DNA of 34,191 nt from Gammaproteobacteria bacterium (GCA_024275935.1 JAJRYF010000025.1:1-34191); one strand, 5' to 3'; numbered from the stretch's first letter, positions 1 to 34,191 are shown. Notes: generated from the letters alone by a model not told the origin. Program-made: numbers and translations.

Positions 1-140
1 ATAAATGGCGGCGATTGAGAGGCTACCGACTACTTGCTGATGTTATCAGAGGCGTGAAATTTAAGGACGGAAAAGAAGTTATACAAGATCAATTGCAGGA
101 GACGGCTTAAACGGCCATACACCAGATTTGACTATAGCTC
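1..140 (+). mobile_element. 3' end of a mutator-type (IS256-like) insertion sequence
   Basis: The first 110 bases encode the C-terminus of a transposase. About 30 bases of non-coding sequence follow the stop codon, ending near ACTATAGCTC at 131-140. A short terminal repeat of the form 'CACCAGATTTGACTATAGCTC-like' directly after the transposase stop is typical of IS256-family ends as I remember them. The rest of the element lies left of the window, so its partner inverted repeat and target duplication cannot be checked. The reading frame that begins right at 140 appears to be a gene cut by this element. The family assignment is from memory of the family and is tentative. Confidence 0.55.
3..110 (+). 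CDS. Transposase, C-terminal fragment (mutator/IS256-like)
   Basis: An open frame enters from the left edge and ends at TAA 108-110, giving 35 residues. It starts KWRRLRGYRLLADVIRGVKF and ends QLQETA. The W-R-x-L-x-G-[YF]-x-L-L-x-D-V-I-x-G-V-x-F-x-D-G pattern resembles the C-terminal tail of mutator-type DDE transposases, past the catalytic glutamate. The catalytic residues would lie outside the window, so activity cannot be judged. The gene is cut only by the window edge; no internal stop is seen. It could belong to a related DDE family. Confidence 0.5.
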   Translation, partial: KWRRLRGYRLLADVIRGVKFKDGKEVIQDQLQETA

Positions 141-304
141 TGGATCAAATTTACCCCCACGATAGATTAGTTCCCTGGCAAGCTTGTTGGAATGAGTATT
201 TACAACGCCCTGAGAAAATCCTTGGTAATGCTACAGAAGGTGGTTGCATGGTCGAAAGCACGCAATCTGCAGAAGATATTATTGATGGGTGCGCGGGGCG
301 TTAA
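140..304 (+). pseudogene. C-terminal remnant of an unknown gene cut by the insertion sequence
   Basis: A frame open for 54 codons runs from the insertion-sequence end to TAA 302-304. It contains QIYPHDRLVPWQACWNEYLQ and ends DIIDGCAGR. It has no start codon near its beginning and no ribosome site, but its composition (Trp, Tyr, His and Cys present, no low-complexity bias) looks like real coding sequence. It ends 11 bases before the stop of the convergent DUF192 gene, as a neighbouring native gene would. I do not recognise the family. The simplest reading is that the insertion sequence removed or displaced the 5' part. Confidence 0.4.
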
Positions 305-315
305 TTGTGCTTGGC

Positions 316-762
316 TTATTGTAGGTGCAGTTCCAACTTATCGCCAACTTGTACTCCCCACTTGTTGGCAAGTCCTGCGTTTACTTCAAGCACATACTTA
401 CCAGGCGCTGTGCTTTGGTACGAAGGGCAGCGTGAAACTTTGCACGGTGGGGTATCAGCAGCCACACTTATTAAGCGTAAATCTTTATCGAAAAACAGTA
501 TGTCCAGTGAGATAAGGGTGTTTTTCATCCAAAATGACAGCGTCTCTGTTCGTGGATAAATAAATAACATGCCGTGGTCGTCAGCCAGTTTATTTCGATA
601 CATTAGACCTATGGCTTGCTTTGACGGACTATCGGCAACCTCTACTGTAATTGTTTGCCCTTTCAGCTTTACATAAGGTTTAGATTCCGCGCAGGCGCTA
701 AGGCTTAGCAGCAGTACTATAGCTAGGGTCGTAATTTGGAGGGTATGGCGGTGAAAAGGCAT
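316..762 (-). CDS. DUF192 family lipoprotein
   Basis: 148 residues. The N-terminus is a lipoprotein signal: positive start, hydrophobic core at about residues 10-20, lipobox LSAC with Cys24. The mature part is a single DUF192 domain (about residues 33-145), recognisable from KQAIGLMYRNKL, GMLFIYP, LSFWMKNTLISLDILFFD and the C-terminal APGKYVLEVNAG segment. Members are small beta-rich envelope proteins of unknown biochemical role. The length is normal for the family. The gene is convergent with the truncated gene on its left and has its own promoter region of about 130 bases before the PDZ gene, which lies on the same strand. The function is not assigned. Confidence 0.85.
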   Translation of the reverse strand: MPFHRHTLQITTLAIVLLLSLSACAESKPYVKLKGQTITVEVADSPSKQAIGLMYRNKLADDHGMLFIYPRTETLSFWMKNTLISLDILFFDKDLRLISVAADTPPCKVSRCPSYQSTAPGKYVLEVNAGLANKWGVQVGDKLELHLQ

Positions 763-896
763 ACCTTAATTCTACCCCAATCTATAGTCTTGAGGTAGCA
801 CCGCCGACTATAGTTTATGGAAGATCTATATCCATATTCTCGTAGATAAACAATGAAACGCCTGCTCGTTGTATACGCAAGCGCCCAGACTGGAGT

Positions 897-1283
897 TTAT
901 CTGGGTCTAGCAGCTAGCGTCAGCTTTATTTTGTGGGTGTCATTATCGCGCATATAGCCCACTTCTATGGTGTCGCCTACAGAGTGTTTGGTTAGTTCAG
1001 TGGAGTAGCTGCGTAAATCTGAAACCTCATTACCCGCAAGCGTGATAATTACATCACCTTTTTGTAAGCCTGCGGATGCAGCGGGGGAGCCATCACTCAC
1101 CGATGCCACCAAAAGACCTTTACCGGTAAAATTGAAGTCAGGCATAACCCCGGTGCTTACAGTACGGCCTACATGCTTGGCCTTTTGCTCCTCGGTAGCT
1201 TCGTGAGCAAATGATGGGCTACTGAGTAAAGCACTGACAAATAAGGCGGTTAGTAAGATTAAAATTTTGTTATTGGTATTCAT
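897..1283 (-). CDS. Small exported PDZ-domain protein
   Basis: The chosen start gives 128 residues (MNTNNKILIL...). The ATG at 1283-1281 is preceded by AGGAAATAAC, a good ribosome site, while an upstream in-frame start has none. Residues 1-26 form a Sec signal peptide ending SPSFA. One PDZ domain follows (about residues 45-120), seen in GLLVASVSDGSPAASAGLQK, GDVIITLAGNEV and HSVGDTIEVGYMRD. There is no protease domain, so unlike DegP/DegS this is a free-standing PDZ module, presumably a periplasmic peptide-binding or adaptor protein. It shares its strand with the DUF192 lipoprotein but is separated from it by about 130 bases. The partner is unknown. Confidence 0.8.
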   Translation of the reverse strand: MNTNNKILILLTALFVSALLSSPSFAHEATEEQKAKHVGRTVSTGVMPDFNFTGKGLLVASVSDGSPAASAGLQKGDVIITLAGNEVSDLRSYSTELTKHSVGDTIEVGYMRDNDTHKIKLTLAARPR

Positions 1284-1459
1284 GTTATTTCCTAAAGATA
1301 TATAAGTTAACGAGTTGATTGTTCTTCTGCGAATTAATAGCAAGCTGATTTACCAGTAAGGTTACAGCAAACGCCGGTATGGAAACAGGTTTAAGTGCTC
1401 AAACGACTTGTTTTTGTGGCGACTGTGCCTTCAGTAAAAGTTTCTGGCAAAGCTTGGCT

Positions 1460-1519
1460 TTACTTTTTTGCCATAATGTAGCCGTGGATGGGCACACCGC
1501 CAACATTAACTACAGACAT
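1460..1519 (-). CDS. Possible 19-residue small ORF
   Basis: On the minus strand, ATG 1519-1517 is preceded by AAGGGAGGTTAT, a strong ribosome site at good spacing. The frame encodes MSVVNVGGVPIHGYIMAKK and stops with TAA. The frame also extends upstream without a start to about 1576 (TAAPKTDAGL...), so it may instead be the tail of a decayed gene. It lies about 180 bases upstream of the PDZ gene on the same strand. No family is recognised. Confidence 0.25.
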   Translation of the reverse strand: MSVVNVGGVPIHGYIMAKK

Positions 1520-1575
1520 ATAACCTCCCTTCACTAAGCGCTCTATTAGTCCTGCATCGGTTTTTGGAGCCGCTG

Positions 1576-1701
1576 TCACAATTTAATAAAGGTTTCCTGA
1601 GTTACATCTTCCGTCTCGGCACGGTCATGCAACATATACAAAGCCAGGGTAAAACCTGATTCTGGTGCAATTTGACCATGTTGTGGAATTTTCGACTCAT
1701 T
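1576..1701 (-). pseudogene. Fragment of a sigma-70/ECF-like factor (region 2)
   Basis: The minus-strand frame from 1701 to a TGA at 1578-1576 encodes 41 residues including FTLALYMLHDRAETEDVTQE followed by TFIKL. This matches the pattern of region 2 of ECF sigma factors ([LA]-[LY]-x-[ML]-x-x-[DR]-x-x-[AD]-[EA]-D-[VL]-[TV]-Q-[ED]-[TV]-[FW]). The TGA sits where the family has Trp after K-L, and the next codons (QRLQKPMQD) continue plausibly, so one TGG-to-TGA change may be involved. No start codon, no N-terminal part and no region 4 are seen. I read it as a decayed remnant. Confidence 0.4.
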
Positions 1702-1782
1702 TCAATAGCATAAACGCTCCGGCACTAATAAAGTTACAATTTTGCTACAATACTTTATTCATATTATTGAGGGCGAAATAAC

Positions 1783-2265
1783 ATGCAAGTAACTAACGAC
1801 AAGGTTGTCAGTTTCCACTACAGCTTAAAGCTAGCCGATCAGACACAATTGGAAAGCTCCGAAAACTCTGATCCTATGGTTTACCTGCACGGTAAGGCGA
1901 ATATCATTCCCGGACTGGAAAAAGGCCTTGAAGGTAAGTCTGCAGGGGATGAGTTCTCAATAACCGTGGCTCCGGCAGAAGCCTATGGTGAATACAATCC
2001 GCAACTACAAATGCGGTTGCCAATTAAAAACTTAAAAGCCCAGGGTAAACTGCAGGTAAATACTCTGGCAGTAGTGCAAACTGATGATGGCCCACGACAG
2101 GTCAGGGTAATTAAAATTGGGCGTTTTCATGCCGATGTTGATGCCAACCACCCGCTGGCGGGGCAAACGCTTACATTTGACGGCAAAGTTGAAGACATTC
2201 GGGATGCTACCGACGAAGAGTTAGAGCATGGTCATGCCCATGGTCCTGGTGGCCACCAGCACTGA
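1783..2265 (+). CDS. slyD: FKBP-type peptidyl-prolyl isomerase, SlyD-like
   Basis: 160 residues, the usual SlyD range. The start ATG follows TTGAGGGCGAAATAAC. The FKBP domain is split as in SlyD: about residues 1-70 (VVSFHYSLKL, GLEKGLEGKSAGDEF, APAEAYGEYN), an inserted flap about 75-120, and a return segment with NHPLAGQTLTFDGKV near 130-140. The C-terminus is His-rich (His149, 151, 153, 158 and 160), the metal-binding tail that in SlyD carries nickel for hydrogenase maturation. The tail has no cysteines, unlike E. coli SlyD. It should act in the cytoplasm as a prolyl isomerase/chaperone. No hydrogenase or urease genes are nearby, so a metal-delivery role is unproven. The paralogue FkpB is shorter and lacks the tail. 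Confidence 0.88.
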   Translation: MQVTNDKVVSFHYSLKLADQTQLESSENSDPMVYLHGKANIIPGLEKGLEGKSAGDEFSITVAPAEAYGEYNPQLQMRLPIKNLKAQGKLQVNTLAVVQTDDGPRQVRVIKIGRFHADVDANHPLAGQTLTFDGKVEDIRDATDEELEHGHAHGPGGHQH

Positions 2266-2338
2266 TGGTAGGAACTTTAGTGGATAATTAAGCTCTATAG
2301 CTTACTCGCTAAATGCGTGGGTTAAACGGAGAGATACT

Positions 2339-2839
2339 ATGAAAATATTGATTAAGACACTAAGTGTGGCCATTGCCATATTTATTACCGCTACAGTTAG
2401 CGCTTTACCAGCACCAGAGAACACGGTTGTATTTGGGAACGCTGCAAAGTTCACTGATTTTCGGATTGAATCAATGCCGATGGAAAAAAACATCAGCATC
2501 TTGAAAGATGACCTACAGCGCCAGTTAACTAGGTCTATGCAAAGGTATTTGCCAGAGGGCAATACCATGCAAATAAAAATCACCGATGTTGATATGGCGG
2601 GCCAAGTAGTGCCGGGCCAGCAATTTCGACGGGTGCTCCAGCAGCTCGATAAAGCCCAGTTATCTTTTTCATATCGTTGGTTAGATGCCGAGGGCAAGCT
2701 GGTATTAGCGGATGAGGTTAAATTGTCTAATCGCAACCTGGCGAACATCGCAAGTCAGGCTAATAAATACAGCAGTAGCCGCTTCCCCTACGAAACCGTA
2801 TTGTTTGACCGGTGGTTGTACCGGTTGACTAAAGGTTAA
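2339..2839 (+). CDS. DUF3016 family exported protein
   Basis: 166 residues. Residues 1-22 form a signal peptide ending SALPA. The mature part fits DUF3016: VVFGNAAKFTDFR, then LQRQLTRSMQRYLPEGNTMQ, KITDVDMAGQV and a C-terminal FPYETVLFDRWL. The alternating IT-V-D-DAG segment is the family's most conserved part. These are periplasmic proteins of unknown function common in gammaproteobacteria. The ATG follows CGGAGAGATACT. It lies 73 bases after slyD in the same direction and may be cotranscribed with it, and 111 bases before the TetR gene, whose own promoter occupies that gap. Confidence 0.75.
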   Translation: MKILIKTLSVAIAIFITATVSALPAPENTVVFGNAAKFTDFRIESMPMEKNISILKDDLQRQLTRSMQRYLPEGNTMQIKITDVDMAGQVVPGQQFRRVLQQLDKAQLSFSYRWLDAEGKLVLADEVKLSNRNLANIASQANKYSSSRFPYETVLFDRWLYRLTKG

Positions 2840-2848
2840 TCCCCTAAG

Positions 2849-2902
2849 TTGGTATACAACACAAAACTAGGCTATACTTCCGGCTGACCGACCGGTCGGT
2901 CA
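2849..2902 (+). promoter_or_regulatory. Promoter and palindromic operator of the TetR-RND operon
   Basis: TTGGTA at 2849-2854 and TATACT at 2873-2878, 18 bases apart, make a good sigma70 promoter. Seven bases downstream lies a perfect 18-base palindrome, TGACCGACCGGTCGGTCA (2885-2902), which would cover the transcription start. GACCGACCGGTCGGTC-type palindromes are typical operators of TetR-family repressors. The first gene behind it encodes a TetR protein, so autorepression of the pump operon is the natural inference. Confidence 0.82.
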
Positions 2903-2950
2903 TTCATTTTACATGACTGATCCCCCGGCTAATTAAAGCTCGGAACAACC

Positions 2951-3589
2951 ATGATAAAAGCTACTGTTAACCACCAACCATGTAACTGTGCCACCGAAGC
3001 AATTTTGGCTGCTGCTGAAGAATTATTCGCCCAGCAAGGGTTTGCAGCGGTTTCTATTCGTGAAATTGCCCTATCTGCGGGGGTCTCCAAAGCCAATGTA
3101 TTTCACCACTTTGGGACTAAAGATCAGCTTTATAAGCGGGTAATTCAGCAGATTATTCAAGCCTCAACCGAGTTGCTAGATGAGTTGGGCGAGGGCGATG
3201 ATGACTATCGCTCCCGCTTATTGCACTTTAATCGTGGGCAACTGCAGAATATCTTATCCAACCCGCAAGGTGCTTGCTTGCTGTTGCAAGAGTCGTTGGC
3301 ATTACGCAGTGGTCATGGCCAACAAATGGCCGCAGACTTGCTCGGTAAGCAGTTCAACCGCTTGGTAAAACTGATAAGCAAAGGCCAGCAGCAAAGTGAA
3401 ATTCGAGCCAGCCTGGACCCAGCCATGGTCGCAACTTTGCTGGTATCGGCAAATTTATTCTTTTTTGATGCAATGCCGGTGTTAGCGCATCTGGATACAG
3501 TAAGTTTTGCTGATAATCCGGATAAGTTTTCTGAGGGCGTAATTGACACTCTATTTCAGGGAATAGCAGCCCGGGAGACTGGCTCATGA
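2951..3589 (+). CDS. TetR family transcriptional regulator of the adjacent RND pump
   Basis: 212 residues. The N-terminal helix-turn-helix domain is about residues 14-62: ILAAAEELFAQQGFAAVSIR, then EIALSAGVSKANVFHHFGTK, which is the canonical TetR recognition helix. The C-terminal ligand domain (about 80-205) is all-helical and variable, so the inducer cannot be told. Its stop overlaps the start of the membrane-fusion gene by four bases (ATGA), so the repressor and pump are one transcript, and the palindrome at the promoter is the probable binding site. The likely job is to release the pump operon when a toxic ligand binds. N-terminal Cys12 and Cys14 (PCNCAT) are unusual but lie outside the DNA-binding helices. 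Confidence 0.9.
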   Translation: MIKATVNHQPCNCATEAILAAAEELFAQQGFAAVSIREIALSAGVSKANVFHHFGTKDQLYKRVIQQIIQASTELLDELGEGDDDYRSRLLHFNRGQLQNILSNPQGACLLLQESLALRSGHGQQMAADLLGKQFNRLVKLISKGQQQSEIRASLDPAMVATLLVSANLFFFDAMPVLAHLDTVSFADNPDKFSEGVIDTLFQGIAARETGS

Positions 3590-4662
3590 AAGCTCATAAT
3601 CAAGTACTAAGCACTCTCGGCGCATTAATACTTCTGGTTGGCTGCGCTCAGGAGGAGGCTAACAGTAATAGCGTTTCCGAAAAGCCGGAAACTATTATCC
3701 AGGCAGCAACTGTAGAGGTTGGCAAGATGCAATACTGGCTGGAAACAGTTGGTACCCTTGAGAGTGTAAACAGCCCTAGAGTGGCAGCCGAGGTATCTGG
3801 GAAAATAATTGAATTGCTGGTTGAAAGTGGTGAGATAGTGGCAGCCGAGCAAGTGCTGCTACGAGTTGACCCAAGGAGTCTAGTATTGCAAAAGAAAGCC
3901 GCTCAGGCAGACTTGCAACGCTTGTCAGTGCTACTTAAAAACGAAACCAAGCGGGTAAAGCGGTTAACTGATCTTGGTAAGAAGGATTATGTTTCTCGTA
4001 GCGGCCTGGACGATGCCAATGCCAAATTAGCCGGTTACAAGGCGCAGTCACAGGCGGCAAAAGCCCAGCTGGAACTGGTTCAGGACCAGCTTGACCGAAC
4101 TGAAATTAAAGCCCCGTTTGCGGCCAAAATCGATCAGCGACTAGTGTCGCTAGGCGACTATTTACGCCCCGGAACCCCAGTGTTTACCTTGGCTGAAACC
4201 GATCGCTTACAGGCCAGATTGCCGATTCCCGAAGTTGTTGCCGGGAAAATCCGCAGCGGGCAGTTAGTTGAAATTAGTATCGCTACAGATTCGGAAACGA
4301 CTATAGAAACCAAAATTCAGGATATCCAGCCGGTTATTACCAGTGGAGCTCGCTCTTTGGTGGTTATAGCAGATGTGGTTGCCGCCATAAACAGATACCC
4401 GGGAGCGACTGTGCGGGCGCGGATATTAACGGGTGAAAACCGGGCAGCGATATTAATTCCCACAGCGGCAATTGTGCGGCGACCTGATGGCGATGTGGTT
4501 TATATAATCTATGGCAACCGAGTTGAGCAACAGCTTGTCACTAGAGGCCAACGCCACGGTCAGCAACTTGAGATTCTTAGCGGCCTTGAAGGTGATGAGC
4601 AAATTGCTACTGATGGTGCTGGTTTTCTGAGCGATGGCGCAAGAGTACGGGTACAACAGTGA
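3586..4662 (+). CDS. RND efflux periplasmic adaptor (membrane fusion protein), lipoprotein
   Basis: 358 residues. The signal ends in lipobox LVGC (Cys20), so the mature protein should be lipid-anchored in the periplasm. The domain order is standard: barrel/lipoyl half (VAAEVSGKIIELLVESGEIV near residue 70), a coiled-coil hairpin about 100-165 rich in Lys, Leu and Gln, the second lipoyl half (APFAAKIDQRLVSLGDYLRP), beta-barrel, and membrane-proximal domain (AAILIPTAAIVRRPDGDVVY). It couples the inner-membrane pump to an outer-membrane channel. Its start overlaps the TetR stop and its own stop overlaps the pump start by four bases. No outer-membrane factor gene is next to it, so a TolC encoded elsewhere must serve. 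Confidence 0.92.
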   Translation: MKAHNQVLSTLGALILLVGCAQEEANSNSVSEKPETIIQAATVEVGKMQYWLETVGTLESVNSPRVAAEVSGKIIELLVESGEIVAAEQVLLRVDPRSLVLQKKAAQADLQRLSVLLKNETKRVKRLTDLGKKDYVSRSGLDDANAKLAGYKAQSQAAKAQLELVQDQLDRTEIKAPFAAKIDQRLVSLGDYLRPGTPVFTLAETDRLQARLPIPEVVAGKIRSGQLVEISIATDSETTIETKIQDIQPVITSGARSLVVIADVVAAINRYPGATVRARILTGENRAAILIPTAAIVRRPDGDVVYIIYGNRVEQQLVTRGQRHGQQLEILSGLEGDEQIATDGAGFLSDGARVRVQQ

Positions 4663-7600
4663 TCTTGCCAGAACTAGCGGTACGCCGCCATGTAATGACC
4701 TGGATGGTCTCTGCGGTCTTGGTTTTGTTTGGGGTTATTGCCTATAAAAACATTGGAGTAGATCGCTTCCCGGAAATTGAATTCCCAATGATCTCGGTAA
4801 CTACACTGCTTCCTGGCGGAACCCCGGAAATTATTGATTCGAGTATTACCAATGTAATCGAAACTTCGGTAAATGCAGTTTCCGGGATAGAGCATATTCA
4901 TTCAAAATCATTCCCCGGAGCCTCTATTATTAATGTGCAATTTAATAATAATAAAGATGTAGATGTAGCCTTCAACGAAATACAGGCAAAAGTTAGCGGT
5001 ATATTAAGAGAGTTGCCTCGCGATGCTGAACCGCCAGTAATAGCCAAGGTGGGCTTTGGGGCGCTGCCAATAATGTGGCTTACCTTATCTGGTGACCGCA
5101 CCCTGCAACAATTAAATCAGTACGCCCGTAACAATATTAAAAAGCGTCTGGAAACTATTGATGGTGTAGGTGAGGTTAGTCTTGGTGGTGAAAGAAAACG
5201 CACCATTCGGGTAAACCTGGATTTAGCCAAAATGGCAGCCTTACGGGTAGCAGTGCCTGATCTAGTGCGAGCTTTTAGGTCTGAGCATTTACGCCTTCCT
5301 GGCGGGTTCTTGGTTAATGGGCAACGCGAAGATCTAATCGAGCTGGATTTGGAATTCCATAACCCTGAAGAACTCGGCGAGATGATAATTTTGCACCCCC
5401 AGCCAGAGCCAGGTTCACGCTCTCCTGCGGCTCCAGTAAGGCTGCGTGATATTGCCAATATAGATGATGGCCTGGCAGATTACCGGCAACTGGCCCGCTA
5501 TAACAGCAAGGCCACCGTTGGCCTGGCGATTATTCGTGTACAAGGCGCCAATTCAGCAGCCATTATTGATGAGGTTGAGCGCCGCCTGGCTGCTGAGGTA
5601 ATGCCCAACCTGCCTGCTGGTATGAACTTGGAAATTGCCCATAATGATGGTGACCTAATTGATGGGATTATTAATTCCCTGAAAGAGCATCTGTTGCTTG
5701 GTACGCTTTTTACTGCCCTTGTGGTGCTGTTGTTCCTGCGCAATTTCCGCTCTACTTTAATTATTGCAGCAGCAATTCCAGTCTCGTTACTGGGCGCGGT
5801 TGCGGTTATGTATTTTATGGGCTACACCTTCAATACCATGACTTTGCTGGCCCTGCTGTTGTTAATCGGAATTGTTGTGGATGATGCCATTGTGGTGTTG
5901 GAAAACATCTTTAGGCATCGCTCAGAAGTTGACCCAGGCCCCAAACGAGCAGCTGTAAATGGCAGCAATGAGGTGGTTTTTGCCGTACTGGCAGCTACTT
6001 TAACGCTAGTGGCAATCTTTGCCCCGGTAGTATTTATGGAAGGCATAGTTGGGCGTTTCTTCCAGGCATTTGCGGTAGTGGTGACGGTAGGCGTGCTGGT
6101 TTCCTTGTTTGTTTCCTTAACTCTTACCCCTATGCTCTGTTCGCGTTATTTACAGGTAGATAAAAATGCGGGTAAGCTTAGCAGTTCAATGGGCCGAGGC
6201 TTTGAGCGGCTTGATAGTTTCTATAAACGCTTGCTAGGATCAGCCTTGCGCCATCGCCGTATAGTGGTGCTTATTACGCTAGGTATAGTTCTTAGTAGTG
6301 GTTTCTTTTTTACCAATATAGGCAGTGGCTTTATGCCCGAAGAAGATGAAGGGCGCTTTCAGGTAACCTTCAAAACCCCTTTAGGTTCAAGCATTGAATA
6401 TACTGCCAGAAAACTTGGTGAGTTAGAGGCAATTCTTGCAGAGCAAGAAGCTGTCGCCGGTTACTTTGCTACCATCGGTAGCGGCCAGTCGCGGCAGGTA
6501 AACCAGGGTAGCATCATCGTTCGCCTAAAACCATGGGAGCGGCGTGAACAATCTCAGTTACAAGTTGTTGGTGAGTTGAGATCTAAGTTTTCTCAAATTG
6601 CTGGAATCAAGGCCTATTCTTCTGCGCTGCCAATGATTGGTGGCCAACGAGGTGAGTCACTACAGTTTGTACTAAGTGGCCCGGATTTGTTTCGAGTGGC
6701 AGAGCTGGCTGAAGATTTAAAGCTAAAACTGGTTGATTACCCCGATATCGGGGTACCAGATCTTGATCTGGAGCTGGCTCTGCCGCAGCAATCCATTGTA
6801 GTAGACCGGGAAAAAGCCCGCAGTCTGGGGATACCCGGTAGCGATATAGCCATGGCTATCAATGTGCTGGCAGCGGGCTTTAATGTTGCCCGCTATAACG
6901 ATGACCCGGGCGATGGCCAGCGTTATGACATCCGCCTGAAAGCGGCAGCTGGTGAGCTAAAAGAAAATGTAGATCTGGCGCGGGTCTGGTTGCGTACAGC
7001 CAGTGGCGAAATGGTCCGTTTGGACAATCTGGTTAAGCTCGAAGATCAACTTGGTGCAGCGGTAATTTCTCGCATGGACTTGCGTTATGCTGCCTACTTT
7101 TATTCAACACCCATTGGCTCACTTGGCGATGCTGTTAAATTAGTGCTTGAGGCGGCAGATGGAATGCTACCGCCCGGCTATGATGTGAGAATGATTGGCG
7201 AGGCTGAGGAATTCGGCAAAACCGCAGGCTATATGATATTTGCCTTTGTTACCGCCTTGATCTTAGTGTTTATGGTGCTGGCCAGTCAATTCAATTCATT
7301 TATTCAGCCGTTAATAGTAATGGTGGCACAACCGTTGGCAATAATCGGCAGTGTGGGTGCACTTTGGCTTACCGGCCACTCGCTAAACATTTTTTCCATG
7401 ATTGGTCTGGTGTTATTGGTCGGCCTGGTTGCCAAAAACTCAATCTTGCTGGTTGACCTGACTAATCAATTTCGCCAACAAGGCCAAGAAGTTGACGAGG
7501 CTCTAATTAATGCCTGTCCCCAGCGTCTGCGACCAGTATTAATGACCTCACTTACCGTTATTCTAGCGATGATACCCGCAGCGGTTGGTGCCGGTGCCGG

Positions 7601-7745
7601 CGCTGATATAAATTCACCACTAGCAGTCGCCGTTATCGGCGGAATGATTAGCTCGACCTTGCTAACGCTGGTGGTGGTACCGGCTGTGTATTCTTTGGTA
7701 GAGGGGCGGCGGGAGAGGAGTAGCCCAGAATTGCCTGCTATATAG
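4659..7745 (+). CDS. RND family multidrug efflux transporter (HAE1/AcrB-like)
   Basis: 1028 residues, normal for the family. The start is GTG 4659 overlapping the adaptor stop (GTGA). N-terminal transmembrane helix about 14-32, then the porter domain with FPEIEFPMISVTTLLPGGTP. Helix 4 carries GIVVDDAIVVLENI, with the Asp pair of the proton relay, and the second bundle has VGLVAKNSILLVDLTNQ with the matching Lys. The two halves each have a large periplasmic loop (about 40-335 and 560-860) and the C-terminal helices end VVVPAVYSLVEG. It should be an inner-membrane proton/drug antiporter exporting through a tripartite channel. Its closest type looks like the small-molecule HAE1 pumps, not the metal-exporting CusA type, but the substrate is not visible in the sequence. 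Confidence 0.93.
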   Translation: MILPELAVRRHVMTWMVSAVLVLFGVIAYKNIGVDRFPEIEFPMISVTTLLPGGTPEIIDSSITNVIETSVNAVSGIEHIHSKSFPGASIINVQFNNNKDVDVAFNEIQAKVSGILRELPRDAEPPVIAKVGFGALPIMWLTLSGDRTLQQLNQYARNNIKKRLETIDGVGEVSLGGERKRTIRVNLDLAKMAALRVAVPDLVRAFRSEHLRLPGGFLVNGQREDLIELDLEFHNPEELGEMIILHPQPEPGSRSPAAPVRLRDIANIDDGLADYRQLARYNSKATVGLAIIRVQGANSAAIIDEVERRLAAEVMPNLPAGMNLEIAHNDGDLIDGIINSLKEHLLLGTLFTALVVLLFLRNFRSTLIIAAAIPVSLLGAVAVMYFMGYTFNTMTLLALLLLIGIVVDDAIVVLENIFRHRSEVDPGPKRAAVNGSNEVVFAVLAATLTLVAIFAPVVFMEGIVGRFFQAFAVVVTVGVLVSLFVSLTLTPMLCSRYLQVDKNAGKLSSSMGRGFERLDSFYKRLLGSALRHRRIVVLITLGIVLSSGFFFTNIGSGFMPEEDEGRFQVTFKTPLGSSIEYTARKLGELEAILAEQEAVAGYFATIGSGQSRQVNQGSIIVRLKPWERREQSQLQVVGELRSKFSQIAGIKAYSSALPMIGGQRGESLQFVLSGPDLFRVAELAEDLKLKLVDYPDIGVPDLDLELALPQQSIVVDREKARSLGIPGSDIAMAINVLAAGFNVARYNDDPGDGQRYDIRLKAAAGELKENVDLARVWLRTASGEMVRLDNLVKLEDQLGAAVISRMDLRYAAYFYSTPIGSLGDAVKLVLEAADGMLPPGYDVRMIGEAEEFGKTAGYMIFAFVTALILVFMVLASQFNSFIQPLIVMVAQPLAIIGSVGALWLTGHSLNIFSMIGLVLLVGLVAKNSILLVDLTNQFRQQGQEVDEALINACPQRLRPVLMTSLTVILAMIPAAVGAGAGADINSPLAVAVIGGMISSTLLTLVVVPAVYSLVEGRRERSSPELPAI

Positions 7746-7781
7746 TCGGCTTGTGTGATGTTAGATGGAAGGCCCTGCTCT

Positions 7782-8669
7782 TTAAATTGTTTTCTCAATC
7801 CATAAGCTGCCACCGCCAAAACCATGCTTTTTGGGGTGGTTTAAAGCGTTAACCACAAGCTCTGGAAATTTATATTGTGCAAACGAGCCCCCAAATAGTA
7901 TTTTAAAGGCGTTGGAATACATCAATAGTGCCCGCAACAAATATTGTTCATTCCAGCTTCTGTTTTCTCCCAAAACCCACTCTTTAGGATATTCGTGGGG
8001 CAAAAATATATCATGTATATGTATTTTTACCCCTTTCTTTAGAATAGGTAGAATTTCAAAAAACAGGAAATTAACATCACTGCCAGTTTTGGATACATGT
8101 GAGGAATCAATAAATAGTATATCCCCGGCGTCTAAATCTTCAAACAGAGATCTGGGCAGGTTTTCTACCTTATCAACTATTACTTCGTTTAATCCCGCTA
8201 TTTCTTTCTTCAAGAACTCTCTTGGGTAAGGCTCAATGCATTTAAAGTCCATAGTGTTATCAAGAAACCTACGGTTAACATCTGCACTCAGCAGTGAGGA
8301 AAAGCCACTTCCAACTTCAAGCATTTTGCGGGGCTTCCATTCATTAAGAAGAACGAATAATGAGCGGGAATCAAGCCAGCTAAATTGCGAGTTTTGTGTA
8401 TAAAACTGAATGTCAGACTGTGCTTCATTCGAGGTTTCAACATATTTGTAGTTTTCCATATGTTTGGGGAAAACATTTCTTAATATGTGTTCATGAGATG
8501 CCTCATTAAAGTCAACGCCTTTAATGCTTGGCTGTTCGGGCCAAATCTCATTTTCTCTACCAGCAAGCGTAGTTACATCTACAACGGGTGAATAAAAATG
8601 CCCGTTAGGGTGGGCAGAACTATTAGCAGTGGCTGCTTTTTTTACTTTGCTGCTTATGGCTTCAAACAT
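7782..8669 (-). CDS. Class I SAM-dependent methyltransferase-like protein
   Basis: 295 residues, no signal peptide. A Rossmann-fold methyltransferase core is seen at about residues 110-260: motif I MLEVGSGFSS (116-125), an acidic second strand (FKCIEPYP), and GDILFIDSSHV (182-192), followed by KIHIHDIFLPHEYPKEW (215-231). The DSSH and HIHDIF segments resemble the Methyltransf_24 group found near polysaccharide and natural-product genes. The roughly 100-residue N-terminal extension has no recognised domain. The gene is a lone unit, convergent with the RND gene by a 36-base gap. Substrate unknown. Codon use looks more AT-rich than in the neighbouring pump gene, which may hint at a different origin. 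Confidence 0.75.
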   Translation of the reverse strand: MFEAISSKVKKAATANSSAHPNGHFYSPVVDVTTLAGRENEIWPEQPSIKGVDFNEASHEHILRNVFPKHMENYKYVETSNEAQSDIQFYTQNSQFSWLDSRSLFVLLNEWKPRKMLEVGSGFSSLLSADVNRRFLDNTMDFKCIEPYPREFLKKEIAGLNEVIVDKVENLPRSLFEDLDAGDILFIDSSHVSKTGSDVNFLFFEILPILKKGVKIHIHDIFLPHEYPKEWVLGENRSWNEQYLLRALLMYSNAFKILFGGSFAQYKFPELVVNALNHPKKHGFGGGSLWIEKTI

Positions 8670-8942
8670 TTAATACTTCCGGCTTATAAACTTAAAGAGA
8701 TGTTAAAGTGGCTGTCATAAATTATTGGCTTTGGAGGTACCTTATAACCAAGGGTCTCATTGTATGCTGTATTTAAGATTAATGCTTGTATAACCACAAC
8801 CTACCCTAGGTAGAGCCCGGCCGGCGGTAACTCGGTCTTGATTCTCCTTATTAACCCCCAATATTTGCCGCACATGACCTTTGACACATCCCAGAGCCAG
8901 CGCAATTAGTTAGACTGTACCTCAAATAGAGGTATTACTCAA

Positions 8943-9728
8943 ATGACACGACAACACAACAAAACCTTTTTCATAATAGTTTTCGGGCTCGCCTTGCTGG
9001 CTCCGGTTATCCTCATGGCTGGTGTCAGTAAAGAGCAAAAGTGGGATTTTACCGTTAGTGATGACACTAAGCTGAGCATTTCCAATGTCAACGGCGATAT
9101 CAGTATCAGAGCCGCCGGCGGGGGTCAACTACTGGTTACAGCCAAGCTGAAGGCTGATAGTGAAGAAGATCTGGAGAAGATTAGCGTTGTAGTTACAGAT
9201 AAAGATGGGCATATCGAGTTTGAAACCAAACACGGTAAGTCAATTAGCTGGTTTAACTGGGGTGACTCAAATAGCGGTGAAGTTGAATATACTATCCACT
9301 TGCCAACTAGCGTTCCACTAGAGAGTATTGCAACAGTAAATGGTGATGTTATGATTGCCGGAGCCGAGGTGAGCTCTCAGATAAGCACAGTAAATGGTGA
9401 CCTTGAGTTAAGTGATATTTCCGGCAATGTAGCGCTAGAGACTGTAAATGGTGACATCAGTGTGAAGTTTTTATCCTTTAATAGTTCTCAAAGTGCTTCC
9501 GTTCAAACCGTGAATGGCTCGGTTGTGGTTTATCTGCCAGCCGATGCTTCAACAACAGTTAAGGCAGAAACCGTCAACGGTAAAATTAGGGCAACAGATT
9601 TTAATCTGGATGCGAATGAAGGACGCTTTGTTGGCTCAAGCCTGAAAGGCGATATAGGTGGTGGTAGCGCTAGCCTTTTAATGGAAACTGTTAACGGGTC
9701 GATTAAGGTTAAGTCCAGCGATGGTTAG
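8943..9728 (+). CDS. Exported DUF4097 beta-strand repeat protein
   Basis: 261 residues. Residues 1-26 form a signal peptide (hydrophobic FIIVFGLALLAPVILMAG). The mature protein is a beta-helix-like DUF4097 domain in which the tetrapeptide VNG recurs seven times, each as [NTE]-V-N-G-[DSK]-[ILV] (SNVNGDIS, ATVNGDVM, STVNGDLE, ETVNGDIS, QTVNGSVV, ETVNGKIR, ETVNGSIK), at rungs about 20-35 residues apart. Such proteins are cell-envelope or periplasmic solenoids, often called adhesin-like, with no established reaction. Start chosen from the ATG after GAGGTATTACTCAA. It stands alone, with 273 bases of non-coding DNA before it and an 18-base gap to the convergent GNAT gene. Confidence 0.8.
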   Translation: MTRQHNKTFFIIVFGLALLAPVILMAGVSKEQKWDFTVSDDTKLSISNVNGDISIRAAGGGQLLVTAKLKADSEEDLEKISVVVTDKDGHIEFETKHGKSISWFNWGDSNSGEVEYTIHLPTSVPLESIATVNGDVMIAGAEVSSQISTVNGDLELSDISGNVALETVNGDISVKFLSFNSSQSASVQTVNGSVVVYLPADASTTVKAETVNGKIRATDFNLDANEGRFVGSSLKGDIGGGSASLLMETVNGSIKVKSSDG

Positions 9729-9746
9729 GTTCAAAAGATAGCCTAA

Positions 9747-10229
9747 CTACAGCTCCATACCCAGCCACATTTCGCAATATCCATGGCCGGTCTGTCCCAT
9801 GGGCTGCGACAAGTCTGCAAAGCCTGCTCGATAGTAGAGCTTCCTGGCCGCCAGCATATCCTGCATGGTTTCCAGGTAACAATATTTGTATCCCATGGTG
9901 CGGGCTGCCAGCAGGCAGTGTTGAAGCAGGGCATGTCCAGCTCCGGTGCTGCGCAGTTCTGGAAGAAAATACATTTTTCGTAACTCACAAATTCGATTAT
10001 CGCCACCCTCAAGCGGTGCAATGCCAGCACAACCTAGTACTTTGCCAGCTACTTCGACGACATAAAAAGCCGCTAGGGGCGGGTGATAATACTCTGACAT
10101 GGCGTCAACTTCTGGGTCGGCGCTTGAGTAGCCATCGCCAATACAATTAAATACTGCCATTACATTCCGGATAATTTCAGTTACCACGGGATTATCTCTT
10201 GGTTCAATTTCGCGAATCAGAAATTCCAT
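9747..10229 (-). CDS. GNAT family N-acetyltransferase
   Basis: 160 residues from ATG 10229-10227. GNAT fold: strand-rich centre YVVEVAGKVLGCAGIAPLEG (about 58-77), then the acetyl-CoA loop LPELRSTGAGHALLQHCLLA (the Q/R-x-x-G-x-G/A signature, here RSTGAG), then YKYCYLETM and the C-terminal ARKLYYRAGFADLS. It should transfer acetyl from acetyl-CoA to an amine; substrate unknown. The start overlaps the stop of the DUF456 gene by one base (TGATG), so translation is coupled. An upstream TTG in the same frame was rejected because the ATG fits the coupling better. Confidence 0.85.
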   Translation of the reverse strand: MEFLIREIEPRDNPVVTEIIRNVMAVFNCIGDGYSSADPEVDAMSEYYHPPLAAFYVVEVAGKVLGCAGIAPLEGGDNRICELRKMYFLPELRSTGAGHALLQHCLLAARTMGYKYCYLETMQDMLAARKLYYRAGFADLSQPMGQTGHGYCEMWLGMEL

Positions 10230-10711
10230 CAAATAAATGCTGCTACGGCATAAATGCCTATCATCAAAAATACTAGAGACAGTTTTAGAGCCACACCAAC
10301 AACCATTCCCATCCAGGCACCAAAGCCAACCTTGCCAGCCCGTACCAGGTTTTTATCCACACTAAATTGAGCAACCATTGCACCAATAAATGGACCCACT
10401 AAAAACCCTGGCAAACCAAAAAACATTCCTGCGAAAGCGCCAATAGTTGCCCCCCAAATTGCCCGAGTAGAGGCGCCCATTTTGCGAGTGCCATGGGCGC
10501 TGGCAAGAAAATCAACCAGAAAAGTAAAGGCTGTGATTATTGCCAGTATTCCAATCGTGCCCCAGCCAATAATTGCAAAGTTATCAACCCAGGCTATTAA
10601 TAATAGCCCTGCAAATACCAACAAGGCGCCAGGCAGTGCCGGAACAATAGCTCCAAAAATGCCAGCAACAACCAGCAAAACAGCAAGGATTTTAAGTGCC
10701 AAATCAACCAT
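10229..10711 (-). CDS. DUF456 family membrane protein
   Basis: 160 residues from ATG 10711-10709, preceded by AGGGTTCTTTT; a start 13 codons upstream has no ribosome site. The protein is almost wholly hydrophobic with about four transmembrane segments. DUF456 traits are the Gly/Pro-rich GIFGAIVPALPGALLVFAGL near the N-terminus and a repeat of Gly motifs (GATIGAFAGMFFGLPGFLVG, then PFIGAMVAQF) in the middle. Members are small integral inner-membrane proteins of unknown function. It is the first gene of a two-gene unit with the GNAT protein and is divergent from the ferritin-like gene. Confidence 0.85.
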   Translation of the reverse strand: MVDLALKILAVLLVVAGIFGAIVPALPGALLVFAGLLLIAWVDNFAIIGWGTIGILAIITAFTFLVDFLASAHGTRKMGASTRAIWGATIGAFAGMFFGLPGFLVGPFIGAMVAQFSVDKNLVRAGKVGFGAWMGMVVGVALKLSLVFLMIGIYAVAAFI

Positions 10712-10847
10712 AAAAGAACCCTCAAACGAGTCACTCACAGTATATGTCATTCAGCCATAGTATTTGTCACCGAATCTCTGTAAGCGACTGTTGCTACCTG
10801 TTTGCGGTATCATACAAACACATTTATTAATAGTTGAGGACAGAGAA

Positions 10848-11135
10848 ATGTCAAATGAAGGCTACCATGAACCAATCGATGAGCTTTCCGATGCAACCAG
10901 AGATATGCACAGAGCGATTACCTCGCTTATGGAAGAGTTGGAAGCTGTTGATTGGTATAACCAGCGTGTAGATGCGTGTAAAGATGCAGAGTTAAGAGCA
11001 ATACTTATACACAATAGGGATGAAGAAAAAGAGCATGCTGCAATGGTGCTTGAGTGGATAAGAAGGCAGGATCCAAGGTTTGATAAAGAGCTAAAAGATT
11101 ATTTATTTACCAGCAAGCCAATTGCGCACGAATAA
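10848..11135 (+). CDS. Encapsulated-ferritin-like protein (EncFtn family)
   Basis: 95 residues from ATG 10848, preceded by TTGAGGACAGAGA; a longer frame upstream has no ribosome site. It closely matches EncFtn: HRAITSLMEELEAVDWYNQR and AILIHNRDEEKEHAAMVLEW. Aligned to the Rhodospirillum rubrum protein with an offset of two, Glu29, Glu30, Glu32, Trp36, Glu59, Glu60 and His63 correspond to the ferroxidase and entry-site residues E31, E32, E34, W38, E61, E62 and H65. It should form a ring-shaped decamer that oxidises ferrous iron. It ends YLFTSKPIAHE with no C-terminal encapsulin-targeting tail of the usual LTVGSL type, and no encapsulin shell gene follows, which is odd because the two are normally adjacent. 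Confidence 0.88.
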   Translation: MSNEGYHEPIDELSDATRDMHRAITSLMEELEAVDWYNQRVDACKDAELRAILIHNRDEEKEHAAMVLEWIRRQDPRFDKELKDYLFTSKPIAHE

Positions 11136-11183
11136 ACCATAGGCTGTGAGTTGCTATGTACATCAAGCCCATGTGAACCATGA

Positions 11184-11207
11184 TGCATCATCATATATGA
11201 TGATGCA
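11184..11207. repeat. 24-base perfect palindrome after the ferritin-like gene
   Basis: Half-sites TGCATCATCATA (11184-11195) and TATGATGATGCA (11196-11207) are exact reverse complements with no spacer. It lies 48 bases past the EncFtn stop and 41 bases before the stop of the convergent acetyltransferase gene. There is no T-tract, so a simple terminator is unlikely in DNA form; it could be a protein-binding site or a transcript hairpin with a small loop. Confidence 0.7.
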
Positions 11208-11248
11208 GCCTTAGGCTGGTATTGTGTATAAATTCTAGGGTCACTAAG

Positions 11249-11869
11249 TCAGGGTTTATCTAGGTTTTGCTGATATATTTCGGCAAATAAACCCAAATGA
11301 TATCCATCTACCAGCGCATGATTTACATTAATTGCCACATTCATAAATAGCCGCTCACCATCAGCATAAGTTTTGCTAAAAGCAATCTTTGGTACAGACT
11401 CGTGTTCACCGGATACAGCTTCTTTATGCCCGCTGAAGCTAAACCATGGTAAAACCGAGCAATATATACAGTCCAGGCCGCTTATCGGTGGAAATAAGTC
11501 AGCGGAATTTTCTATGCGGATCTTCTCGGATAGATAACTATCAGTGAATATTTTTAATGATTTATTAAATGGAATATGTGAAAACCCAAAAGTATTATTG
11601 GTGCGCATAATGGTTGAAGATGCATGAATGACTTCATATTCAACCACCTGCCCATCAACAATTCGGTAGCGCAGGTTTTCAACTGCATTAATGGCCAGCA
11701 TACAGTCGTGCAGGTATTTTGCAAAAAAACTGGTTTTATGGGCCTTTGAAAAAGCCAAAGCCCGATTTACATCAACTGGTATGGTCACCCCAAAGTAGGG
11801 ATCCCTCAAGTTCATAAAGTGCTCGAAATGCTGTTTTCTATCCCATTTGTTGGTATCAATTATTTTCAT
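11249..11869 (-). CDS. Chloramphenicol acetyltransferase-like protein
   Basis: 206 residues from ATG 11869-11867. The catalytic motif of the CAT family is present near the C-terminus: NVNHALVDGYHLGLFAE, matching the HHAVCDGFH of CAT with the catalytic His and the Asp four residues on. The N-terminal WDRKQHFEHFMNLRDPYFGV is also family-typical (W-x-R-x-x-x-F-x-x-F). Length is normal (about 210-220 for CAT). Such chromosomal relatives acetylate diverse hydroxyl substrates and resistance should not be assumed. The start lies inside the end of the HAD gene (14-base overlap), with GGGGG about ten bases upstream as a possible ribosome site, so the two are coupled. Confidence 0.85.
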   Translation of the reverse strand: MKIIDTNKWDRKQHFEHFMNLRDPYFGVTIPVDVNRALAFSKAHKTSFFAKYLHDCMLAINAVENLRYRIVDGQVVEYEVIHASSTIMRTNNTFGFSHIPFNKSLKIFTDSYLSEKIRIENSADLFPPISGLDCIYCSVLPWFSFSGHKEAVSGEHESVPKIAFSKTYADGERLFMNVAINVNHALVDGYHLGLFAEIYQQNLDKP

Positions 11870-12572
11870 TTTCCAAAACCCCCAAGACTTCACTCAACGA
11901 GCTTACCGTGTGATAATTATATTGATTGCACTCATCTTCAGTAACTTGCTCGTGCAGCCAGGTGGTATGAAACGGGACATGAATCGCATGGGCGCCAATT
12001 TTAATTAGTGGCAGTACATCTGATTTTAAAGAATTCCCCACCATCAGGAATTCATCTGGGGCTATGTCTAGGTGCTGGAGTAGTTTTTTGTAATTAGCGG
12101 GCTTTTTTTCACTGAGTATTTCGATATGGTGAAAATATTTGCTAAGGTTGGACTTCTCCAGTTTTGTTTCCTGGTCGAGCAGGTCACCTTTGGTTACCAA
12201 TATCAGGCGGTAGTCGCGGGCCACGGCATCAAGCGCTTCCCGGACCCCGTCAATTAACTCAACCGGCTTGTTGAGCATCTCTTTGCCGATTTCAACTATC
12301 CGCGAGAAGGTTTTATTTGAAGCTTGATTGTTAGATATTAACAGCGCTGCTTCTATCATAGAGATTACAAAGCCTTTGATTCCGTACCCATATAGGGGCA
12401 GGTTTTTCATTTCTATTCGGTACAGTTCTTGTTCAATCTGGTTGTGAGTTTCGTATGCCGAGAGCAAGTTGGCGAACTCCTTTTCGGCATCACGGTAATA
12501 TATTTCATTGACCCACAGGGTGTCGTCAGCATCAAAGCCAATCACTTTAATATTTTGATGTTTCTTATTCAT
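11856..12572 (-). CDS. HAD family hydrolase
   Basis: 238 residues. All four HAD motifs are visible: motif I FDADDTLW (Asp14 nucleophile, Asp16), motif II VTKGD near residue 122, a motif III lysine in SEKKPANYKKL, and motif IV VGNSLKSDVLP. A helical cap sits between motifs I and II (about 30-95), as in class C1 enzymes such as YjjG-like phosphatases. The substrate is not visible. It is the first gene of a two-gene transcript with the CAT-like protein and divergent from the TonB receptor with a gap of about 114 bases. No signal peptide, so cytoplasmic. Confidence 0.85.
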   Translation of the reverse strand: MNKKHQNIKVIGFDADDTLWVNEIYYRDAEKEFANLLSAYETHNQIEQELYRIEMKNLPLYGYGIKGFVISMIEAALLISNNQASNKTFSRIVEIGKEMLNKPVELIDGVREALDAVARDYRLILVTKGDLLDQETKLEKSNLSKYFHHIEILSEKKPANYKKLLQHLDIAPDEFLMVGNSLKSDVLPLIKIGAHAIHVPFHTTWLHEQVTEDECNQYNYHTVSSLSEVLGVLENENN

Positions 12573-12686
12573 TGTCTATCTCAGTTGCTTGGCATAATCT
12601 CATTTGTTAATTTCTTGTTAGTGCGGTAGTATTGGAGGCTGCAACATAGATCCGCCCTTAATCAATAATTATCTATGAGAAGGCCT

Positions 12687-14978
12687 ATGAATATCAATAA
12701 AAACGATTTATTTTTCCTAAAAAACAGCATTTGCCTGGCAATTGCTGGAATGCTTTCGGTATCTACTGTATATGCACAAGACGAAGATAGTGAAGCTGAC
12801 CTTGACGGCCTGGTGCTCCAGGATGTTATGGTAACTGCGACTAAAACCAAACAAAACCTGCAAGAAATACCGGTCGCTGTTACCGCAATTTCTGGCGAGA
12901 ACCTTGACCTTTTGCGTGATGGCGGTAGTGATATTCGCTTCCTTTCAGGGCGCGTACCTAGTTTGATTGTTGAATCTGACTTTGGTCGGGTTTTTCCGCG
13001 TTTTTATATCCGTGGTTTGGGTAACACCGATTTCGATCTTAACGCCTCCCAGCCTGTATCGTTGATTTATGACGATATTGTGATGGAAAACCCAATGTTA
13101 AAAGGCTTTCCAGTATTTGACATGGATCGAGTTGAAACTCTGCGCGGCCCACAGGGAACCCTGTTTGGGCGTAATACGCCAGCTGGTATCGTAAAGTTTG
13201 ATTCGGTTAAACCATCAGAAGTTAAAGAAGGTTACGCCAAAATTGGTTTTGGTAGTTTTAATCAGTTTTCTTTCGAGGGCGCGCTTGGTGGTGCGATTAG
13301 CGAGAATTGGTCAGCCCGAATTTCGTATTTGCACGATCAGCGTGGTGACTGGGTTAAAAACAAGCCAGGATTAGTCGACCCTGACTTAATTTTGGTAAAT
13401 GGCCAGCCTAAAGGTGATGGCGACCTGGAAGGGTATACTGAAAATGCCTACCGGATTCAGTTAGCTTATGAGGGCGATGACTTCAGTGCCTTGTTCAAGC
13501 TGCATGGTCGTGACATGGACGGCACAGCCCGTGTTTTCCGCGCCAATATAATTCAGAAAGGTAGTAATAACTTTGTTCCTGGCTATGATAGAAGAGTGGT
13601 TTCTCATGATGGTGGTAACGAGCAGACGGTAAAGTCTACCGGCTTTAGTGCTAAACTGGAATGGAGCCTTGGTAATGGCTATAACCTCACATCAATTACC
13701 GGTTACGAGACTGTAGAAGCTTTCTCGCGCGGTGATGTAGAAGGTGGTTATGGTGCAATCTTCCTTGAGCCAGGTATTCCATCAGGCCCAGGATTTATTC
13801 CTTTCCCGGCCCAAACAGCTGATGGGATTCCTGATCATTCCCAGTTCACCCAGGAGCTCAGGCTGTCTAAACTTAGTGGCAATGTGTTCTGGCAAACAGG
13901 TCTTTTTTACTTTGATGAAAGCCTGGATGTTGAGTCTTTCAACTATGTAGACCTTAGCGATAACTACACCGGTTATGCTACCCAAACTCAGGACACCACA
14001 GCTTATGCGCTTTTCGGCCAGGCAGATTTCTACCTGACTGATGCCACCACGCTGACGGCTGGTTTACGCTGGTCTCGTGATGAGAAGAACTATACAGCTG
14101 CGGTGCCATTACACCCATTTGGTGGACCACCTGTAGCCCCGGTTTCGGTTAATCCATCTGATAGTAACTGGAGCGGCAACCTGAGCATCGCACACATTAT
14201 CGATGATAATACCAATGTATATGCCCGTTTGGCGCGTGGCTTCAGAGCGCCTTCAATCCAGGGTCGGGTATTATTTGGTGGGCAGGTCACTGTAGCCAAA
14301 TCAGAAACCATTACCTCTATTGAGGCCGGTATCAAGCAAGAGCTTTGGGATAACCGTATGCGCTTGAATACAGCGGTATTTTACTATGTTCTCTCTGATC
14401 AGCAATTAACTGCCGGTAGTGGTACTGCCAATGTTAATCAGCTGGTTAATGCCGACAGCACAGTTGGTTATGGCTTTGAGTCGGACCTTACCGCTGCGCT
14501 TACCGCTAACACGCTGGTGACTTTTGGTATCAGTTATAACAATACCGAAATCCAGGACAAGAACCTGACTGTCTCCCCTTGTGGTAGCGATTGTACAGTC
14601 CTTGACCCTCCTGGCGCTATTGCAGGCACGGTCTCAATTGATGGTAACTCTCTACCTAGAGCACCAGAGTGGATGGCAAATCTAATCGTTAAGCATACTA
14701 TTCCGCTGGAGCATGGTAATGTTGTGCTGTCAACAGATTGGGCATATCGCAGTGATATCAATTTCTTCTTGTATGAGTCCAAAGAGTTCCGTGGTGATGC
14801 ATTACTCGAAGGTGGTGTGCGTATAGCCTTTGAAACCCAAAAATGGTCAGCTGGACTCTACGGGCGCAATATAACCAATGAAGACAAATTAATTGCAGCT
14901 ATCGACTTTAACAACCTGGAAGGGATTGTTAATGATCCTAGAGTTTGGGGCGTAGACTTTCAGTATTATTTCTTTTAA
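12687..14978 (+). CDS. TonB-dependent outer-membrane receptor
   Basis: 763 residues from ATG 12687, preceded by GAGAAGG at good distance; an ATG four codons upstream overlaps that site. Residues 1-30 are a signal peptide ending STVYA. The TonB-box-like region VLQDVMVTATKTKQ precedes the plug (about 45-165) with IPVAVTAISGENL, PRFYIRGLGN and DRVETLRGPQGTLFGRNTPA. The barrel continues to the C-terminus and ends GVDFQYYFF, with the terminal Phe required by the BAM complex. The overall pattern resembles receptors of sphingomonad/Shewanella type that import large organic molecules as well as iron chelates; the substrate cannot be told. A strong terminator follows the gene. Confidence 0.92.
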   Translation: MNINKNDLFFLKNSICLAIAGMLSVSTVYAQDEDSEADLDGLVLQDVMVTATKTKQNLQEIPVAVTAISGENLDLLRDGGSDIRFLSGRVPSLIVESDFGRVFPRFYIRGLGNTDFDLNASQPVSLIYDDIVMENPMLKGFPVFDMDRVETLRGPQGTLFGRNTPAGIVKFDSVKPSEVKEGYAKIGFGSFNQFSFEGALGGAISENWSARISYLHDQRGDWVKNKPGLVDPDLILVNGQPKGDGDLEGYTENAYRIQLAYEGDDFSALFKLHGRDMDGTARVFRANIIQKGSNNFVPGYDRRVVSHDGGNEQTVKSTGFSAKLEWSLGNGYNLTSITGYETVEAFSRGDVEGGYGAIFLEPGIPSGPGFIPFPAQTADGIPDHSQFTQELRLSKLSGNVFWQTGLFYFDESLDVESFNYVDLSDNYTGYATQTQDTTAYALFGQADFYLTDATTLTAGLRWSRDEKNYTAAVPLHPFGGPPVAPVSVNPSDSNWSGNLSIAHIIDDNTNVYARLARGFRAPSIQGRVLFGGQVTVAKSETITSIEAGIKQELWDNRMRLNTAVFYYVLSDQQLTAGSGTANVNQLVNADSTVGYGFESDLTAALTANTLVTFGISYNNTEIQDKNLTVSPCGSDCTVLDPPGAIAGTVSIDGNSLPRAPEWMANLIVKHTIPLEHGNVVLSTDWAYRSDINFFLYESKEFRGDALLEGGVRIAFETQKWSAGLYGRNITNEDKLIAAIDFNNLEGIVNDPRVWGVDFQYYFF

Positions 14979-15000
14979 ATCGAAGCTTTATTATTGATAG

Positions 15001-15027
15001 AGAGGGCACTTCGGTGCCCTTTTCTTT
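15001..15027 (+). terminator. Rho-independent terminator of the TonB receptor gene
   Basis: GGGCAC (15004-15009), a TTCG tetraloop, GTGCCC (15014-15019) and the T-rich tract TTTTCTTT. The TTCG loop is a particularly stable one. It lies 23 bases after the receptor stop. Confidence 0.9.
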
Positions 15028-15113
15028 GCCTGCGTTAAAGGATGATACGAAGTCCCATATGGGATTCCTGTTCGTGCTCTGAAAACAGAAGCTTTCTTGA
15101 TTAATTCAAGTAG

Positions 15114-16079
15114 TTAATTTAACTTTAACCGCTTAACATCAGAGTAGATATCCCACAGCGCAACTAAAGAGATAACGCCTAGGCCAATTAAGACATTAAT
15201 ATTCACAAATTTAACTATTTTATGCCAATTAAAATCAGCGACTTCGAACGACTCAACTACTAAGAACTGGTCAAAATTGGCAATAAAAATTAAAACTGCG
15301 ATGCTCAAAAGGTTGTTTGATATGTTTATCACAGTTGTCCATGTGTTTTTATGTGCCGATAAAAAATGGTAAACATTCAATAAAAGGCTTGCACCAACCA
15401 CTACATTGACAATCCAATGAACACTTTGCCATTCTGGTGATAAAGAGATGTTTTGCAATATTCCACTATCAATGAATGCAGTCTCAATATTGGCTTGTGC
15501 AGAATAAAAGTAGTAATTCCAAAAGGCTAAAAATAAACCTTCAAACATCATTTCAATAAATCGATTAAAACGACTTAGGGGTATTTTTTTCCCGCTACTT
15601 GTTAGGTCTTTTGGTGACCAGGAGTAAAGTTCATTAAGGTCATAATTGTTCTTTTGCATCAAGTAAAAAAATACTGTAACAACCACAAATACATACAGCC
15701 CCATCTCTAGCACTCGCCAAAAAACATCAAGAATAAATCCAATAATTGATAAGTCTTCAAAATTCAAATAAATACTATTTAATAAAATTATGATTGAGAA
15801 AATCATAAATGAAAGCTCAAGCGCTTTCTTATACGCGGGAAAATAATCTTTATTAATTAATTCTTGATTAGGTAAATAATTCGCAGCAACACGCATTGGG
15901 TGTCCAAGCTTTAATAGATAAGCTTCTTGTTCTTGTTACGATAGGTCGCGGCCTAGAGCCTCTTTCATATCGTCAACTTCGGCATAAATTGATGATTCTA
16001 GCTCTGCTCGAATTTCTTCTTTGCTATCTTCGGGTAAATAGTTTTCAAAGCTATTTAAGTAATTGTTTATCATTTTCAT
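15114..16079 (-). pseudogene. HAAS-domain membrane protein gene with one in-frame stop
   Basis: Read as one frame on the minus strand, the gene begins ATG 16079-16077 after CGGAGACAATT. It runs 47 codons (MKMINNYLNSFENYLPEDSK ... ALGRDLS), meets TAA at 15938-15936, and continues without any other stop to 15114. The two halves join exactly into a HAAS-type N-terminal domain: ELESSIYAEVDDMKEALGRD, then stop, then QEQEAYLLKLGHPMRVAANY. The remainder is a membrane protein with about six hydrophobic segments (for example FMIFSIIILLNSIYL and LYVFVVVTVFFYLM). A downstream ATG at 15896 could start the membrane part alone, giving 260 residues, but it has no obvious ribosome site. It follows a PadR gene by 19 bases, the usual arrangement for this family. 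The stop is most simply a CAA-to-TAA change. Confidence 0.8.
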
Positions 16080-16098
16080 AATTGTCTCCGGTAACCGC

Positions 16099-16431
16099 TT
16101 AACTTAATATTTTATTTAGCGTAGCTTGAGTCTGGCGCCACTCGGCTGTTAGCTTGTTGAGGGCTTCTAATCCAATAGTGGATAACTGATAAAAGCGCTT
16201 TTTACGTTTATTTTCTTCGCGCCATTCACTGGTTAATAAGTTTTGCTTTTCTAAACGCCTGATCAGTGGGTAGAGCGTACCTTCGTCAATTTCTAGACCC
16301 TGTAAGGCCAGATTTTTTCGCAACGAATAGCCGTAATGCTCTTCACGCAATTCTGAAAGAACCGCTAGAATTAACACCCCTCGGCGTAATTCTAATTTCA
16401 ATTTTTGATAGTGTTCAATTTCAGTCATCAT
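16099..16431 (-). CDS. PadR family transcriptional regulator
   Basis: About 110 residues from one of two adjacent ATGs at 16431 and 16428, preceded by CGGATGAA; the frame extends further upstream without a ribosome site and would run through the operator. The winged helix is clear: LELRRGVLILAVLSELREEH, then YGYSLRKNLALQG, IDEGTLYPLIRRLEKQNLL and the basic wing NKRKKRFYQLSTIG. PadR proteins of this short class are repressors of the membrane-protein genes directly downstream, here the HAAS gene 19 bases away. The operator-like repeat just upstream of the gene suggests autorepression. Confidence 0.88.
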   Translation of the reverse strand: MMTEIEHYQKLKLELRRGVLILAVLSELREEHYGYSLRKNLALQGLEIDEGTLYPLIRRLEKQNLLTSEWREENKRKKRFYQLSTIGLEALNKLTAEWRQTQATLNKILS

Positions 16432-16470
16432 TTCATCCGATAGTAAAAGCGGTGCATCTGGTTTTCTTTT

Positions 16471-16504
16471 TACTGTGCATCGTACAGTATGAATATATAC
16501 TGTA
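16471..16504. promoter_or_regulatory. Operator-like repeated half-sites upstream of the PadR gene
   Basis: Three alternating half-sites lie in a row: TACTGT (16471-16476), TACAGTAT (16483-16490) and ATACTGTA (16497-16504). The second and third form an 8-base inverted repeat with a 6-base spacer, and the first and second a 6-base inverted repeat with a 6- to 7-base spacer. They sit about 40-75 bases upstream of the PadR start in AT-rich DNA, where a promoter is expected. Binding by the PadR protein is inferred from position. Confidence 0.6.
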
Positions 16505-16990
16505 TATGAAATAGTATGTGTGATCAAGTATAATTCTGAATAGTTTGAAAAATGCGTAGCATTAGATGGTATAAATAAAGTTTATGAAGGCTTAGAAGTG
16601 TTAAGCTATATAATTATATAGTGTATAATTTATGGAATAACAAGCACTTAGTAGTTTTTTAATATAAAGCCAGTGTTATTCCACAGCTCAAGCTAATCAA
16701 TCAATAAAATCGTCAGTGGTTTGTCGTCTACAGCCAATTTAGTATCATCTGGGCGGGAGCAATGCCAGGCTGGGCCAAAATTTCTTCAAATTAACTGCGA
16801 AATTATGGAAAAGAGCTTTGATCCTACTTATACTCTAATGTGGATTATATTTCTAAGGATGCGACTGGGCAGTCAGGGCTTATTAGCTACCAGTTTCAGG
16901 AAAACGCTAGTTTGACAGAAATATTTTAAAGCCGGCTCAGGTGAGTGCTTGCTTCGAAAAATCGCAGTTGAAAACGATACTAAATAGATT
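16505..16990. other. Non-coding stretch upstream of the thioredoxin gene, with possible gene remnants
   Basis: No intact gene is visible. The left part (16505-16690) is very AT-rich. In 16822-16929 a short frame on the plus strand encodes SNVDYISKDATGQSGLISYQ and ends FQENASLTEIF before TAA; the alternating pattern and terminal Phe resemble the last strands of an outer-membrane barrel, but it begins at a stop codon and has no start. Just before it, around 16714-16790, another short open frame (QWFVVYSQFS...) also lacks a start. I read these as decayed coding sequence, with low confidence. Confidence 0.3.
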
Positions 16991-17482
16991 ATGAAAAACC
17001 TCTTGGCATTACTTTTAATCTTTGGTCTCTATAGCTACCCAGCGGACGCTGTTGAACGCGCGGATATGCAGCTTGTAGATCTTGCCGCAGACGGGCATCT
17101 GTTGCTTGGGGATAAGCGAATTCTGTTATTAGTGCTTACTCGCTCCGATTGCTCTTACTGCCAGGCTCTAATGAAGCAGGTAATGCTGCCGCTAGTACGC
17201 TCTGGATCTTGGGATGAGCAGGTAGTTATCCGCGAGCTTGAGTTGGACACCAGCCCTGAGATTCTTGATTTTAGTAGTAAGCAGGTTGGTGCGGTGGCCT
17301 TTGCAGAAAAATATGGGACGCCATTTACCCCTTCAATATTATTATTGGATAGGTGTGGGCGTGAGGCTGGGTTGAGGCATACGGGTTATGACGGGGGTGA
17401 TTATTTTGAGTTTTATTTACAGAAATCGGTGAAACAGGCGTTGCGGTGGTTAGCGGAATACCCGCCTGCGTGTAAACAATAA
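16991..17482 (+). CDS. Exported thioredoxin-fold protein
   Basis: 163 residues. Residues 1-20 form a signal peptide ending YPADA, so the protein is periplasmic. A thioredoxin fold carries the redox pair CSYC at about residues 54-57 (LTRSDCSYCQALMKQVM) and the cis-Pro segment TPFTPSILLLD. The size and layout resemble SoxW- and DsbC/DsbG-like periplasmic reductases. A SoxW role in keeping SoxY reduced would fit the sox operon 5 kb away, but the gene is not in that operon and the link is inference only. The gene has its own terminator, shared with the convergent FadL-like gene. Confidence 0.72.
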   Translation: MKNLLALLLIFGLYSYPADAVERADMQLVDLAADGHLLLGDKRILLLVLTRSDCSYCQALMKQVMLPLVRSGSWDEQVVIRELELDTSPEILDFSSKQVGAVAFAEKYGTPFTPSILLLDRCGREAGLRHTGYDGGDYFEFYLQKSVKQALRWLAEYPPACKQ

Positions 17483-17503
17483 CGCCCCGCAATGGGGCGT
17501 TAT
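17479..17503. terminator. Bidirectional hairpin terminator
   Basis: ATAACGCCCC, a five-base loop GCAAT, and GGGGCGTTAT form a 10-base perfect stem between the convergent thioredoxin-fold and FadL-like genes. The stem starts inside the stop codon of the thioredoxin gene. Flanking T/A runs are short, so efficiency may be moderate. Confidence 0.75.
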
Positions 17504-17525
17504 TAGCTAGCTTAGGGCTAACAAT

Positions 17526-18890
17526 TTACCAACCATAAGAAAATGATACTTCCCATTGACTCATTGAGATTTCTATCGACTGGGTTGTATCAAAGGCGTT
17601 AGGCGCTCTAACTGTGCTGGTTGGCGCATACATCAAGGCAACCGAGAATTCGCTATCGTTATCACGAGTTTTGGTAAAACCAAAGGTAAAGTGATGCTCC
17701 ATAACCCCAGGGGCGAGGATGTTAAAGGTAACATCAGCGTTATTCACGGGTTGAATTGTATAGCTGTAACCGGCGCGGTAAACCATCTTGTTGTTACCCT
17801 GCCAGCGAGTTCCCAGCTTAAACGCAGTTACATCATCCCAACCGAAACCACCGCCTTTATTACCGCCCAGGCAATTTTCCAGGTTTCCATTCGGGCCAGC
17901 AACAGCCGGGCATGAGAATAGATTGGCCATAGGGTTGCCAACGGCATCTACATTTGAGTAGAAGGTGTGTTCAATATCAAAACTGGTTTTGGCAGCGCCG
18001 GTATTAAAACTGATGCCTGCGCGAATTACTGCAGGAATATCAAAGCCGCCTTTCTGAGCGAACAGGTCTGAATACTTATCAAACTCAGTCATATATAAGG
18101 TGCTGGTATAAGAAGCGGCAATGCTGACGCTTTCATTTATGTTGGTATGGAAGCCAATCTTGAGGCCGCCGCCGTATGAGGTGTCTACGCCGTTATTGGT
18201 CAGGTTGCTTGGAAATACCGTGCCGCCACTGGCGTTAAAGGTTTTGGTAAAACCAGCAAATGATCCCAGGCCTTTGGCCTCAAACATTTGAAATGCCAAT
18301 ACTGCAGCAATGCCTATGGAGGTGTTATCTGAGACTTTACGCGCATAGGATAGATCCAGAATAGCTTGAGAGAGATTAATTCCGGTTGGTGTTCCGCCAC
18401 CAAAAACGCCGGGGAAGGTCATTGGCCCAGCTGGGCCAGGGCCATCTGGATCAAATGTGGCGCTGCCACCCTGCCAGTCTGTATTCATTCCTCCGCGACC
18501 GTAAAAGGCAAAGCCCCAACCACTGTTATCATCAATTTTCCAAGTGCCAGCTATGTCTGGAATAAAAAATATGTTACTACTGCTGGTTTGGCTATCTGGG
18601 CCCAGAGTAAAGGCTCCAAAGTTGCCATTTAACTGACTCTCTGAGGCCTTATATTTGCGTTTTGGTGAGAATACAGAGATTCCAAAATCAAAAGCCTCAC
18701 CAACCTCGGTTAATGAGGCGGGATTGTTGGCAATTGCTATGGCCTCATCAGGGATAGCCATACCGGCTCCGGCCATGGCTTTATTTTTGGCACCGATACC
18801 ATGGCTGTTATAACCATTGGTGGCAAAAGCCGCCGGCATCGCCAAAATACAGGCGATAGTTAATATAATTCTTTTGGGACTGCGGTTCAT
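17526..18890 (-). CDS. OmpP1/FadL family outer-membrane transport protein
   Basis: 454 residues from ATG 18890-18888, preceded by CGGAGAACACC; an ATG 16 codons upstream has a poorer context. The signal peptide ends near residue 23 (PAAFA). The mature start TNGYNSHGIGAKNKAMAGAG, then AIPDEAIAIANNPASL, is the FadL hatch signature (N-G-x-x-x-H-G-x-G-x-x-x-x-A-M-A-G-A-G and N-P-A). The 14-strand barrel ends SQWEVSFSYGW, with an aromatic last residue. Such proteins pass hydrophobic compounds such as fatty acids, alkanes or aromatics across the outer membrane; the substrate is not visible. It is a single-gene unit. Confidence 0.92.
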   Translation of the reverse strand: MNRSPKRIILTIACILAMPAAFATNGYNSHGIGAKNKAMAGAGMAIPDEAIAIANNPASLTEVGEAFDFGISVFSPKRKYKASESQLNGNFGAFTLGPDSQTSSSNIFFIPDIAGTWKIDDNSGWGFAFYGRGGMNTDWQGGSATFDPDGPGPAGPMTFPGVFGGGTPTGINLSQAILDLSYARKVSDNTSIGIAAVLAFQMFEAKGLGSFAGFTKTFNASGGTVFPSNLTNNGVDTSYGGGLKIGFHTNINESVSIAASYTSTLYMTEFDKYSDLFAQKGGFDIPAVIRAGISFNTGAAKTSFDIEHTFYSNVDAVGNPMANLFSCPAVAGPNGNLENCLGGNKGGGFGWDDVTAFKLGTRWQGNNKMVYRAGYSYTIQPVNNADVTFNILAPGVMEHHFTFGFTKTRDNDSEFSVALMYAPTSTVRAPNAFDTTQSIEISMSQWEVSFSYGW

Positions 18891-18951
18891 GGTGTTCTCC
18901 GTTGGGATTTTGTTCTGGCTTCTGTGCTCTTGTGGCACATCTAAATCGAAT

Positions 18952-18990
18952 ATTAGTATATCTGACTTTATGAATTAATAAGATACTAAT
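18952..18990. promoter_or_regulatory. Inverted repeat upstream of the FadL-like gene
   Basis: ATTAGTAT (18952-18959) and ATACTAAT (18983-18990) are perfect 8-base inverted arms separated by 23 bases, in AT-rich DNA 62-100 bases upstream of the FadL-like start. The spacing and place suit a two-site operator, but no regulator gene is adjacent. Confidence 0.35.
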
Positions 18991-19116
18991 CTATTTTTCG
19001 TGCAGTGTAAAATCCCAAAGCCTGATGGCAGCTAAAAGCCGTTACTTATTCCACATTCGGTGCGGGCAATTAAAGTGTAAAATTGATACCTATGAGTCAG
19101 GCAGAGGGAGCCACTT

Positions 19117-19629
19117 ATGAGTTCACCACTAAGTTTTGAAGAACAACCAGGCAGCAAGCCTGAGTTTAAGCCCCTTGCAGCTAGTTATGCACGACTTTGC
19201 GTGATTTCCAATGCTATTGGCTGGGGCCTGGTGCTGGTAATCATGCTCGCCAGTGATTATTTTTTAGATAAAGTAATCTTACCCGTGTTTTTGATTCCGG
19301 TATTTGCTTTGCTGGCGTTACTGTCGCTGACATTTAGTTATTATGCGGCAAAAGCGTGCTCATATTATCGGGGTGATTTTGACCTGATGTTTAAAAGCGG
19401 CCTCTGGTGGCGCAAGAAAACGGCTGTGAGCTTCTCCCGAATACAGCATATTGACCTTGCTCATGGCCCCTTGGAGCGCAAATTTGGCTTGGCAACACTG
19501 AAGTTTTTTACCGCCGGTGGAGCGATGTCAGACCTTAAAATCCCTGGTTTGCTCAAGGTTGATGCAGAGGAAATACGCGAGGAAATACTCAAGTTCACAG
19601 AAGCTGAATACCAGTCTACGCATGAATAG
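19117..19629 (+). CDS. Bacterial PH-domain membrane protein, YdbS-like
   Basis: 170 residues. Two transmembrane segments lie at about residues 27-48 and 55-78 (LVLVIMLASDYFL and LPVFLIPVFALLALLSLTFS). A bPH2 domain follows (about 85-160) with the signature FSRIQHIDLAHGPLERKFGL and a LKFFTAGG strand. It pairs with a larger three-PH-domain protein whose start overlaps by eight bases, the same ydbS-ydbT arrangement seen in many bacteria. The pair's cellular role is not established; in Bacillus, YdbST affects sensitivity to antimicrobial compounds. The start ATG follows GCAGAGGGAGCCACTT. Confidence 0.85.
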   Translation: MSSPLSFEEQPGSKPEFKPLAASYARLCVISNAIGWGLVLVIMLASDYFLDKVILPVFLIPVFALLALLSLTFSYYAAKACSYYRGDFDLMFKSGLWWRKKTAVSFSRIQHIDLAHGPLERKFGLATLKFFTAGGAMSDLKIPGLLKVDAEEIREEILKFTEAEYQSTHE

Positions 19630-21121
19630 TGATTTAGAACACTGGCAAAGGTTATCGCCGCTGTCGATTATTTTCTTTTTAGGCAAATCCGTTGTTCGTC
19701 TAATAAAAGATGCCCTGCCTACATTCGCGCCGGTGGCAATAGTGATTTTTGCCTCTGGTAATAGATTAACCACGACAACCTTTATTGCAGCAGGTTTGGC
19801 AGCATTGTTGATAGGTGGGGCAATACTGCAATTCTGGTTTTTTAAGTTTCGTCGGGATGGGGACAAAGTATTAATCAATGATGGTGTATTTCAAAAAAAT
19901 CACCGGGTAATTCGGTTTGAACGGGTACAGAATATTAATATCCTTACCCCAGTTTATTTCCGCCCATTTGGGTTGACAATTTTACAAATAGAAACGGCTG
20001 GCTCGAAAGGTAATGAAGCTGACCTCGCAGGGGTTCCAGCAGCCTTGGCAGCGCACTTGCGTAGCTCGATATTGGAATTTCAGCAAAGCAATGTCTCCGT
20101 AGATGGTGAGCAATTAGTAGATAATAACAACCCTGAAAAAGGCACGGTAGTTGCCAGCGCATCGCTATCTGACCTAGTTGCCTACGGGGTCTCCAGTAAC
20201 GGTGTATTTTGGTTATTGGCGGTGTTAGCGCCTATATTCGGAGCCTCTTTTGGAAAGTTTGATGACATCATTAGTGATAACTTTAGTAAAATAGAAGCCC
20301 TTTTTGGGGAGGGTTTAGCGGCTATTGTTACTATGGGCACGGTACTACTGCTGGGATTGCTAGTCTTGATGTATCTGTTTTCTATACTTGGGGCAATTTA
20401 TCGCTATTACGGCTATGAGTTGACTAAAAACCAGCAAACTTTAAAGCGTAACAGCGGCCTGATAACTCGGTTTGAGGAATCGTTAAAGCTGGTCAAGGTT
20501 CAGACATTTATAACGCAAAGCAATATTATTGGGCGCTGGATAAAAAGACAAAATATTATTCTAGGGCAGGTTGTGTCCTCAGCAAGCGGCAAGCCTGGCA
20601 AAAAGAATTTATTTATAGTGCCAGCCAGAGTAGCAGCGCAAGTTCCGGAGCTTATAAAGCTGGTTTTCGCGGACGCCCCCGTGGTTATAGCGGAGGAGAG
20701 GATTGATCGGCGTTATATTCTCAAGACCTGGCTGGTTTCTGCGGTTTTACCATTAACTATAGTGTCGCTGGTTTTTGCACCAGATAGCTATTGGTATTTT
20801 GTTATCCCGCTGGCGTTGGCTTTGTTAGCCCTGCTTTTGGTGATCAAGCGCTGGAGCATGTTCCGCTTTGGCGTGGCCGGTGGTTATGGAGTTTTCCAAA
20901 GTGGCTTGTTTGGATTTAAGCGCACACTGTTTCCTTTGCATAAGATCCAACAGGTAGAAATCCAGCAGTCACCCCAGCAGCGCTATCGGAATTTAGCCAC
21001 ATTGAAAATTTCGCTGGCATCCAATCAAATTCGGATACCGTATATCCCGACGGCCAGAGCCGAGCAATGGCAAGAGCTTATTCGGCTAGTGATAGCTACT
21101 AATAAATCTCTCTGGTATTAG
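19622..21121 (+). CDS. Bacterial PH-domain membrane protein, YdbT-like
   Basis: 499 residues from ATG 19622, inside the end of the previous gene; upstream starts would give a long non-conserved extension. Three membrane-helix pairs alternate with three bPH2 domains. Domain one is near residues 75-140 (IRFERVQNINILTPVYFRPF), two near 270-350 (SLKLVKVQTFITQSNIIGRW), and three near 430-495 (LHKIQQVEIQQSPQQRYRNL). Length and triple layout match YdbT. It should be an inner-membrane complex with the YdbS-like protein. The C-terminus stops ten bases before the convergent XRE gene, without a clear terminator. Confidence 0.85.
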   Translation: MNSDLEHWQRLSPLSIIFFLGKSVVRLIKDALPTFAPVAIVIFASGNRLTTTTFIAAGLAALLIGGAILQFWFFKFRRDGDKVLINDGVFQKNHRVIRFERVQNINILTPVYFRPFGLTILQIETAGSKGNEADLAGVPAALAAHLRSSILEFQQSNVSVDGEQLVDNNNPEKGTVVASASLSDLVAYGVSSNGVFWLLAVLAPIFGASFGKFDDIISDNFSKIEALFGEGLAAIVTMGTVLLLGLLVLMYLFSILGAIYRYYGYELTKNQQTLKRNSGLITRFEESLKLVKVQTFITQSNIIGRWIKRQNIILGQVVSSASGKPGKKNLFIVPARVAAQVPELIKLVFADAPVVIAEERIDRRYILKTWLVSAVLPLTIVSLVFAPDSYWYFVIPLALALLALLLVIKRWSMFRFGVAGGYGVFQSGLFGFKRTLFPLHKIQQVEIQQSPQQRYRNLATLKISLASNQIRIPYIPTARAEQWQELIRLVIATNKSLWY

Positions 21122-21131
21122 TTCACATGTA

Positions 21132-21320
21132 CTAGGGGTTAAATATCTCCTCAATTTGCAACTCAAAGAGGCTTGCAATCTTGAAGGCCAACGGTAACCC
21201 CGGCGCATATTTTCCTGTTTCAATGGCATTGATTGTTTGTCGCGAGACCATCAGCTTATCAGCCAGGTTAGCTTGCGACCACTCACGCTCGGCGCGTAAG
21301 ACCCGGAGTCGGTTGTTCAT
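21132..21320 (-). CDS. XRE family helix-turn-helix regulator (short, Cro-like)
   Basis: 62 residues from ATG 21320-21318, overlapping the stop of the upstream membrane-protein gene by four bases. Nearly the whole protein is the HTH: NRLRVLRAEREWSQANLADK, then LMVSRQTINAIETGKYAPGL, ending LFELQIEEIFNP. It is the compact YozG-type repressor that often pairs with a small membrane protein. The adjacent promoter has repeated TGACAAG-type half-sites that could be its operator. Confidence 0.88.
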   Translation of the reverse strand: MNNRLRVLRAEREWSQANLADKLMVSRQTINAIETGKYAPGLPLAFKIASLFELQIEEIFNP

Positions 21321-21763
21321 CGGTAACGGCTTCTTGCAATTACTTGCCCGAAGACCCATGCGAACAACATTACGGCACCTATTTTCCGGGCGGGTATGGC
21401 CGGCAGGCCTACCAGCTCCAATAACTGATAACCAATAATAAATAGCACTCCGACGCCAAAGCCAATGGCCAGGCCTTCAAGCTCAATCTTCTGTACCAGT
21501 TCATCTGCTTCACGCAAGAAGCGTAAATAGGCCGATAATCCAATCAAGCCAAGCACGCTTGGAACCCCCGCAATTAGCCAGGAAAATGGTGCTTGTAGAT
21601 ATTCGCCTTTAAGCAGCCAGGCAGCAGCGACTAGCGTAATTGCCCATAGAAACATCCAGAGCACAAATCGTTTTTGGTTTTTCCGATCAGCTTCGGTGCC
21701 AAAGCTGTGCTTACACTGTTGCCAGAAGCTGGCGCCTGAGTTTGGTTTTTCAATCTGGTTCAT
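21317..21763 (-). CDS. Small integral membrane protein paired with the XRE regulator
   Basis: 148 residues from ATG 21763-21761, preceded by GAGGATTGAAAAT; an ATG five codons upstream lies before that site. About four transmembrane segments: FVLWMFLWAITLVAAAWLL (about 35-53), FSWLIAGVPSVLGLIGLSAY, a soluble FLREADELVQKIELEGLAIG linker, GFGVGVLFIIGYQLLEL, and KIGAVMLFAWVFGQVIARSR. The DELVQKIELE segment followed by Gly-rich helix is typical of small membrane proteins co-encoded with XRE regulators. No biochemical role is known. It is the first gene of a two-gene operon with the regulator, driven by the sigma70 promoter just upstream. Confidence 0.75.
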   Translation of the reverse strand: MNQIEKPNSGASFWQQCKHSFGTEADRKNQKRFVLWMFLWAITLVAAAWLLKGEYLQAPFSWLIAGVPSVLGLIGLSAYLRFLREADELVQKIELEGLAIGFGVGVLFIIGYQLLELVGLPAIPARKIGAVMLFAWVFGQVIARSRYR

Positions 21764-21809
21764 ATTTTCAATCCTCATAATTATTGTGACAAGTTACCTT
21801 TACATGGAT

Positions 21810-21838
21810 AATATATACCTTACTTGACTTTTTGTCAA
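21810..21838 (-). promoter_or_regulatory. Sigma70 promoter of the membrane protein/XRE operon
   Basis: On the minus strand, TTGACA (21838-21833) and TATATT (21815-21810) are 17 bases apart, near consensus. The -35 box sits in a cluster of related half-sites: CTTGAC (21823-21828) and GTCAAG (21834-21839) form an inverted repeat, and CTTGTCA (21844-21850) and TGACAAG (21787-21793) flank it. A repressor binding these would block the promoter. Confidence 0.75.
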
Positions 21839-21974
21839 GCTAGCTTGTCATATGTAATTTGAAAACCCTAGGTAGATTATCTTTAACATGCATTGCGTGG
21901 TTGTAGCTAAATGCCTAAAGGCAAGCTACGAATGTCGAGGTGACATGGGATGGGGTGGACTGAAGCGTTCTGGG

Positions 21975-22304
21975 TTAACAGCCGCTAAGGTCTTCATCAC
22001 TACAGTACATTTCGTAGAAAAGGTCAATAATGCGCTCAACCTCAGGGTCATCAAGTGAATAGAAAATCGATTGGGCTTCGCGGCGATTTTTAACAATACC
22101 CTGCAAACGCATTCTGGAAAGGTGCTGAGATAAGGGTGATTGGGCTATACCAACTGATTTAGCTAGTTCGCCTACCGACATTTCGCCCTCTTTTAGCTGG
22201 CAAAGAACCATTAAACGGTCTGGATGGCTAAGAATTTTCATCATCGCACAGGCCTTGTCAGCCGCCTGCTTCATTTCCTCAACACTTTGCTCTGTTATCT
22301 GCAT
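21975..22304 (-). CDS. ArsR/SmtB family regulator with persulfide-sensor cysteine pair
   Basis: 109 residues. The winged helix is clear: ILSHPDRLMVLCQLKEGEMS, then VGELAKSVGIAQSPLSQHLS and a wing NRREAQSIFYSL. Cys35 lies in the first helix after HPDRLMVL and Cys101 near the C-terminus, 66 residues apart. In the persulfide sensors SqrR (C41/C107) and BigR the reactive pair has the same spacing and places, and the metal-site residues of ArsR (CVCD) are absent. There are further cysteines at 19 and 109. It should repress sulfur-oxidation genes until polysulfide or persulfide forms a bridge between the cysteines. The gene is divergent from soxC, and the inverted repeat between them is its probable site. 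SoxR of other operons is a close relative. Confidence 0.85.
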   Translation of the reverse strand: MQITEQSVEEMKQAADKACAMMKILSHPDRLMVLCQLKEGEMSVGELAKSVGIAQSPLSQHLSRMRLQGIVKNRREAQSIFYSLDDPEVERIIDLFYEMYCSDEDLSGC

Positions 22305-22330
22305 TTTCTATTTACCATGTTATTCAAATG

Positions 22331-22355
22331 GTTACCCGCGTAAATCGCGGGTAAC
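22331..22355. repeat. Perfect 10-base stem-loop between the ArsR gene and soxC
   Basis: GTTACCCGCG (22331-22340), spacer TAAAT, CGCGGGTAAC (22346-22355). It lies about 27 bases upstream of the ArsR start, in its probable leader. GC-rich arms in AT-rich surroundings make it stand out. It may be a leader hairpin, an attenuator or a second operator; no T-tract follows on either strand. Confidence 0.65.
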
Positions 22356-22380
22356 AAGTTAATAATTACTTCGCAGGCTC

Positions 22381-22411
22381 GTATATGATGTATATTTAAT
22401 ATAACATATAC
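22381..22411. promoter_or_regulatory. AT-rich inverted repeat, probable sulfur-regulator operator (site 1)
   Basis: GTATATG (22381-22387) and CATATAC (22405-22411) are outer inverted arms, and TATATT (22391-22396) and AATATA (22398-22403) are inner ones. It lies in the intergenic region between the divergent ArsR-family gene and soxC, about 63 bases before soxC. AT-rich inverted repeats of this kind are typical ArsR/BigR sites. A site with the same outer arms lies between the yeeE/yedE genes and the metallo-hydrolase gene. Confidence 0.6.
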
Positions 22412-22473
22412 GCACTGAACAGCTAGGCTATATTAACTACAAACGACAAGCAAGAACAGGATTAGCTTATTTT

Positions 22474-23802
22474 ATGCGCCAAAAGAAAGTAGAAGAACTA
22501 GACAAATTAGTAAGCTCAATTGCCACGGCCGGGGATAAGTTGCCGACGGTGGAGCGGCGACAATTTCTTAGTCAGGGCTTGAGTATGCTTGGTGGAGCTG
22601 CGGCAATGGTTGCTGGTGGCACTGCTTTGGCAGCAACTACTAGTAAATACGCCCCACCTAATGTTCCGCCCTGGACTAAAACTCTGGGTCAGGGGGTAAT
22701 TGCCGATCCCTATGGCGTGCCATCTCCATTCGAAAGTAATGTGGTTCGCAGAAATGTGCCCTGGCTAACGGCTGATCGTATTGCGTCAATCAGCTTTACC
22801 CCGTTGGCAGATTTAAAAGGCATTATTACCCCAAGCGGGTTGGTATTTGAGCGTTATCACGCTGGCCGCCCGGAAATAGATCCGGATGAACACCACTTGA
22901 TGATTCATGGAATGGTTGATAGACCGATTATCCTGACTATGGATGATCTGATGAAGTTTCCTTCAACCAGTATGATCCGTTTTCTTGAGTGCCCGGCAAA
23001 TGGCGGCATGGAATGGCGGGGCGCACAGATGACCAAGCTCCAGTTTACCCACGGTATGCTCTCTTGTTGTGAGTGGACCGGGGTTTTACTGTCTACAATT
23101 TTGGCAGAAGTAGGAGTTAACAAAGGCGCCAGCTGGATTCTTGCTGAGGGTGCTGATGGGGCGCTTATGAGCCGTTCCATTCCGATGGAAAAAGCGTTGG
23201 ATGATGCCCTCATTGTATATGCACAAAATGGCGAGGCTTTACGCCGCGAGCAAGGTTATCCAATTAGATTGATCAACCCCGGCTGGGAAGGTAATACTTG
23301 TATTAAGTGGCTGCGGCGTCTGGAAATTGGCGATTCACCCTATTACCAGCGTGAAGAGACCTCTAAATATACGGATCTTATGCCTGATGGTACGGCGCGT
23401 GAATTCACTTTTGTACAAGAATCTAACTCGGTAGTTACTACTCCCAGCCCTGAAAACCCACTCAAGGGCAAAGGCAAGTATTGGCTGGAAGGCCTGGCCT
23501 GGTCTGGCAGGGGTAAAATCAAAGCGGTTGATGTTTCCCTCGATGGTGGTATCAACTGGCGGCCAGCACGACTGACCGGGATGATTGAACCACGCGCTCT
23601 GACCCGTTTTGGTATGGAATGGGACTGGGATGGTTCTCCAGCGTTGATTCAAAGTCGTTCAATTGACGAAACCGGCTATGTGCAGCCAACTTATACCCAG
23701 TTACGGGCAGTTCGCGGCAGTAGTTCGATTTATCATAAAAATGCCATCCATACCTGGCGCTTACATGCGGATGGGAGTGTGACAAATGTTCAGATTTCCT
23801 AA
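22474..23802 (+). CDS. soxC: SoxC, molybdenum subunit of sulfur dehydrogenase
   Basis: 442 residues. The N-terminus carries a twin-arginine signal (VERRQFLSQGLSMLGG, hydrophobic to about 55), so export is by Tat with the cofactor inserted. The Mo-cofactor domain has Cys173 in FLECPANGGMEWRG, the predicted molybdenum ligand, followed by LSCCEWTGVLL. The dimerisation domain follows (about 305-442), with WSGRGKIKAVDVSLDGGINW. ADLKGIITPSGLVFERYHAG is SoxC-like and distinguishes it from plant-type sulfite oxidase. SoxCD oxidises the sulfane sulfur bound to SoxY. The stop lies 17 bases beyond the soxD start, so they are translationally coupled. Confidence 0.93.
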   Translation: MRQKKVEELDKLVSSIATAGDKLPTVERRQFLSQGLSMLGGAAAMVAGGTALAATTSKYAPPNVPPWTKTLGQGVIADPYGVPSPFESNVVRRNVPWLTADRIASISFTPLADLKGIITPSGLVFERYHAGRPEIDPDEHHLMIHGMVDRPIILTMDDLMKFPSTSMIRFLECPANGGMEWRGAQMTKLQFTHGMLSCCEWTGVLLSTILAEVGVNKGASWILAEGADGALMSRSIPMEKALDDALIVYAQNGEALRREQGYPIRLINPGWEGNTCIKWLRRLEIGDSPYYQREETSKYTDLMPDGTAREFTFVQESNSVVTTPSPENPLKGKGKYWLEGLAWSGRGKIKAVDVSLDGGINWRPARLTGMIEPRALTRFGMEWDWDGSPALIQSRSIDETGYVQPTYTQLRAVRGSSSIYHKNAIHTWRLHADGSVTNVQIS

Positions 23803-24730
23803 CCTTGCGTGGCCCAAAAGAATTCTTATGGCGCTGGCTTTGGCAGTTTTATTGGCGAGCAGTGGTCTAATCGCCAAGCCCAAACCCGCTGGGCATTATG
23901 GTTATGGCAAGGCCGCAACTGCGGCTGAAATAGCTGGCTGGGATATTGATATTCGCCCGGATGGGCGCGGTCTGCCGGATGCTTCCGGCTCGGTTGAAGA
24001 TGGCGAAATGCTATATGAGGATCAGTGCGCTGCTTGCCACGGGTCATTTGGAGAAGGCGTTGGCCGTTATCCGGTACTGGCTGGTGGTGAGGGTACATTG
24101 ACCGAGGCGCGGCCGGAAAAAACCGTTGGTAGCTTTTGGGCACATACATCTACGCTATTTGACTATATCCGCCGGGCGATGCCGTTTACCCAACCGAGCT
24201 CGCTGTCTGCCGAAGATACTTACGCAATTACGGCTTATGTTTTGTACTTGAATGATTTAGTGGAAGATGATTTTGTTCTTTCTAAGGAGACTTTTGCAGA
24301 AGTCGCCAAATTACCTAACCATGGTAATTTTACCCCCGACCCGCGCCCGGATGTTGATGCCAAAAGATGTATGAAAAATTGTAAAGATCCTGCCAGTGTA
24401 AGGATTACCTCAGAGCCAACAATTTTGGCTGAAGAAGTTGCCGAGGATACGCCGGTTAAGGCTGCGAGCCCTCAAGAGCAGGGTGCCGAGGTGTATAACG
24501 GCGCGTGTGCCGTTTGCCATAATCAGGGGGTTGCTGGTGCACCTAAATTGGGAGACAAGGCAGATTGGGAAAAACGCCTGTCGGCAGGTGAGGAAACCTT
24601 AATTAAACATGCCATCGAAGGCTTCCAGGGGCAGAGCGGATTTATGCCGGCCAAAGGCGGGCGTATGGATTTATCTGATACTGCGGTCGCAGAAGCGGTA
24701 AAATTCATGCTCGCAGAATCTATTAACTGA
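23786..24730 (+). CDS. soxD: SoxD, diheme cytochrome subunit of sulfur dehydrogenase
   Basis: 314 residues. A signal peptide (about 1-31, ending SSGLIAKP) is followed by two cytochrome domains. The first heme site is CAACH (Cys81, Cys84, His85) in DQCAACHGSFGEGVGRYPVL. A linker with CMKNC (Cys195, Cys199) follows, as in other SoxD proteins. The second heme site is CAVCH (Cys241, Cys244, His245), with a methionine ligand probably in GFMPAKGG. It takes electrons from SoxC and passes them to periplasmic cytochromes. The second domain is nearly duplicated by the next gene. Confidence 0.9.
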   Translation: MFRFPNLAWPKRILMALALAVLLASSGLIAKPKPAGHYGYGKAATAAEIAGWDIDIRPDGRGLPDASGSVEDGEMLYEDQCAACHGSFGEGVGRYPVLAGGEGTLTEARPEKTVGSFWAHTSTLFDYIRRAMPFTQPSSLSAEDTYAITAYVLYLNDLVEDDFVLSKETFAEVAKLPNHGNFTPDPRPDVDAKRCMKNCKDPASVRITSEPTILAEEVAEDTPVKAASPQEQGAEVYNGACAVCHNQGVAGAPKLGDKADWEKRLSAGEETLIKHAIEGFQGQSGFMPAKGGRMDLSDTAVAEAVKFMLAESIN

Positions 24731-24766
24731 GTCTGCGGACAACCATTAATTACAAAGGAGTGATAT

Positions 24767-25084
24767 ATGAAAATTCGTTTAGCCATATCCATAGCGGCAA
24801 TAACACTGGCTGCACCCATGTTGGCAGTTGCAGATGAAGGCGCTGATACTTATAACGTAGCTTGTGTCGCTTGCCACGGTTCTGGTATTGCCGGTGCGCC
24901 AAAACTTGAAGCAGAGGCTTGGAAAGGCCGGCTGGAAAAAGGTGAAGAGACCTTAATAAAGCACGCCATTGAAGGCTTCCAGGGAGAGACTGGGTTTATG
25001 CCAGCTAAAGGCGGTCGGGTGGATATGTCCGATGCAGCTATTACCGCGGCAGTAAAGTACATGATTGCTGAGGTGAGCAAGTAA
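24767..25084 (+). CDS. Free-standing class I cytochrome c similar to SoxD domain 2
   Basis: 105 residues with a signal peptide of about 22 (ending PMLAVA) and one heme site CVACH (Cys33, Cys36, His37). Its whole mature part is closely related to the second domain of SoxD: APKL, KGEETLIKHAIEGFQG and TGFMPAKGGR are shared, and similarity is visible in the DNA. The GFMPAKGG methionine is the probable axial ligand. It resembles cytochrome c5-type carriers. It sits between soxD and soxX, 37 bases after soxD and two bases before soxX, with AAAGGAG as ribosome site. The likely job is to accept electrons from SoxCD and/or SoxXA. Confidence 0.88.
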   Translation: MKIRLAISIAAITLAAPMLAVADEGADTYNVACVACHGSGIAGAPKLEAEAWKGRLEKGEETLIKHAIEGFQGETGFMPAKGGRVDMSDAAITAAVKYMIAEVSK

Positions 25085-25086
25085 GC

Positions 25087-25464
25087 ATGTCAAATTTCAG
25101 AGCTCTACAACTAACCCTGCTGCTTGGCTTGCTGTTTGCAGGCGGGCAAGTTCTTGCGCAAGCGGCTGGCGCTACAGACTCTGAGCTTGCCGAGCGAATT
25201 GCTGCTGGGCAAAAAGTGCTTGAAGATCGCAAGAAGGGCAATTGCCTTTCTTGCCATCTAATTATTGGCGCAGAGTTACCGGGTAATACTGGCCCGCCGT
25301 TGATTGGTATGCAAGCCCGCTGGCCTGACCGCGAGGCACTAAAAGCACAAATCAGCAACCCGGTTCTACGCAACCCCAATACCATCATGCCGCCTTATGG
25401 GCTGCACAGAATTTTAACTGATGCCGAAATTGAGCTATTGGTTGATTATATTTATTCACTTTAA
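25087..25464 (+). CDS. soxX: SoxX, monoheme cytochrome of the SoxXA complex
   Basis: 125 residues. Signal peptide ends near residue 25 (GGQVLAQ). The heme site is CLSCH (Cys53, Cys56, His57). GNTGPPLIGMQARWPDRE and NTIMPPYGLHRILTDAEIEL are the family's conserved segments, the latter with the axial Met in IMPPYG. With SoxA it catalyses oxidative coupling of thiosulfate to the SoxY cysteine. It follows the small cytochrome by two bases, so they are surely cotranscribed. Confidence 0.92.
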   Translation: MSNFRALQLTLLLGLLFAGGQVLAQAAGATDSELAERIAAGQKVLEDRKKGNCLSCHLIIGAELPGNTGPPLIGMQARWPDREALKAQISNPVLRNPNTIMPPYGLHRILTDAEIELLVDYIYSL

Positions 25465-25493
25465 GACTATTGTTTAAAACTACGAGGTATTCC

Positions 25494-25955
25494 ATGGAAA
25501 TTTTACCCGCCCGTCGAGGCTTTCTAAAAAACCTGATGGCTGTCGGCGCAATGCTGGTGCTACCAGCGTCTTTATTGGCTGCGTTGGTGCGCCCGCAAGC
25601 GGCATTTAAGGCTGATTCTGCTACTGGTTCAGTTCAGAGCTTATTTGGTCAAGATGCAGTAGAGGCCGCTGACAAGATCAGGCTGAAGGTTCCAGATATA
25701 GCCGAGAATGGCGCTGTGGTACCAGTCACAGTAGGCACTGACTTGGAAGGAGTTGAATCAATCACGATTATTATTGATAACAATCCAACCCCGTTATCCG
25801 CAAACTTCAATCTTACTGATGCAGTTTCTGCTGAGGTTTCAACTCGGGTAAAAATGGGTAAAAGCTCTCCGGTGCGCGCAGTTGTGAAGGCGCAGGGAAA
25901 AGTGTACTACACCACTAAAGAAGTCAAAGTCACCATCGGCGGCTGCGGCGGATAA
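25494..25955 (+). CDS. soxY: SoxY, thiosulfate carrier subunit
   Basis: 153 residues from ATG 25494, preceded by ACGAGGTATTCC; a TTG eight codons upstream has no such site. A twin-arginine signal (ARRGFLKNLMAVGAMLVLPA) exports it, presumably with SoxZ riding along since SoxZ has none. The C-terminus is the swinging arm GGCGG, whose cysteine carries the sulfur intermediates of the whole pathway. The body is an Ig-like fold with VESITIIIDNNPTPL. Position between soxX and soxZ is standard. Confidence 0.95.
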   Translation: MEILPARRGFLKNLMAVGAMLVLPASLLAALVRPQAAFKADSATGSVQSLFGQDAVEAADKIRLKVPDIAENGAVVPVTVGTDLEGVESITIIIDNNPTPLSANFNLTDAVSAEVSTRVKMGKSSPVRAVVKAQGKVYYTTKEVKVTIGGCGG

Positions 25956-25972
25956 TTTAGGAGAATCAGATT

Positions 25973-26290
25973 ATGGCAAGCAAAAGTGTAAAAATTCGCG
26001 GCAAAGTAAAAGACGGCGTCGCTAAAGTAAAGGTGCTGATTTCTCATCCAATGGAAACCGGAACCAGGCGGGATGCTGACACGGGTGATTTAATTCCCGC
26101 AAAGTATATCCAGGAAGTAGTCTATAGCCATAATGGCAAAGCGGTGATGACGGCATATTGGGGAACTTCGGTTTCCAAAAATCCCTATAGTGCATTTACG
26201 CTTAAATCTGCTACCGTTGGTGATATGGTTGGCGTAAGCTGGTCAGATAATACCGGTGCTAGTGGCGAGAATGAGATTCCGCTGAAATAA
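25973..26290 (+). CDS. soxZ: SoxZ, partner subunit of the SoxYZ carrier
   Basis: 105 residues without a signal peptide, the usual SoxZ size. The family segments are KVKVLISHPMETGTRRDADT, IPAKYIQEVVYSHNGKAVM and WSDNTGASGENEIPLK. It forms a dimer with SoxY and positions the carrier arm. No cysteine is present, as expected. The start follows TTTAGGAGAATCAGATT, 17 bases after soxY. A 57-base gap follows before soxA, without an evident terminator. Confidence 0.94.
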   Translation: MASKSVKIRGKVKDGVAKVKVLISHPMETGTRRDADTGDLIPAKYIQEVVYSHNGKAVMTAYWGTSVSKNPYSAFTLKSATVGDMVGVSWSDNTGASGENEIPLK

Positions 26291-26347
26291 GCTAATTAAG
26301 CTCTGCATGTCAGAGCAACAAGAGTTGCGTTAGAGGTTCTAATAAGT

Positions 26348-27172
26348 ATGAATTGGAAAAAATTACCGGCCTTATTTCTGGCATTGATGCTTTCGGGACA
26401 GGCGCAGTCTGACCCGGAAACTGATTATTTGGCGTTGCAGAAGCTGTACCAGCAAAAATTTCCTGATATAGAGCTGGCAGAGTTCAAAGACGGGGTCTAC
26501 GCAATCGATGCCAAAATGCGTGAGCAATGGTTGGAGATGGAAGATTTCCCGGCTTATGAAATTGCTATTGATGAAGGCGAGGAATTGTATAACACGCCCT
26601 TTGCTAACGGTAAGTCTTATGCCACTTGCTTTGGTGATGACCCTGGAGTAAAAAGCGGCTACCCGAGGTTTGATGAAGACCTGGGTAAAGTAGTGACTCT
26701 GGAGGTGGCAATAAATCAGTGTCGTTTAGACAACGGTGAGCAGGCTCTGCCATGGTTAATTGGCGACCTGGCCAGAATTAGTTCATATATGGCTTTTGCC
26801 TCTCGAGGCAAGCATTTTGATATCAAGATAGAAACTCCTGCAGCCCGGGCTGCCTATAATGTCGGCAAACAGTTCTATTATTCTCGCCGGGGGCAGTTAA
26901 ATTTCAATTGTAGCGGCTGCCATCAATTAAATGTTGGCCAAATGTTGCGGGCCGAGCGGACTAGCCCAACCGTTGGGCAAGCCACCCATTGGCCAGTGTA
27001 TAGAGGCAAATGGGAAGATGTAGGTACCATCCATAAACGCTTCCAGGAGTGTAACTCACAAGTCAGGTCGTTACCGCTTGAGCCGCAAAGTGATGTTTAT
27101 AGAAGTTTGGAGTATTTTCTTACCTTTATGAGTAACGGAATGGAACTTAACGGCCCGGGGAGCAGACGATGA
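26348..27172 (+). CDS. soxA: SoxA, catalytic cytochrome of the SoxXA complex (single-heme type)
   Basis: 274 residues. Signal peptide ends near residue 21 (SGQAQS). The C-terminal domain has the heme site CSGCH (Cys188, Cys191, His192) in NFNCSGCHQLNVG, and Cys235 in FQECNSQVRSL, the cysteine that as a persulfide ligates the active heme. The N-terminal domain has no CxxCH; only Cys94 (YATCFGDD) and Cys125 (NQCRLDN) remain and probably form a disulfide, as in monoheme SoxA of some sulfur oxidisers. It couples thiosulfate to SoxY with SoxX. Its stop overlaps the soxK start by four bases. Confidence 0.92.
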   Translation: MNWKKLPALFLALMLSGQAQSDPETDYLALQKLYQQKFPDIELAEFKDGVYAIDAKMREQWLEMEDFPAYEIAIDEGEELYNTPFANGKSYATCFGDDPGVKSGYPRFDEDLGKVVTLEVAINQCRLDNGEQALPWLIGDLARISSYMAFASRGKHFDIKIETPAARAAYNVGKQFYYSRRGQLNFNCSGCHQLNVGQMLRAERTSPTVGQATHWPVYRGKWEDVGTIHKRFQECNSQVRSLPLEPQSDVYRSLEYFLTFMSNGMELNGPGSRR

Positions 27173-27480
27173 AATATTTGCTTATTATTTGTCTGATTGT
27201 TTTTGGGCAGTTGGCTATAGCTGCTGAAAACACAGCGGCAGAAGCTACAGACTTTGCAGTTTTAATCGCGCAGGCTGAGGAAAAATTCGCCGAATCAAAA
27301 ACTGTTGGCCATGCCTGGACAGTAACCGCAGACCGCTTAGGCGATGCCCGGAAGGCTAGTGCTGCCGGGGATATGAAGTTAGCTAAGGCGAATGCCAAAG
27401 AAGCCATCAAACTGGCTGAGTTATCAATCCAGCAGGCGCAGGTAGAAACTAAATTATGGCAGCAACGAGTACCAAAGTAA
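27169..27480 (+). CDS. soxK: SoxK, SoxXA-binding protein (SAXB)
   Basis: 103 residues. Signal peptide of about 18 (ending LAIA), then a short helical protein rich in Ala, Lys, Glu and Gln: FAVLIAQAEEKFAESKTVGH, then AWTVTADRLGDARKASAAGD and KLAKANAKEAIKLAELSIQQ. This heptad-like pattern, the size and the position between soxA and soxB are those of SoxK, which binds SoxXA and raises its activity in green sulfur bacteria. It has no cysteine and no heme site. Start ATG overlaps the soxA stop (ATGA) and soxB follows six bases later. Confidence 0.82.
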   Translation: MKYLLIICLIVFGQLAIAAENTAAEATDFAVLIAQAEEKFAESKTVGHAWTVTADRLGDARKASAAGDMKLAKANAKEAIKLAELSIQQAQVETKLWQQRVPK

Positions 27481-27486
27481 CCAATT

Positions 27487-29247
27487 ATGGAGCGTAGAGA
27501 ATTTGTAAACCTGCTTGGTAAAGCCTGGGTTGCAGGAATGTTGCCCTTAGGCCAGAGTATGGCAATGGCGGCAGGTAAATTGCAACCGCCAATGTATGGG
27601 AATACCCGGATTCTACACTTCACTGACTGCCATGCGCAGTTATTACCCATACATTTCCGTGAACCAAATGTAAATATTGGCGTGGGCGCTGCTAATGGCC
27701 GACTACCGCATCTGGTGGGGCGCAATTTGTTAAAGAAACTCCCGCAGATAAGTTCACTGCAAGATATACATGCCTATACTTATCTGGATTTCACCGCTGC
27801 TGCTGAGAAATTCGGCAAAGTTGGCGGCTTCGCGCATCTAAAAACTTTAATCGACCAGTGTCGTGCTGAAGCTGGCGATGGGCGCTCTATTCTCCTCGAT
27901 GGTGGCGATACCTGGCAAGGCTCAGGTACAGCACTTTGGACGCGTGGCAAGGATATGGTGGAAGCCTGCAATATGCTGGGTGTAGATGTAATGACCGGGC
28001 ACTGGGAGTTCACTTATCAGGATTCTGAGATTCTGGAAAATGCCCGCCTGTTCAAAGGTGATTTTGTAGCCCAGAATATAAAAGCCACAGAAGATGCCCT
28101 GTTTGAAGGGATTGAGGTTCATGATGAAGATAGCGGGCATGTATTCAAGCCCTATGTAATTAAAGAAATGCAGGGCAAGCGGGTGGCGGTTATTGGGCAG
28201 GCCTTCCCCTATACCCCGGTGGCTAATCCTCGTAGGTTTATCCCCGATTGGACTTTTGGGATTCAGGAAGAAGATTTACAAGAGCTGGTGACCACTATTC
28301 GCGCCAATGAAAAGCCTGATGCAGTGCTGTTGTTATCGCATAACGGCATGGATGTAGATCTGAAATTGGCATCTAGAGTCTCTGGTATTGATGCCATTTT
28401 AGGCGGCCATACCCATGATGGTGTGCCAGTACCGGTAGTAGTTGAAAACCCCGGTGGCAAGACTCTGGTAACTAATGCTGGCTCTAACGGCAAGTATTTG
28501 GCGGTGCTGGATTTAAAGCTGGTTAATGGCAAAGTGGATGGCTTTAATTACACGCTAATTCCAGTGTTTTCCAAGTTGATTCCGGCAGATGCCGAAATGG
28601 CTGCATATATCAGCAAGGTACGCCAACCATATTTGGGCAAGCTTAATGAAGAGCTGGCTACTGCCGAAAGCTTGATGTATCGCCGGGGTAATTTTAATGG
28701 CACTTTTGATCAGGTGATTACCGACTCTTTAACTACAGTGCTGGATGCCCAGTTTGCATTCTCGCCCGGTTTCCGTTGGGGTACCAGCGTGCTGCCAGGT
28801 GAAACCATCACCATGGATAGAGTGCTCGATCAGACCTGTATGACTTACCCTGAAACCTATGTAAGAGAGATGTCGGGTGAGCAAATCAAATTAATTCTTG
28901 AAGATGTCTGTGATAATCTGTTTAACCCCGACCCTTACCGGCAACAAGGTGGCGACATGGTACGGGTTGGTGGAATGACCTACGCAGTAGAGCCAAATGG
29001 TGAATCTCAAAATCGGATTTCTGAAATTCGAGATTTGCAAGGTCAGCTGATTGATGCCAATAAAGACTACAAAGTTGCAGGCTGGGCCACTGTTGGCAGT
29101 AAATCTCCAGGTGCGCCAGTATGGGATGTGGTTGCCAGTTACTTGCGCGACCGTAAAACTATAAAAATTGATAAATTGATTGAACCAAAACTAAAAGGGG
29201 TTGCAGGCAATCTCGGTATCGCTGATTATATGGGTGAAGTAACTTAG
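27487..29247 (+). CDS. soxB: SoxB, sulfate thiohydrolase
   Basis: 586 residues, a normal SoxB length. The N-terminus MERREFVNLLGKAWVAG is a twin-arginine signal. The metallophosphoesterase-like domain has the dimanganese ligands in HFTDCHAQLLP (Asp47, His49), LLDGGDTWQGSG, GHWEFTY and LLSHNGMDVD, and ILGGHTHDGVP. The C-terminal 5'-nucleotidase-like domain follows (about 380-586), with FNGTFDQVITDSL and GDMVRVGGMTYAVEPNG. It hydrolyses sulfate from SoxY-bound thiosulfonate. GGDMVRVGGM is the substrate pocket loop typical of SoxB. Confidence 0.95.
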   Translation: MERREFVNLLGKAWVAGMLPLGQSMAMAAGKLQPPMYGNTRILHFTDCHAQLLPIHFREPNVNIGVGAANGRLPHLVGRNLLKKLPQISSLQDIHAYTYLDFTAAAEKFGKVGGFAHLKTLIDQCRAEAGDGRSILLDGGDTWQGSGTALWTRGKDMVEACNMLGVDVMTGHWEFTYQDSEILENARLFKGDFVAQNIKATEDALFEGIEVHDEDSGHVFKPYVIKEMQGKRVAVIGQAFPYTPVANPRRFIPDWTFGIQEEDLQELVTTIRANEKPDAVLLLSHNGMDVDLKLASRVSGIDAILGGHTHDGVPVPVVVENPGGKTLVTNAGSNGKYLAVLDLKLVNGKVDGFNYTLIPVFSKLIPADAEMAAYISKVRQPYLGKLNEELATAESLMYRRGNFNGTFDQVITDSLTTVLDAQFAFSPGFRWGTSVLPGETITMDRVLDQTCMTYPETYVREMSGEQIKLILEDVCDNLFNPDPYRQQGGDMVRVGGMTYAVEPNGESQNRISEIRDLQGQLIDANKDYKVAGWATVGSKSPGAPVWDVVASYLRDRKTIKIDKLIEPKLKGVAGNLGIADYMGEVT

Positions 29248-29263
29248 TCCCAAGGAAAAAAAG

Positions 29264-29722
29264 ATGAAGCTGAATAATTTTAATGTATGGCTGATAGCAG
29301 TTCTGGTTCTGGCAAGCAGTGTTAACTTGCAAGCCGAAGAGGTACTCAACGAGGATAAGCCTTTTGCCAAAGCGCATATCATCTTGCAGCTAAGCGATGC
29401 GGATCCGGAAAAGCAGGCAACGGTTTTGGATATTGCCAATAACCTAACCAAACACTATGGCGGCCCGGATATGGCCGATATTGAAATAATTACCTTTGGC
29501 TCAGGCATTGATTTATTACTTAAGGGCAACCCCAACGAGAAGCGCATTTCAAGCTTGGTAGATAACGGTATTAAGTTCTATATTTGTATGAATACAGTAT
29601 TAACTCGGGAACGCCGTACCGGTAAGCGCCCTGAATTAAGCCAGCATGCTATTGGCGTGCAAACCGGGGTGGCCTTTATGGTGGATGAAATTCATCGTGG
29701 CTATACGCTGGTTAGACCTTAA
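29264..29722 (+). CDS. Exported DsrE/DsrF-like sulfur-relay-type protein
   Basis: 152 residues, 16 bases after soxB. A signal peptide (1-24, ending VNLQA) makes this periplasmic, unlike cytoplasmic DsrE. The DsrE-like fold is suggested by AHIILQLSDADPEKQATVLD, then IANNLTKHYGGPDMADIEII and FGSGIDLLLKGNPNEKRISS. There is a single cysteine, Cys108, in NGIKFYICMNTVLT, the position of the reactive cysteine in many DsrE-like proteins. A role as a periplasmic persulfide carrier or chaperone for the Sox pathway is inferred from place and cysteine. DsrE-like exported proteins are known near sox genes, but their function is not settled. Confidence 0.78.
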   Translation: MKLNNFNVWLIAVLVLASSVNLQAEEVLNEDKPFAKAHIILQLSDADPEKQATVLDIANNLTKHYGGPDMADIEIITFGSGIDLLLKGNPNEKRISSLVDNGIKFYICMNTVLTRERRTGKRPELSQHAIGVQTGVAFMVDEIHRGYTLVRP

Positions 29723-29724
29723 CT

Positions 29725-30111
29725 ATGCGACCAATTATTAAAACCACATTTCTAATAACATTACTGTTGATGGTTTCCAGCTCCGTCTTTGCGTCTGGAA
29801 ATTCAAATAAATGGCGTATTGAGGTAAGTGAAGGCGCCAAGTCAAATGGTCTGATTTTATTTAGGCTAACCCCAAAAGACAGTGAGTCTATTAATGTGAC
29901 GGTGCATATAAATGACGGCCTGCGGGAAAATAGGGTTGCCAAAGAGATTAAAAATGCGTTTAAAAGCCAATTGCCCAAAGGTAGTTACCATGTTGAGCGT
30001 GATGATGGTGAAGATGTGTTGGTCAAAAAGCGCGGCAAAACCAGTAATTTTAAGTTGGAGTTAATATCCAGCAATGTAAAAGCTGTGCGTATCAACATCG
30101 ATAAAGAATAA
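29725..30111 (+). CDS. Exported protein of unknown function, last gene of the sox operon
   Basis: 128 residues, two bases after the DsrE-like gene, so cotranscribed. Signal peptide about 1-23 (FLITLLLMVSSSVFASG). The mature part is basic and beta-rich (ILFRLTPKDSESINVTVHIN, FKSQLPKGSYHVERDDGEDV, FKLELISSNVKAVRINID) with no cysteine and no known motif. I recognise no family. Adjacent position suggests it partners the exported DsrE-like protein. A hairpin follows its stop by six bases. Confidence 0.7.
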   Translation: MRPIIKTTFLITLLLMVSSSVFASGNSNKWRIEVSEGAKSNGLILFRLTPKDSESINVTVHINDGLRENRVAKEIKNAFKSQLPKGSYHVERDDGEDVLVKKRGKTSNFKLELISSNVKAVRINIDKE

Positions 30112-30117
30112 TTTAGA

Positions 30118-30146
30118 CTCCCGGTGCGCGCTTGACGCACCGGGAG
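30118..30146. terminator. Strong hairpin at the end of the sox operon
   Basis: CTCCCGGTGCG (30118-30128), seven-base loop CGCTTGA, CGCACCGGGAG (30136-30146): an 11-base perfect GC-rich stem just after the last gene of the operon and before a convergent gene. No T-tract follows on the plus strand, so it may protect the 3' end as well as, or instead of, terminating. Confidence 0.7.
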
Positions 30147-30168
30147 GTTAATACAAACGGAAACTAGT

Positions 30169-30654
30169 TTAACTTCCCAAAAACAGCCCAAGTAAAACCC
30201 CTGCCACTAGGGTTCTTGAGTGCCAAGATGGGCAGTGGCGATTATGGCGATGTCCTCTGGCTATATACCCATAGTTGGGAAAGTAATACCCACCACGGTT
30301 GGAATAGTACTGTTGCCCGTGATGCTGATTCCGGTTGAAGCGCTGGTTATTGTAGTAACCATAGTGCCCATCTACCCTGAAGCCATAATTATTGTGAGGC
30401 CGGCTACGGTTGTAGTAGCTATCGCTGTATGAGTGCGGCTGGCTACGATTGGAGTAGCTATAGCGGTATGAGTGCGGGCGACTTTGCCGGGCGTGCTTTC
30501 TTGCCTTCTTATAGGCTTTCCGGGACTGCTTGTAATACTTATTGCTATGAGGTTGTTTGAAATTGTGCTCACGGTGGTTATCACTGGCAGTTGCCGGGAT
30601 GCTCCAGCCGATAAAAGCAAACAAAGTGGTCAATATAATCATGTACTGTCGCAT
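30169..30654 (-). CDS. Exported His/Tyr/Arg/Ser-rich low-complexity protein
   Basis: 161 residues. Signal peptide about 1-23 (ending PATAS). The mature part is low-complexity and basic: repeats of SRPHSYRYSYSNRS, SQPHSYSDSYYNRS and SRPHNNYGF, then NQRFNRNQHHGQQYYSNRGG. A short hydrophobic C-terminus TLVAGVLLGLFLGS could be an anchor. One cysteine (HNRHCPSW). The composition suggests metal or polyanion binding, but no family is recognised. The DNA repeats of about 42-45 bases underlie the protein repeats. The start follows AGGAGAAATCT, a good ribosome site. It faces the sox operon end to end and is not part of it. Confidence 0.6.
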   Translation of the reverse strand: MRQYMIILTTLFAFIGWSIPATASDNHREHNFKQPHSNKYYKQSRKAYKKARKHARQSRPHSYRYSYSNRSQPHSYSDSYYNRSRPHNNYGFRVDGHYGYYNNQRFNRNQHHGQQYYSNRGGYYFPNYGYIARGHRHNRHCPSWHSRTLVAGVLLGLFLGS

Positions 30655-30786
30655 AGATTTCTCCTGTCGCTGTGCTAATTTAAAATAGGCTTATATCAAA
30701 GCCTGTTAGCACCTTAGCACCTGGCAGGTGAATCAAATCTGAATGTTAGCTGTACCAGAGCTGAACCATGCCTTTCTAGCAGCTAT

Positions 30787-30814
30787 AAAAAAACCGGCCA
30801 GCGGCCGGTTTTTT
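30787..30814 (-). terminator. Rho-independent terminator of the yeeE/yedE genes
   Basis: AAAAAAACCGGCC (30787-30799), three-base loop, GGCCGGTTTTTT (30803-30814). Read on the minus strand it is a stem followed by seven Ts, 22 bases after the last YeeE/YedE gene; read on the plus strand it is also followed by Ts, so it works in both directions. Confidence 0.9.
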
Positions 30815-30835
30815 ATCTGCTAGTAACTTCACAAT

Positions 30836-31384
30836 CTACGAAGGCATTTCACCATAACGATCCTTGAGCAGTTTAAAGCTCAGGAAAATCATAATCAGGC
30901 TAAAAGGTATAGCCACCCAGATACCATTCTCAACATTAAAGACCGTTGCCAGGGTTATTTCATTGCTGGCATTGGCGGTAATATTGAATGTTTTGTTCAT
31001 CAAAGGAAAAACTACCGCGTAGATAGCCGCACCAAGCAAGCCTCCTAGAATTACAAATACAGCATCAGTTTTACCTTCTGAGGCACCAACTATGCAGGTA
31101 CCAGGGCAGTATCCAGCCAGAGCAAAGCCAACCCCGAAGATTAGCCCAGCTACAATTATACCGCTGGTATAAGTGGGCTTAATATCCATATTTGCAATGC
31201 CAAAGAAATCCAGCAGATAGATGCCAATGGTACCCACAGCGATAGCGGTAAGGATTAATTTGATTACAGTTAAATCCTTGAGCAATAAAGAGCCTAGAAT
31301 TTTCTTATAGTTGGACGCACCACCAAGTTGCAAAATAGCTCCAAAGCCAGCGCCGATTAAAAGACCGAGTAACATCTTATCCAT
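30836..31384 (-). CDS. YeeE/YedE family membrane protein (PmpB-like half)
   Basis: 182 residues, about five transmembrane segments. The signature is VGFALAGYCPGTCIVGASEG near residues 86-105, with the two cysteines that in YeeE-type thiosulfate transporters pass the sulfur compound along the pore. The N-terminus GLLIGAGFGAILQLGGASN is the matching Gly-rich helix. Half-length proteins of this type come in pairs (PmpA/PmpB), here with the gene just upstream overlapping by eight bases. They should import thiosulfate or a related sulfur compound across the inner membrane, or act in sulfur trafficking. The direction is not proven. Confidence 0.86.
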   Translation of the reverse strand: MDKMLLGLLIGAGFGAILQLGGASNYKKILGSLLLKDLTVIKLILTAIAVGTIGIYLLDFFGIANMDIKPTYTSGIIVAGLIFGVGFALAGYCPGTCIVGASEGKTDAVFVILGGLLGAAIYAVVFPLMNKTFNITANASNEITLATVFNVENGIWVAIPFSLIMIFLSFKLLKDRYGEMPS

Positions 31385-31922
31385 TATTATTTACTCCTTT
31401 GCTGCGATAGAGCATTTTTGCGGTAAAAATACCTGAGGCGAAAATAGCTACGCCAAAAATGAGAGAGCTGATGGCTAGCTGTGAGATCCCGGAGATCATA
31501 TGCCCGGAGGTACAGCCTCCTGCAAGCCTGGCACCAAAGAGCAGGAACACCCCGCCAAGAAATGCATAAAACCAACGCTTGCCTTTCGAATTGCCAAATT
31601 TTGAGGCCCACATAGAAGGGATTTCTGATTCATCCTTTGGGTGGAACCGGCGAGTAGCAAACGCAGCGATGCCGCCACCTAAAAACATCCCGAAAACCAG
31701 CATCCAGCCACTACCAATCTGCCAATCGTTCTTACCAACCTTGGCGGCCAGGTATTCATTTTGTTCGGCTTTTTCCGGGGCAATTTTATGCGCGATAACC
31801 CCGTCGGTGACCACATACTGGCTCGAAACACCAAGCGGTTTATACGCATAAGTAGCAAAAGTAAGGAGTAAGCCGAGCAAAATTCCGGCCGTCTTCCATG
31901 AAATTACGGGTTCTTGAGACAT
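31377..31922 (-). CDS. YeeE/YedE family membrane protein (PmpA-like half)
   Basis: 181 residues, about four to five transmembrane segments. The family motif is FGARLAGGCTSGHMISGISQ near residues 130-149, with the conserved cysteine. After the first helix (TAGILLGLLLTFATYAYKPL) there is an external loop of about 50 residues before GSGWMLVFGMFLGGGIAAFA. Together with the downstream half it forms the two-part YeeE/YedE unit. It is first in the operon; its start is about 29 bases from the AT-rich inverted repeat shared with the sox region, so it probably answers to the same ArsR-family regulator. The ribosome site is GGAGGTTAATTAAA. Confidence 0.86.
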   Translation of the reverse strand: MSQEPVISWKTAGILLGLLLTFATYAYKPLGVSSQYVVTDGVIAHKIAPEKAEQNEYLAAKVGKNDWQIGSGWMLVFGMFLGGGIAAFATRRFHPKDESEIPSMWASKFGNSKGKRWFYAFLGGVFLLFGARLAGGCTSGHMISGISQLAISSLIFGVAIFASGIFTAKMLYRSKGVNNNG

Positions 31923-31950
31923 TTTAATTAACCTCCGATAGGGTATCTAA

Positions 31951-31974
31951 GTATATTATCATATTGTTATATAC
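31951..31974. promoter_or_regulatory. AT-rich inverted repeat, probable sulfur-regulator operator (site 2)
   Basis: GTATAT (31951-31956) and ATATAC (31969-31974) are perfect outer arms around ATTATCATATTG-type AT-rich sequence. It sits between the divergent yeeE/yedE operon and the metallo-hydrolase gene, 29 and 76 bases from their starts. The arms match those of the site between the ArsR-family gene and soxC, though the spacing is shorter (24 versus 31 bases in total). Confidence 0.5.
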
Positions 31975-32049
31975 AGTAGCATTAACCACTTTGTGACAAA
32001 ATGCAAGCATTGATTGTGTAATAGCTATTTATTGGCATGGAGATTGGAG

Positions 32050-32940
32050 ATGAACTCAATAATATTGATATTAGCCCTGGTGCTGAGTGGTAGTGTCTTC
32101 GGTGGTGGGATTAGCTTGCAAGTACTAGGTTCAGGTGGGCCGATTGCAGATGATGAGCGGGCATCTTCAGCTTATATCATCCGCATTGATGGGCGCGGCG
32201 AAGTTCTTGTCGATGTGGGTGGTGGCATTTTTCAACGCTTTGGGGCTGCCGGGTTAAAAATGGAAGACTTGACACTTGTAGGCATCAGCCACTTCCACAC
32301 CGATCACTCTGCAGATTTCCCAGCGCTAATGAAGAGTGCATATTTCAGCGATAGGAAAGCCCCCCTGTATTTGGCTGGCCCAGCCGCAGGCGGTCAATTT
32401 CCAGGTCTGCATAATTGGCTCGATGCTTTATTTTCCCAGGGGAAGGGGGCCTATGGGTATTTGTCCGGGTATCTAGCTGCCGCGGCCGAGCCCTTTGCCC
32501 TGATTTCGATTGAAGTACCTTTGAATACAGGGCAACCATTCCCGGTAGGTGATTTTGCGAACTACAAAGTAACCGCGCTGGCGGTACCTCACGGGCCAGT
32601 GCCATCGTTGGCTTACAAAATTCAGATCGGTGAAAAGATAATTGTGATCTCCGGCGACCAAAACCTAAGCGACCCAGATTTTATCGAATTTATAAAGAAC
32701 GCAGACCTTTGGGTAATGCCTATGCCAATACCAGAAGACGCCGGCCAAATTGCCAGAAACTTACATGCACAACCTTCAAAAATTGGCGAGATAGCTGCTG
32801 TGGCTGAGGTAAAGCACTTGCTTCTAAGCCATTTCATGGCGCGTAGTCTTAATCAGCTTGAGGCCAGCGTGGTGTTGGTAAAGCAGGCATATAAAGGCCG
32901 GGTAACTCTGGCAGAAGACTTTATTTTGTTGGATATGTAA
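32050..32940 (+). CDS. Exported metallo-beta-lactamase-fold hydrolase (RNase Z/arylsulfatase-like)
   Basis: 296 residues from ATG 32050, preceded by GGAG seven bases upstream; a start 12 codons earlier lacks this. Signal peptide about 1-19 (LILALVLSGSVFGGG). The zinc site is HFHTDHSADF near residue 84-93, followed by PHGPVPSLAYKI, VISGDQNLSD and LLLSHFM, which supply later ligands. SLQVLGSGGPIADDERASSA is the first strand of the tRNase Z-like branch, but the export signal rules out RNA processing. It is not a SoxH or ETHE1 persulfide dioxygenase by motif order as far as I can tell. The divergent promoter shared with YeeE/YedE ties it to sulfur metabolism by inference. Confidence 0.78.
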   Translation: MNSIILILALVLSGSVFGGGISLQVLGSGGPIADDERASSAYIIRIDGRGEVLVDVGGGIFQRFGAAGLKMEDLTLVGISHFHTDHSADFPALMKSAYFSDRKAPLYLAGPAAGGQFPGLHNWLDALFSQGKGAYGYLSGYLAAAAEPFALISIEVPLNTGQPFPVGDFANYKVTALAVPHGPVPSLAYKIQIGEKIIVISGDQNLSDPDFIEFIKNADLWVMPMPIPEDAGQIARNLHAQPSKIGEIAAVAEVKHLLLSHFMARSLNQLEASVVLVKQAYKGRVTLAEDFILLDM

Positions 32941-32979
32941 GGCAATAAATATCTTCCATAGGGCCGGAGAGTGACAGTT

Positions 32980-33942
32980 TTATAGCAACCTATCGAGAGG
33001 GGAGCGCGCACCCAACGCGCCACGATTCACCACATGGGTATAAATCATCGTAGTAGATACATCTTTATGCCCCAACAGCTGCTGAATAGTGCGGATATCC
33101 ATACCTGATTCGAGCAAATGGGTTGCGAAGCAGTGGCGTAAGGTGTGACAACTGACGCGCTTCCTAATTCCAGATACATTAACCGCCTGCTTCATGGCTT
33201 TTTGCATCGTAGTTTCATGCAAGTGATGACGCTGTTTCTGTGACGAACCTCGGGGGTTAAGCGACAATGCATTTGAGGGGAAAAGATATTGCCATTTCAG
33301 TTCATGCCGAGCATTAGGGTATTTGCGTGCTAAGGCTTGCGGCATATATACCCCACCAAAGCCCATTGCAAGGTCTTGCTGGTGCTGTAATTTCACCTTA
33401 TTTATTTGCGCACTAATATCAACGAGCAGGCTTTCGGGCAAAACCGTCACCCTGTCCTTACCCCCTTTGCCAGAGTAAACCGTCAGGGTTAAACGGCAAA
33501 AATCAACCATCATCACTCGCAATCTCAGGCACTCTATTAAGCGCAAACCACTACCATACAACAGTCGCCCAATTAGACTGTACTGACCATGCAAGGATGC
33601 CAAAACTAATTTAAGCTCATTTTGAGAAAGCACAACTGGGACACGCTGTTGTTTTTTTGCGCGTATAACATTATCCAGCCAAGGCAAGTCCACCTTTAGC
33701 ACCCGGCGATATAAAAACAATAAAGCCTGCGCTGCCTGGTTTTGAGTGGATGGCGCAACTTTACGCTTAACTGCCAACCAGGTTAAAAACTCCTCAAGCT
33801 CCTTTTTACCCATCTCAAGCGGGTGCTTCATATTATGAAAGAATATAAATCGCTTAATCCACTGCACATAAGCTTTCTCGGTTTTCATAGCATAATGATG
33901 CACCCGCAAAGTATTTCTGACTTCATTTAATAGTTTTGGCAT
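32980..33942 (-). CDS. intI: Integron integrase (IntI-type tyrosine recombinase)
   Basis: 320 residues from ATG 33942-33940, preceded by GGGGCGAG; a TTG four codons upstream was rejected. N-terminal SAM-like domain (about 5-90: [38 protein letters not shown]). The catalytic residues are Arg in [14 protein letters not shown], His-x-x-Arg in [16 protein letters not shown], His in [16 protein letters not shown] and Tyr of the same segment. The extra helix found only in IntI is present ([20 protein letters not shown]), and the C-terminal [14 protein letters not shown] matches IntI1's VGGAGVRSPLD. It inserts gene cassettes at attI, expected just upstream of the gene. The length and domain order are intact. 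Confidence 0.94.
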
Positions 33943-34179
33943 ATCTCGCCCCAATTCTGTCTATGTAGCTTAATTTGCCCCCCTTATAATTAACATCAAA
34001 TACTTACCCTCATTTAAGTAGGAATAGACCGCATTAGCCTATGGATATTTCTTCCTAATTAGTAAACTACAAAATTCGAAGTTGAGTTTTAGATTGCAAA
34101 TCAATGGGTTTAATAGCACAATGTGATTTGTGAATATTTTTATACAGAAATACGGCCTGATATTTCGGTTTGGCTGTAT
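33943..34179. other. AT-rich leader between intI and the attI core
   Basis: No gene. This should hold the intI promoter (minus strand), the promoter that drives cassettes (plus strand) and the accessory sites of attI. No LexA box of the CTGT-N8-ACAG type was found; only half-sites occur (CTGTCTATG near 33958 and ATACAG near 34143). No near-consensus promoter pair stands out. Confidence 0.5.
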
Positions 34180-34191
34180 AAATCAAAGTTA
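34180..34191 (+). other. attI: attI core site, cut by the window edge
   Basis: The last 12 bases are AAATCAAAGTTA. The class 1 attI ends AAAACAAAGTTAGGC, with recombination at G^TT in the GTTRRRY core; 11 of these 12 bases agree with it. The position, about 240 bases upstream of intI on the side opposite its coding direction, is where attI belongs. The cassettes would start right after the window. Confidence 0.72.

Follow-up and report, generated by a model that had tools for sequence, protein, structure and literature searches.

An inverted repeat predicted to place sox, yedE and persulfide dioxygenase genes in one ArsR-controlled sulfur regulon of Gammaproteobacteria

The locus and its ArsR-family gene

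The window, meaning the whole stretch of 34,191 nucleotides of gammaproteobacterial DNA analysed here, carries a sox operon, a split YeeE/YedE-type sulfur transporter gene, a metallo-hydrolase gene and the gene of an ArsR-family regulator. The features that matter here are the following (operators are predictions, each with one mismatch to TATATTA-N8-TAATATA).

17526..18938, minus strand: FadL/TodX-type outer-membrane protein (Pfam Toluene_X, synteny)
21975..22304, minus strand: predicted ArsR-family repressor, SqrR/BigR/SoxR-like, 109 aa (Pfam HTH_5, 1e-13)
22382..22403: predicted operator 1, plus strand TATATGATGTATATTTAATATA, between arsR and soxC
22474..23802, plus strand: soxC, molybdopterin sulfane dehydrogenase, first gene of the sox operon (Pfam Oxidored_molyb, Mo-co_dimer)
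23786..30111, plus strand: soxD, small cytochrome, soxX, soxY, soxZ, soxA, SAXB, soxB and two conserved small ORFs
30836..31384, minus strand: YeeE/YedE-type sulfur transporter, second half gene (Pfam Sulf_transp)
31377..31922, minus strand: YeeE/YedE-type sulfur transporter, first half gene (Pfam Sulf_transp; weak TsuA match)
31952..31973: predicted operator 2, TATATTATCATATTGTTATATA, between yedE and the metallo-hydrolase gene
32050..32940, plus strand: metallo-beta-lactamase-fold hydrolase, probably exported

The start of the hydrolase is likely the ATG at 32050, while its ORF opens at a TTG at 32014. In most relatives the FadL/TodX-type gene directly follows arsR; in the window an insertion separates the two.

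The ArsR-family protein finds its best PDB matches in the 6o8l cluster (2.6e-23) and in BigR (3pqj, 1.6e-22), which, with its HTH_5 match, marks it as an ArsR winged-helix protein nearest to SqrR and BigR. It also has the two cysteines of the SqrR/BigR/SoxR type, Cys35 and Cys101, which lie 66 residues apart and are invariant in 38 of 38 aligned sequences, the SqrR-cluster chain and BigR included, in agreement with the preliminary description of this locus, which had read them as a persulfide-type sensor pair. Its genome encodes no other close ArsR, the one further match being 34% identical over 83 aa within a 321-aa frame.

A 22-bp inverted repeat common to both promoters

The preliminary description had linked the two promoters through AT-rich repeats with GTATAT...ATATAC outer arms. 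These strings lie exactly where it had placed them, GTATAT-N19-ATATAC at 22381-22411 and GTATAT-N12-ATATAC at 31951-31974, about 9.5 kb apart and each inside a divergent intergenic region (arsR/soxC and yedE/metallo-hydrolase). As a shared motif, the arms were rejected, since their spacings are unequal (19 and 12), since the literal pattern GTATAT-N8..20-ATATAC occurs four times in the 2.42-Mb genome and its reversed control equally often, and since the outer GTATAT arm is not retained by the genus mates. Comparison of the arsR/soxC intergenic regions of three genus mates with the arsR, hydrolase and yedE promoters of other genera yielded the consensus TATATTA-N8-TAATATA, and the two promoters of the window have in common the 22-bp inverted repeat TATATTA-N8-TNATATA (22382-22403 and 31952-31973). 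What stands of the earlier proposal is thus that one inverted repeat links both promoters, its shared part being this element and not the arms; element 2 coincides with the arms, whereas at element 1 the right arm ends 8 bp outside.

Operator 1 reads TATATTA-AATATACA-TCATATA on the reverse strand and lies 78 bp from the arsR ATG and 71 bp from the soxC ATG. Operator 2, read as TATATTA-TCATATTG-TTATATA, lies 30 bp from the yedE start codon and 77 bp from that of the hydrolase gene (ATG at 32050).

Rarity of the element in its own genome

In the assembly (2.42 Mb, 155 contigs, 92% complete) TATATTA-N8-TAATATA with at most one mismatch occurs exactly three times, against once for the reversed control. 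All three sites front sulfur genes, and the motif is not widespread in unrelated intergenic regions of this genome. Two of the sites are those of the window, and the third, at position 7511 of another contig (C133), lies 27 bp upstream of a gene for a 292-aa metallo-beta-lactamase-fold protein, a persulfide dioxygenase that matches the dioxygenase half (C-terminal domain) of Blh with 352 bits and lacks the sulfur-transferase half. The same 22 letters precede the dioxygenase ortholog in two of the genus mates (G033 and G035). Sites with two mismatches were not counted as operators; several of them fall within genes or beside unrelated ones.

A weight matrix was derived from 30 sites in genera other than that of the window, its input strings having been picked beside sulfur genes. 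Within the 34-kb window it ranks site 2 first (22.5 bits) and site 1 second (19.2 bits), the next best scoring 9.5; a first-order Markov null gives about 0.003 expected matches per window at the weaker score of 19.2 bits, and an AT-rich intergenic null a chance of 0.0025 or less. A mere chance likeness of two AT-rich intergenic stretches, which would fit the finding that the literal GTATAT...ATATAC string is no commoner than its control, has a negligible probability in the face of these ranks, of the third genomic site at a sulfur gene and of the conservation across species. For the refined motif, chance origin is refuted by the matrix nulls together with the family counts against control and the neighbouring gene sets described below.

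Conservation among genus mates

A contig search with the ArsR protein returned the three genus mates and one distant match only. In all three mates, whose soxC is 89-91% identical, the arsR/soxC site is present at the orthologous place: TATATTA-TATTTCTC-TCATATA in G033, TATATTA-TATTTCTC-TTATATA in G035 and, with two mismatches, TATATTA-ATTTTCTC-TTACATA in G034. The total number of sites in this AT-rich genus is barely higher than that of the control (17 against 10), which is why the case within the genus depends on the retention of sites at orthologous places. The yedE site is absent in the genus mates (none within two mismatches in G034, none within one in G035), and their yedE is a paralog of 33-41% identity in a molybdenum-cofactor operon. 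Upstream of this paralog, G034 and G035 carry a palindrome of their own, ACATTC-N4-GAATGT, which was left aside because its spacing differs from that of the element.

Sites across the family

Among 39 genomes of the family, 100 sites with at most one mismatch were counted against 19 for the reversed pattern, and outside the window's own genus the counts are 83 and 9. Sites also go together with the regulator gene: all seven genomes that lack a close arsR homolog have none, and 27 of the 32 that have one carry at least one site (Fisher p about 5e-5 by our own arithmetic, which ignores phylogeny and G+C and draws on incomplete metagenome-assembled genomes). A total of 91 sites was inspected, some of which belong to loci that had been retrieved for their arsR, yedE or hydrolase genes and a few of which are counted twice in overlapping loci. 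Nearly all (87 of 91) are intergenic, and 60 of 91 have a member of a 16-gene set (sulfur, redox and neighbour genes) no more than 1.5 kb away, as compared with 0 of 15 control places, a count that is partly circular as part of the set was drawn from the neighbours of the sites themselves. Non-circular support comes from the recurrence of the same gene families beside independently located sites in different genomes. Thus dsrA stands beside sites in eight genomes, in seven of them with a divergent TauD-family gene, and further recurrent neighbours are octaheme cytochromes of the tetrathionate-reductase family, TrxC, ATP sulfurylase, a SoeA-like molybdoprotein and DsrE.

The genes of the window are linked with one another in various ways in these relatives. 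While arsR is divergent from soxC in the window's genus, in G024 it lies downstream of the hydrolase gene, and this pair is divergent from soxC across one site; the same order, with the hydrolase gene directly upstream of arsR and in the same direction, is found in genus g12. The hydrolase-arsR pair is divergent from the persulfide dioxygenase gene with a site in between in G027 and G032, and a site lies in the arsR/dioxygenase divergent promoter of G031 and G036. The two complete yedE orthologs like that of the window (61-62% identity), in G024 and G030, are preceded by zero-mismatch sites, and in these genomes a site occupies the dioxygenase/yedE divergent promoter. The site is also found at loci that were retrieved solely through protein homology, namely these yedE orthologs and the hydrolase-arsR promoters of genus g12. 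In the genome of the window the same genes are spread over three separate promoters with a predicted operator copy at each, and their linkage in the relatives explains why they share a site. Conservation of the motif, which the preliminary description had named as a check on the regulon, is thus seen at arsR/soxC in the three genus mates and at hydrolase-arsR, soxC, yedE and the dioxygenase gene in genus g12.

One might regard the repeats as AT-rich -10 regions of divergent promoters that appear palindromic as both strands carry TATA boxes. A promoter scan found a weak match, TTAACC-18-TATATT, overlapping site 2, and -10 boxes of regulated promoters do overlap operators, yet the same scan is blank at site 1, the N8 spacing is fixed and the symmetric arms are kept across genera, the reversed pattern of equal AT content is rare and shows none of its control places near the sulfur gene set, and both sites exceed the AT-rich intergenic nulls, all of which makes this explanation very unlikely. 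With the motif in its proper register, the idea of a single regulon put forward in the preliminary description gains support from the rarity of the element in the genome, its retention at orthologous promoters and the invariance of Cys35 and Cys101. Both repeats, together with the dioxygenase site, are very probably operators of one sulfur regulon read by the SqrR/BigR/SoxR-like ArsR protein encoded at 21975-22304.

The sites could also be true operators of a shared regulon read mainly by a different regulator, or by both paralogs where two ArsR proteins occur. A second paralog of ArsR, 40-47% identical, does occur in several relatives, and in genera g13 and g14 the sole ArsR found is of this second type and sites are still present. 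Against such a reader stand the single close ArsR of the window's genome, the sites in arsR's own promoter in several genera and the lack of sites in genomes without arsR, so that this alternative is improbable, if less so than the promoter explanation. In several relatives arsR has no site directly upstream.

Perfect sites in a sister family

Across 250 genomes of the order, perfect sites are concentrated in one genus (g21) of family f8 and are almost absent elsewhere. Genomes of this genus have up to 10 perfect sites each, 62 when summed over its genomes against none for the control, with the extended consensus TATATTAG-N6-CTAATATA. Several perfect sites in family f8 lie 29-30 bp upstream of arsR itself; others in the genus precede genes for small c-type cytochromes, octaheme cytochromes, HlyD-type proteins and an oxidoreductase resembling, as judged by eye, sulfide:quinone reductase.

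Relation to known sulfur-sensing repressors

The protein resembles SqrR of Rhodobacter capsulatus in that its nearest solved-structure cluster is 6o8k-6o8o (whose PDB titles read only 'ArsR family'), that its sensor cysteines occupy the same aligned positions and that the half-sites are spaced by N8 in both systems (PMC9774250), a spacing found here at both window promoters and in relatives. The deduced site of SqrR is ATTC-N8-GAAT (PMC9774250), whereas the half-site in the present system, TATATTA, has A/T where SqrR has its conserved C/G; half-sites with ATTC occur in few family members only, such as G012 and G038, and nearly all others are ATTA/TAAT-like. The predicted targets also differ, being sox, yedE and the hydrolase gene here and dsr, sat and a soeA-like gene in relatives.

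SoxR, the regulator of sox and of the YedE-like soxT1A in Hyphomicrobium denitrificans, has Cys50 and Cys116 (66 apart) and loses DNA upon polysulfide treatment (PMC10451225). SoxR and sHdrR of this organism share with the present system the ArsR type, the two cysteines 66 residues apart and several intergenic target regions (PMC10451225, PMC12423496), and, as expected for a SoxR-type regulon, the regulator gene in the window adjoins sox, and both sox and a YedE-like transporter gene have a site. H. denitrificans is, unlike the organism studied here, an Alphaproteobacterium with a truncated Sox system, and the text of the two papers gives neither a consensus operator nor metallo-hydrolase or dsr targets.

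BigR of Xylella and Agrobacterium (PMC5823870; PDB 3pqj) is likewise an ArsR-family protein with both cysteines and controls the persulfide dioxygenase Blh. The name BigR was rejected for the present protein, as it scores 94.2 bits in the BigR equivalog (NCBIfam NF040642), under the curated cut-off of 155; in addition, the dioxygenase here differs from Blh in its missing sulfur-transferase half, and the predicted regulon is wider. Our literature search found only the deduced SqrR site, with no published consensus for SoxR or sHdrR and no description of the TATATTA-N8-TNATATA site with its gene set. The repressor type being already known, what is apparently new is its predicted operator and the wider regulon.

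A proposed regulatory circuit

We infer the binding protein, the direction of regulation (repression) and the ligand from these comparisons. An ArsR dimer would bind the 22-bp repeat in the arsR/soxC and yedE/metallo-hydrolase promoters and at the dioxygenase site, occluding both divergent directions and with them its own transcription. Oxidation of thiosulfate or sulfide would raise cytoplasmic sulfane sulfur, and sulfur atoms would then bridge Cys35 and Cys101 so that the repressor leaves the DNA, as with H. denitrificans SoxR (PMC10451225). Its release would jointly induce YedE sulfur import, periplasmic Sox oxidation, persulfide oxidation and the hydrolase.

Beyond the window, we lean, by a modest degree, towards the view that an SqrR-like repressor with the undescribed TATATTA-N8-TAATATA operator may be a master regulator of sulfur oxidation in this lineage and its sister family, covering sox, YedE import, persulfide dioxygenase, reverse Dsr, ATP sulfurylase, SoeA-like sulfite oxidation, thioredoxin C and octaheme cytochromes, the operators staying with the genes when these change locus.

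Taken together, the operator consensus offers a way to predict the sulfur regulon of Gammaproteobacteria that are for the most part uncultured, and it places in or near this regulon genes whose role is unassigned, among them those for the metallo-hydrolase, the FadL-like porin, the octaheme cytochrome and the TauD-like dioxygenase opposite dsrA. On the sequence evidence there is probably one switch for the whole sulfur-oxidation pathway, and the idea that a single sulfane-sulfur sensor may coordinate periplasmic Sox, cytoplasmic Dsr/Sat and sulfur import is thereby made testable.

Genes surrounding the predicted operators

Within the window, arsR is separated from its usual neighbour, the FadL-like gene, by a further group of genes:

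19117-21778, a pair of genes with bPH domains plus an ORF for a small membrane protein

Since arsR and fadL lie side by side in most relatives, this stretch looks like an insertion. Immediately upstream of the FadL-like gene, at 18949-18985, there are two overlapping weak matches (4-5 bits) to the operator weight matrix, which are possibly a decayed operator. The third match of the matrix in the window falls at a PadR-like regulator:

16481-16508, palindrome CGTACAGTATGAATATATACTGTATATG
16099-16527, minus strand, PadR-like regulator ORF (assigned by eye; likely ATG at about 16434)

The palindrome is located immediately upstream of this likely start codon and is probably the regulator's own operator.

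At the yedE/metallo-hydrolase operator, the metallo-hydrolase gene is adjoined, close to the contig end, by a recombinase gene. In two genus mates (G034 and G035) it is the last gene of a molybdenum-cofactor-like run, located after a yedE paralog, in which moeA, moaA, moaC, mobA and moaE were assigned by eye:

32980-33954, tyrosine recombinase/integrase gene
L038:9801-16207 (G034, contig C39), molybdenum-cofactor-like gene run and yedE paralog
L040:5022-11353 (G035, contig C78), molybdenum-cofactor-like gene run and yedE paralog

In seven genomes of genus g12, the operator lies between divergent dsrA and a conserved gene:

L199, L202, L174, L207 and L212, near the sites, TauD-family dioxygenase gene opposite dsrA

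The sox cluster also contains a small cytochrome gene:

24767-25084, small cytochrome resembling the SoxD C-terminal cytochrome domain

The protein compares at 53-64% between genus mates, and its likeness to SoxD suggests a duplicated SoxD domain that would have been retained throughout the genus.
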